Shown here in pieces: positions 1-64,000 of a DNA stretch of 64,000 nt. The stretch is from Deroplatys truncata (lineage: Eukaryota > Arthropoda > Insecta > Mantodea > Mantidae): positions 281,507,341 to 281,571,340 of the forward strand of contig CM060990.1 in NCBI GenBank assembly GCA_030765065.1. The letters run 5' to 3'. The translations under genes and the position numbers were made by a program. The first letter of the stretch is position 1. Each line of letters opens with the position of its first letter. The notes beneath the pieces were generated by a model, which was given only the letters and a program-made list of their open reading frames with translations, searched no databases and was not told the DNA's origin.

Positions 1-145
1 TTACTTATAGCTGAAAAAGAAATATTGCCAAATTATATTTTTTGTTGAATGTTTAAGCTGAAAAAATTCTTATCTTATCCGATTACTTTAGTATTTTCAA
101 AATGTAATGTTTTGTTTTAACACATACATGCGAACAATAACTCAC

Positions 146-232
146 CTTTTCTTGTCATGGAGTCTAATTTTCTGTGGATTTCTTGTTTTACTGCAGTGTC
201 TGCAGATGCATCTCCTTCGCTTGAGAATTCTC
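146..232 (-). other. candidate downstream exon of the 555-1026 gene
   Basis: Read on the minus strand, this 87-bp stretch is bounded by a plausible acceptor (ends CAG) and a good donor (AAAAG followed by GTGAGT). One frame reads an acidic, hydrophilic peptide containing EFSSEGDASADTAVKQEIH. The phase does not join exon 2 of the neighbouring gene directly, so another exon or a different acceptor would be needed. It is a tentative exon only. Confidence 0.3.
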
Positions 233-554
233 CTGCATGTTTGAACTCGTTTGAAAATTATACAATTCATTATTGCAACGATCTGAGAAGTGAAAATAGT
301 ATGTCATGAATAACATATATATGTTCATTTTATCGACTGGCTATAATCTGAAATTTCGAGATATTCATTTTTTTACACGTACAAAGACAAGATGTTTATC
401 CATGCAGTATAATTATGTCAAATTAATCTTAAAAGGTCAAAAAGTTATAACTATTGCATTAAAAAAAGACATTAAGAATTTTTTTCTCTTTTCCGAGATG
501 CATTATTTTTTTTCTGAACTGAGCTAACACATGCAAAAAACTTTTTTAATATAC

Positions 555-1026
555 CTTTTTTGTAAAAACGTAATCTTGTGACGTCGATACCCGCTAGCTA
601 GCGTCTCTTGTCCCATGTACACAAGGTGATAGCCTCCTTCATTTATGGCAGTTTTCTGTTCTGTAGTCATACTCTTAAATCGCTCGGGAAGAAAGATCTG
701 ATACTGATCTAATATTACTACGACGCGTTCCCCATATCTCGTGCAAAGCGTCTTCAGCTTGTTTATTTTGAGCGGTACGTTTATCTCCAGATCTGCAAGT
801 TTCTTTGTTGGCACTATTGGAGCGCCTTCTCCAATTTCATTGAGCTGGCTTATGATTTGATCTGAAACATACAGACGCGTTTCAACAGGATTATATTATT
901 TAGGTCACGAAAAAACACGGAAATAAAAGACACATTAAATCGATTGTTTGGGTCACTGAAGTATATGTAAAAAGACACACAGATCGAAATTGTAACAAAT
1001 AATAATTTTTTTCACTTACCATCCAT
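555..1026 (-). CDS. small spliced gene, possible OB-fold-like protein, first two exons
   Basis: Exon 1 is ATG GAT G at 1026-1020, followed by a consensus donor GTAAGT. Exon 2 runs 861-555 after the acceptor TTTCAG and ends at a donor AAAAAG/GTATAT. Together they read about 105 residues without a stop, starting MDDQIISQLNEIGEG. The core, with LKINKLKTLCTRYGERVVV, then QIFLPERF and YHLVYMG, looks like a compact beta-barrel protein. It recalls small uncharacterised insect proteins of a possible OB-fold, ssDNA-binding type, but that is memory of a pattern and not a search result. If exon 2 is not spliced, the frame closes at 524. Nothing in the neighbourhood indicates its partners. The start is chosen because the ATG lies directly before a perfect donor and in phase with exon 2. 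Confidence 0.55.
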
Positions 1027-1740
1027 GTTCTTTCCTGGCTGCGCACTTCTGTTGCAAATGGTCTTTTTTCGTACTCCCTTACACATTTTATATGTCCCCG
1101 ACGTTGTTAATCCCCCCTCCCCACAAACACTTGTTCTATGCTACAGTAACATGTCCAGCGGAATAAGTACTAAGTTCTTAAGAATGGTATCCTACGTCTT
1201 TATAAGTTCATTATACTATGCGCCTATTTTCCCTTCTCCTCCACGTATGCGCACGCAGTTATCTGACCATTGGCTGACATTCGTTCGTGACAAAAAATTA
1301 CCTTGTCCACCTGGCCCCTGTACTTACGATAATTATACCATTGGTAGGATCCGTGTTGCTGCTTCCTTTTTGCTACAGGCAATTTCTTACGCTACTTTCA
1401 GTTTTTCCATAACCTATAATTAGGTTCATTTATAAATTCTGAAGTCCTGGTTTCTCTCTATGCCTTCGGGTTACAGAGACGAGAGAACACATTGCCTTAA
1501 AAGACATTGCATTTGCATGTCTCAGCATTAGTTTTATCTGTGAGCTCGATATGCCGAGGAATCATCCACATGGTTTTTTTAAAGCATTTAATTTTAGTAA
1601 TTTATAGTTCATTGCTGTCTTGACCCTTCTGTTACTGATCCAGCGTGAACGGGAATCACTCGCATGGATTTCTTATTTTGCCTTCTTGATGAAAGATTCC
1701 AAGTTTTTACCTGCGGGGGGACTCGAAAACGTAGTTTGTT
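1027..1740. other. intergenic, no gene recognised
   Basis: A 132-codon open frame on the plus strand (1025-1423) shows no recognisable domain and uses ordinary AT-rich intergenic composition. I see no repeat, RNA gene or promoter I can support. Confidence 0.5.
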
Positions 1741-2013
1741 ATGACGACGTAACGGTACACCTGACTCGAATATTATTAGCCCCTTAGTTGTTTTGCCTAT
1801 TTATAGCTCATTGCCTTCTTACTGAACGGGATCTCTTCTTCTTTGATTCATACATTAGTTTAGGAAAACAAAACCTTGGATATGACGAGATAACCGTACA
1901 CATAACTCGAATATTATTAGATCACATGTCCTCTGCCTCTGAATGCGGGAGCCATACATTAGTTTTTTTTAGCAAACGCGGTAACCGTACACATAACTCG
2001 AATATTATTTAGA
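1741..2013. repeat. three degenerate copies of a short repeat
   Basis: The phrase 'taaC(G/C)GTACAC..AACTCGAATATTATT' recurs near 1750, 1890 and 1985, each time preceded by a similar ACGA/ACGCGG stretch. The spacing is irregular (about 140 and 95 bp). It is probably a decayed local duplication with no coding meaning. Confidence 0.5.
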
Positions 2014-2061
2014 CCATACGTCTTTTTTTCTCACTTCATTGGCTCTCTTCTTGCAATTTTT

Positions 2062-2420
2062 ACTTTATCTACTACGTATAGTAAGTAGGGGAAGTATTGC
2101 ATTCCACCCAAAAATTCGATACCGAGATTTCACAGGAAATACATGTTTTGAGACCCCCCCATTTTTGGAAACATGTCCGTGTGTCTGTATGTGAACAGCA
2201 TAACGAACATTCGGATAAACACCAAACTTAGTATTTTGGTTCAGTATCTTCACGAAGGTTTTTTCAAGAAAAATCCCCACCATCCCAGACTACCCTTTAC
2301 ATGGAACATTTTTTTCAAAAATGGCTCTAACGATTCTTCATTGTGAACGACTTTTGCATAACTGGTAAAAAATCATAAGAGATAGACAAAATTTTACTAC
2401 ACGTGAGCGCGCACGCGCGC
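2062..2420 (+). repeat. dispersed repeat family A, copy 1
   Basis: It starts with CTACTACGTATAGTAAGTAG and reads through 'ATTCCACCCAAAAATTCG' and 'CGACTTTTGCATAACTGG'. The same text recurs at 43,528-44,090 and, in part, at 44,880-45,250, 45,600-45,745 and on the minus strand at 7,720-8,220 and 8,480-8,979. No coding capacity is seen. This copy has a few small internal gaps compared with 43,528-44,090. Its transposon class is unknown. Confidence 0.75.
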
Positions 2421-2435
2421 AGATCGAAATTTCAC

Positions 2436-2637
2436 ATATTTTTTTCGGCTTTTAATTATCTTTATTATTCATTTAACTCCACAACATAACAATATAGTGT
2501 ATCAACAACTTCACGAGGGGAAATAACGTGCTCCAGATATTTTTTTCGGCTTTTAATTATCTTTATTATTCATTTAACTCCACAACATAACAATAAAGTG
2601 TATCAACAACTTCACGAGGGGAAATAACGTGCTCCAG
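2436..2637. repeat. 101-bp tandem duplication
   Basis: Two adjacent copies (2436-2536 and 2537-2637) are identical except for about one base (ATATAGTG against ATAAAGTG). They therefore arose recently. The right end is followed by GGAGCAC, which pairs with GTGCTCC at the end of the unit to make a small perfect hairpin. Confidence 0.9.
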
Positions 2638-3238
2638 GGAGCACCGCAGAGGAGAGGGACGGACTTCAGAATTCTCCACTCAGACTCCCAAACGTCACGT
2701 AATCCCACTCGTTACTCGTATATGCGGGTACTAACTCCGTCTTTCAATACCACGGATTGTAATTCAAGTACATAGGTGTGCTGATAACCGTGGTTTATCA
2801 CTACTAAGGTCATTTTGGTAGTTTCAAGTTTTCCATTTTGGATAATGTTTTTTTCGATATTACATCATTAATTTGTAATTTCTTTGTCCTTTGCCGCTTT
2901 ATTTGGTAACTTCCTTGCATAAGTATAGAGCATATAAAGATTATTGGTTGGTCGGGAAAGAGTTGCTTGTGGGTGGAGAGATGGTTATTGTCAGGGAAAC
3001 AGGTATAACTACTGTTATGAATTCATGTCCAAAATTAGGGATGAGGAGGTCAGTTTTCCCTGTTTTGCTTAATAAGTGCGTATTGCTCTTATTTACGTAT
3101 GATATGGACTGTGAAATCCTCTTCATTTGCAATAAACATTGCATATTCTGAGTTCTCAAAAGAGTTAATGCTACACTTTTGTAAGACCTGTTTAAAAATA
3201 CAATAAGTTAGAAAATTAATTGAAAATATATTTGTTCT
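2638..3238. other. intergenic, no gene recognised
   Basis: AT-rich single-copy-looking sequence. Short open frames on both strands overlap each other and show no domain. Confidence 0.45.
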
Positions 3239-3354
3239 ATGTTCTTGTTTGGAGAATCTGAAAAGCAAAGAAAATAATGTTCTTACTTGTTTGAAGAATA
3301 TGAAAAGGAAAGTAAGAAAATTTTCTTTTCTTTTCAGATTCTTTGAACAAGAAC
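3239..3354. repeat. short inverted repeat (hairpin), about 50-bp arms
   Basis: The left arm begins ATGTTCTTGTTTGGAGAATC. The right arm, reverse complemented, begins ATGTTCTTGTTCAAAGAATC, and both continue TGAAAAG(C/A)AAAGAAAAT. The arms pair over roughly 50 bases with a small loop. It could be a tiny foldback or MITE remnant or a precursor-like hairpin. No flanking target duplication is obvious. Confidence 0.6.
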
Positions 3355-5900
3355 ATCTTCACTGCTCTTTTACTTATTTTTTCTTCTTGTATAGGAGTTA
3401 TATCAATATATAAATTAATTTATAACTTTCTGTACACTAATTTTAGTAAATCAAATAAATCTCATTTTAGATAATTTTTTGTAATTACAAAGTCATTTTG
3501 AAACAAATGTAGTCATTTTAAAACAAATGTAATCATTTTAAAAAAAATAGTCCTCAAAATCCGCGCCCTGCTTATAAAACACCGCTCTGGCCTTATTTCC
3601 TCTCATGTATTTACGTTCATCTCCCCTGTATTTGCTCACATAATATTGATTTGTTTCGTAAAGCCTCTCCTGCCAGTTTGGCGTGAAATGTGTCCATGTT
3701 TTATACAAAATAACGAAAACTAAGATACGAGTAAGTTATTGCACTTTCCTTGCATAAATACTAAATAATATAGGCACCTAATTACAATTGGCAAGTTCCT
3801 TAGATCTACCTCCTTTTAAAAAGATCAGTGTAATATGTTTCAATGATCGCCAGTGCAATACACTAATACACCTCCTTTTAACAACACCCACTTTCCCGTG
3901 GGTAAAAGCATTATATTTGTGTGCTTTTAAGGGTATTGGTTGCGAGCGTATACTAAAGCATACAGGAAAGGTTGTTCTAAAATTAATATCTCCAAAATAT
4001 TAAGGCTAGACGCATCCTTGTTCTTACTCTTTCAAGTAGGAAGGATCAAATGGGAACTATGTACAATTAATTATTCATTAATTAAAAAACTAAAACAACT
4101 TTATACTAGAAATAATTAAGAAACTAGGTTTATATAAGTACATTCTCAGCCTAAATAATGAAGCCAAAATATCCAAATTATGAACACATCATCCGAATGT
4201 ACACTACTCTGTAAATTCGGTTTATTTGAAAATTAGAGGATATTTGCAAGACTTGCTGTGCAGATAACTGTTTTTCAGCATGTGTCCATTATCTACTTCA
4301 AGTGGTCGAAAGTTATGTGAATTTAATTCATTTTGTGGAGTTACTCTCTTCTGCAAAAATAGTTATATTAATAAAATTCTTTTTAAAAAAATTATTTTAA
4401 ATATGCATGTCGATTATTCATGCTTTTACCTAGACGCGAAAAAAAGTCTCGGAAAACATGCACATATATCAAGTTTTCAGCTATCATGACTTTTAAAACT
4501 GCTATGTTTAAGTCATATTACATAATAGCATGATCAACATACAGTTTCTCTCATTAAGCTGCGTTTTTCACAATCCATAAACAAACAATACAATTTAATT
4601 TCGAATCAAAGTTTAAGACCCGATAGCGTATAACGTTGAATTTTATATAGCGTATAACGTATTTTATTTTTGTTGCTAAAATTGGCCGAATAATGTGTTA
4701 TTGGTTTTCTTTAACATAATATAATTAAAGTCAAGCAATAGCATAAACTAAGAAAATGGTTTTAAAGCTTGCAACTTAGAGCTTCTGAACAACTTTAATA
4801 TAACAAATATCTGCTTTATATCTACATATCTCTCTTTCTTTGAATAACATGTATGCTGTAAGTCATCCCTCAAGACCAAATTTCATATATCGACAGCGTT
4901 TTAGTGAATATTTCAAGGAGAAATGAAATTGGCGCCAGTTGGGTATTTAGCTGTAAAAAGACAGGTTTGTGTTTATTATTTCCAAGACTAAGTCTAGTTA
5001 TAGATGCGATTTTGTTTCAAGTAGTATAGGGTCGAAACAGATCGTATAACGAGAATATTATACGAACTTTCATGTCGAAAAGTACGGTGCAGAATACTGG
5101 CTAGCTAAAACTTCACTCTCGATGACGTCATTCAGCAGGCGGACCGAAAGCAGTACAAGCGAAAACGGTGCGGAAAGAGACCCCCCTGGTGTTTAGGGTC
5201 GAAGTGAGTTTTATCGGGTCGCCACGAAGACAGTCCCCATTCTCGTCTGATGAAAACACTTTTCGTCAGGGTAGTTTTCAAATACTTTTTCGTCAGACGA
5301 TATAATCATTCTCCCAGAACTTTTGACTTGCTGGCAGATGCTGGAGGCAGAAGGCCATGCAAGCCTCCCTGTGTTCTACTGAAGGGTGCCCTTACTCGCA
5401 GGCCTGTAATGTCGGATGCCAACAGCATGGAGTCGTTGATGACCCATCTCAGCATCCACTGGGAGACTTAGACTCCTTGTTATCCTTTTCCCTGGAAGAG
5501 ATTCTCATTGTGGACCTCTAGAATAACTGTCATCCTAAGCTGTGGTTTTCTTTGGCCTTTCTTGCTTTTGCTTTGTCTTAAGACCCTCTTCATCCTTCTC
5601 TTGAAAATGTTTCACCCATAACAGCACAGTCTCTACTGCATGTTCAATTGCTTGGCATATTTGGGTCACTGTGCGGCCGCATTCCTACAATGCGGCCCCT
5701 GGTTACCTCACTTGTGTATGGCATGGTGTAAGGAGTTTGGTAGAGTCTGGGATTACAATACTGTCCATGTATGTCGCTTAACATGCCTATTCCTAATTTG
5801 GTGATCGCTAGCTGGTAGGCCAATACAAAGTGATGACAATGTCACGTGTTATCAAGGTTCTCTCATATCACCCTACTAGTTTAAAACAAACCATAAGGCA
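3355..5900. other. intergenic, no gene recognised
   Basis: Mostly AT-rich. A 21-bp motif 'AGTCATTTTRAAACAAATGT' is repeated three times at 3488-3545. A higher-GC block at 5100-5520 contains two TTTCGTCAG motifs and a 73-codon frame, but I recognise no protein in it. Confidence 0.4.
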
Positions 5901-5919
5901 TTAAGAATAGCTATTGTGG

Positions 5920-6000
5920 TTGCTTCTTTGGAATAGCGGTTAAAGTGTTGGCTTATGAAATTAGGATTCCGGTTCAGTTCTCGGCTGGAGGAGAACAGTT
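5920..6000 (+). repeat. tRNA-like SINE head, second type
   Basis: The stretch reads TAGCGGTTAAAGTGTTGG (A-box-like) followed about 30 bp later by CCGGTTCAGTTCT (B-box-like). This spacing is typical of a tRNA-derived RNA polymerase III promoter. The tail is not delimited, and no cloverleaf can be drawn with confidence, so it is a SINE-like remnant and not a tRNA gene. A related phrase, TTGGTAAAGTGTTGGCTTCT, follows at 6655. Confidence 0.4.
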
Positions 6001-6404
6001 TACGACCTTTAATTATGTTTATTTCATATTTTACGAAGAGTCAGGAAGACTAAAGGCAAGTATAAATCGTTTCTGGTTGAACGAAAAAGTAAAGTGTGTT
6101 CTTTCCATAATTAGGCTGAGAACAGGCAGTGTGTATAATTTGGTGAATGGCTTCTTAACTCTTACTGCACAAGATGTAACGTGTGGGGGGGATTTGGAAA
6201 CATTCCAAATGTTGGATTCATGAATCCCTGGCCTTCCTTGTAGATGGATTTAGCTCTGAAAGGGAGACACTTGAATGTTCCTAGCACTCCTTATGAATTT
6301 TAAACACCTGAGATAGCCCAAATACAAAATCAAATTTCCCGAGCATTGGATGTTTCAGTGTGAAAGTCCAAAACTCAGCACTACAGTAGCTCTTTGGTAA
6401 AGTG

Positions 6405-6651
6405 CTCCTGATGTCGCAGGTTCAAACCCGGCGGAGGGTGATGGATTTTTTCGGGCGTAAAAATCCTTAGCATGGGATTCTTCCGAAGGGGAAGTAAAGC
6501 CAGTAGTCCCTTATCATAGATTTACGGCACATAAAAGAACCCGAAGTCTGAAATAACACCTCTGAGCAAAATTTACGGTCTTTCACGCCCAATATAGAGT
6601 AGGACGTTTAGAACCGCAGTATTTAAAGAGGGTCCATAAAACTCAATTTTC
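6405..6651 (+). repeat. tRNA-derived SINE, copy 1 (5'-truncated)
   Basis: It carries the B box (GGTTCAAACCCGGCGGAGG) and the family body 'GATTTTTTCGGGCGTAAAAA', and it ends 'CCCAATATAGAGTAGGACG' plus a short tail. It matches the copies at 12,587-12,831 and 17,670-17,948. The flanks repeat CTTTGGTAAAGTG at 6392-6404 and 6652-6664, a 13-bp target-site duplication. The tRNA 5' half (A box) is missing, as expected from 5' truncation in LINE-driven retroposition. Confidence 0.85.
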
Positions 6652-6664
6652 CTTTGGTAAAGTG

Positions 6665-7719
6665 TTGGCTTCTAATACTGAAGTGCGGAGGTTCAAATAC
6701 CCACAGCTATTTCGTTTTTTTTTCCTTTCTTTCTTTCCGGATTCTACCTAAAGGAAGAAGCTTCTTTCAGATCTTCAGTGTTTTACAGCATTCGAAAAGT
6801 GTGCGATAGAATTGCTCAGCTAACTGAAGCTCTCTCATTTTACAGGCATAAGCAAATATTTTGTTTGTATTTAAATAGCTGATTACAACCAAATGTAAGC
6901 AAAACATTGCTTTGACGTCTGTTGCATACTTTATATTACTTCCACTGATGCAAGCTTAGAAAGCAAAAAGACTGTTATTAGCCTTTTAGGTGCTATTAAA
7001 CCCTGAAGTAATATGCTCTTAAACTACTTTCATTACTACCGTCATCACTATCATACGTTTTGTTGATCAAATTTGTTTGTCAAGAGGGAAAGGTCAGTAT
7101 CACCATTATGTAGTTTAATTTTATACGCATTTAAACACAATTTAGTTGTGATTAATACTAAAAGAAGCATCCTAGCAGCAATTATTATCCTTAATTAAAT
7201 TAGCAAACGTATCGCCTGGTGCACTTGATTTGCATAAATACCCTGTGCTAAAAGTGCTTAGTTCCTGGTCTCCCTTCAAATTATAAAAACAAGTAAGTGA
7301 CTATTTATGCAAAATCATTATTTCTTAAATTAGGTTTCTATCAGTGCAGACTACTATCCTATAGAGTAATGGCATTAAAACAGCAAAGTAGAACACAGAA
7401 GTCAAAAACTGGTCACTCGCTTGCTGCTTTGTTAGATAAGCACCCTGACCCCACACAAGTCTGCGGTTCTGCCCTCCATTGACTAGGGATGAACAACCAA
7501 TGCATACACGACTCATTGTTTCGAATCGTGGCCACAGATTCTTATATTAGGGATTGTACCTTAAAGTTAAACATGCAGCGTTTACTTCCCAAATTTCCTT
7601 TCCCAATACACATTTCATTTCATATTTCATCAGCTTTCACTGCTTGTGGTGCCGTATACGGTAAGAACAGTGCGAAACGCTACAGAATAAAAAGTAAACA
7701 TAAAACAATGACAAAAGTG
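6665..7719. other. intergenic, no gene recognised
   Basis: Short open frames at 7297-7740 show no known domain. The sequence is AT-rich with no clear repeat. Confidence 0.4.
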
Positions 7720-8220
7720 ATGAAAAACTTGAACCAGTAATAACGATATCTGAAATGGCTGAAGTCGCACAAAGGTATTTAAAATAAACTGTGTGTTTTA
7801 AAGGGATCTATGTTTTCTGTGTAGTTCATTTTGTTTATTTTTATAGTTATAACAAATAATACACTCCCGAATGAACAAGACTTTACAGGCTATTCCCAGA
7901 AAGTGCAAGATGTGTATTTGTTTCGTCATGTAAATATCTTAAATGTATGATATTTAAATCAAAATCGTTAAAGGTATTTTTAAAAGTAAAAAAAAATCCG
8001 AAATGTGTAAAATTAATGGGTAGTTTGGGGTGGGGATATTTTCTAGAAAATTAGAAAATCTTTGGGTCGTGTCATTGTAAGACAGTGAACATAGATACCA
8101 AGGTTGGTATTTTTCCGACTTTTCATTTTTGGGGTATGCTGTTTGCAGACACACGCACGGATACTTTTTAAAAAAAATCTTATGTGTTACATTTACAGGA
8201 CTTTCTCTACTCATTAACGT
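7720..8220 (-). repeat. dispersed repeat family A, copy 2
   Basis: Reverse-complement copy of the family seen at 2062-2420 and 43,528-44,090. Landmarks are 'GGCTATTCCCAGAAA', 'TTTAAATCAAAATCGTTA' and 'GGTAGTTTGGGGTGG'. The next copy (8,480 onward) lies in the same orientation about 760 bp away, so the two form a spaced direct pair. Confidence 0.7.
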
Positions 8221-8479
8221 TTAGTTTTATATAACTTCTACAAACTACTCTTACGGAAGCTTATTTCTCTGCGAATTTCATGTTAATCGAGATAAACCTT
8301 TGAAAAAAACAGTTTTATTATACATTTCGTTGTAGTAGTAAGGGGAAAAGAACAATTGGAATCTATAGTCAGAGTTTAAAGGTGGAGCGATATATACTCA
8401 TCTTAAAGCTTCATACTCTTTTCATGATATCGTGGATCTATATGATACCCAAACTAAACAGCGATATTACTTTAAAAAA

Positions 8480-8979
8480 TGAAAAGGCATTGAAAATTTC
8501 AGACCAATAATAACGGATACCTCGAAATGGTTGATGCCACAAGAAAAGTTATTGGAAGTAAATTGTGTTTTAAAGAGATCCACATTTGTTCATGTAGTAC
8601 GAGTTATTCTATCTCTTAGCATTTACCAGTTATACAAAATTATACAATACTCCTTCTGAATGAAGAGAATTTCAAAGGCTATTCCCAGAAAATTCAAGAT
8701 TACCTTTCGTTTGTCAGACGAATGACTTACACATATGGCATTTTAATCAAAATCGTTACAGTATTTAATAAAACTAAAATAACGAAAACTTTTCCAGATA
8801 AAGGATAGTTTGGGGTGGAGATGTTCTTAAAAAATCCCCATTTCGTATACTTCAAAGATGCTGAACCTAAATATCCAGTTTGGTATTTAACTGGCTTTAC
8901 ACACAAACACACCCATTTTACTAAAACTGATTTTTGTTTGGATTCATGGCGCCTCAAAACATGTATTTCCAATAAAATA
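8480..8979 (-). repeat. dispersed repeat family A, copy 3, interrupted by Tc1
   Basis: Same landmarks as the previous copy. The family text stops at 'CATGTATTTCCAATAAAATA' and resumes after the Tc1 element at about 10,232 with 'TATCGAATTTCTGGGTGGAA'. The Tc1 insertion therefore split one repeat copy. A further family fragment follows at about 10,320-10,380. Confidence 0.7.
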
Positions 8980-10231
8980 CACACTATGTGATCAAAAGTA
9001 TCTGGGCACACCACAAACATACGTTTTTCATCTTAGGTGCCTTGTGCTGCCACCTACTGCCTGGTACTCATTATTTCAGACCTCAGTAGTCATTAGACAT
9101 CGAAAACAGCAGAATGGGACGATCCGTGGAATTCACGGACTTCGAACGTGGTCAGGTGATTGGGTTTCACTTGTGTCAGAAGTCTGTACGCGAGATTTCC
9201 ACACTCCTAAACATCCCTAGGTCCACTGTTTCTGATGTGATAGTAAAGTGGAAACGTGAAGGGGCATGTACAGCACAAAAGCGTAAAGGCCAAACTCGTC
9301 TGTTGACTGACAGAGACCGCCGACATTTGAAGAGGGTCGTAAAGAGTAATACGCAGACATCTATCCAGACCAACACACAGGAATTAAAAACTGCATCAGG
9401 ATCCACTCCAAGTACTATGGCAGTTAGGCGTGAGGTGGGAAACCCTTGGATTCTATGGTCGAGCAGCTGCTCATAAGCCACACATCACGCAGGAAAATGC
9501 CAAACGACGCCTCGCTTGGTGTAAGGAGCGTCAACATTACACGATTGAACAGTGGCAAAACGTTGTGTGGAGTGACGAATCACGGTACACAACGTGGCGA
9601 TGTGATGGCAGGGGTTGGGTACGGCGAATGCCCGGTGAACGTCATTTGCCAGCGTGTGTAGTGCCAATAGTGAAATTCAGAGGTGGTGGTGTTATAGTGT
9701 GGTCGTGTTTTTCCTGGAGGGGGCATTCACTCCTTGTTGGTTTGCGTGGCACGATCACAGCGCAGACCTACATTGATATTTTAAGCACCTTCTTGCTTCT
9801 CTCCGTTGAAGAGCAATTCGGGGATGGCGATTGCATCTTTCAAGACGATCGAGTACCTTTCATACTGCACGGCTGTGGCGGAGTGGTTACACGACAATAA
9901 CATCCCTGTAATGGACTGGCTTGCACAGAGTCCTGTCTTGAATCGTATAGAACACCTTTGGGATGTTTTGAAACGCCCACTACGTGCCAGGCCTCACCGA
10001 CCTACATCGATACCTCTCCTCAGTTCCGCACTCCGTGAAGAATGGGCTGCCATTCCCCAACAAAACCTTCCAGCACCTGATTGAAAGTACGCCTGCGAGA
10101 GTGAAAGCTGGCATCAAGGCTAAGCGTGGGCCAACACCATATTCACTTTCAGCATTACCGATGGAGGGTGCCACGAACTTGTTCGTCATTTTCAGCCACG
10201 TGTCCGGATACTTTTGATCACGTAGTGTGGA
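8980..10231 (+). mobile_element. Tc1-family DNA transposon, decayed
   Basis: The terminal inverted repeats are CACTATGTGATCAAAAGTAT on the left and its near-complement CATACTTTTGATCACGTAGTG-like sequence on the right (10,209-10,228). TA dinucleotides flank at 8978-8979 and 10,232-10,233. The 1.25-kb length fits a Tc1 element. It lies inside dispersed repeat family A and carries one transposase gene with several frameshifts. Confidence 0.9.
9114..10160 (+). pseudogene. Tc1 transposase pseudogene (DD34E type)
   Basis: The start at 9114 opens MGRSVEFTDFERGQVIGF, the paired-like helix-turn-helix that binds the inverted repeats, with a second HTH around KREGACTAQKRKGQTRLLT. The frame shifts near 9435, and the catalytic domain continues with KPHITQENAKRRLAWCKER and VVWSDESRYTTW (first Asp). 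It then reads FQDD (second Asp, in a corrupted context) and shifts again near 9850-9900 into SPVLNRIEHLWDVLK (the Glu). It shifts once more near 9980 into the C-terminal ESTPARVKAGIKAKRGPT. With at least three frameshifts it cannot make transposase. Family role: cut-and-paste transposition into TA. Confidence 0.9.
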
Positions 10232-10564
10232 TATCGAATTTCTGGGTGGAATATAATACCTTCCCGACCTACTAGATCCCCGGTACAAAAAGCATAAATG
10301 CTTTCACTTGGTTTCAGTTGTCCTCAAAACATGTGTGTCCTTTGAAATCTCTGCATCGAATTTATGGGTTGGCTACACGTACACTTAACCAGATACATGG
10401 TACAAAAATTATACATTTCTGGCTGGTACTTAATATCCTTGGAGGTGTGTCGAAGACTACGAAAAAGGTTGAATTAAGTTAAACTATATGTATATTAAAT
10501 TAGAGAAACTGTACAATGTCTACTCTAAACGAAAAGTCAATCAACTTTAGGACTGATTTTCGTG

Positions 10565-10760
10565 GAACAACCTCCTCCTTTTACTTATTTCCCATAATGA
10601 GTCCCATCTTTCTCTCTCTCCCTCTCTCTCCTTTTACTTATTTCCTATTCTGAGTCATCGTCTCTCTCTACCTATTCCATTGACTTATTTCGTACTATGA
10701 GTCCTTGTTTCTCTCTCTACCTCTTCCTTTTACTTATTTCCCATACTTAGTTCCCCCTCT
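10565..10760 (+). repeat. CT-rich minisatellite, left block
   Basis: About four units (starting near 10,570, 10,627, 10,681 and 10,727) each contain CYTTTTACTTATTTCCYATA followed by TGAGTC and a run of TC. The same unit resumes at 18,095-18,385. The whole LINE at about 10,760-18,080 therefore appears to sit inside one array. Confidence 0.85.
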
Positions 10761-11217
10761 CCACGGCGGGGGCCTGTCAAGTGGCGTATCTGCCTGCAAG
10801 CCCCTAAAGCTGTACCTTGAGTTGGTATCAGACGCGTCGGCAGATGGTGGTTATCCAGGACCACCATGGTGGTTTTGGTTTATCACCTAACCAATGTGTA
10901 GTTTGTCTCTGAATAAGTAATAGGAGACTGTGAACCAACTCCCCAAACCCAAATTGTTATGCGTTTCCTTACTGAAAGAATGCATGGCAGATGGGACCTG
11001 TTTCGCTATCGGAGCTTCTGGTACACCAAGCGACCTCTCAGAGTATTTAGCCATGCGTCAATATAGGGGGCATTGCCAGGGTCGACTGTCTTTCCTCCAT
11101 ACTCATGGGACGTTTCTAAACCACCTGTAGAGAATCTGCCTGTAGACATTACAAAACGAGATTGCAGGCAAAGAAACTCTCAGGGCTCAAAGGAAGAAAT
11201 GTCTGAAAGAAAAGAAG

Positions 11218-11900
11218 ATGAAAGAGGGAACCTGGGGGGTTGAAAAACCAGCTAGGAAGATCTCATCTTACAAAGATAGTGTTGGACCTAGTGGTGACTT
11301 TAAAATGCCCTACTCATACTCCAGCACCCCAAAATCTATAGAACAGGAAGCTAAAAAACACTGGAGGAAAATTTGGAGCAGTCTGTGTGTTTTAGCAATA
11401 CTACAGTTGAAATCAAAATGGTGGTTATAAGCCAACGCCACCCTGATATTAAACTGAACCAAGAACAAGCTGACCTGATTCAGTCGGAACTGATTGAAGT
11501 GATGGATGCATCTCCTGTGGAAGGATCTCCGCCAAAATTCATGCATAAAGGAATTGTGCAGGTTATCCTGTGGATAACCTGTCCAAATGAAAACGCAAAA
11601 GATTGGTTAGACCGGACAATTAGAGAACTTATATAACTTTGGGAGGGAACAGAGTTGAAAGTAGTAGACTCCCAGGACCTCCCCAACAGGCCTAAGGTAC
11701 TAGCCTGGATACCAGATACTTCTGAGGCAACTTAAACCCCAACCTGAAAACAGAAGAATGGTTGATTACGAGTAGGAAGGTAGCGGAGAAGTGACATATA
11801 TTGGCCTTCCCGATTGGCATTATTTCGTACAAGGCATTTTAGAAAGCTGACTTTAAAGCCTCCTGGGGGCTTGGCAGAGTATCTTTTAAATCCCTGAAGG
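11218..11900 (+). pseudogene. LINE ORF1, DUF4780-like
   Basis: The readable core starts IKMVVISQRHPDIKLNQEQA near 11,413. It continues through HKGIVQVILWITCPNENAKD, TELKVVDSQDLPNRPKVLAW and a segment about a serine/threonine-rich 'IPDTSEAT'. This is the DUF4780 type of domain found in ORF1 proteins of many insect LINEs, presumed to bind the element RNA. It is interrupted by a stop after RTIRELI (about 11,634) and by several shifts downstream. The upstream part (MKEGTWGVEKPARK) is a basic linker. Confidence 0.7.
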
Positions 11901-11912
11901 AAAAAGACTGGG

Positions 11913-13200
11913 GTGATGAAGATACTGCAGGAAAATCTACAACACAGTAAAGCAGTATCTGCTGCACTCTGTGTGAAGGTGAAGACCTGTAATATGATAC
12001 TGATCGAGGAACCCTGGTGTTACAAAGGGGAAATTAGACTTGTTAAGGAGGTTGTTGGGAAACTAGTTTATAATAAAACCTACAAGACTCTAAGAACCAG
12101 CATCTTAGTTAAAATGAATTAAATATACTGTCGTTAATAAATCTCTGTTCAGGGACCTTACGACAGTCAGAGTAACATCAACGGGGAAGGTGGACCGAGG
12201 AACTTTATACTCGGATAGGTCTACCTCCCATATGATGATGTAATATCATTCCCTCCTACGAGGGAATTAGAACAGCTGGCAGCCACCTGTTGCTCCGATG
12301 AACCACAATTGGTAATTGGCTGTGATGCTAACTCCAACCACATTACGTGGGGAAGTACGGATACAAATAAAACAGGTGGGTCTCTTTATAATTTTATTAC
12401 ATAAAGTAATATTGAGGTACTGAATGTCGGTAACAGACCTACCGTTGTTACCCCAAGAAGGCACGAAGCTATCGACATAGCTTTTACAACCAGTTATTTG
12501 GGGATCTAAACCCTGTGGTGCTACAACCCGAGAAGGGCCTGCCAACCTGATTGCCGACCTCACGTCCACGTGCACACAGCAGAGGTTCTTTATTTATTTA
12601 TGAACCTCTTTAACTCTATGGTTCTTAGCGTCCCATTCTATATTGGGCATGAAAGACCGGAAATTTTGCTCAGAGGCCTCTTTATCATGCTTGAGGTTCT
12701 CTTACGTGCCGTAAATCTATGACACGGGACCACCGACGTTGCTTCTCTTCCAAAGGTAGCCATGCCAAGGATTTTTACGCCCAAAAAATCCCTCACCCTT
12801 CCCTGAGTTTGAACCTGCGGGACGACGCGTGGCAGAGGTGGGAAATCGTCCAACCGATAGTGGGAGGTGATGTGGCTAGCGTCACACTTCCCTCAGACGA
12901 AATTTGGCTCATAAGACCAGACCGCTGCCTATCGCAGCTTCTCATTTTATCCACAATGCTGAATGGGCACCGGTCCTATACACGGGACCTAAAATCCCCA
13001 CCCCATGGTTGGGTTTGTTCCCGGGCGAATTCCATGGCTGGAACCAGAGCATCACGCCCCAGCCCACTGTTTCACGGTGCAGGACAATGGTTTGGAAATT
13101 GGCATGAGTCTGATGATGAAATCCACAGATACATTCTATTTGACGTAAGATGTACTTCTTAACAAATCAGAACTTATCGGGATCCAAAAAGAACTGACTG
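11913..13200 (+). pseudogene. LINE ORF2, AP endonuclease part
   Basis: It begins KILQENLQHSKAVSAALC, the usual first strand of the endonuclease, then IEEPWCYKGEIR (the catalytic Glu region). After frame changes it reads VIGCDANSNHITWGSTDTNK (the Asp/Asn catalytic loop) near 12,310. A SINE and some extra sequence then interrupt it. The end of the domain is recognisable again near 13,095 as NWHESDDEIHRYILFDV (the Ser-Asp-His region, degraded). Role: nicks the target to prime reverse transcription. Confidence 0.75.
12587..12831 (-). repeat. tRNA-derived SINE, copy 2
   Basis: Reverse-complement copy of the same SINE body (TTTTACGCCCAAAAAATCC and CCATTCTATATTGGGCATGA on the plus strand), with the B-box remnant TTTGAACCTGCGGG. 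The flanks repeat GCAGAGGT at 12,579-12,586 and 12,832-12,839. It lies inside the LINE endonuclease and so is younger than the LINE. Its tail is 'TTCTTTATTTATTTATG' on the plus strand. Confidence 0.85.
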
Positions 13201-13229
13201 GGATTCCTACAGGAAAGACCTAAGTCAGT

Positions 13230-14816
13230 AATCTGAGTAAGATGGATGATAAGATTTATAACTGTGAATATTTACAAATTTCTGCAGAGCATTCACGAAT
13301 GCAATAATTTCACCACTTAATAATAATTGTCCTCTAAAAGCAAGGCAAGTGAACAGGAATGTGCCCTGGTGAAATCAGACTTGCAAGTACTCATAAAAGG
13401 AAGAAAAATCGCAGACTGTTTAACTTTGCGAAACAAACCAAATAATGGACTGCTTACAGCAGATCATTGACAGTATGCAATGAAAGTTTGAGGAAGGCTA
13501 AAGACTCCTGGAGGAAGCACTGTGAATAGATAGAAATGACCCCAGAATGTGCTAGATTTCAAAATGCTCCTATAAAGGATCCACAAAGCTTTATTAGCAA
13601 TCTCCAATTGGAAAATTGAGCGTATACTAAAACAGAGGAGACAATGGAAGAAGTCTTCGAGTTCACTTCCTTAGATTCATTATACTTAATGAATATGAGG
13701 GAGGATTGGGACAGTTTGGAGCTGGAGCTCCCCAGGAATAGAACCTCGAGGGCAGACTGGGAGATCCCAAGGAAGTCATAAAATATGAAAAATTAAAATG
13801 GACACTGTTTTCATTCCGACCTTATAAATCCCCAGGAAGCGATGAAATAATGCCTATTATCCTTCAGCGAGGTTTTGATGGATTATTAAAAATTTTGATA
13901 CAAATCCTAAGAGCAAGTTTGGCCTTAGGATATATACCAATGAACTGGAGGCACCTTAGGGTGGTAATTATACCAAATCCGGGGAAACCTATGACGTTGG
14001 CTGAGTCCCTAAGGCCCATCACTTTAATGTCAATAATGCTCAAAACTCTTGAGAAATTAACAGATAGCCATGTAAGAAAAAGTGCATTGGAGGTATATCA
14101 TCTGCCCAGTGGCTGCTCGTGATTTGCAATTTTGGGAGGAGGGAAGGTGAAATTGTCGTATTAAGCACGCTTTACACGACAGGTTTTATTTTAGAGTTTA
14201 CAAGAAAATATTTATAAACAAAATAATCATATGAAACAAAATGCTTTGCATATAATTTTTTGTTTGTTCAGATTACTGCATGTATTTTCAGCATGTGCAA
14301 AATACTATGCATTAGTAAAATTCAAAATAATACATGCAATAAAACGCATCTATCAATGCGAGCGTAAATTAAACTAAATAATTAATGTATTACTCCTTTC
14401 AGTAGCAGGAAGCCTTTTGCCATTTATATTATTTGGTGCACCCGTGGGTTAATGAAAATACGTTAAAATTTCAGAGAACACGTGTTTTTTACAAATGAAT
14501 ATTCTGTGCTTTGTTTTCACAAAATAAACGATTTACAAATCTTAATCACATAATCTTGCGCATCGATAAGCCTGTGTTTCGTGAAATATTTCTTATAAGC
14601 TTTAGTTGCTACCTTGTATATTAATATTTATTCAGTAGTCAAAGTAAGAACATAATTTCTTAAGCGGAAACGCGTAGAGTTTATTTTTGCTCGTTGCCCA
14701 GCTTATCTCGTGTCTAAAACATTTGATGATAGCAAGCAATCAAAACAACGTGCATTGGAAATGTTGAGGAGTATGAAGGAAACTGTAGGAAATTATTATG
14801 CATCTTAATGCCTCTA

Positions 14817-14853
<37 letters not shown>

Positions 14854-16470
14854 TAAAATAAACTAACCTAATGAGCATTCTGTTAGATGAAGCCCATTCT
14901 CCTCTCCTTTTGTTGAACAAAATCGTTGAAATCAGGGTCTTCTTAAGATAATATATGGCTAAAGCATTAATTCTGACTTTTTTCATTGTATTTCTAGCTG
15001 AAGGTTGAAAAACACCCTTCATTCTCTGATGTGGTTATGGTAATTATGAAAATGATGCGATGCTGTTTACAATGTTCATTATGATTCCTCAACTAATTAA
15101 TTAAACTTCAAATGTACACTTACTTATTTTTAACTGTCTCCACCAAGAGAATACCACTTACACTGAATTCACTGGTTAATTTAGATATTTTACACATCAC
15201 GTGCTTCCGGACTCTGTATGCAACTAACCTGTGCGTGTGTGAATCACAGCACTCTGTGTGAGGGCGTGCACTGTGATTATGTGATGCGCAAACAAAAGCG
15301 ACAAACATAAATTGTAGTATAAGAGGAATATTTATTTTCTGCTCTGAATCGTTTTAACTCTAATATGCTATGCTTTAAATCACACTATAACTTAAGAATT
15401 TAATTAAATTTAAGATCAATTGATATAACAATTAAATTTTAGACAGAACTGAGTACACCTTTTTATATGGTGGCAGCAGTGAAATTGAATGACTCCACGT
15501 GCAAAAGGCCGTGGAGAAAGAACTAACAGCGAAGCGCTTCAGACTCCGCCAAGTTGCTATTACCTCTCTGCATTCTTCGGTCATAATCGAAGCCACATCG
15601 AAACATTCCCCTCTGCACATCTCACCTCTAGCAGTATCCATAAACGCTAAGATTCCCGAACGGGCTTGATGTAGTTCAAAACACACTCCGTAATGAAAAC
15701 AATCATGCTACTTGCTGTAAAAGCGTTACAAAAACGTTTCAAACAAAATAAAATCTATAAACTAAAACGCATAGTGCAGAAATTATTATTGCAACGACAT
15801 CTGATGTTATCCTTCCTTTCCTGCTTTTATTTTTTATTTACGGGGCGTTTATTTATGGGAAGGGTGCCGCCCTAGAGTCGTCCATCACCAGCCGCCACTG
15901 CTCTGCACCATAATCAGTATGCCTATCGCACAGGCAGATCAATTGAAACTGCCCTTTTTCATGTCGCTTGTAAACTGGAAAAGGCATTCAAGGAAAAAGG
16001 AGGTGGCACTTAGTACCTTCATTGATATTGGGGGTGCCCTTGATGGCATCTCCTTTAATGTAGTGACCACGACTGTGAGGAAACATGGAATTGATGAAAC
16101 TGTTATCGGTGGATTCAATCCATACTGAGAGGCAGAATAATTCATACAAATCTTATGGATAGTGCAAAGGTCGTGAATGGTTTGTCCACATGCTGGGATA
16201 TTATCATTCCTACTATGTAACCTGGTGGTTGATGGGCTACTTGTTCAAGCTAGTAACATAGGCTTGGATATCACGGACTATGCTGATGATATCGTCATCG
16301 TAGTTCAAGATAAATACACAGGAACGGTCAGGGAACTCGTGCAGTCAGCCCTGAATACTGTGACAAAATGGCCTGCGAATGAGGGTCTAACTATTAGTCC
16401 TCATAAAACAACCATAGTAATATTTACTATGAAATGTATTACTTCCCTTACTATGAGGAGACATTAAGGG
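13230..16470 (+). pseudogene. LINE reverse transcriptase, interrupted by a hAT-type insertion
   Basis: The N-terminal fingers read through LKILIQILRASLALGYIP, NWRHLRVVIIPNPGKP and ESLRPITLMSIMLKTLEKL (13,850-14,100). After the inserted element the domain resumes at about 15,905 with NQYAYRTGRSIETALFHV, then FIDIGGALDGISFNVV. The catalytic YADDIVIVV lies near 16,282. The flanking SPHKTTIVIF is the usual next motif. Several stops and shifts occur (for example the stop after GFNPY at about 16,127). Role: copies the element RNA at the nicked target. Confidence 0.9.
14107..15900. mobile_element. non-autonomous hAT-like transposon inside the LINE
   Basis: The ends are imperfect inverted repeats: CAGTGGCTGCTCGTGAT on the left, CAGTGGCGGCTGGTGAT on the right when reverse complemented. 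The CAGTGGCG-type start is common in hAT elements. The expected 8-bp target duplication survives only as 6 of 8 matches (ATCTGCCC and CTCTGCAC). Removing it restores contact between the two halves of the LINE reverse transcriptase. The interior (1.8 kb) holds a (TAA)n tract at 14,818-14,855 and no recognisable transposase. Confidence 0.6.
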
Positions 16471-17012
16471 ATTAGGACCTCTATATCTTCAAGGTAAAGA
16501 ACTTAAAACTTCTGAGTCAGTTACTTGCGAATGACTTTTGCCTCCAAGCTGGACTGGAATCGGCATTTCAAGGAAACAGTAAAACGTGCGAAAATAACCT
16601 TCTGAAGTGGTTAAGTGTATGCATGGTAAAATATGGGACTAAGATCTGCTGATCCATTGGATATATACCAGAATAATCATACCATTGATAACCTTTAGAG
16701 CACTGATTTGGTGGCCTAAGGTCGTTCAAACAGGCTCTAAAAATCAACTAAATAAAGCTGGAAAAAACAACATGTATAGCTGTTACAGGAGTTATGAAGA
16801 AAAACTCCTATTGCAGTAACGGAGGCATTCTTAAACCTGACTCCATTGCATTTACTTCTAACGAAGGAGGCAAGAATGACACTCTATAGACTGCAACTCG
16901 CTAAACAGCTGAGAATTTCTTAAATGCCTCAAGTGAGCTAAGAATTAGGAAATACATAGGAGATTTATCTTTAGAAATGCAGTGGGACAATATAACTTGA
17001 ATTAATCATTTC

Positions 17013-17560
17013 ATGAAGAACTTCAGGGTCATTATTGATCCTGAACATTGGACGAATAACACTCTGGAATCTCCTGAGAAAAACCTTGTTGTGGTTTATA
17101 GAAGGCTCAAGGGATGGATCAGGCAAGGATCCAGAGCATATGGCATAATATCAAAGTGCAAAGCGTTTTTGTTTTTCTTTCCTTGGGTGAATATGCTACT
17201 GTTTTTTAAAGAGAAATTCCTGCAGTTATTCAATACATACATGAATGTATAAGGAAGGCTTACACTGATAAACAGAACCTCAACTTCTCAGATAGCCACG
17301 CTGCAGTTCTCTAAGTAGTCATAAGGTAACGTCAGTACTGGTTTTATATGACTAAATATACTCACAAGCTTGGCAGAACAGAATGAAGTTCAGCTCATCT
17401 GGGTGCTGGATCATAGTGGCATAGAGGGAAATGAAAAAGCTGATGAACTTGCAAGACAAGGAGCAACTTCGCAAAGTTTTGGGTCAGAGCCGGCTCAAGG
17501 GACATGTCTATGTTTAGTAAGAGGCGTTATTAAGAACTGGTCCATAGTAGAACATCATAA
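17013..17560 (+). pseudogene. LINE RNase H domain
   Basis: NLVVVYRRLKGWIRQGSRAYG (17,083-17,145) is a decayed form of the VVYTDGS-type first RNase H motif. After a gap, VQLIWVLDHSGIEGNEKADE followed by LARQGA (17,382-17,470) is the classic C-terminal motif with the HSGIEGNEKAD signature. Stops separate the two parts. The domain degrades the RNA strand during integration in LINE clades that keep it. Confidence 0.85.
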
Positions 17561-17669
17561 AACCTGGCTTAAAGCTCCAGGAGTTATATTGCTTTTGGGG
17601 AAATGTTTTTAGAACCAGACGAATTTGAAACCATATCTCCTATACGACTATATTCCTTGGTAAAGAGTG

Positions 17670-17948
17670 TCGTCCTCCGTGGTATAGTGGTTATGCTAGC
17701 ATATAGTTCCCGAGGTCACGGGTTCAAACCCGGCGGAGGACGATGGATTTTTTCGGGCGTAAAAATCCTTAGCATAGCTTCCTTTGGAAGTGAAGTAAAG
17801 CCCGTGGTCCCGTGTCTTAGATTTACGGCACGTAAATGAACCTGAAGCCTGATAAAGAGCCTCTGAGCAAAATTATCGGTTTTTACGCCCAATATAGAAT
17901 GGGACGCTAAGGACCACAGCAGTTAAAGAGTGCCCATAAATAAAAACT
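17670..17948 (+). repeat. tRNA-derived SINE, copy 3, full length
   Basis: The head TCGTCCTCCGTGGTATAGTG has a tRNA A box (TGGTATAGTGG) and a B box (GGTTCAAACCC) 40 bp later. The acceptor-stem-like ends (TCCTCCG and CGGAGGA) pair, pointing to an Asp/Glu-type tRNA ancestor. The 3' body matches copies 1 and 2. A perfect 14-bp target duplication, CTTGGTAAAGAGTG, flanks it at 17,656-17,669 and 17,949-17,962. It is the best-preserved copy in the window and sits in the LINE 3' region. Confidence 0.93.
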
Positions 17949-18094
17949 CTTGGTAAAGAGTGCAGGCATAATGAATTGGCTTTAAAACGATACAGGTAGA
18001 ACAATAAGCCAAAGACTGAAGTGCGTCCGAAGAAGTGACGGAAATCTATATCAAAAAAGACAAGACAAAACAAAACAAGAGTCTCTCTTCTCTC

Positions 18095-18141
18095 TTTCTT
18101 CCTTTACTTATTTCCCCATAATGAGTTCGTCTATCCCTCAT

Positions 18142-18172
<31 letters not shown>

Positions 18173-18385
18173 ACCTGCCTATTCCTTTTACTTATTTCCC
18201 ATACTGAGTTCCCATACTCTCTTACCCTTTCCTTCTACTTATTTCCCATACTGGGGCCCCCCAATCTATCTCTTTTTCTCTCTACTTCTTCCATTTACCT
18301 ATTTCTCTTACAGAGTCCCTCCTCTCTCTCTCCCTCTATCCTTCCTTTTACTTAATTCCCATTCTGAGTCTGTCTCTCTCTCATT
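18095..18385 (+). repeat. CT-rich minisatellite, right block
   Basis: About five units (near 18,100, 18,185, 18,231, 18,292 and 18,345) of the same CCTTTTACTTATTTCCCATA / TGAGT / (TC)n motif as at 10,565-10,760, including a pure (CT) run at 18,145-18,172. Confidence 0.85.
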
Positions 18386-18687
18386 AGCACTTGATGTAGC
18401 ACTTAAGTCTTCACAATAGAAGAATTGTTCTTTGTTTCTCACAAGTATATCTCTCCATAATCTAGTGAAACCCTCCATTTAGAGCATTTCCCCTTCAGTA
18501 GATATCCTCAAGCGGTAATTAAATGAAACCTCTCCCAGCTGGTTTCTTAATGCAGACATTATTCGATTCATGGCAGTGAATGATTATTCAACAGTAGCAG
18601 TAGTTGATGACCAGAGCACGGCATTTGCCTATTTCCCTATGTGGTTTCTTTGCTTAAAATCATAGCCTCTGCGTATATATATATTTA
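18386..18687. other. short intergenic stretch, no gene recognised
   Basis: Between the minisatellite and the mariner element I see no coding or repeat signal apart from an AT-rich run just before 18,688. Confidence 0.4.
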
Positions 18688-18689
18688 TA

Positions 18690-20512
18690 CAGGGCGTATC
18701 ACCTAAAACTTGCACCGCAAATATTTCGGAAATGGAAAGTTCTATTGATGTGCAGTTTTCGCTGCGTTGATTGGTAGTCAGGGGCTCCTACATTTAGCCT
18801 ATAAACAGATTTAAATAATACTGAGAAAGTGTATTTTTGGGGAAAACATAAAATTTTTAAATGCAACAATGTCTAGTTACATCAACAGAATAAAGACAGG
18901 GTAAATTAGAATATCAATGGTCTTTGTTGCAGGATTCTAGTGCAAGTGGTTTACGAGTAATCGTATTTTGAAAAGTTTCCACCCCGACAATTGTTTGTCC
19001 CATTCAACCTGCTTAGTTGTTAGGTACGAAGTTGTTATGTTTGTTTGCATTGTGTTTTCTGTTCATTGATTGCATTGCGACCTTCTGGTCAGTTAGTTTG
19101 TGACAGTTCAAGCAGTAAGTCGTGAGTGGAAGATGGGGTTTACTAATGCAGAAAAAGCCGACATGCTCACGGTGAATGGAGGATGTAGGAAGAATGCAGT
19201 TCATTCCTGTACGGTGTATGCGGAAACGTATCCCAATAGACGTCAAACATCTCGGCAATTATTTATCAACCTCTTCAACCAATTGCGTGAAAGTGGTACT
19301 GTAACACCTAGAAAATGTAACAGAAACAAACAAGTGACTGGAGAAGAGGCAGAAATTAATGTTTTGGCTGCCGTTGCAGTATATCCGCAAATTAGTTCCC
19401 GCGCAATCGCACGTGGAAGCGGCATAAGTCAGGAAAGTGTACAGCACATTCTCCATCGACATACGTTCCATCCCTATCACATCTCTCTCCATTAAGAGCT
19501 GCATGGAAACGATTTTGAGAATCGTGTTAACTTTTGTACATGGGCATTAAGACATGATACTCCATATTCATCATGTATCTTGTTTAGTGATGAGGCAACA
19601 TTTACTAATCATGGCCAGATAAACCGCAGAAACATGCACAATTGGACTGTTGACAATCCCCGTTGGCTTCGTCAGGTGGAACGTCAGCGTCCATGGAGTT
19701 TAAACGTGTGGTGTGGCATAGTGACTCATCAGCTCATAGGCCCTTTGTTCATAGAAGGAACAATGAGCTCGCACAAGTATAGCAGCCTCCTGACAGACCA
19801 TCTGCCACAGATGCTAGAAGCCGTTCATTTGCAGACTAGGAAGAACCTGTGGTACCAACATGATGGCTGTCCAGCCCATGGTGCACGAAGTACTACAGCT
19901 TGTCTTAACGGATTGTTTCCAAATCGTTGGATTGGACGAAGAGGATCTGTACCTTGGCCGGCCTGTTCACCGAATCTGACCCCTTTAGACTTCTTTCTGT
20001 GGGAAAGGCTGAAAGACACTGTCTACAGTGATGTACCAACTGCACCAGACGATATGAAACGACGTATTACTGCTGCCTGCTCTGAAATTTCCGCTGAACT
20101 GCTAGAACGTGTGCAGCAGTCTTTCCATAGCAGACTGGAAGCGTATATTGAACCTGCCGGTGGTCATTTTGAACACAACCTTTGAAGGGCTATGTTCGCT
20201 TTACTTGTAAGAATCCACAGAAGTATTGTAATTCCGTTTTGTTTTTCTTTAGTTTGGCTACCACAGGTTGTACAAGTGTCGGTGCGTAAAAGTTTCAAAA
20301 TAAGATTTCTCGTAAACCACTTGCACTAGAATCTTGCAACAAACATCACTGACATTCTAATTTACCCTACCTTTATTCTGTTGATGTAATTAGGCATTAT
20401 TCCATTTAAAAATTGTTGCCCTGACTACACATCAATGCTGTGAAAGCTGCACATCAATAGCACTTTCCATTTCCGAAATATATACGGTGCAAGTTTTAGG
20501 TGACTCACTCTG
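18690..20512 (+). mobile_element. mariner-superfamily transposon, DD41D type
   Basis: The inverted repeats begin CAGGGCGTATCACCTAAAAC on the left and CAGAGTGAGTCACCTAAAAC on the right (reverse complement). They extend for about 70 bp through TTGCACCG and TTTCGGAAATGGAAAG. TA flanks both ends (18,688-18,689 and 20,513-20,514). At 1.8 kb with a nearly intact transposase, this is one of the youngest DNA transposons in the window. The two ends also share longer subterminal text (for example ACCACTTGCACTAGAATC on both sides in inverted orientation). Confidence 0.93.
19133..20185 (+). pseudogene. DD41D mariner transposase with one premature stop
   Basis: From the ATG at 19,133 (MGFTNAEKADML) the frame runs through a helix-turn-helix region (residues ~1-110) to a single TAA at 19,493-19,495. 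There SLH-stop-ELHGNDF stands where family members usually have Gln. The same frame then continues uninterrupted to 20,185. The catalytic triad is complete: LFSDEATF, QHDGCPAH and LTPLDFFLW. The second and third Asp are separated by 41 residues, hence DD41D (rosa/VISITOR-like group of the IS630-Tc1-mariner superfamily). About 350 codons is a normal length. The ATG at 19,100 is in frame too, but MGFTNAEKADM is the family-like start. The copy is inactive only through this one nonsense codon, barring hidden missense changes. Confidence 0.92.
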
Positions 20513-20520
20513 TATATATA

Positions 20521-20560
20521 CAGAGTGAATCACCTAAAACTTGCACCGTAAATATACACT
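20521..20560 (+). repeat. extra DD41D mariner terminus (left-end type)
   Basis: Just 8 bp beyond the right end of the element, CAGAGTGAATCACCTAAAAC plus TTGCACCGTAAATATAC repeats the first ~37 bp of a mariner inverted repeat in opposite orientation. It is the stub of a second element whose remainder is missing, or a leftover of insertion of one copy next to another. The junction TGTATATATACAG is itself a palindrome. Confidence 0.75.
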
Positions 20561-21235
20561 GAAGTAAAATACACCGATTTTATATTGCCTATAACTGCAT
20601 ATTTTCATAGTGTGTGCCGTTTCGTAGCATAAGGACCCATTATGGCTTTTTTTTTGGTAATAAGAATTTTATCGAAGTTTTAGCCTATTGTAACTTCATT
20701 TGTGTTATTGGCAGTTATTTATTAATAATTATATATTAATATGGTGTTAACTGTAGTATTGCAATTAATATTTTGCGCTCTGAGCCAGTGAGCCATTGTT
20801 GACAACCTGTCACAGGAAGTTTGTAATACCGGCATTGCTTTCCTTACGTCAGCAGTTGCAGTGTTTTGTGTAATAATAAAATAGCGGCTACTTAACACAA
20901 TAAAGTGTACGTAAATGGTCAATCAAACAATATTGGCATCCGTCTGCGGAATCGATCATTTTAGTGTTAACTCATCCCTTGTTCATTAATACGATGAATT
21001 TATTGTTTTCTACTTCCCCTGGGTGAAAACACAGTACTAACCTAAAACGACTGCATTATTTCATTGTAAATACAACAATAATACACAACAGACCCAATAA
21101 TAATTAAAACCGGCGTGAGCGTGTAAAGCATATTCGAGATAGATGTTAGTTAAAAACTGATAATGTGGTTTGCCATAAAAAAATTCATAGTAACTGAAGA
21201 ATACAAATTTAAAAAAAAACATAATGTTTACAGTT
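20561..21235. other. intergenic, no gene recognised
   Basis: AT-rich sequence, with no domain in the short frames and no repeat that I can match elsewhere. Confidence 0.45.
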
Positions 21236-21241
21236 TACACT
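21236..21241. repeat. 6-bp target-site duplication, left (TACACT)
   Basis: TACACT directly precedes AGTAGCTTATTTAGG. The identical hexamer follows the other terminus at 35,785-35,790. Confidence 0.85.
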
Positions 21242-21269
21242 AGTAGCTTATTTAGGAGAGAGCTGGGCC

Positions 21270-22370
21270 AGTTTTTGCGTTTATATGGGAAAAGATAGGG
21301 AAAACGAGGGTATATACGGCGATTCACGGAGGAAAATGCGTTTATATGGGGAAGATAGGGACTACGAGGATCGATGCTAGGCTAGATAGAGGTTGAAGGA
21401 ATGAGGATGTGCTTTATATGAGAGATACGTGGAATACGAGGAGAAGTGTTAGACTAGATAGGATTTGAGATGTGGAATATGCATTTATATGGGAAAGATA
21501 GGGAAAACGTGAACAGAGGCTAGGATAGACAGATGCTGAAGCAGGGAGAATATGAACATATATACAGGAGAGATAGGGGATACGTGGAGAGGTACTAAAC
21601 TATTCAGGGTTTGAAGGTAGAGTATGGCTTTTTATATGAAGAGACGAGGAAAACGAGGGTATATGCTAGGTTGAGAGAACCTTCAAGGAGGAAAAAATGC
21701 GTTTATATGGGTGAGATAGGGAAAACGAGGAGAGTTCTGAGGTAGAACAGGGACTGAAGGAGGGAGAGATATGCCTTATACGACAGAGATAGGGCGTACG
21801 AGGGGAGGTGCTAGTGTAGACAGAGGTTAAGGAGTACGGTATACGATTATATGAGGAATATATGCAAAATGGGGACAGATGGTATGATAGACAGAAGCGG
21901 GGCTACTTTTGCGTTTATATGGGGAGGGATAGGGAAAACGAGGGTAGATGCGACAGTTCAAGGAGGAAAATGGGTTTATAGGGGAGAGATAGGGAATACC
22001 AGAGCTGATGCTAGGCTAGTCAGATGCTAAAGGAGGGAGGAATATGCTTTATACGAGAGAGATAGGGAAGACAAGGAAAGATGTTATACTAAACAGGACT
22101 TGAAGGCTAGAATATGGCGTTTTATATGAGCGAGATAGCGAACCGAGGAGAGGTATTAGGCTAGGAGTTTTGAATGATAGAGTAGGCGTTTATATGCGAG
22201 AGATAGGGAATACGAGGGTCGATGCTAGGCTAGACAGGTTTGAAGTAGGGAATGCGTCTTATATGAGAGAGGTAGGGGAATATGAGGAGAAGTGCTAGGC
22301 TAGACAGAAAGGTCTGAATGACAGAGTATGCGTTTATATGGGAAAGGATAGGGAAAACGAAGGCAGGTAC
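21270..22370. repeat. subterminal ~70-bp tandem array, left arm
   Basis: About 16 units of the form TTTATATGGGAGAGATAGGG, AA(T/A)ACGAGG, then GCTAGGCTAGACAG and a GAAGG stretch. Period is roughly 70 bp with small variations. It mirrors 34,480-35,757. Confidence 0.85.
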
Positions 22371-22399
22371 TTCAATGTTTCAGGGTACGATGTTAGATT

Positions 22400-24297
22400 T
22401 TTTACCAGCTTATCCAAGCTCGTACTCAGAAACCGAAAACTATTTACAAACCGGAGCTTTATATCTCCGACATACTTGGAGAATGATATATAGCTTTCTT
22501 CAGAGCTAGGAATTACTTCCACCCGCTCACTTGTACATCCCAGCTCCTTAACAATGAAATGAGAGTCATATCCACTGAGGTTGTGCATGAAGACAGGGAT
22601 ATATTTAGGTGTTTTGCGGGCTAAATTACATTCATTATGCAGACTCCCCCGATATGCACCACTGATGTGATCATGGTCGCGTACTTAATAGTTCTCTTCA
22701 GTAAAGGTTTTTCCACACAAGTAGCATACTGTAGAGGCGTTAAAATCCATCTGCTGTTGATCTGTAAGTTTCAGGGGCATGACAGATTTGTATATATTAT
22801 TAATCTCCTTTGCAAGGAATGACAGGAATTCCATAAACTTCTGAGCAGCATCAACACCACGATATACATAGGGATGCTTAGGAAGACCAGTTTCCAGATG
22901 TTCAACGTTGGTTGATGGTTTAACGTAAACACAGAAGCTCATTGCTGTGTGCTCTTGATAAGGGGTTGTATAGGAAGTTTCAGGACTGGGAATACACGTA
23001 TGACATGGAGTGAGAATACTCTCAAAACCCGCATAGATGACATAAGGTACTTTCAGCATCCTCTCCACATTTTTAAACTGTACAATTGATTTCTCCTTTG
23101 TAGGCATAACTACCCTTGCAACACCATGCTGATTACACATGGCTGCATGTTCTTCCAGTTTTTCCAGCCCACTTCGTCCATATCGATTGTCAAAATGTGT
23201 AAAGCACCGCTTACAGGTATATATCACTCCACCATGCTTAGATTTTTGACGTCGAACGAGCTTCTCAAAATTCTTGATATATACATAGTGATGTTTTCCA
23301 CTACTGTCACTCAATAGCAGGAGGTCACAGTGGTCAGGTAGTTCAGTGTCAGCAACCTTTATCGAATACACTTCATGCTTCTCATCCAGGCCGAAAAAGT
23401 TGATAGACGTCCTATTAAGCTTCTCAAATTTAGGTATTTGAGAAAGCGGAGTAGGATAGGAAGCACAGCTGAAGTCGTACTTATCTTGAGTTTCTTATAT
23501 TTGCTCACCCGTTGAGGCTTGACGCTGACAAATGTGGCTAATATAGAGTACATAAAGCATAGCTCATCAGTTAAATTCTGGATGTTAATGCAGGCTTTTC
23601 TTGCTTCAACAGATGGCGGTAGTGGTATGTAGCTACTTCCTCGTAACGGGTTGTACTTGTTAATACGAAGGCGCACCCCTTCCACAGCAAGCAGAGCCCA
23701 GTTGCTTCCCTTTAGTTGTGATTCCTCCATTTCAGTAACCAATTTCTTCATTTTGGTTTCCAGCATAGAGTCCCGATCCGTTTCCAGGAAAACAGCTTGA
23801 TTTCTGGTTTTAAATGTCTTGTCACAAGTTTCTCCGATACTGTTAACAAATCTGCACTCAGCTAACAGATTAATTTTCAAACTCTTGTGAATACCAAGTT
23901 CTTTATGCACGGCCTGGATTATCCGCTGTTTTGCTTCATGCAGGTACATATTCAGATCCTTAGTTGATTCACAGCGTATAAAATAGGATTTCAAGCGTCC
24001 ATGGAATGAAGTTTCATATTCTTTCATGCCACACTCCTCCATTGTAGATAACAACTCTTGTTTTGTCGGTTCTAATCTACGTTTCTTCTCAGGTCTGTTT
24101 ATTTCACACGCATCTTCGTGTCGACGACCCTTATAACTGTCTTTGAAGGCTACATTACAATATTTACATTTGAAGAGCTTTTTACAACGTAGCTCATGTC
24201 GTCTTTTATCATATCCACGGAGGAACTTCTTACAGCATTTACCACAAGAATATCCTGAGACACTAGGAATGATATCCTAATACACCGAGTTATTCAT
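22400..24297 (-). pseudogene. PolB fossil, left arm (N-terminal part)
   Basis: Part of the palindromic element above. Mirror copy of the first half of the right-arm polymerase, with the N-terminal zinc-finger region, the segment TVCYLCGKTF and the exonuclease-side motif NLSGYDSHFIVKELG. It is transcribed from the core outward. The polymerase palm is not present in this arm. It is a broken fossil with a few breaks and agrees with the right-arm copy at nearly every residue compared. Confidence 0.85.
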
Positions 24298-24456
24298 CTT
24301 TATTCTTGATATAATAACGTATTAATCCTTCTTCAAGGGAAATGTAGACCTCTTCACCTTGATATCACTTAGAAAGCTGATTATTTTCTGAGAGAACAGC
24401 GATGTTAACACCTCAGAGTTGATCAACAGAATGAGTTTCAATGCTAGAGGTCGCTC

Positions 24457-24464
24457 TATTTATA
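24457..24464 (-). promoter_or_regulatory. TATA box of the left-arm polymerase promoter
   Basis: TATAAATA on the minus strand, with the arthropod-type initiator TCATTC about 30 bp downstream. It is the exact mirror of the right-arm promoter at 29,763-29,798. Confidence 0.6.
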
Positions 24465-24739
24465 GAGAAAGCACGAACCTTTTTTAATCAATTATATCCT
24501 GATTATTAATACTAAAAACGGTGATGAAGCGTGTAAGCTCTTATATTTCAATTCGGGTTACACTGATGTTCGAGCGTCTCCGTATAGCTTCTTATGCTTA
24601 GAGAAAGTATAAGTATTGTGAAGATGTATGTATTGTTCGGCTATAATCGTACAGATTCGGAGAGCTTGACTCGTGAAGGTGATGAACGATCCGTCGACTG
24701 AGCAGGAGGCAAGCATTCCCTCCGCGCAACGAAATCTAG

Positions 24740-26160
24740 ATGCAAATGAAAGAAAATCGTGATAGATGAGAAACCACCCAGACATTCGCCTGCAGACCAT
24801 GGAAAACCATGAAAAATATGTCGGAGCGAGCGTCCAACGGAACTCGAACCAGGGACTCTAAAAGCACACGTAAAAGATAAAAATTATATAGAATGAAAGG
24901 AAATCGGAATCGATGAGAAACCACTCCAGCATTCGCCTGCAGACCACGGAAAACCCTAAAAAATATGATGTCAGAGTGATCAACCAACAGGAATCAAACA
25001 AAGGACCTTAGAATCACCTAGGTTAAGATGTAAATCAAATACAAATGCAATAAAATCGCGCTAGATGAGAAACCACCCAGACATTCGCCTACAGACCAGG
25101 GAAAACCACGAAAAATATGGCAGAGTAAGCAACCAACGGCAATCGAACGAGGGAAACCATCAGATTACTCTAGAAGCATAAAGTTGCAAATGAAAGAAAA
25201 TCGTGATAGATGAGAACCCACTCAGGCATTCGCCTGCAGACCAGGGGGAACCATGAAAAAAAATCAAAGGTCTGAGCGACTGGCGGATAGAGTGTGCGAC
25301 CGACAGGGAAATCAAACAAAAGGGCTCTAGAAGCAAAAAAAGATGCAAATGAAAGAAAATCGTGATAGACGGGAAACCACTCAGGCATTCGACAGCAGAC
25401 CAGGGAAAACCATGAAAAATCGAGATCGGAGTAAACAATTGATTGAAATCTTACCCTGAACCCTAGAAATTTACGTGAAAAATGGATTGAAAGGGAATCG
25501 TGATAGCAAATACCACTACAGCATTCGACAGCAGACCAGCTAAAACCATGAAAAATCGAGATCGCAGTAAACAATTGATTGAAATCTAACCCTGAACCCT
25601 AGAAATTTACGTGAAAAATGGATTGAAAGGGAATCGCAATAGCAAATACCACTACAGCATTCGACAGCAGACCAGCGAATACCATGAAAAATCGAGATCG
25701 GAGTAAACAATTGATTGAAATCTAACCCTGAACCCTAGAAATTTACGTGAAAAATGGATTGAAAGGAATCGCGATAGCAAATACCACTACAGCATTCGAC
25801 AGCAGACCAGCGAAAACCATAAAAAGATCCGTGATCAGAGTAAACAATCGATGGAAACCTAACCCCTGAAACCTAGAAATTCACGGGAAAAAATACAAAT
25901 AAAATGGATTGAAAGGGAATCGTGATAGCAAATACCGCTACAGCATTCGACAGCAGACCATCGAAAACCATGAAAGATCCGTGATCAGAGTAAACAATCG
26001 ATGGAAATCTAACCCCTGAACCCTAGATATTCACGTGAAAAAATACAAATAAAATGGATTGAAAGGAATCGTGATAGCAAATACCACTACAGCATTAGGC
26101 AGCAGACCAGCGAAAATCGTGAGAAACCTAAGGCCAGAGTGCTCTTCCCTACGGAAATCG
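24740..26160 (-). repeat. inner tandem array, left arm (about 136-bp units)
   Basis: Reverse-complement image of 28,040-29,500. Units contain GGTTTTCCCTGGTCTGC, (A/T)GGCGAATGC and GTGGTTTC/GTGGTATTTGC phrases. Four neighbouring units are spaced exactly 136 bp; outer ones are longer and more diverged. Open frames here are translations of the repeat and not genes. Confidence 0.85.
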
Positions 26161-26659
26161 AATCCGAGACCTCTCGAGTGCAAATTGCAGCCGTTATTGA
26201 CTGAACAAAACAGTAAAAATAGACCTCATTAGCAGTCGACAATGCTTAAACACGTTCACTTTCACCATATGACGTCACAGTTGGGGACAGTTTGACTATC
26301 GCCAACATGTCGAGACATGTACATTTTATGCGTCTCATAAACAAGAGAAGCATATTCTAGAACTTTCATGCCAACGTACTCACTACGCTCGCAAAGATAA
26401 TCTAAAATTTCATCGTTGAAATACTTTGGAAATAGCGTAGAAGTTTTTCCGCCCTTATTTAATTAAATTCATGTATATACCCTATTATTTAGTGATTTTT
26501 TCAATAATTTCTCCCTCTCATGTCCATTATTCTTCAAAGAATCAGTGTACAATATGCATTTTTATACGTTTTAATGTTCGTTTATTTTTAAAACCGCCGC
26601 ATTTGCCTGTAATTACGAGCAATAATTTTTTCAGATTTACTCCGATTTTTAGCCTGTGT

Positions 26660-27576
26660 AATCGAATTAAGAAATGCTCAATTGTTCTTGAGTCGCTATA
26701 TTATACCTACTGTGGGGTGGGGAGGAGGGGAAGTGGGGGGAAATACATACGTTTACAGAGCTTTCTATTTCACGGTCTTTACCAAAAAAAATTATTATTA
26801 CCGGTTATATCCTGGGATTGTAGCGCGTTATTGATTGTTGTTCCAAGTCGGGCTGGAGGACTAGGATTGAATCACGTGACATGAATACAAAGTCATCTTC
26901 GAATAAACTAAAAAAGTAATTAAAAATAAAATGGTGAACGTACGATATTACGTTTATATCAGTAACTAATTTCTTTGTTATGTATATTTGGACATCTGTC
27001 ATCCTGACGAATATTATATCTCTTAGATGAATGTATATTCAAATGGTGTAGTGAGCGTAAATAACTAGATTACGTAAGACGCTGACGCGCGCTGCAGCTG
27101 TATAGGCCAGACACTGCATTAGGTCCGTCCCTTACGGCGTGCTGTGCCGCACTGAGGGTCTCGTCCAGCTCTCAGCTCTTCATGAAGCCGGCCTTTCATC
27201 CCTACCTTACTCTCTCCAGGTGCCACCTCTCAGCTGCCTTTCGCAAGCCTTCTCCTCTCCGTACCAAGCGCCAGCTGATACTAGCTTCCTTGCCGACATG
27301 TAAGGCACGCTTATAAAACACGACTGAAATGGCCATGTTAGTTTTCCGATACATGAAGACAGCCATTATAGTTGTTAACGTTCGCTTTGGTTTTAAAAAA
27401 ACTTAAAAATAGATTGCAAGACATTATCTTTAACAAAGGAAGTCTTAAAAATGAAAATATAACAATCTTTATACTAAATACAAATAACGGGCATGGTAAC
27501 TTTAAAAATGTAGATACTTTAACCTAAAAAAATACAATACACTTATTAAAACATTTCCTAATTCGATTCTACAAGT
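26660..27576. other. unique core of the palindromic element
   Basis: This is the only part of the 14.5-kb element not present twice. The left side is AT-rich. A GC-richer block at about 27,080-27,310 contains CGCGCTGCAGCTG and CCTTACGGCGTGCTGTGCC. I recognise no protein or RNA in it. It separates the arms by about 0.9 kb, enough to make the palindrome clonable and stable. Confidence 0.6.
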
Positions 27577-28039
27577 TAAAAATCGGAGTAAATCTGAAAA
27601 AAATTATTGCTCGTAATTACAGGCAAATGCAGCGGTTTTAAAAATAAACGTATATTAAAGCGTATAAAAATGCATATTGTACACTGATTCTTTGAAGAAT
27701 GATGGACATGAGAGGGAGAAATTATTGAAAAAATCACTAAATAATAGGGTATATACATGAATTTAATTAAATAACGGCGGAAAAACTTCTACGCTATTTC
27801 CAAAGTATTTCAACGATGAAATTTTAGATTATCTTTGCGAGCGTAGTGAGTACGTTGGCATGAAACTTCTAGAATATGCTTCTCTTGTTTATGAGACGCA
27901 TAAAATGTACATGTCTCGACATGTTGGCGATAGTCAAACTGTCCCCAACTGTGACGTCATATGGTGAAAGTGAACGTGTTTAAGCATTGTCGACTGCTAA
28001 TGAGGTCTGTTTTTACTGTTTTGTTCAGTCAATAAGGCT

Positions 28040-29500
28040 GCACTTTGCATTCGAGAGGTCTCGGATTCGATTCCCGTAGGGACGAGCACTCTGGTCTTAG
28101 GTTTCTCACGATTTTCGCTGGTCTGCTGCCTAATGCTATAGTGGTATTTGCAATCACGATTCCTTTCAATCCCTTTTATTTGTATTTTTTCACGTGAATT
28201 TCTAGGGTTCAGGGGTTAGATTTCCATCGATTGTTTACTCTGATCACCGATCTTTTCATGGTTTTCGAAGGTCTGCTGTCGAATGCTGTAGCGGTATTTG
28301 CTATCACGATTCCCTTTCAATCCATTTTATTTGTATTTTTTCACGTGAATTTCTAGGGTTCAGGGGTTAGGTTTCCATCGATTGTTTACTCTGATCACGG
28401 ATCTTTTCATGGTTTTCGCTGGTCTGCTGTCGAATGCTGTAGTGGTATTTGCTATCGCGATTCCTTTCAATCCATTTTCACGTAAATTTCTAGGGTTCAG
28501 GGTTAGATTTCAATCAATTGTTTACTCCGATCTCGATTTTTCATGGTATTCGCTGGTCTGCTGTCGAATGCTGTAGTGGTATTTGCTATTGCGATTCCCT
28601 TTCAATCCATTTTTCACGTAAATTTCTAGGGTTCAGGGTTAGATTTCAATCAATTGTTTACTCCGATCTCGATTTTTCGTGGTTTTCGCTGGTCTGCTGT
28701 CGAATGCTGTAGTGGTATTTGCTATCACGATTCCCTTTCAATCCATTTTTCACGTAAATTTCTAGGGTTCAGGGTAAGATTTCAATCAATTGTTTACTCC
28801 GATCTCGATTTTTCATGGTTTTCCCTGGTCTGCTGTCGAATGCCTGAGTGGTTTCCCGTCTATCACGATTTTCTTTCATTTGCATCTTTTTTTGCTTCTA
28901 GAGCCCTTTTGTTTGATTTCCCTGTCGGTCGCACACTCTATCCACCAGTCGCTCAGACCTTTGATTTTTTTTCATGGTTCCCCCTGGTCTGCAGGCGAAT
29001 GCCTGAGTGGGTTCTCATCTATCACGATTTTCTTTCATTTGCAACTTTATGCTTCTAGAGTAATCTGATGGTTTCCCTCGTTCGATTGCCGTTGGTTGCT
29101 TACTCTGCCATATTTTTCGTGGTTTTCCCTGGTCTGTAGGCGAATGTCTGGGTGGTTTCTCATCTAGCGCGATTTTATTGCATTTGTATTTGATTTACAT
29201 CTTAACCTAGGTGATTCTAAGGTCCTTTGTTTGATTCCTGTTGGTTGATCACTCTGACATCATATTTTTTAGGGTTTTCCGTGGTCTGCAGGCGAATGCT
29301 GGAGTGGTTTCTCATCGATTCCGATTTCCTTTCATTCTATATAATTTTTATCTTTTACGTGTGCTTTTAGAGTCCCTGGTTCGAGTTCCGTTGGACGCTC
29401 GCTCCGACATATTTTTCATGGTTTTCCATGGTCTGCAGGCGAATGTCTGGGTGGTTTCTCATCTATCACGATTTTCTTTCATTTGCATCTAGATTTCGTT
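28040..29500 (+). repeat. inner tandem array, right arm (about 136-bp units)
   Basis: About ten units, each with a TTTTYRTGGTTTTCSCTGGT-type core followed by CTGC.GKCGAATGC. A TTTCTAGGGTTCAGGGGTTAG-like spacer separates them in the inner half. Some outer units keep a tRNA B-box-like phrase (CTGGTTCGAGTTCC near 29,370, GGATTCGATTCCCG near 28,062). The unit may therefore derive from a SINE-like sequence that was amplified in tandem. Confidence 0.8.
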
Positions 29501-29762
29501 GCGCGGAGGGAATGCTTGCCTCCTGCTCAGTCGACGGATCGTTCATCACCTTCACGAGTCAAGCTCTCCGAATCTGTACGATTATAGCCGAACAATACAT
29601 ACATCTTCACAATACTTATACTTTCTCTAAGCATAAGAAGCTATACGGAGACGCTCGAACATCAGTGTAACCCGAATTGAAATATAAGAGCTTACACGCT
29701 TCATCACCGTTTTTAGTATTAATAATCAGGATATAATTGATTAAAAAGGTTCGTGCTTTCTC

Positions 29763-29798
29763 TATAAATAGAGCGACCTCTAGCATTGAAACTCATTC
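29763..29798 (+). promoter_or_regulatory. core promoter of the right-arm polymerase (TATA + Inr)
   Basis: TATAAATA at 29,763-29,770 and TCATTC at 29,793-29,798 (arthropod initiator). The initiator A lies 32 bp from the first T of the TATA box. The polymerase start codon lies about 135 bp downstream at 29,930. The same arrangement is mirrored in the left arm. Confidence 0.6.
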
Positions 29799-29929
29799 TG
29801 TTGATCAACTCTGAGGTGTTAACATCGCTGTTCTCTCAGAAAATAATCAGCTTTCTAAGTGATATCAAGGTGAAGAGGTCTACATTTCCCTTGAAGAAGG
29901 ATTAATACGTTATTATATCAAGAATAAAG

Positions 29930-32900
29930 ATGAATAACTCGGTGTATTAGGATATCATTCCTAGTGTCTCAGGATATTCTTGTGGTAAATGCTGTAAGAA
30001 GTTCCTCCGTGGATATGATAAAAGACGACATGAGCTACGTTGTAAAAAGCTCTTCAAATGTAAATATTGTAATGTAGCCTTCAAAGACAGTTATAAGGGT
30101 CGTCGACACGAAGATGCGTGTGAAATAAACAGACCTGAGAAGAAACGTAGATTAGAACCGACAAAACAAGAGTTGTTATCTACAATGGAGGAGTGTGGCA
30201 TGAAAGAATATGAAACTTCATTCCATGGACGCTTGAAATCCTATTTTATACGCTGTGAATCAACTAAGGATCTGAATATGTACCTGCATGAAGCAAAACA
30301 GCGGATAATCCAGGCCGTGCATAAAGAACTTGGTATTCACAAGAGTTTGAAAATTAATCTGTTAGCTGAGTGCAGATTTGTTAACAGTATCGGAGAAACT
30401 TGTGACAAGACATTTAAAACCAGAAATCAAGCTGTTTTCCTGGAAACGGATCTGGACTCTATGCTGGAAACCAAAATGAAGAAATTGGTTACTGAAATGG
30501 AGGAATCACAACTAAGGGAAGCAACTGGGCTCTGCTTGCTGTGGAAGGGGTGCGCCTTCGTATTAACAAGTACAACCCGTTACGAGGAAGTAGCTACATA
30601 CCACTACCGCCATCTGTTGAAGCAAGAAAAGCCTGCATTAACATCCAGAATTTAACTGATGAGCTATGCTTTATGTACTCTATATTAGCCACATTTGTCA
30701 GCGTCAAGCCTCAACGGGTGAGCAAATATAAGAAACTCAAGATAAGTACGACTTCAGCTGTGCTTCCTATCCTACTCCGCTTTCTCAAATACCTAAATTT
30801 GAGAAGCTTAATAGGACGTCTATCAACTTTTTCGGCCTGGATGAGAAGCATGAAGTGTATTCAATAAAGGTTGCTGACACTGAACTACCTGACCATTGTG
30901 ACCTCCTACTATTGAGTGACAGTAGTGGAAAACATCACTATGTATATATCAAGAATTTTGAGAAGCTCGTTCGACGTCAAAAATCTAAGCATGGTGGAGT
31001 GATATATACCTGTAAGCGGTGCTTTACACATTTTGACAATCGATATGGACGAAGTGGGCTGGAAAAACTGGAAGAACATACAGCCATGTGTAATCAGCAT
31101 GGTGTTGCAAGGGTAGTTATGCCTACAAAGGAGAAATCAATTGTACAGTTTAAAAATGTGGAGAGGATGCTGAAAGTACCTTATGTCATCTATGCGGGTT
31201 TTGAGAGTATTCTCACTCCATATCATACGTGTATTCCCAGTCCTGAAACTTCCTATACAACCCCTTATCAAGAGCACACAGCAATGAGCTTCTGTGTTTA
31301 CGTTAAACCATCAACCAACGTTGAACATCTGGAAACTGGTCTTCCTAAGCATCCCTATGCATATCGTGGTGTTGATGCTGCTCAGAAGTTTATGGAATTC
31401 CTGTCATTCCTTGCAAGGGAGATTAATAATATATACAAATCTGTCATGCCCCTGAAACTTACAGATCAACAGCAGATGGATTTTAACGCCTCTACAGTAT
31501 GCTACTTGTGTGGAAAAACCTTTACTGAAGAGAACTATTAAGTACGCGACCATGATCACATCAGTGGTGCATATCGGGGGAGTCTGCATAATGAATGTAA
31601 TTTAGCCTGCAAAACACCTAAATATATCCCTGTCTTCATGCACAACCTCAGTGGATATGACTCTCATTTCATTGTTAAGGAGCTGGGATGTACAAGTGAG
31701 CAGGTGGAAGTAATTCCTAGCTCTGAAGAAAGCTATATATCATTCTCCATGTATGTCGGAGATATAAAGCTCCGGTTTGTAGATAGTTTTCGGTTTCTGA
31801 GTACGAGCTTGGATAAGCTGGTAAAAAATCTAACATCGTACCCTGAAACATTGAAGTACTTCGGAGAAGACAAGTTGAAGTTGATGACACGTAAGGGTGT
31901 ATTTCCCTATGATTACATCACCCCATGTGATGTTTTGAACGAAACCTGCTTACCTCCTAAGGACTCCTTCTACAATAAATTAAATGAAGAGGAAATTAGT
32001 GATGCTGACTACGATCATGCTAAAAATGTATGGGAGCTGTTTAATGTCAGAAACCTGGGCGAGTACAGCGACCTCTACTTAATCTCTGATGTGCTTCTCC
32101 TAGCTGATGTCTTTGAGACATTTAGGGAGCAAACACTCAAAACACACAAAGTCGACCCTGCACATTATTTCACCTCTCCAGGACTTACATGGGATGCCAT
32201 GTTACTGTACACTGGAATTCAGCTGGAATTGCTACAGGATTATGATCAATTACTCATGGTGGAATCTGGCATAAGAGGAGGTTTATGTCAAGTTTCCCAT
32301 CGCTATGCAGAGGCTAATAACACCTACATGGAGAAGTATGATCCGACGAGACCAACCCTATTTATTACCTATGAGGACGTCAACAACCAATATGGGTGGG
32401 GAATGAGTCACGCTCTCCCTTATGGTGGATTTGAGTGGGTATCACCTAAAAAATTCACTTAGAAAGACTGCAAGAAGATGGTCCTTAAGGCTACATATTA
32501 GAAGTCGACTTCGAGTATCCTGCGGAACTTCACGATCTACACAACGATCTACCTTTCCTGCCTGAGTGTATGACGCCTAAGGACTCTCCTACAAAGAAAC
32601 TGATACCTCATCTAGGACCTCGAAATAAGTATGTACTACATTACATGGCGTTGAAGCAGGCTCTTGATCATGGACTACGGTTAACAAAAATCCATCGTGT
32701 GCTATAATTCCAACAGTCTCGATGGTTAAAACCGTATGTGGAATTCCACAACAGACTACGACAACAGGCCGCAAATGATTTTGAGAAGGATCTCTACAAA
32801 TTGTTCAACAATGCTATGTTCGGAATAACTATGGAGAACCTGCGTAATCGTATGGATATACGGCTGGTGACAAATGAGAAGACTTTGGAAAAGTTAATTG

Positions 32901-33580
32901 CAAAGCCAACGTTTATCGACAGGACTATATATGCCTCTAATCTAGCTGCTGTACATATGGCCTCCCGACAGATCGTGTTCAGCAAGCCTATATACATCCG
33001 TATGAGTGTGTTGGATATCTCCAAGACATTAATGTACCGGTATCACTATGATGTGTTGTTACCGTATTATGGAGCTGAAAACCTGAAGCTTATGTATATG
33101 GACACTGATTCGTTCATTCATCGTGTTACAACTGAAGACGTGTACCAGGATAAGCTACGTTTTCTTGAGCACCTAAATACTGCTGATTGTCCTACAAGCC
33201 ATATATGCTATTCACCTCTAAACAAGAAGGTACTTGGGAAATTTAAAGATGAGGCTAATGGTAAAATCATTCAACGCTTTGTAGGGCTACGACCTAAAAT
33301 GTATGGCCTAGATATCGACGACTCAATGATAAAAAAGATTGAAGGTATAAAACGTAGTGCTATTAAGCAGTACGTCACGTTCGAGAGCTATACTGACTGC
33401 CTTAAAACCAGAGAAATTATCAGAACGCCCATGAATCTGATCCTGTCGCGACAGCATGCTCTTGCCACTGTACAAGTGAATAAAATTACATTGACACCAT
33501 ACGACTATAAAAGAATTATTGCTGAGGACGGTATAACGACATACGCCTATGGACATTACGTCATTACAAACAGTGCTTAA
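29930..33580 (+). pseudogene. protein-primed family-B DNA polymerase fossil, right arm
   Basis: Part of the palindromic element. Domains in order are N-terminal Cys/His fingers (CGKCCKKF, CKYCNVAF), a basic linker, and the exonuclease region (YVIYAGFES, NLSGYDSHFIVKELG). Between these lies a Cys/His insert (CYLCGKTF, HDHISGAYRGSLHNECNL) of the kind common in Polinton-type polymerases. The palm motifs are DVNNQYGWGM (A), LFNNAMFGITMENLRNR (B) and YMDTDSFIH (C). This is DNA_pol_B_2, the protein-primed class used by Polintons and related viruses to copy their linear DNA. It is broken, with about half a dozen breaks, so no functional polymerase is expected from this copy. Confidence 0.9.
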
Positions 33581-34019
33581 AAGAATGTAAGTCAAAGATA
33601 AAGATTTTCTCGTGAGTCTACAATTTTAAAAAAATGAAGGTTATCCGTGTGCTGTATATGCAGCTAGCTGACCACCGATAAAGAAAGAAGAAGATGGAAG
33701 GGAAGGTGGTAACCCTGCCATTAGGATCAATCCTAGTGCTAGTCTCAAGCCTAGATAAATAGGGGAGATACACCTACAACGAACTAAAATAAAGGTATGT
33801 TGACGTAAACTTTCAATTAAAACTCTCGAATAATAAATCCTGAATAAAACATTACAATTTCACTAAAAGAAAGTTGAGGTTATCTTTGGTTAGCCAGATT
33901 AGGTTAGTCGATGACTGAGTAGAATAGATGATGAGAGGAACGTTTGGGATTGGTGGGGTTAATCTAGGCTAGGCTCTCGTACTTATTGTCTAAGTTATGA
34001 AGGATGAATTAGTTTAGAT

Positions 34020-34262
34020 TGCCTTAGCAATGGGTTGGTTACGTGTTGTTCTTACGTTTTGTTACGTGGTTACATGGTTGGTACGTGTTGATACGTCGTG
34101 TGACGTTTCTAGTTACGAGATGTCACGTGATGTTGTGTGGTTACGTGCTTATGTTACTTAGTGTGACGTCTTGTCATGCTGTTATGTTACGTTGTGTTAC
34201 GTCTTGTTACGTGGTTACGTTTGTTGGTTACGTCTTGTTACGTGATTATGTTAGGAATGAAT
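34020..34262 (+). repeat. GTTACGT minisatellite in the right arm
   Basis: Irregular tandem runs of TTACGT(G/C)(T/G)TGTTACGTGG. The ACGT tetramer recurs about every 10-15 bp. It lies between the polymerase and the subterminal array. No coding meaning is seen. Confidence 0.7.
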
Positions 34263-34479
34263 AGACAATGAGAGGATCCAGAACATACAAGGTGGGGGAA
34301 TAGGTTAGGACGTATACTTCACTGTAACCCGATATACAGTTTGTCCCTCTCCGTCTCGCACACTACTGTTAAACATATAAAAAGTTTGTAAGGTTTAGAA
34401 AAAAGTATATAAAAGTGTTGTAACGTTGGATGAGAAATGTTTTATAATCTAATTACTCTCTATATTACCGTATAAACCT

Positions 34480-35757
34480 ACATTCCTCCGCCTTCTTCAA
34501 CCCCTGTCTAACCTTGTATCTCTCCCGTTTTCCATATTTCTCCCATATAAACGTATACTCTGCTCCTCAACCCATGTCTAGACTAGCACCTCTCCTCATA
34601 TGCCCTACCGCTCTCATATAAATGCATTTTCCTCCTTGAAGACTCTCTCAACCTAGCACCTGCCTTCGTTTTCCCTATCTTTTCCCATATAAACGCATAC
34701 TCTGTCATTCAGACCTTCCTGTCTAGCCTAGCACTTCTCCTCATATTCCCCTACCTCTCTCATATAAGACGCATTCCCTACTTCAACCCTGTCTAGCCTA
34801 GCATCGACCCTCGTATTCCCTATCTCTCGCATATAAACGCCTACTCTATCATTCAAAACTCCTAGCCTAATACCTCTCCTCGGTTCGCTATCTCGCTCAT
34901 ATAAAACGCCATATTCTAGCCTTCAAGTCCTGTTTAGTATAACATCTTTCCTTGTCTTCCCTATCTCTCTCGTATAAAGCATATCCCTCCCTCCTTTAGC
35001 ATCTGACTAGCCTAGCATCAGCTCTGGTATTCCCTATCTCTCCCCTATAAACGCATTTTCCTCCTTGAACTGTCGCATCTACCCTCGTTTTCCCTATCCC
35101 TCCCCATATAAACGCAAAAGTAGCCCCGCTTCTGTCTATCATACCATCTGTCCCCATTTTCCATATATTCCTCATATAATCGTATACCGTACTCCTTAAC
35201 CTCTGTCTACACTAGCACCTCTCCTCGTATGCCCTATCTCTGTCCTATAAAGCATATCTCTCCCTCCTTCAGTCCCTTCTCTACCTCAGAACTCTCCTCG
35301 TTTTCCCTATCTCACCCATATAAACGCATTTTTTCCTCCTTGAAGGTTCTCTCAACCTAGCATATACCCTCGTTTTCCTCGTCTCTTCATATAAAAAGCC
35401 ATACTCTACCTTCAAACCCTGAATAGTCTAGTACCTCTCCACGTATCCCCTATCTCTCCTGTATATATGTTCATATTCTCCCTGCTTCAGCATCTGTCTA
35501 TCCTAGCCTCTGTTCACGTTTTCCCTATCTTTCCCATATAAATGCATATTCCACATCTCAAATTCTATCTAGTCTAACACTTCTCCTCGTATTCCACGTA
35601 TCTCTCATATAAAGCACATCCTCATTCCTTCAACCTCTATCTAGCCTAGCATCGATCCTCATAGTCCCTATCTTCCCCATATAAACGCATTTTCCTCCGT
35701 GAACCGCCGCATATACCCTCGTTTTCCCTATCTTTTCCCATATAAACGCAAAAACTG
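34480..35757. repeat. subterminal ~70-bp tandem array, right arm
   Basis: Mirror of 21,270-22,370, with about 18 units and therefore slightly longer. Units read CCCTATCTCTCCCATATAAA with GCATATTC and TCTAGCCTAGCACC. The CATATAAACG phrase is the best-conserved part. Confidence 0.85.
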
Positions 35758-35784
35758 GCCCAGATCTCTCCTAAATAAGCTACT

Positions 35785-35790
35785 TACACT
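35785..35790. repeat. 6-bp target-site duplication, right (TACACT)
   Basis: It follows the right terminus (...AAGCTACT) and matches 21,236-21,241. Confidence 0.85.
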
Positions 35791-36810
35791 CCATTAAGAC
35801 AATAGCAGAATTCAGCAAATTTTATATATGTTAAACGACTATTTAATATCTTCATACTGTTCTGTCATGTTAATGTGTTTTTTAGTAATAAATGAATAAA
35901 CTATTTCTTCAACGCTTATCATTACTGATAGCGCCCATATTAGTGCCTATTGCGCCGATCTCTATTAATGACGCTGCCAATTAAACATTTTAGCTCACCA
36001 TAACCAAATTGACTTTTACAATGTATTTGTGAAGTAATTCACTATCCTCTTGACTAGGTATGTATTGCCCTGAGTCCGCTTTTGACGTCGTCTCTAATCT
36101 CTGCTGCCGGCTGCTACAGTTGTTGGCCATGGGATCTTTCTCACAGGGTATGCGTGGGCCTAATTTGAAAGGATAACACAAGTTTGAATTGCCTGAGAAA
36201 TTTAATGTGATCTAATACTCGAGCTATTGAAGCGAGTTCCTACCATTTGAAGATAAAGAATGAAACTGATTATGAATCGTAGCACTCGAAACTAGAACAA
36301 TTGAATTAAACAACGGAATTGAACTGCTAACTTCTGCAGTATCAACTTTACAGTTTGAAATAACTGTTTCCGCAACAAAAGAATCTAAATGTGTAACTAG
36401 CACGAGTTGCTAAAATGCTTACTGGAAAAACCCCTCCCGGCTACCTCTAAGCCGATAACTGATAACCCAGCCTGTCTTAGGTGCTACGAACTGCCGATCA
36501 ATTTAAAAGACTGTAAGCCCCTAAAGCTGTCTTATTTTGTAAATAAGAAAAGAAAGAAAGGCGCTAATTTTACCAATACACGCTCTTTTGCTAACTTAAG
36601 TCCCGCCTACTTTAGAACTACCCCACCAAAGTTTCAACATTATGTGTTTGAAAATCTCAGGACGGTGTGCACAGCCGTTACCTTGAGGATCCCTTAAGGT
36701 TTCCCTAGCAGTTTGCACGAATTTCGTTTTCAGATTTGAAATCCTTAAGGAGGCCTTGAGGCATCCCCAAGGAACAGCAAAAGCCGCCAGAAAGCAACCC
36801 TGTCGCCTCC
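35791..36810. other. intergenic, no gene recognised
   Basis: Frames of 60-96 codons occur on both strands (for example 36,407-36,697) with no known domain. Nothing else can be supported here. Confidence 0.4.
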
Positions 36811-36813
36811 TTA

Positions 36814-37620
36814 AGGCTGGTTCACAAGCAACGAGAACGGTAACCAGAACGAGAACGAGAAAGTTGAAATACATGTATTCAAATGGGAATGTTCACAACC
36901 GAACGTGAAGCCTTCCCGGACCCCGGGAACGGGAAAGAAGAGTTGCCCAACTTTTAACTTTCTCGTTCTCGTTCCCGGGCACGGCATATTAGATCTCTAT
37001 TGTGCGTATTAGATTCTTCACTCTAGAGGTTGTTTTAGGCGGCCGTGACATGAAACAGCCACTAGTGCTCTCTACAATCGCAAGCTGGAAACATAAAAAT
37101 GGAAGGAATTAGTAGTAAATGTGCTTCCTAACCTCATTCCGATACCCGCATATCTAATCAGCGTTGCTTCCTCTGGTGAAGGGATCATTTGTAGTTGGTT
37201 TATATGCAGCTCAAAACTGGCTATTACCTAAAAAAACAATGGCAAAAGCTACAAAGAACAGCTAAAACCGGTGGAAATGAAAAAAGAACAATGAACAATT
37301 TTAATGTATGCCACTAAATAAAGGAATGAAAGCTTGGCATAAGCAGAGGGGTCGGAAATGTAATGGATATACATTTAGATAATGTTTACTCTATCGAATT
37401 TTGACGTTAGCTTGGCTAAATTGGAAGTAGGTGAAAAAATGTCATTGATCAGTTAAAAACAAATTAAATCCCAATGCGCAAAATCGACTTTCACTTTGTG
37501 ATCGATATGCATTCCCGTTCTCGTTACCGGGCTGTTGTGAATCAACAGCTTGCATGGTGCATTGCTTCCCGTTCTCGTTTCCGTTCTGGTTACCGTTCTC
37601 GGGCGGTTGTGAACCAGCCT
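36814..37620. mobile_element. PIF/Harbinger-type MITE, about 0.8 kb
   Basis: The inverted ends are AGGCTGGTTCACAA and its complement, followed inside by ACGAGAACGGTAACCAGAAC on both sides. A TTA trinucleotide is duplicated at 36,811-36,813 and 37,621-37,623, as expected for Harbinger (TWA target). Internally, the GAACGAGAACG/CGTTCTCGTTC motif is repeated several times in both orientations. No coding capacity is seen. Confidence 0.8.
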
Positions 37621-39140
37621 TTAAGGATTTCTTTCCTTGGATTTTGCACAATGGCGTATATGCTTAACCACGAATTGATCAAGTTTGTCGATTTTATGGA
37701 AAATGTAGATTTGGAACATGAGCCACCATTGCCAAGGAGGTAATTGCGAGATCATGAAAATCCTCTAGAGCATTATAGCAATTTACAGTTTTTTAAATGC
37801 TACAGATTCTCAAAAAGCTATTTTGCCATTAGTGCAATTTCAAGAACACGGAACACAACGAGGCCTACCAGTTCCTCCACTTCATCAAATTCTCTGTGCT
37901 CTCGGATTTTATGCAACTGGAGATTTTAAGGTAAATATAAGTGTAATTAAAACTTATTTGTTAAGCTACTTCAGTTATATAAATGTACTTAAAACATTGG
38001 GCATGGACAGATTGTGTCCATTACTTCAGAATAATGTGCATCAATTTGATATTGTAATTTTTAGTTCCTTACATAGTATAGGACATAAGTAGTAAAATGG
38101 ATAGCATACGGCGGGTGTTAGCGGTGAAAGTTTAGATTAGGTTAGGTTCGGTATGCTTAGCTTGCCTTCTTCCAAATTTGCCACAAATTTATCTTTTGGG
38201 AGGAAGGATGTTTATTCCTCATGAGCTGTTTGGCAAAAATGCACGCTTCTAGCCTGGTTCAGTCCCTTTTAGTTTATATATAAAAATATATTCCTAAAAT
38301 GGTAATGCTGTCAAAGCGTTCCTTTTATCTTAAATAGCCATCTTTAATGTGATTTTAATTGGTAAGTACATTTTTGGCATGGTTCTGTTATTAAGTTTTA
38401 ATTTAGTCTATATATATCTTATGTTTTCACGATAGTAATAGGTGCAGTTTTAATGTGTTTATAGTTAAGATAAACTTATGCTTCAGTTTCATTATTTGTA
38501 TTTTCAGATTGTTCTTGGAGATCTTATAAAAATAAACCAGAGACATGAGCCGCATTATCAAGTGAGTGTCTATTCATTGGTATTGGCACAGAACTTAAGG
38601 CAGTTTGTGAAATTTCCATTAATGGAACAACAGTATGGCAGCAATAGAAACTTATTCAATGAAGTTTCTCAGTTTCCAGGTGTAACAGGCAATAATAATA
38701 GTTACTAATGACTAAAACAGGGTAATGGCTTATTACATATTATTAAGCTAATAAAGCATAACATACTGATTATGATAGTAGATACCAAATTTGAGAATAT
38801 GGATACAAATGAAAGGGCATAATATAAAATTTTCACAAGCATAGGTGATCACAATTCTATATTGAAGGAAACTCATAAAATCTGTTGCAACATGAAAAAA
38901 TACCAATAGTAATTTCAAATACTGAATTTTTTATTTATGTTCATAAAAGGTTTAATTCATTGTAAATAATTTCTACAGCTTTTTAGCTGTAATAGAAGGC
39001 ACCCATATTCCCATTCAAAGTTCCGGAGGACAGTTTGCCGAGTTGTACAGGAATAGGAAGGTTTGGATGTATCTTAATGCTCACCTGATTTGTTGGCCTG
39101 AGATGGCGATCAAAGATATTGTTTCACATTGGTCAGGATC

Positions 39141-39146
39141 AACGCA
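39141..39146. repeat. 6-bp target-site duplication, left (AACGCA)
   Basis: AACGCA directly precedes AGTAGTATAAGTCCC and recurs at 50,400-50,405. With one copy counted, the Harbinger reading frame runs on as GSTHYTRIF across the site, which confirms it as the target. Confidence 0.93.
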
Positions 39147-39156
39147 AGTAGTATAA

Positions 39157-39300
39157 GTCCCGGATGAGCCAATTGGATTAACGATAATCCTGCCGCTAGG
39201 GGGCGCTAGTGTCGCTAGTGTCGCTGCGAGCGACGGCGGTAAGTTTGAAAAGCGACATGAGCGGAAGGATTATCGTTATTGCAATTGGTTCATCCGGGAC
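39157..39300. repeat. terminal hairpin, left end
   Basis: GTCCCGGATGAGCCAATTGG at 39,157 pairs with CCAATTGG-type sequence ending TTCATCCGGGAC at 39,300. A second paired block (CGATAATCC / GGATTATCG) lies further inside. The loop holds CCGCTAGGGGGCGCTAG (39,193-39,209), a close match to the CTCF consensus, and short GTCGCTAGT repeats. It starts only 10 bp inside the element end. Confidence 0.8.
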
Positions 39301-39319
39301 GAGCTAAAAGAATTGAGGA

Positions 39320-40680
39320 TTAGGGAAAGATGAACGAAAAACAGGAAGTGACGTGGAGTGTTTTGATTGGTAAAAATAAGACGAAATGTGATTGGTTCTT
39401 TAATTCGGGTGGAAGATGAAGGAAGGAAGATAAAAGAGTATGGAGGACACGTGATGGAGAGGAGCGGGGTGGCGAGGTGTTGTCTGTGCGGAGGTCGGGA
39501 CTGAAAGAGGGAAAAGATGGCGAACGAGGGATAAAAAGTATAACAGAAAGTGACGTGTGAAGTTGTGATTGGTGGGAATAAGAAGTGATGTTATTGGTGG
39601 AAAGGAACAAATGAAAGTTGTTGATTGGTAAGAATAAGAGAGATTATGATTGGTGGAAAGAAAAAGGTGTGGGAGTGGGGTATGTTGGAGGTGATGGGAA
39701 AGGTAAGTTTTCCTAGCAACAAGATTTGCAAAAGCCTCTCCAGAACTCATCAGCAATTTTTGAACGTTGGATGGTAGTTTTCTTGAGTGGATAGAGAGAT
39801 GGGACGTATGAGATGCGGTGGCGAAAATGGGAACTAAACAAGATGGTTGAGACAAGAGGTCTAAGGACGAGGAAATTTCGAGGTTAGTGGTCAACATGGC
39901 GGTCGCAAGAGGTGGGGGCAAGGAGACGCGGTGGTGAGAATGGGAACTAAAAGAAGATGGCGGTAGCAAGAGCTTAAAAGAGCAGATTTTGAGGTTAAAA
40001 TAGTGGGAACTAAAAATGGCGGAAGGTCGGCGACAAGGAGATGCGGTGGCCACGTTAATTCGGGTGGAAGATGAAGGAAGGAAGATAAAAGAGTATGGAG
40101 GACATGTGATGGAGAGGAGTGGAGCGGCGAGGTGTTGTCTGTGCGGAGGTGGGCCTGAAAGAGGGAAAAGATGGCGAACGAGGGATAAAAAGTATAACAG
40201 AAAGTGACGTGTGAAGTTGTGATTGGTGGGGATAAGAAGTGATGTTATTGGTGGAAAGGAACAAATGAAAGTTGTTGATTGGTAAGAATAAGAGAGATTA
40301 TGATTGGTGGAAAGAAAAAGGTGTGGGAGTGGGGTATGTTGGAGGTGATGGGAAAGGTAATTTTTCCTAGCTACAAGATTTGCAAAAGCCTCTCCAAACT
40401 CATCAGCAATTTTTGAACGTTGGATGATAGTTTTCTTGAGTGGATAGAGAGAGATGGGGCGATATGAGACGCGGTGGCGAAAATGGGAACTAAACAAGAT
40501 GGCGGTGACAAGAGGTTTAAGGACGAGGAAATTTCGAGGTTAGTGGTCAACATGACGGTCGCAAGAGGTGGGGGCAAGGAGACGCGGTGGTGAGAATGGG
40601 AACTAAAAGAAGATGACGGAAGCAAGAGCTTAGAAGAGCAGATTTTGAGGTTAAAATAGTGGGTACTAAAAATGGCGGGG
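39320..40680 (-). repeat. 655-bp tandem units, left arm (two copies)
   Basis: Equivalent points lie 654 bp apart (39,610 and 40,264). Each unit contains about five ATTGGT motifs (CCAAT box on the other strand) and a series of ATGGCGG motifs such as AACAAGATGGCGGTGACAAG, resembling YY1/Pleiohomeotic sites. Long Ser/His/Pro-rich frames across this array (up to 365 codons on the minus strand) are translations of the repeat. Confidence 0.85.
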
Positions 40681-41399
40681 GGTCGGCGACAAGGAGATGC
40701 GGTGGCGAACGTGAGAACTAAACAAGATGGCGGATGAAAGAGGAGGGTAAGGAGATTTGAGGTTACAGTACCAAAACAGGAAAGGATATATTCCTACGCC
40801 GAGCAGGCCAGAAAAATAATTATGCGTGTGGTACTTACCTCTTACTGGTGTTGATGCGTCACCAAAAGCGCAGCAGTTGCACGCGACGCGAAAAAATAAA
40901 AGCAAACTGTTTTTGAAAATGCTTAACCAGCTTTAAGATCAACCAACACCACTACGCACTGATATACCTAGGTTTTTTAAAGCGGTACAGACGCCCTTTG
41001 CACAGACGTAATTTAACTATACCAAAAACCTGGTACTGGACCATCGTAATGGTCGCTAGCGTACGTAGGAGCAGGGTTCTCATAGCCGGTCGAAAGCGGT
41101 CAAAAAAAGTGTACGACGTAGGTGTTGACAGTAGCTACTGTCGAGTCAACCGTCGAGGTGTGAATGAACGAGATCTGTTCTTGCCGGCAATCTGGTTCGG
41201 AGATGTGAGGTGCGGTGGCAAAAATGTGAACTAAACAAGATGGCGGAGACAAGAAGTGAAGAACGAGAGGATTTGAGGTTAGTGGTCAATATGACAGACG
41301 CAAGAGTGGTAATCAGCAGTGGATGTGCGTCACGATATGCCCGCTGCGATGAAAGAGCTGCAAACTGCGCGATAACTTGAAAAATATTGCCCGGCGTGA

Positions 41400-41850
41400 C
41401 GCATTGCGCGGCGCGCGCGTTTGCCGTAAACCGTTACAGTTGCCATACTTATATTATCCGTCTTTTTTTTCTTTTTTTCTTTTGTTTTTGTTTTCTTTTT
41501 TTTCTTTCTTTTTTTTTAAAAAAAACTAGTTTTTCGGGGTTTTCTCTGGTTGGTAGACGAATGCAAACTAATTCTGCTTTTTTCATAGGTTTTCCCTGGT
41601 TGGTAGGCGTTTGCTGTAGTGGTTGACGAAGCCCTTTCTAATTTTCGTGGTTGTCCCTGTCCGGTAGGCAAATGATGAAGTTTTCCCTTGTCGGCGCACG
41701 GATACTAGGCACATACTCGCACACACACACATTTAATAGTAGCGATACCACTTGATAAGGCACAAATTGCACGTTGTTTGTTAGGGCAATGCATGTTGAA
41801 AGTTGGCACACTGGGAAGTTGGTTCGCACAAAATCCACACAATGACAAAA
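41400..41850. repeat. inner part of left arm, poly-T tract and GGTTTTCCCTGG motifs
   Basis: A CGCGGCGCGCGCG stretch is followed by a T-rich run (41,461-41,525). Three spaced copies of GGTTTTCYCTGGTTGGTAGR then CGAATGC or CGTTTGC-like text follow. The same phrase builds the inner array of the PolB palindrome. It is mirrored at about 47,200-47,490. Confidence 0.75.
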
Positions 41851-42041
41851 TTGAAAATGTATATATATTTTAACACAAAAGTGTGCAGTGCAAAAGAAAA
41901 TAAAAATTAAATAGGCACACACACATTTAATAGTAACGATACCGCTTGATAAGGCATAAATTGCACGTTGTTTGTTAGGGCAATGCATGTTGAAATTTGG
42001 CACACTGGGAAGTGCATGTTGAAAGTTAGCACACAGGGAAG
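41720..42041. repeat. direct duplication, ~196-bp spacing
   Basis: A 95-bp stretch with TTAATAGTARCGATACC and TGCACGTTGTTTGTTAGGGC occurs at 41,724-41,820 and 41,920-42,010. The closing phrase GCATGTTGAAAGTT is repeated once more at 42,013. Confidence 0.8.
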
Positions 42042-42391
42042 CTGGGTCGCGCTGTGGTCAGCCGACTACTTCGTCAGCATGGTTCCCACGGTCAGGTTTC
42101 ATGCTATCGTGCAGTTTGCACGATGTGTACAGCACGTACTTCCCCGTATGATGGCCAAACACCTTCACAGCTGTGATAGCTTGTCGGCTTATTTCATGTT
42201 CATATTCCTTTTCAACGCATTTCGTTTGGAGGTATTGTTTATTTGTTTTTCATGGCAATACGTTTTTGGCATAAGTTTTTTGCATTAATTTTATATAACG
42301 GATTGCGAAAATGGAAGTTTCTATTTGTATTTATGACAACTATGAAAATACAAGCAGAAGGACAGGCTTTTTTCACCTACCATGCTGTTGC

Positions 42392-43113
42392 TGATGGTGC
42401 GCTTGGCGGCCATATTCGACAGGGTGCGGTTGGCGGCCATATTCGACAGTTTATTGCAATGCGTGCAACAAGGGCACACAACCACTTGTTGCTCGCGTCG
42501 CAATTTTGTGCGTGATTTTTCTGAGATTTTATGCACCGCACATCACAAAATCACTACACACGCCACTGATAGTTTTAAATATTTGACACTGATGTTGAAG
42601 TTGTGGCGGGGCACTGTTTTTAACTGCATACGCACTTAATAAATCACATAGCCGTGCGGAAATACTTAACTTTCAGCGAAAAGCACTAGTGGGGAGTGCA
42701 AGCTCAACCACTATTAGCAACATGTAGCAAGCGTTATAGTTCTGCTCGCGTTAGTCTTTTCTCCTACGATGTCGTTGTTGATGGTGCGGTTGGCGGCCAT
42801 ATTTGACAGTTTATTGCAATGCGTGCAACAAGGGCACACATCCACTTGTTCCTCGCGTCGTAAGTTTGTGCGTGATTTTTCTCAGATTTTATGCACAGCA
42901 CAACACAAAATGACTACACACGACACTGATAGTTTTAAATATTTGACACTGATGTTGAAGTTGGGGCAGGGTACTGTTTTTAACTCCACACGCACTTAAT
43001 AAATCACATAACCGTGCGGAAATACTTAACCTTCCGCGAAAAGCGCTAGTGGGGTTGCAAGCTCAACCACTATTAACAACATGTAGCAAGCGTTATAGTT
43101 CTGCTCACGTTAG
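42392..43113 (+). repeat. two tandem copies of a ~360-bp unit
   Basis: Landmarks GCGTGCAACAAGGGCACAC (42,462 and 42,822) and TTTTAAATATTTGACACTGA (42,571 and 42,931) are 360 bp apart. Each unit includes GGTTGGCGGCCATATT, with one extra GGCGGCCATATTCGACAG in the first. Frames here (76-90 codons) follow the repeat and are not recognisable proteins. Confidence 0.85.
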
Positions 43114-43527
43114 TATCGGAGAAAACAGTAAAAATAACGATTCTTATGTGCAGCGGAAGCAGCAGTACGTGAATGTCCGTGTGTTGATGAAACAGTGGGT
43201 GTGTGTTACAATATGGCTGACGCAGTTAAAGAGCTGTAAACTGAGCGATAACTTGAAAACGACCGTGAGAACGGTGCTGATAAAGCAGTCGCGTGACCGG
43301 AAGTGCACCGGAAATGACTGCGATTACAACTTGGCAAGTTGTGGCGAAATAAGGCGTCAGGATTTTTAATGAGGCATTTAACTCGACGCGCATGCTGAAA
43401 CTGCGGTTTAAATCCTTGCTTCATTTCCTTTAACTTTTGGTAATGCAAACAATAATTACTCTGGGGGAATGCTTTATTTCTGATACATTCTATAACGGGC
43501 CAGGCGTTTTACTTTTCTAGTTTTCTT

Positions 43528-44090
43528 TTTTACTTTCTCTACTACGTATAGTAAGTAGGGGAAGTATTGTATTCCACCCAAAAATTCGATACCGAGATTT
43601 CACCGGAAATACGTGTTTTGAGACCCCTGAATCCAAAAAAATGCATTTTTGGAAACATGTCTGTGTGTGTGTGTCTGTGAACAGCATAACTCAGAAACGA
43701 ACAGTCGGATAAGCACCAAACTTGGTATTTAGGTTCAGTATCTTCCAGAGATGCGACACGAAGGTTTCCAAGAAAATCCCCCCACGCCAGACAACCCTTT
43801 ACATGGACATTTTTCGAAAATTTTAATTTTCTGAAAAATGGTTCTAACGATTTTGATTAAAATATGATATGTTCAAGATATTTTCAAGACAAATGAAATG
43901 TATATCTCGAATTTTCTGGGAATGTCTCCAAAAGTATTCTTATTGTGAACGACTTTTGCATAAGTGGTAAACCATAAGAGATATACAAAATTTTACTACA
44001 CAAAAAATGTAGATCGCGTTAAAATACGCAATTTATGTCATATACATTTTTTTGTTGAGTGAACCATTTTCGAGATATTGCTTGTTATTC
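43528..44090 (+). repeat. dispersed repeat family A, copy 4 (longest)
   Basis: It starts CTCTACTACGTATAGTAAGT and includes ATTCCACCCAAAAATTCG, GGAAACATGTCTGTGTGTG, TTTGATTAAAATATGATATG and CTCGAATTTTCTGGGAATG. It is the fullest copy in the window and lies in the core of the second palindrome. Confidence 0.8.
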
Positions 44091-44389
44091 CCTTAAATGT
44101 TTCAATACTTATTTTCTCAAATGGGAATTCGTTATTCAGTTTTTGTCTTGTGTATGCAAAGAGTATTAATCTGAGGCAAAGAGAATGGTGATGCACATAG
44201 CAACCAGTTATTAAGAGATATGTATATGCTTAAAGGCTACTGTATTTCTATATTGCCCTTGTAAATACAAAACAAGGGGAACATAGTACGCCTTAAGCGA
44301 CAGTCATATATATTTAGAACTGGTCGCTATGTGTAAAATGTAATTGTCTTTGCATGTCAAAAGATCGTTTCTGCAAATGTTTATCTTGA

Positions 44390-45745
44390 TTAATATGAAA
44401 TAGATGGAGAATAAGAGTTTCTAAAAATAGTTTGTACAAGAGTAGATAGTCATGTGAGTGTTACACATCAGATTTTGTTTTTAGTAATTGTGACATTTTA
44501 TGTATCGACTACTTCTAGATCGGCCTTGCAAGGACATTGCAAATGACATGTATTGTTTAATTCATTTCCGTCATAAACCGTAAGGAACTGAAAAATAATA
44601 AAAATAAAATCAAGTCAGCATTAGAAAGATACCTTATCACTCACACCTTGAATACAGAGGAGGATTTCATTCATTCAAAAAAAATGATACTACTAATTTT
44701 ACTCCAAAACTTAATGCAGTTTTGTAAATACTAAATATAAATATTTTAAATGTAAATAACATTTTATGTCCTGGATATGCAAACAGAATAGAATGCGCCA
44801 CATAGCGAGAAACGGGAGCGATAGTGGTTTTTGCTATAAAATCGTGCTATTTGACGTGATATAAGTTTTAGAGCAATACGCGCACATGTGCGGGTGTCTA
44901 GGTTTAGTATCTTCCAGCGATGCGACACGAAGGTTTTCAAGAAAATCCCCCCACCCCAGACTACCCTATACATGGAATATTTTTCGAAAATTTTAATTTT
45001 CTCAAAAATGGCTCTAACGATTTTGATTAAAATATCATATGTTTAAGATAATGTCATGAGAAATGAAATGTATATCTCGAATTTTCTGGGAATGTCTCCA
45101 AAAGTATTCTTCATTGTGAACGACTTTTGCATAACTGGTAAACCATAAGAGATGGACAAAGTTTTACTACACAAAAAATGTAGATCGCGTTAAAATACAC
45201 AATTTATGTCATATACAGTTTTTTAGTTGAGTGAACAATTTTCGAGATATTGCTTGTTATTTCCTTAAATTTTCCAATACTTATACTTTTTCTCAAATTC
45301 GTTATTCAATTTTTTATGTCCTGGATATGCAAACAGAATAGAATGCGCCACATAGCAACCAGCGCTTAAAAGATTTGACTATCGCTTATTACCTACCATG
45401 TTCCCCTTGCATCTACAAGAAAATTAGCAATAAGATTGACATCTCGATATCTCGATTAACATGAAGTAGATGGAGAATGAGCGTTTGTAAAAATAGTTTG
45501 TACAAGAGTAGAGAAAGTCATGTGAGTGTAACACATCAGTTTTGCTATAAAATCGTGCTATTTGACGTGATATAAGTTTTAGAGCAATACGCGCACATGT
45601 GCGGGAGTCTAGGTTTAGTATCTTCCAGCGATGCGACACGAAGGTTTTCAAGAAAATCCCCCCACCCCAGACTACCCTTTACATGGAAGTTTTTTCGAAA
45701 ATTTTAATTTTCTCAAAAATGGCTCTAACGATTTTGATTGCAGCT
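44390..45745 (+). repeat. nested partial duplications with family-A copies 5 and 6
   Basis: The phrase GTAGATGGAGAATGAGCGTT / ATAGATGGAGAATAAGAGTT occurs at 44,400 and 45,467. ATGTCCTGGATATGCAAACA occurs at 44,766 and 45,316. TTTGCTATAAAATCGTGCTA occurs at 44,829 and 45,541, each time running into family A (CTTCCAGCGATGCGACACGA). The second family-A stretch is cut off by the 75-bp satellite at about 45,740. Confidence 0.8.
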
Positions 45746-46450
45746 TCGATACGTGTCCACGGAGATCTTAGTGCTAGGCAACTATACCTGTTTCTATACG
45801 TGAACGGCAGATTGCAACTTCGATACGTGTCCACGGAGACCTTAATGCTAGGCAACTGTACCTGTGTTTCTATACGTGAACGTCAGATGGCAGCTTCGAT
45901 TCTTGTCCACGGAGACATTAGTGCTAGGCAACTGTACCTCTGTTTCTATACGTGAACGGCAGATTGCAGCTTCGATACGTGTCCACGGAGACCTTAGTGC
46001 TAGGCAACTGCACCTCTGTTTCTATACGTGAACGGCAGATTGCAGCTTCGATTCGTGTCCACGGAGACCTTAGTGCTAGGCAACTGTACCTCTGTTTCTA
46101 TACGTGAACGGCAGATTCCAGCTTCGATACGTGTCCACGGAGACCTTAGTGCTAGGCAACTTTACCTCTGTTTCTATACGTGAACGGCAGATTGCAGGTT
46201 CGATACGTGTCCACGGAGATCTTAGTGCTAGGCAACTATACCTGTTTCTATACGTGAACGGCAGATTGCAGCTTCGATACGTGTCCACGGAGACCTTAGT
46301 GCTAGGCAACTGTACCTGTGTTTCTATACGTGAACGTCAGATGGCAGCTTCGATACGTGTCCACGGAGACCTTAGTGCTAGGCAACTGTACCTCTGTTTC
46401 TATACGTGAACGGCAGATTGCAGCTTCGATACGTGTCCACGGAGACCTTT
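45739..46450 (+). repeat. ~75-bp satellite, about 9.5 copies
   Basis: The unit reads CAGCTTCGATACGTGTCCAC, GGAGACCTTAGTGCTAGGCA, ACTGTACCTCTGTTTCTATA, CGTGAACGGCAGATTG. Copies start near 45,742, 45,816, 45,891, 45,966, 46,042, 46,118, 46,193, 46,267, 46,343 and 46,419 and differ by only a few bases. It is short-period and head-to-tail with no spacers. Confidence 0.93.
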
Positions 46451-46700
46451 CGCTTCAGGTGACAAAATAACACTAGGCACTTGTGTGCCGTGGTGTAAGC
46501 CGCAATCAGGCATTGGTAGCGTGGATCTCCTTGGGGCTCTCCTCGGAGTTACCTCAACACCACGTACATGACCTGGTTCGTCACGGGTACGCAGGTCTGC
46601 ACTACCACTTCCTCGGCGTTGAGCAGGCCCAGGAGGCGATCGTACCGGTACACCAGCTAGCACGTGGACATGTTATCGCGCTGTGGTGTTGCGTATGCGA
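46450..46700. other. GC-rich block of unknown origin
   Basis: About 250 bp, clearly richer in GC than its surroundings. A 87-codon frame runs on the minus strand (46,400-46,663) and an 89-codon frame on the plus strand (46,483-46,752). I recognise neither protein. It may be a captured exon or a foreign fragment. Confidence 0.45.
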
Positions 46701-47036
46701 GGTATGGAAACTCAAGGACGCAAAACATGCACGACCGAGGGTTAAAAAGTAGAACAAGTAGTGACGTGGAACGTTGTGATTGGTGAAAATAAGACGATCT
46801 CTGATAGGTGGACAAATTGAAATAACGTGATGTGATACGCGAAAATAAAATCAAAGGTGATTGGATGAAAAATGACGAGAAGGAATTAGCGGTGAATTTG
46901 TGAACTAAGATGGCGAAGTTTTGTTTTTAAAAAAAAAAAGACGGATAATATAAGTATGGAAAGTGTAACGGTTTACGGCAAACGCGCGCCGCGCAGTGCG
47001 TCACGCCGGGCAATAAAACAAAAACCATATTCAGCA

Positions 47037-48200
47037 AGATTCAATTTTGTCATTGTGTGGATTTTGTGCGAACCAACTTCCCAGTGTGCCAACATTCAAC
47101 ATGCGTTGCCCGAACAAACAACGTGCAATTTGTGCCTTATCAAGTGGTATCGGCACTATTAAATGTGTGTGTGTGCGCGAGTATGTGCCTAGTATCCGTG
47201 CGCCGACAAGGGAAAAAATCATTTGCCTACCGGACAGGGACAGTCACGAAAATTAGAAAGGGCTTCGTCAACCACTACAGCAAACGCCTACCAACCAGGG
47301 AAAACCTATGAAAAAAGCAGACATAGCTTGCATTCGTCTACCAACCAGAGAAAACCCCGAAAAACTAGTTATTTTTTTTAAAAAAAACAGAAAGAAAAAA
47401 AAGAAAACAAAAACAAAAGAAAAAAAAGAAGAAAAAAAGACGGATAATATAAGTATGGCAACTGTAACGGTTTACGGCAAACGCGCGCGCCGCGCAATGC
47501 ATCACGCCGGGCAATATTTTTCAAGTTATCGCGCAGTTTGCAGCTCTTTCATCGCAGCGGGCATATCGTGACGCACATCCACTGTTGATTACCACTCTTG
47601 CGTCTGTCATATTGACCACTAACCTCAAATCCCCTCGTTCTTCACTTCTTGTCTCCGCCATCTTGTTTAGTTCACATTTTTGCCACCGCTCCTCACATCT
47701 CCGAACCAGATTGCCGGCAAGAACAGATCTCGTTCATTCACACCTCGACGGTTGACTCGACAGTAGCTACTGTCAACACCTACGTCGTACACTTTTTGAC
47801 CGCTTTCGACCGGCTATGAGAACCCTGCTCCTACGTACGCTAGCGACCATTACGATGGTCCAGTACCAGGTTTTTGGTATAGTTAAATTACGTCTGTGCA
47901 AAGGGCGTCTGTACCGCTTTAAAAAACCTAGGTATATCAGTGCGTAGTGATGTTGGTTGATCTTAAAGCTGGTTAAGCATTTTCAAAAACAGTTTGCTTT
48001 TATTTTTTTGCGTCCCGTGAAGCTGCTGCGCTTTTGGTGATGCATCAACACCAGTAAGAGGTAAGTACCACACGCATAATTATTTTTCGGGCCTGCTCGG
48101 CGTAGGAATATATCCTTTCGTGTTTTGGTACTGTAACCTCAAATCTCCTTACCCTCCTCTTTCATCCGCCATCTTGTTTAGTTCTCACGTTCGCCACCGC
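47037..48200. repeat. inner part of right arm
   Basis: Mirror of about 40,690-41,850. It includes the A-rich tract (47,380-47,437), CGGCAAACGCGCGCGCCGCG and GGTCCAGTACCAGGTTTTTG. A ~80-bp piece (GACGGATAATATAAGTATGG onward) is also present just outside the arm at 46,940-47,015 as a direct copy. Confidence 0.8.
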
Positions 48201-50160
48201 ATCTCCTTGTCGCCGACCCCCCGCCATTTTTAGTACCCACTATTTTAACCTCAAAATCTGCTCTTCTAATCTCTTGCTTCCGTCATCTTCTTTTAGTTCC
48301 CATTCTCACCACCGCGTCTCCTTGCCCCCACCTCTTGCGACCGTCATGTTGACCACTAACCTCGAAATTTCCTCGTCCTTAAACCTCTTGTCACCGCCAT
48401 CTTGTTTAGTTCCCATTTTCGCCACCGCGTCTCATATCGCCCCATCTCTCTCTATCCACTCAAGAAAACTACCATCCAACGTTCAAAAATTGCTGATGAG
48501 TTCTGGAGAGGCTGTTGCAAATCTTGTTGGTAGGAAAACTTACCTTTCCCATCACCTCCAACATACCCCACTCCTTCACCTTTTTCTTTCCACCAATCAT
48601 AATCTCTCTTATTCTTACCAATCAACAACTTTCATTTGTTCCTTTCCACCAATAACATCACTTCTTATCCCCACCAATCACAACTTCACACGTCACTTTC
48701 TGTTATACTTTTTATCCCTCGTTCGCCATCTTTTCCCTCTTTCAGGCCCACCTCCGCACAGACAACACCTCGCCGCTCCGCTCCTCTCCATCACGTGTCC
48801 TCCATACTCTTTTATCTTCCTTCCTTCATCTTCCACCCGAATTAACGTGGCCACCGCATCTCCTTGTCGCCGACCCTCCGCCATTTTTAGTTCCCACTAT
48901 TTTAACCTCAAAATCTACTCTTCTAAGCTCTTGCTACCGCCATCTTCTTTTAGTTCCCATTCTCACCACCGCGTCTCCTTGCCCCCACCTCTTGCGACCG
49001 CCATGTTGACCACTAACCTCGAAATTTCCTCGTCCTTAGACCTCTTGTCTCAACCATCTTGTTTAGTTCCCATTTTCGTCACCGCATCTCATATCGCCCC
49101 ATCTCTCTATCCACTCATGAAAACTACCATCCAACGTTCAAAAGTTGCTGATGAGTTCTGGAGAGGCTTTTGCAAATCTTGTTGCTAGGAAAATTTACCT
49201 TTCCCATCACCTCCAACATACCCCACTCCCACACCTTTTTCTTTCCACCAATCATAATCTCTCTTATTCTTACCAATCAACAACTTTCATTTGTTCCTTT
49301 CCACCAATAACATCACTTCTTATCCCCACCAATCACAACTTCACACGTCACTTTCTGTTATACTTTTTATCCCTCGTTCGCCATCTTTTCCCTCTTTCAG
49401 GCCCACCTCCGCACAGACAACACCTCGCCGCTCCGCTCCTCTCCATCACGTGTCCTCCATACTCTTTTATCTTCCTTCCTTCATCTTCCACCCGAATTAA
49501 CGTGGCCACCGCATCTCCTTGTCGCCGACCCTCCGCCATTTTTAGTTCCCACTATTTTAACCTCAAAATCTACTCTTCTAAGCTCTTGCTACCGCCATCT
49601 TCTTTTAGTTCCCATTCTCACCACCGCGTCTCCTTGCCCCCACCTCTTGCGACCGCCATGTTGACCAATAACCTCGAAATTTCCTCGTCCTTAGACCTCT
49701 TTTCCCAACCATCTTGTTTAGTTCCCATTTTCGTCACCGCATCTCATATCGCCCCATCTCTCTATCCACTCATGAAAACTACCATCCAACGTTCAAAAGT
49801 TGCTGATGAGTTCTGGAGAGGCTTTTGCAAATCTTGTTGCTAGGAAAATTTACCTTTCCCATCACCTCCAACATACCCCACTCCCACACCTTTTTCTTTC
49901 CACCAATCATAATCTCTCTTATTCTTACCAATCAACAACTTTCATTTGTTCCTTTCCACCAATAACATCACTTCTTATTCCCACCAATCACAACTTCACA
50001 CGTCACTTTCTGTTATACTTTTTATCCCTCGTTCGCCATCTTTTCCCTCTTTCAGTCCCGACCTCCGCACAGACAACACCTCGCCACCCCGCTCCTCTCC
50101 ATCACGTGTCCTCCATACTCTTTTATCTTCCTTCCTTCATCTTCCACCCGAATTAAAGAA
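48200..50160 (+). repeat. 655-bp tandem units, right arm (three copies)
   Basis: Equivalent points at 48,636, 49,291 and 49,946 are exactly 655 bp apart. They contain repeated CCACCAATCA, TACCAATCAACAAC and CCACCAATAACATC (CCAAT boxes), and CCGCCATCTTGTTTAGTTCC / CCGCCATGTTGACC / CCGCCATTTTTAG (YY1/PHO-like). Since 655 is not a multiple of three, the 232-304 codon frames here drift between units and are not genes. Confidence 0.9.
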
Positions 50161-50255
50161 CCAATCACATTTCGTCTTATTTTTACCAATCAAAACACTC
50201 CACGTCACTTCCTGTTTTTCGTTCATCTTTCCCTAATCCTCAATTCTTTTAGCTC

Positions 50256-50389
50256 GTCCCGGATGAACCAATTGCAATAACGATAATCCTTCCGCTCATG
50301 TCGCTTTTCAAACTTACCGCCGTCGCTCGCAGCGACACTAGCGCCCCTAGCGGCAGGATTATCGTTAATCCAATTGGCTCATCTGGGAC
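50256..50389. repeat. terminal hairpin, right end
   Basis: Mirror of 39,157-39,300, about 10 bp shorter in the loop. It contains CTAGCGCCCCTAGCGG (50,338-50,353), the CTCF-like sequence in opposite orientation to the left end. Confidence 0.8.
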
Positions 50390-50399
50390 TTATACTACT

Positions 50400-50405
50400 A
50401 ACGCA
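50400..50405. repeat. 6-bp target-site duplication, right (AACGCA)
   Basis: Follows the right terminus (...CTTATACTACT) and matches 39,141-39,146. Confidence 0.93.
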
Positions 50406-51311
50406 TTATACCAGAATTTTTGAAAACGGCTATTTGTCAGAAATTTATTGATGGCAGAGTATATGGAATTCTGCTTGGAGAGAATGGTTACCCACAACGG
50501 CCCTACCTTTACACTCCTATACTGGATCATCACATGAGAACCCCAGCAGAACGAAGGTAATTTCCAGTTGAATACTTACGAGTCATAAGAATAATATGGG
50601 GGGGGGGGAGAAAATATGTGTGAAATATACATGTACAATAGTAAGAGATTAGCGGCTGTGTAATTAAAAACACAATCTAATTTACTTGTATGTTTGCTGT
50701 TGTATTAGTAATGCAGACATTTTCAGCTTGTCTTAATTTTAAGAACTTAGATCATTACATTGGCTGGTATACCAGCAGATACCCATATTTTAAGATAAAT
50801 GGATGCATGTTGTTCAATTATTCATACCTGTCTTTGCTTCAAAAAGCATAACCAAAATTTAAATTTACCAGAGCTAAATTTTTACAAGAATAGGCAGTGA
50901 AATATAACTACTTGTACCTTTCATTTCAGATACAACAAAGCTCACAAATTTGCTAGAGATATAACAGAATGACTCAACGTGATAAAGAAACACAGGTTTT
51001 CTTGTCTAAGGAGGAAATTACTTACAAAAGCAATAATTGTTGCATGTGCTATTTTATGCAACACTGGCATTCTGAGGCGAGATTACTTCAAGAATGTGGA
51101 AGTATATCCAGTTGAGGGTGTACCTGTGGCCAATGCCATTGCTGTACAGAAACCACGAGGACATATTCTCAGGCAACAATTCATACAAAGACATTTCAAC
51201 TCAGCATTTATATGTAACATGGAGCATGGCAGATCCAGGAGAGGACAGCAGCTGTTACTCATTTCAGGATTGTGCATTTTATTATTATTATTGTTAATCA
51301 GTTTTTTATGA

Positions 51312-51680
51312 AGTTTACATCTTCGGACAGCCAATTACACTAAAGTGGACATCCTTTCATATTGACAGAAATCATTCTGTCCTATCTATCCATTGTCTCA
51401 AATGTCACTCCTTCATAGTTTCCATAACTCCATTCTTCCATGTTCTTGGAGGTCACCTTTTCGTCACCTTGATGTCATCTATTCAAAAACAATCCTTGGT
51501 AGCCTAGCTTGATCCATACACATCACATGCCCATAGCATGTTAATTGTTATGTTGAAGTATCATATAGTATATTGTTGTAACCTCATATAATAATATCAT
51601 AAATTTAGATAGTGGAACAGAAAGGTACCTGGGAATTTACTTTACTTCTCACATTAACATGAGGCCGATGGGGGCGAGCC
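51312..51680. other. region after the Harbinger exon, no gene recognised
   Basis: It contains CATGTTCTTGGAGGTCACCT and similar text that might be an old LINE remnant on the minus strand, but I cannot place it. Confidence 0.35.
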
Positions 51681-54600
51681 TAAAATATACCTTAAAACAT
51701 GCTTAAATACACTTAAAATTGCAGGATTAAGGAATATGATTACCTGTTCTAATAACCACACCATAATCAACTTTGGATGGCCACTATATTCCACTGAAAT
51801 TCATAGACTACATTTTCCATTTGCTTCCACAAGGACCTCCATGTCTACCATGTGTTATCCCTTCAATTGCCAGACACAAAGAGAGAGAGGCACTTCCTGA
51901 CCTTGCCACAAATAACACATTATCCCCTCCCTTACGGTACATCACATCCTGTCCGTATTGCCAACACTAGCATCCCAGTGCTACCAACACATCACATCTC
52001 CTGGAGCTACCCAGATCGACGTCCTTATCGAAACAGAAGGACAAAACAAAGAAATACATAAAAATAAATAAATGACATGCTTTACAAAAAAGAATTACAC
52101 AACCCAAATTGTTTTAACACAGACGAGAATTTGGATGTTTGAAATGTTATATAATGGAGCACAAATGTCTATCAAAAGAAATTAAGTGACTTATTTCATG
52201 TTAACATGTTTGTAGTAGCCATTATATGTCCATAGAGTTTTGAGTGCCATCGATGATATGTGTTTAAAGGTATATTACAAATTTTCGAGTGAGTCCCGCA
52301 CACGCATATTGTACATTGCTACTGACTGTAACTACCCTGCACTATAGTTTAGGTATTTATAAGAGAATCTCTAATATCACCCATAGTGAAGAAATCTCAG
52401 CTGTAGAGTCCTTTCTTGCTGACAACGAAACTTGAGGATTATAATAAGGGGGCAATCACTGACTTGGATTGCGCCCCAACAGCTTTTTTGCTACATAATG
52501 TGCAGATATCAGTCAGCAGCTCCCCTGGGCTTGCATCTAGCATCGGGTGTGTCTCATCACAGCAGGCTCACTCCGTTGGACACTCGTACTCTACATACAG
52601 CAATGTGTCACTACAACATGAATTTCAAACAGGTATAACTTGTGCTCCCAAAACAAAATTATACATAAAAGAAAATAGTATATCATTTAAAATAGTTAGC
52701 ATGAACAGAAAAGGCCACAATTTTGGCAAAAGTTAACAAAAATGAAGTCTTAGTAACGAACCTACAAAGAATTACAAGCTGACATATAAATTAAATATAA
52801 GAGAAGATTACAAGCTGACGCTGTACAGTAAATTCTTAACAATCAGGAAAATATCAAAGTACATAAGTATTACATCAATTATATCAATCATCTATGCACA
52901 GTAAATCAAAATACAAAATAGCAAGTCATTTGGGATCCCAAACTTAAACCTAACCAGCTGGTACAAAATAATTGACAAAAATGATAGTGCACTTATCATA
53001 CATACATAACAATAAAACAAAATCATTCATAATAACCAAAACTCAGATAACACAAAACACTCAATTTAATGACTACCAAAACTACTGCCCTCATTACAGC
53101 ATGCTTCAAAATAAGTATCCCAATACATGCACCAAACTACAAATGCCCATGTTTGAATCTCTATAGCACCACAAATTGGCATTCGCATTAATATCATTAT
53201 CCTTCTATACTGCTCATTAGCAGCATCATCATTCATATCGTCATCCTCATTCTCATTATGCACAATAATTACTGAGGAAAAGAAATTTGTGCATGGACAT
53301 AGCTCATCCAACTAGCTGCAAAATAGTAAAGAAAGCAAAAGTACCTGACATAGGCATAAATTCAGAAAATCACATTAGCATTTCAGGAATAACACACAAA
53401 TAATATAGCATTACACTGTTGCATCCACATCTACAGGCTTAAAATGAAGCTGAAAAACAGATGGTACCAAAACTTGTTGCATAAACTCAAAAAAAATTAT
53501 TCTCATTGCATTGCACCTCTTTTGTGAACACATCACACATGCTATACCGGGTATGTTTCAGCACCACCAATATGCAAAACATCTCTCAACTCGTCCTAAT
53601 ATTCCAGGGACGTGCTAGTCCTCCTGAAAACTCACAACATTCAAATTTCAAGGGTACATTGTAGCTATCCCATCGAAGCTTACATTAACTCATCACGTCT
53701 CACTACCACCCTCAGGGTTACTCTTCAGCACTCCCACCGAGGCAAATCTTCCAAATACTACTCACATACACACATAAATACACAAAATTTATGCAACAAC
53801 TTCTGCAAAGAAAGATCACAGCATCATAATGAAACACAAAATCAAGCCAAAAGAATACAACAGAATAAAACACATCATTTGCAAAGCAGTAACCTCATCT
53901 ATCATTCCTGCAAATCAAAGGCTATTAAGCATTGGTCATTAAAGCAAAAATTTAGTATAACTGTTTCCATCAGAAAACTTTTCACTTGTTTAAAATATAT
54001 ATACCACACTTTGGTGCACACAATGTGCACATACTTATACCTTGGTTTTTTTTTCTTTCTTTTTCTTTTACCACCAAATTCTAATACAACTGTCCAAGTT
54101 CTTGTAATACACATGTAGCGACACCATCGGCATCCAATGGGTGATGGATAAATCCTGCTGGTCCATGTTAGGTGATTTTTGAAACTGTGTAGGTCTCTGC
54201 AATAGTGGTACAGCTCGTGGTGACTGAAACCAATTAAACTATCAATCTGATTAGTCATGTGAAATACATTCAGGAACTGCGTAGTCAGGCAAAACGAATT
54301 ATGATGAGAATGATGATGGCGAAAAGTTTGAAACCACAATGCAGCAGTATCTTTCAAGTAACATGGAAAACATTTCAATTTCATATCACCAAACCAAGCA
54401 TTAGCAGTAGCAAACATTTCAAAATTTTGAAGAAAATCATGTGCTGACAAATTACTAGAATTTTCAAAATAAAGAGGTTCAATGACTGGTCTAGAAACAG
54501 CTGGCTACATTGTACTAACAGGAGCAAGCTGATCAGGCACTGCAGGCAGTAATTGTGTATGAAAAGGTGCACCAGCACTATAAATAAATTCTTCCTCACT

Positions 54601-55402
54601 GTGTTAACTAATTGGTGCAATAACCACATCAGAATTTTGCATAGTGCATCACTTAGGCATTTTAACCACAGAAAAACTACTTTGTAACGTAGAAAATACT
54701 ATAACCTCAGGCAGTAGATAACAAATATAGAAAAACCAAAGTTGCACGTCACACTTCATAGGATGTAATCTCTTATAAACACACACAATTAATTTTTAGA
54801 GCACTGGCACTAACATTCACTTCACATGGTTTAATTTAGTTTCATTTACAACATAAAACATCACACGTGCTCACTGGGTGGGAAGAGGTAACACGTGGTA
54901 ATTACATGGAGCAACACTCCAAAACACTGAACACTCAAAAACAAACTCAAACTCAAACTTCCAACACTCCAAAAATTATACCAATATAAATATGCCAAAA
55001 TAAATTACATAATTAAAATTTATAACCAAACAGATGAATAAACCCCTTTTCTAAAGAACTGAAACCGAAATATGTATACCTCACGTTGAAACACCTAAAA
55101 ACATGCTTGAGTACACTTAAAATTGCAGGATTAAGGAATAGGATTACCTGTTCAAATAACCACACCATACTCAACTTTGGATGACCACTATATTCCACCG
55201 AAATTCACAGATTACGTTTTCTATTTGCTTCCACGAGGACCTCCATGTCCACCACGTGTTATCCCTTCAATTGCCAGACACAAAGAGAGAGAGGCACTTC
55301 CTGGCCTTGCTGCAAATAACACGTTATCCCCTCCCTTATGGTATGTCACATCCTGTCTGTGTTGCCAACCCCAGCATCCCCAGTGCTACCAACGCGTCAC
55401 AA
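51681..55402 (-). mobile_element. Gypsy-like LTR retrotransposon fossil
   Basis: Two direct repeats of about 315 bp, at 51,681-51,992 and 55,085-55,402, share ACTTAAAATTGCAGGATTAA, CCTTCAATTGCCAGACACAA and CCCCTCCCTTA. Read on the minus strand they start TGTGA, as LTRs do. Between them a minus-strand Gag fragment is recognisable (about 54,250-54,450: FLQNFEMFATANAWFGDMKL, then YLKDTAALWF). No protease, reverse transcriptase or integrase can be recognised. The element is old and heavily broken, and the LTRs differ by many bases. Confidence 0.7.
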
Positions 55403-55929
55403 TATTTTGTTTAATGTACATTTCCTGTCTTATTTTATTATTCCTAATTTTATGACTTCAGAATGGCCCAAATAATGGCATTTCCAATGTCAAAAATATT
55501 TGTTTGTATCTATATATGAATTGCCATATTTCTGAAACATATAAAAGTGTACTTTTAACAATGGTGTTGCAATTTTTCTCTTTTTGTTTCTCTTGTTATC
55601 TGAGAGCGTACATACAGTGTATAAATTTAAATACGTCCTGTGAACCAGATTTAGCTTAAGATTTTGACAGCAGAAGTTCTTCCAGCTTTTAAACACACTA
55701 GTATATTTGCTGCCAAACCTAAGCCTGGGTAAAGTGTGATGGAAAGCTATTACATGTTACATTTTTGGTAAATTAGCAGGTATCTATATCATGTCAGTTT
55801 TATCCATCTATGTTTCAAAACTTTAAATAGGAGATAATTTTGTGTGCTCTTTAGTATACTGATATTCTGTAATTACACAATACACCTACATTTTTGCACC
55901 AATAAACAATGATGTTTTACATTACTCCT

Positions 55930-56110
55930 TTTATTTCAGATACAATACAGTTCACAAATCAATAAGGAACATAATAGATCGAATGGAATATGGAAGCAAA
56001 GATTTTCATGCCTAAAAAGGAAACCACTCATTAAAGTATTGACAACTGAAGCAAGGTTATCAGAACAATACAAAATGAAAACTATTAAAATGTCAGTTAT
56101 GCAATTTTGT
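55930..56110 (+). pseudogene. second, diverged copy of Harbinger exon 4
   Basis: After TTTTATTTCAG the sequence ATACAATACAGTTCACAAAT reads YNTVHKSIRNIIDRMEYGSK. This parallels YNKAHKFARDITE at 50,930 and the family motif YNRAHxxTRNVIER. Downstream text (TTTTCATGCCTAAAAAGGAA) also aligns with 50,995 onward. It has stops soon after. It marks a second old Harbinger copy or a duplicated exon. Confidence 0.6.
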
Positions 56111-57821
56111 TTCTTCAACGATGATATGTAAAATGGGGTATTCTGGTTTTAACAAGTGGTAACCCTCTAAGCAATGCAATTAACTAGATAATTTAAAATA
56201 TGCAAAAAATTATTGATTCCCAGTAGTTTCGTTTCTGATTATTCCCAGAACTGTGCATAAACTTGAGCATCATTTCCATTTCATACATTTATCGCCTGAA
56301 ATGACCTACCAAGTTAAAGAATGTTAAACCTCAAATACATATAATAACCAATGTTGCAATATTGAAAATCAGAGTGTACAGAACATGCTAATGAACTATT
56401 TCATAACACGTTTCTGGTATATCTACTATTTAACATTTTGTTTTGAAATAAATGAATTACTTACACCATAATTAGATGTTACATCAAAACTATAATTAAA
56501 TGAATAATAATAAGTTTGAAACAGTTCTTGGTTTAAAAATTATAATTCACATGTTAACAGTATTAATATTTTGCATGCAATTAATTTTTATTAAAGAAGT
56601 AATAAAATGAATTACTTATTGTTATTATAAGTTTCACCATTCTGTTAGCTTATAATTAAACTCATTCTCAAGGATGGAATATAAAATACTGTAAATACTT
56701 GATTTTAATGTTATTTGCGTTGATAAATCGTAAAGGTTGAAACTTGCTAGGAAGTTATAGCACATTTCTTACAGTGTTCCTTTAACAAAGTAATGCCAAA
56801 GCTAATGAACTACGAGCTAAACAGCTTGTAAATACATAATTTGCATACAAGATTGTACATAGGTAATATCCATATTGCTCTATATATTATATGAAGTCAA
56901 TATGATATAATGCAGCATTGTTTATTCAGCAACTGACATGTCGACCAACCAGAGATAAGAAAAGAATCATTATTGGGGACCAGAAGGAGTGTCTTACAGA
57001 AGGTCATTGTAAGTCGCAGGAAAACTGTGAACAGAAGAGGTTGCTAACATCGCGGATGATAGAGTTCCATAATTTACGAAGCAAAAATTATGTGATGGTA
57101 ATAATGAGATAATTGAGTATAATGCAACTATTCAAGAAAGTATTCATAGTAGAGCATATAACAAAAGAAACCTAATATTTGTTATACTAGGTAGCATTTA
57201 CAAAATAATTAATATTTGCTATGAATAATTTAAGTAAAGCAAAATTATGAGGTACAGCTTATATTAAAAGGTCAGCATAAAACATGATACATTCATAGTG
57301 ACAAATCAAGCTATCACTTTGGAAATAATTTTAGGAGTGTTCTGAAAACAAAACCGGTTATTAATGTTTAAATCTGGAATTTATTTAAGCATTACTGTCG
57401 GGTCTGGTTTTTGTTTATTGTAAGAAAGACCAAATATTGAAAATATTGCAAAGGACCATAATAGAATGATAACAGTTAAGATATTTGTAAGAATAATGAG
57501 TTTAGTCACTTCAGTTTTAGGCTAACATATTGTCCCTCCTCTGACAATTTAGCGAAACTGAAAAATGATGAATAAGCAACAAGAAAACTATTTTTATACT
57601 TTAAACGATATCCCAATGCTAAAGTGGGGCATCTGCAGCTGATATGGTATAGACCAATTACATGAAAAAGATCATATAATATTTGACTTTTCATAAACAG
57701 TTATTAATTAAAATAAGCGTGTACATATTGTGGTTTCATTATTTTGCCAAAGGTGGGACACTATACAACGCAGTTTTCTAGTTTAAATTTTATGCCCAGT
57801 TATGCCCTAATTAACACATTT
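56111..57821. other. AT-rich intergenic, no gene recognised
   Basis: A 64-codon frame at 56,918-57,112 (with CLTEGHCKSQENCEQKR) has no clear family. Otherwise the sequence is very AT-rich with no supported feature. Confidence 0.4.
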
Positions 57822-58495
57822 TCATTTTAAGTTCCAATTCCAATAAATGCATTTCCTCCTTTCTTCTCTCCTCTGCCTCAAATGCTTTTTCTTCTTTTCC
57901 TCCTCCCACTCAAAACCTTGTCTCCTCCTCTCTTCTTCCTTCCTGGCATTTTCTCTCTTCTCTCCTGCATCTTCTGCAAGAAGATGCAGCTCTTTCTCCC
58001 AGAGAGACTGAAGCTTTAGATCATACTCCATCTGGAGTCTATGCATTTTTATCCCCAGTTCCAGTTCTTCCTCCAAAAGGCTCTCCCTCAAAAGGCATTT
58101 TTTTGGAGGTGGCTTTGATAGTGATGGAAGAGTTTGACCTATAAAGAAGCAGATTTATTAAATGCTATTATTTGCAGTGGAACAGGTATCCACTGTCGTA
58201 TCATTGTTTAAATTATTGTTATCTTCTGCTTCTTTGACAGCGATGTCTTTGTCACTAGATGCATCATTTGACTGATCTGTAACATATCAATATAAAACAG
58301 TCAATGCTGCTTTTGACAGCAATAATAAACAGTAGATAATAGTAATAAAACCACACTATTTATTATATACATTAAATAAAAATGTAATCGTTTTAAATAC
58401 AAGGAATATATATTTTATTAGTTTCTTAAATTACCTTGTGAGTAAGAATCGGCAGTAATGTTTTCGGTGGTGACATGAGTACACTGCGAGTCTGA

Positions 58496-58560
<65 letters not shown>

Positions 58561-59378
58561 GAAGAAGAAGAAGAAGAAGAAGATGAAGAAGAAGAAGAAG
58601 AAGAAGAAGAAGAAGAAGAAGAAGAAGAAGAAGAAGAAGAAGAAGAAGAAGAAGAAGAGTTTCTGCTCTAAATTAACTGAAATTAGTATATACAAGCAAA
58701 ACAAAAAAACTAATTATTTTGAAATATTTTGTCCTCTTAAGTGAATCTAATTCAGTACTTGAATTATGAGATTGTATTTATAACTGCACAGCTCCATAAG
58801 AATGAGTAATGGTAATGTGAACACGTTTAAGTTATACACGGTTACAATATTTAAAAATTGTGATTGGGAATAATTAAATCCCTCAGCTAAAGTGGATTAT
58901 ATTTCATTAGATTAAAACATTGTATTAACAACTGAAAGTCTTATTTTCAAAATAATTATCATAATTTCTTTTCAGAGCAAGTAATAGGTAGCCAACATGG
59001 AGTTATGAGTTCCCTGATATGACAGTTTACTTCATATAAAGCTTTATATTCAGATAACATATTTAATGGCCTTGTGCATTAAAACTGCTACCTGCAGCTA
59101 CAGTGTCAAGCTGGATTGTTGGTGTTGCTGTTGGTGTCAATAAGACTGAAAAATATCAAGTAATAATAATTTAATACATCAAAATAGAGCACATTTTCCC
59201 TAATAGTTAATATTTAGAAGAGAAAGTATTATTTGCTTTACAAGAATGTATTGTGAATGTTATACATGATTAGGTACCTGAAGGTGGTCTGATAGCATCA
59301 GCATTACATTCGAAACAGAACCCCACGTTGTGACCCAAATGGGGTACTGCCAGGGTTATCCTGTATAATAGCGGCCAT
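57822..59378 (-). CDS. tentative multi-exon gene ending in a charged coiled coil
   Basis: The last exon (58,138-57,822) follows the acceptor TTCTTTATAG and reads about 104 residues. A proline-rich start (LPSLSKPPPKK) leads into a long Glu/Arg/Lys helix (LLEEELELGIKMHRLQMEYD, then EEERRRQGFEWEEEKKKKHL). Upstream on the same strand are small segments with GT-AG borders: ~58,278-58,180 (acidic, DQSNDASSDKDIAVKEAED), ~58,490-58,434, ~59,150-59,095 (LLTPTATPTIQLDTVAAG) and ~59,340-59,281. A well-placed ATG (AAGATGGCC) lies at 59,378. Similar coiled-coil tails occur on the Myb/SANT-like partner proteins of Harbinger transposases, which would fit the transposase to the left. No Myb domain is visible, and exon phases were not all reconciled. 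Confidence 0.35.
58496..58657. repeat. (TAA)n then (GAA)n microsatellite
   Basis: About 63 bp of TAA repeats run directly into about 97 bp of GAA repeats. Poly-Phe/Leu frames across it are artefacts. It lies in an intron of the tentative minus-strand gene, next to a splice acceptor. Confidence 0.95.
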
Positions 59379-60610
59379 CTTCTGCTAGCAGTGGCCTGGA
59401 AGTGGCTTAAGGGGCTCGAGCGTTGCCAACAGTAGGAAATGAGCATGCAGAATATAACAACATTGTAACATTAAATTGGCGGTGCGCTAATTAAAATAGT
59501 CTTACATCAACATTAAATTAGGGTTAAGTGAATGCTTGTATTTCATGAAATTAGCCTTGCACCAATGCACAAAAAGACACAAGTTTCCCATGGGAGTGAT
59601 AGTATAGTTAAATGCATGTGTTTTTTTTTTCTGCCCTTTTTTTGGAGTTTTTTTTATGAATGTCTTGTACAACATTCAATGTTTATGTACTTTTTGGCTT
59701 TTAGTTATGCGCTTTTAACAATAACAATATATTTCCTCTTGTAAAAAAAAAGTCGTCTTTTTATTCGGGTAAAGTAAATATTGTATATAGGCGCAGTAGG
59801 ATTTTATTATTGAACCTTTGGTTATTTGATACTATTAAAAGCTTTAGAAAATTAGACAGAATGACCATTAAGGCAAAAGTTATTTTAAATACCTAGGGGG
59901 AAAGTAAGTACTAAGGTCATAAAGGCAAAACAGAAGGAGGTTGGGATAAAGGAATTTTTTCGTTGAAGCCTAGTTATTTTACAAAGTGAACAAAACCTTT
60001 ATGTTGATCCATTCTCAGTAAAAATGCTTTAATCATAGAGCAAACACATTTTCGCACATATATAAAAAAAGGTGCACACATTATTACATAGACAGACAGA
60101 TGGATGGATGGATATTGCTAAAAAACATTTATACGTGTATAGCAACGTCAAAAGCTAAGTATTACAAAAATTCAATCTTATAAAATTCCTGGAGTAGAGA
60201 AAGGATTTCCTTCAATATCATTAAAAATCTGTGTTTTAAAAATGTCATATGTAAGTTTTTTTATTTTATCAGATAAGCTTAAAATCAGTGAAGCTTCTAT
60301 ATAGCACAGAAGCAGTGGCAGCATTCTTGCCATTGCCATTGAGCCATAAAGCCCACATTGTTGTATTAATGAACTGCAATGAACATCACAATAGCAAAAA
60401 ACTGATGTCACTAAAAATAGAAACAGAAGTATGCACCTTTGATTGAATTCCACCTTGTTAAAGTACACTGTGTAATGCTGCGCGATTACATCCAGTATCA
60501 CACCAACCATGTCTTGTCTCTGAAAACAATTCCGGAATAGGAATTCATGAAGATAGGATGTGAAGAGGGCTTGTACCAAACTGGCACCGAATTTTCCTCT
60601 TGATCCTCGT
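59379..60610. other. intergenic, no gene recognised
   Basis: A minus-strand frame (60,178-60,744) is half AT-rich intergenic sequence and half LINE 5' leader, so I do not call it. A short GATG repeat (60,095-60,115) is present. Confidence 0.4.
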
Positions 60611-61059
60611 CCACATGTTTTCCACATTCTGCGTCCCCTCAGGGGCCTCTTACGGTAGGTACGGTATTGGCGCTCCCGGGATCCCGAGCCACACTCTCGA
60701 TTGGGTTCCTCTAAGAGGTAAGGGGGCTTATGCCAAACGCCCAATCAACTGTGGTCTACAAGCGTGTTTGACCAACGATTAGTTACCTCCCTGAACGCAG
60801 TCTGACGAATACCACTGCTCGGGACGGTTGAGGGGAGTTGAAAGGGGTGAGTGGGTAATGTGGAACTCCCAGCCCCTGAGTGTCATGTAGGATTGTGTTC
60901 GTATCCGCTGGTAAAAGTCAGTCCCAGGGAGGGGCCATTACATGAGCTGTTACACTCCCGAAGGCGATTGCGTCCCTTTATCTATGAATTGGGAGGTGAA
61001 ACCGTAAGTCGAGCAAGGTCCAGAGCAGGATTTACCTAAGCTGGGGTGGCACCCAGGAT

Positions 61060-62530
61060 GTGAGCATGCCATTGGAGACATTTGTAATGGTGGAGGATTC
61101 AAGCGCAATGGATACGAAAGAATAAAAGAAAAACACCAAATTAGTTGTGAAAGAAGTAGCCGAGTATTGTGATCGTCGCTACTTTCTTATCAGTAGAACT
61201 GAGGAAAGAAGGACATTCAGTACGGTTAGTCCATTCACTATCCAAAAGGGTCTGGATAAAATTACTGGCGCAGTAAAATCCTGTATTAGAACTCGTAATA
61301 GCACGCTCCTGGTTGAATAACATTCACCATCTCAGGCAGCTATTATACAGAAAGCAAACATGTTAGCTAGCTACCTCATACGAGTTAAGATGCAAAAGAC
61401 CTTGAACTCCTCGCGCGGTGTTGTACACACCCGTACATTGGACAATATGTCCAATGAGGAGATTCAAGAAAATCTGGAAGATCAAGGTGTGGCATCTGAA
61501 TATCGGGATCAGCGGAGACAAGGAGATGAATTTGTGCCTACTCGTACTCTGTTTCTTACCTTTGATGGGTAGACCTACCTCAAAGGATTAAGGCAGGGTA
61601 TGAAGCCATTGAAGCTAGGCCATATATTCCCAACCCGTTGAGATGCTGTAAGTGCCAGCGCTTTGGTCATACAAGTGATTTCTGTAACTGTTAAGCTACC
61701 TGCGTTAACTGTGGAGAATTCTCACACGAGGGAGCATGTACATCAGCTCCAGCATGCGTTAACTGTAGTAGTGAACAACCATCCAGTTCCTGAGAATGCC
61801 CAGGTTTTACAGAGGAAAGGGCGATCCAGGAGATCCGGGTTAGGGGAATACTTCCTTCTCGGAAGCCTGAAAACTCCTGCGCGTCCGCTAACCCTCTGTC
61901 CCCAAGTCCGGTACCTAAGCTCAGTTGCAGCTAAACCGGTACTGAGTGGGGAAATCACAACTCAAACCAGCGATATTAACGGGGCCACAATTTCACAAAA
62001 GATTCTCATAGCCAGGTTACTTCCAAAGACCACGAAATCTACATATGCAACAACAGATGCCATGTATCTTACTGACAAGATCCCTTCAGTAAGGTCAACA
62101 TCAAGACCATCGACCTCAAGCAATAAGACTGGCAAGCCCGTAACTTATAATGCATCACAGATAAAGTTCAAGACCAGCTATAACCAAAATGACTTCCTGA
62201 AAGAAAATGTAAAGTCTATACCCCAAACATTCAAGGGAAAGAAAAGTCCACAAGCATCTTCTCGGAGATCCTCTTCCGATGAATCTTCTGGGAAGGACTC
62301 GGATCGGCGATCTACATCTTCGCCGATCTCCACTTCCAATCGGTTCGAGTTCTCGAACCAAGTTTTCAATTGGAAAGCGGTTCTCTCCCATGGAGGAGAT
62401 GGAGCAGGAGATTACTGCCCCTACTGCCAGAACGATAATGAAAAAGAGTCAGGATCCTTCCTCTGCTAAAGGTGCTAGCCCGTCACCGAAAAAGAGCAAA
62501 TTGGTTCGACAACCTTCGTCATCAAAGTAG
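61060..62530 (+). pseudogene. Jockey LINE ORF1 (Gag-like with CCHC knuckles)
   Basis: Readable parts in order are METFVMVEDSSAMD (from 61,077) and CDRRYFLISRTEERRTFSTV. Next come SYLIRVKMQKTLNSSRGVV and TLDNMSNEEIQENLEDQGVA, the RRM-like Gag core. Then come ARPYIPNPLRCCKCQRFGHT (first CCHC knuckle, near 61,620-61,690) and CVNCGEFSHEGAC and CVNCSSE (second and third). A long Ser/Thr/Lys-rich tail follows (SRRSSSDESSGKDSDRRSTS). At least four stops or shifts break it, the first after 'MDTKE'. Role: binds element RNA and accompanies it to the nucleus. Confidence 0.85.
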
Positions 62531-62559
62531 TGGACTCTTTGGAATTGAGAACTTATCTC

Positions 62560-64000
62560 ATTATGAATACCATGGCTATCCTTCAAGGGAACATGAGTGG
62601 AATTAGAACTCATCGACTAGAGCTTGAGTTTTTAATCCACGAGAATAATACTTTGGTCGTATGTTTGCAAGAGACTAAGCTCCGTTCGCAAGATGGCTTT
62701 AAAAATAAGTCGGTATACCCCACTATGGTGTGATCTTACACCCGAAGATGGTATTCCTGTGCACGGGGGCACCATGGTGCTCATAAGAGATGATGTATTT
62801 GTGGAATCTGCAACCACAGAGTCTGACATCCAGTCAGTGGCTATAAGGATTAAACTGCCATCCCTCCAATTTACCATTTATAACATTTATCTGCCTCCAT
62901 CCGATAACCTCTCACTCACGGTTTTAGATGATCTAATTTTGCAGTTACCGAAGCCTTTTCTGATGGTGGGAGATGTTAATGACAATCACCCTCTTTGGGG
63001 CTCACCTCGCGCTTGTGCGAGAGGTAAATTAACTGCCGATTTTTGGACAATTATAACTTAGCTCTTCTGAACACCGGAGAGCCTACATTTCTCTCAGACT
63101 ACTTCAACACTTTCTCACACCTTGATATTGCAGTCAGTTCACCACAGTTAGCAGTTAGCTTGCAATGGCATGTCATCTCTGATTTACATTCTAGTGACCA
63201 CTTTCTATGCCCTATTAATCTCTTAACACAAGATATGTGTTCCACACATTTGCTTCGATAAAGCTTGTATCAAGCCTACTGGAACCTTTACTCCCAGTTG
63301 GCTGTGTTTAATTACAATGAGCACGCTGTGCGAATGGTTTGGTCGAATATCTCGCAGAGACAATTCTTTGTGCTACTGATCAATCTATTCCTCGATCGAT
63401 GCCCAGCCCCGTCGATTTCCGGCCCCTTGGTGGACCGATGAATGTCGAAAGGCCATTCGTGCTCCTAGGTGTGCTGTTAGGGTTTTTCAGCGTCCCCCTA
63501 CACTGTATAACCTGATCCAGTACAAGAAAATGCGTGCCAAGTCCAGACAAATCATTAAGGATTACAACATCGTGAAGCAAGGTTGTAACTTTATTTAAAC
63601 GACATACACCTTCCTTTGTCGTTTGGGATAAGTTAAGGCGTGTGACCAGAAATTCGACCCACCTGCCAGTTGCCGGTCTCAAAACAGCTGCAGGAGCTGT
63701 TGTTGATACATTTCACTGGCTAACGCATTTGGCCGTGCTTTCGCTCAAGTGTTTAGCTCAGATAACCATTCGCCCGAATTCCTTCCTGTTAAGGCTCAGG
63801 TTGAATCTCAAGCTTACTGGTTTCGTTCAGGAGATCCTGAAGATTGCAATTGCCTTCTCACCATGGCGGAGTTAGAACTCGCTCCTTCATCTTCGCGAGT
63901 ATCAGCACTATAACAAGTTGGTATGCACGTGCAAATGTTGCAATAGCTCTCTCCTGAAGGTAAGGCTTTCCTACTCGAGGTCTATAATCGTGTTTGAGTT
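62560..64000 (+). pseudogene. Jockey LINE ORF2, endonuclease part (incomplete)
   Basis: It starts MNTMAILQGNMSGIRTHRLE (catalytic Asn), then VVCLQETKLRS (Glu). After a shift it reads HGGTMVLIRDDVF, YNIYLPPSDNLSL and FLMVGDVNDNHPLWGSPRAC (Asp/Asn loop). After another shift it reads FNTFSHLDIAVSS and SDLHSSDHFLCPI (Ser-Asp-His). Downstream, NLIQYKKMRAKSRQIIKDYN and FGRAFAQVFSSDNHSPEF match the linker leading to reverse transcriptase. Several stops and shifts are present. The window ends before the polymerase motifs. Confidence 0.85.

What the first reader, a model, noticed from the sequence alone, without database searches (positions are those of the whole stretch)
21242..35784. A 14.5-kb palindrome in which the inverted repeats contain the DNA polymerase gene itself
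Polintons normally have inverted repeats of up to about a kilobase around a single set of genes. Here the polymerase fossil, its promoter and two tandem arrays all lie within the inverted repeats, in mirror image around a 0.9-kb core, and the ends carry a clean 6-bp duplication (TACACT). The element therefore looks mobile as a palindrome and not a rearranged scar. One idea is that hairpin-type self-priming during protein-primed replication produced a head-to-head dimer that then integrated. No other Polinton gene is seen, so it may be a PolB-only lineage.
Basis: partly seen in the sequence, partly recalled or inferred. Interest (0 to 1): 0.92.

Follow-up and report, generated by a model that had tools for sequence, protein, structure and literature searches.

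The report
Palindromic polymerase-only jumping DNA family
The window holds a damaged copy of a large family of mobile DNA elements, related to Polintons, that in full form are almost perfect palindromes with the DNA polymerase gene in both halves and no integrase found, and whose two halves appear to copy each other.

Summary
The palindrome is real and mobile. Window 21242-35784 has arms 1.0% diverged, a perfect TACACT duplication and AGTAG ends. It is a deleted copy: its "core" belongs to the right arm; the true centre is lost.

All 8 other convergent end-pairs fetched have their own perfect 6-bp duplication and inverted ends. Polymerase pieces lie in both arms of 5; P1, P2 and P3 map as simple deletions of the palindrome. 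Forty of 40 neighbouring polymerase pairs in a capped list are mirror images. A 22-base end occurs 589 and 587 times on the two strands, control 0. One copy is 20,495 bp: two 9.94-kb arms, each with an open 1225-aa polymerase frame, around a 613-bp spacer. That spacer recurs at 40 places, so the palindrome is inherited, not rebuilt at each insertion.

Arms of one element are closest to each other and share broken frames: 15 of 27 broken pairs, 0.7 expected. I infer arm-to-arm copying during replication, probably in a panhandle. No integrase or ATPase was found in the elements read; ordinary Polintons of this genome have both, so integration probably uses theirs.

The parts
21236..21241 (+). 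left target-site duplication TACACT
   Evidence: sequence read directly; equals 35785-35790
21242..22366 (+). left terminal array, ~70-bp units, starting AGTAGCTTATTTAGG
22367..24276 (-). PolB N-terminal half in left arm (broken frame, C-terminal half deleted)
   Evidence: open frames; DNA_pol_B_2 E=7.6e-07 in 22334-22684
24743..26116 (+). inner tandem arrays, left arm (about 136-150-bp units)
26194..26631 (+). innermost surviving part of left arm
   Evidence: I5, 98% complementary to 27598-28035
26632..27597 (+). 'core': inner right-arm sequence whose left partner is deleted; true spacer lost
   Evidence: present in both arms of P4, P8 and C4 copies; spacer not found in the window copy
27598..29490 (+). 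inner right arm with tandem arrays
29951..33580 (+). PolB in right arm, nearly full span but frame broken
   Evidence: open frames; DNA_pol_B_2 E=6e-15 in 31542-32462; 290-aa C-terminal piece 94.8% identical to an open genomic frame
31860..34654 (+). 2.8-kb block present only in the right arm (deleted from the left)
   Evidence: jump between I1 and I3; longest gap 2800
34655..35784 (+). right terminal array ending CCTAAATAAGCTACT (mirror of the left)
   Evidence: I3, 98%
35785..35790 (+). right target-site duplication TACACT

Best explanation
A Polinton-related family of self-complementary, PolB-only transposons. Shown: the full form (about 20 kb) is two ~9.8-9.9-kb inverted arms around a ~0.4-0.6-kb spacer; each arm holds a terminal tandem array and one outward-pointing PolB; ends are AGTAG... 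with 6-bp duplications; many copies exist; arms of one copy resemble each other most and often share the same gene breaks. Inferred: PolB copies the linear element by terminal-protein priming and strand displacement. The displaced strand folds into a ~10-kb duplex stem with a ~0.6-kb loop (a panhandle), and resection, repair or template use in that stem rewrites one arm from the other. The linear product is inserted by an integrase supplied in trans by ordinary Polintons of the same genome. Broken-PolB copies such as the window's still spread because PolB can be supplied by other copies. The palindrome arose once in an ancestor; its centre is later often deleted.
For: Palindromic family with duplications. 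Copy with open frames and full architecture. Shared centre. Arm pairs: partner closest in 6 of 6 pairs; sisters in 8 of 10 pairs, 2 unresolved. Shared breaks: 15 of 27 pairs, shuffled mean 0.71, 0 of 20,000 shuffles reach it; also 2 in the window and 7 in P6. PolB constraint: dN/dS 0.05-0.10 between subfamilies. PolB domain E=1.7e-27 over profile positions 7-461 of 468. Empty sites. Integrase and ATPase not found in the palindromes read, present in another Polinton of the genome.
Against: No replication intermediate was seen: panhandle, terminal protein and integrase in trans are inferred. Arm homogenisation could also be gene conversion after insertion. The canonical Polinton was not traced to its termini, so shared ends with the integrase's own element are not shown. 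Three of 8 fetched copies (P2, P3, P5) lack PolB in one or both arms; P5's clean inverted match is only 266 bp. Of the 135 listed PolB places 55 have no listed partner. P1 shows no shared breaks, P7 only 1, and 12 of 27 broken pairs differ in length, as expected if breaks also arise after insertion. The dN/dS loci were mostly chosen by protein similarity, which lowers dN.
Confidence: 0.6

Rival explanations
1. Head-to-head dimerisation at each insertion: a one-armed linear form folds back at a fixed point, primes itself and integrates as a fresh palindrome.
For: Arms of one copy are most alike and share breaks, which fresh dimerisation also predicts. P3 carries PolB in one arm only, with inverted ends of about 2.5 kb.
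Against: The centre is a 613-bp asymmetric spacer shared by 40 places, not a short loop. P3 is colinear with the left half of P7 and then jumps to P7's right arm, as one deletion would leave it. 0 of 40 neighbouring PolB pairs had another orientation.
Confidence: 0.2
2. Static long-TIR transposon: the arms are simply long inverted repeats kept alike by gene conversion inside the chromosome after insertion, with no special replication intermediate.
For: Gene conversion between palindrome arms is known in chromosomes (recalled). Arm divergence ranges from 0.15% to 3.2% in the stretches aligned.
Against: Older copies keep private differences and large one-sided deletions (window 2.8 kb), so chromosomal conversion does not erase them. 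Shared breaks together with private ones look like copying before insertion and decay after.
Confidence: 0.17
3. Assembly or chimeric-read artefact.
For: Foldback reads can create false palindromes (recalled).
Against: Eight other copies with distinct flanks, distinct perfect 6-bp duplications and independent differences between the arms; two empty-site tests.
Confidence: 0.02

Closest known systems
Polinton/Maverick self-synthesising transposons
   Same: 6-bp duplications, AGTAG ends, PolB with Endonuclease_7-like and DNA_pol_B_2 parts, about 20 kb. Vertebrate Mavericks: end motifs (AG)3 or (AGT)2, 6-bp duplications, 12.7-24.6 kb (PMC8097293, passages seen). Endonuclease VII (weak) plus POLB2 in Sf Mavericks (PMC5803895, passages seen).
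   Different: Inverted repeats are ~9.8-9.9 kb instead of 46-1447 bp (mean 402; PMC8097293), contain PolB, and make up nearly the whole element. No integrase or ATPase found.
Canonical Polintons of the same genome (e.g. C3:71465795, L063)
   Same: PolB of the same broad kind, abundant, many frames open
   Different: One PolB followed by an ATPase-like ORF, two small ORFs and an integrase with chromodomain; PolB C-terminus 26% identical. None of the 44 PolB places that I compared lies within 30 kb of another; one pair outside those 44 does (C4:11089823 and 11105705).
Polinton-like viruses with long terminal inverted repeats
   Same: Many PLV contigs are said to have long inverted ends (PMC4642659, passages seen)
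   Different: Lengths of those repeats are given in figures not seen; the passages describe capsid and ATPase genes as the core, and none speaks of a palindrome or of PolB in the repeats
Bidensovirus (BmBDV) PolB segment
   Same: PolB-carrying linear DNA whose inverted ends are held to form a panhandle, with proposed protein-primed replication (PMC4938981, passages seen)
   Different: A virus with single-stranded encapsidated segments and a 53-nt common terminal sequence; not a whole-genome palindrome

Membership tests
Polinton/Maverick | 6-bp target-site duplication | tested here: met
   window TACACT; 8 of 8 fetched pairs perfect; C4 copy AGGGCA
Polinton/Maverick | AG / AGT-type termini | tested here: met
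   AGTAGC at the motif-chosen ends (by choice), bounded by the duplications; AGTAGG in C4, which was found by PolB
Polinton/Maverick | family B DNA polymerase of the protein-primed kind | tested here: met
   DNA_pol_B_2 E=1.7e-27, profile 7-461 of 468. Protein priming itself was not tested.
Polinton/Maverick | retrovirus-like integrase | tested here: not met
   tblastn of one canonical integrase: no hit at E<=1 in the window, P1-P8 or the fetched parts of C4; 0 of 112 scored integrase places (of 11,715 candidates) fall in 40 PolB pairs or 32 end pairs
Polinton/Maverick | packaging ATPase | tested here: not met
   tblastn of one canonical ATPase-like ORF: no hit at E<=1 in the same sequences
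Polinton/Maverick | capsid proteins and protease | tested here: inconclusive
   no such Pfam match in the 16 proteins; genome search with PF00770 rang in no control; capsid not searched directly
Polinton/Maverick | inverted repeats of up to about 1.4 kb flanking a single gene set | tested here: not met
   arms of about 9.8 kb in P4 and P8 and 9.9 kb in C4, each with PolB

The most novel reading that the evidence does not exclude
A lasting lineage of obligately self-complementary replicons: a replicase-only satellite of Polintons that carries its own polymerase twice, borrows the integrase, and uses each arm as template to rewrite the other, so that both genes are renewed in every cycle.
Probability: 0.45. 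Interest if true: 0.85.

Novelty: new variant of a known kind. Interest (0 to 1): 0.72.

Why it matters
Polintons are central to models of the origin of adenoviruses, virophages and bidnaviruses, yet their replication has been inferred mainly from their genes (recalled). A family whose genome is one huge hairpin leaves a readable record: shared and private differences between arms report how each copy was templated. It would also show a Polinton relative persisting without its own integrase, a division of labour like satellites and helpers, and a recurrent natural source of 20-kb chromosomal palindromes.

Tried and rejected
Assembly artefact: rejected. Core as true palindrome centre: rejected. 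Flipping of the spacer as evidence of recombination: it is inverted in P4 relative to P8 and C4, but a symmetric element can insert either way round, so it says nothing. Recent deletion derivative of the canonical 1281-aa Polinton: rejected, PolB C-terminus 26% identical, no blastn match of L063 to the window, L055, L014, L022, L056 or L018. PF00770 search: no control rang, uninformative. IMG/VR scan with PolB: no match. PDB search with PolB: two weak zinc-finger chains, E 0.22 and 0.43. Pfam on the whole 1225-aa frame missed the polymerase domain; its C-terminal 679 aa gave it. Literature: nine searches of an open-access PMC library listed no paper whose title or abstract start speaks of a palindromic Polinton; one search listed 20 of 57 papers; subscription papers and Repbase are not covered. 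sought panhandle papers. No structure prediction was run.
Full report
OBSERVATION. The palindrome is present as described. The repeat finder gives arms 21242-26631 and 27598-35784, in main blocks 95-100% complementary. Aligned arm to arm, 56 of 5386 bases differ (1.04%), and one gap of 2800 bases marks a block present only in the right arm. The element starts AGTAGCTTATTTAGG and ends CCTAAATAAGCTACT; TACACT flanks both ends. Pfam finds DNA_pol_B_2 in one open piece of each arm. The frame is broken in both arms.

FAMILY. The host genome (unnamed, 4.29 Gb, 818 contigs) holds 55 exact copies of the 15-base end. I fetched the 8 convergent pairs other than the window (5.5-20.1 kb). All 8 have perfect and mutually different 6-bp duplications, and all 8 have inverted ends. 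P4 and P8 are nearly complete: 9614 bp at 99.0% and 9452 bp at 99.5%, plus the tips. PolB pieces lie in both arms of 5 of 8 (P1, P4, P6, P7, P8), in one arm of P2 and P3, in neither of P5, whose clean inverted match is 266 bp. P1, P2 and P3 read as central deletions of a P7-like palindrome: each follows one arm of P7 and then jumps to the other. P5 is a more rearranged remnant.

A 22-base end with up to 2 mismatches occurs 589 times forward and 587 reverse, the reversed control 0 and 0. Among the 100 places listed (of 1176), neighbours within 30 kb were 32 convergent and 2 tandem. The PolB C-terminal piece gave 135 scored places out of 21,763 candidates: 40 neighbour pairs within 30 kb, all 40 divergent, and 55 places unpaired in this capped list. 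Four of the 55 have the family spacer 6.9-7.7 kb away on the expected side. One-armed copies elsewhere are therefore not excluded.

FULL FORM. The C4 copy spans C4:168224173-168244667 (20,495 bp), duplication AGGGCA, with a 613-bp spacer at L056:1114-1726. The two arm stretches compared (1113 and 668 bp) are 99.6% and 99.85% identical. Both arms have an open 1225-aa PolB frame. I fetched its left half, centre and right tip, not 168236001-168243999. In 13 of the 40 listed pairs both arms keep a frame of at least 1200 aa. The window's 966-bp core lies in both arms of P4, P8 and C4, so the window copy has lost its inner left arm and the spacer. The spacer is found in P4 and P8 but not in P1, P2, P3, P5, P6, P7 or the window: centre loss in 7 of 9 copies chosen by their ends.

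SHARED CENTRE. The C4 spacer matches 40 scored places (of 2827 candidates) at 85-100%. Thirteen of the 40 have a listed PolB beside them, 27 do not in that capped list; in 9 a listed pair encloses the spacer, which lies at the midpoint in 7 and at 0.36 and 0.62 in 2.

INSERTION. P3 sits inside the terminal array of another copy; its joined flanks align across the junction, with no gap there, to the window's own array. The joined flanks of P2 match 40 scored places in the genome at 93-95% across the junction, in what looks like a mariner-type repeat (my reading of the letters; no family search).

ARM-TO-ARM COPYING. In all 6 element pairs among the 30 PolB loci the partner arm is the closest sequence (99.38-99.96%; best other 98.4-99.25%). 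In a 42-row tree partners are sisters in 8 of 10 pairs; the other two lie in unresolved forks. Of 27 pairs in which at least one arm has a shortened frame, 15 have the same frame length in both arms, against 0.71 on average and 6 at most in 20,000 shuffles; 12 differ. Breaks counted against an open frame, shared and private: window 2 and 1; P4 1 and 2; P8 2 and 1; P6 7 and 4; P7 1 and 7; P1 0 and 4 (common span only). So breaks spread from arm to arm before insertion, and further ones arise afterwards. It also suggests that copies with a broken PolB still moved, presumably with PolB from elsewhere.

SELECTION. NG86 dN/dS over 290 codons between subfamilies is 0.05-0.10 at dS 0.16-0.52; within subfamilies there are too few changes and it scatters from 0 to 0.55. 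Most loci were picked by protein similarity, which biases dN down; L023, picked by its ends, gave 0.084 and 0.104 against two such loci.

INTEGRATION. tblastn with the integrase, ATPase-like and two small ORFs of an ordinary Polinton from the same genome (L063) finds nothing at E<=1 in the window, P1-P8 or the fetched C4 pieces. That integrase has rve E=1.9e-16 and Chromo E=8.2e-09 and 112 scored matches. None of these 112 falls in the 40 PolB pairs (3 kb added) or the 32 end pairs, while 24 of 44 canonical PolB places compared have one within 10 kb. Integrase in trans is the simplest inference from the 6-bp duplications and AGTAG ends; it is not shown.

COMPARISON. In intact vertebrate Mavericks inverted repeats are 46-1447 bp, mean 402 (PMC8097293, passages seen). 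Here they are about 9.8-9.9 kb and contain the polymerase. Polinton-like viruses also have repeats called long (PMC4642659, passages seen), of lengths not seen. I file this as Polinton-related, not as a canonical Polinton: the integrase and repeat-length features were tested and not met. Adenovirus and bidensovirus panhandles are the nearest mechanistic model (PMC4938981, passages seen; for adenovirus only the title of a cited reference was seen).

VERDICT. A real, abundant family with a new architecture; several copies have little-diverged arms, so it was active recently. The existence of the family and its inherited palindrome are near certain; arm-to-arm copying is well supported; the panhandle and the borrowed integrase are inferences.

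Noticed in passing
window 39147-50399: A second Polinton-type element: ends AGTAGTATAAGTCCC, 6-bp duplication AACGCA (39141-39146 and 50400-50405), inverted repeats of about 2.7 kb or more at ~97%, and a decayed PolB piece at 46450-46683 (42% over 78 aa to a canonical PolB).
   Followed up: partly
window 39148-39310: The terminal ~150 bp of that second element folds into a very stable hairpin (-50.5 kcal/mol, z -11.2). Its end sequence (up to 2 mismatches) occurs 2333 times forward and 2317 reverse in the genome, control 0: a huge family.
   Followed up: partly
L063 (C3:71467300-71471800): An ordinary Polinton with PolB, ATPase-like, two small ORFs and an open integrase frame with chromodomain; the integrase has many near-identical copies in the genome.
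   Followed up: partly
L012/L013 (C7:216882587-216894039): One copy of the family is nested inside the terminal array of another.
   Followed up: yes
window 45736-46449: Array of a 76-bp unit, 9.4 copies at 93%, inside the second element.
   Followed up: no
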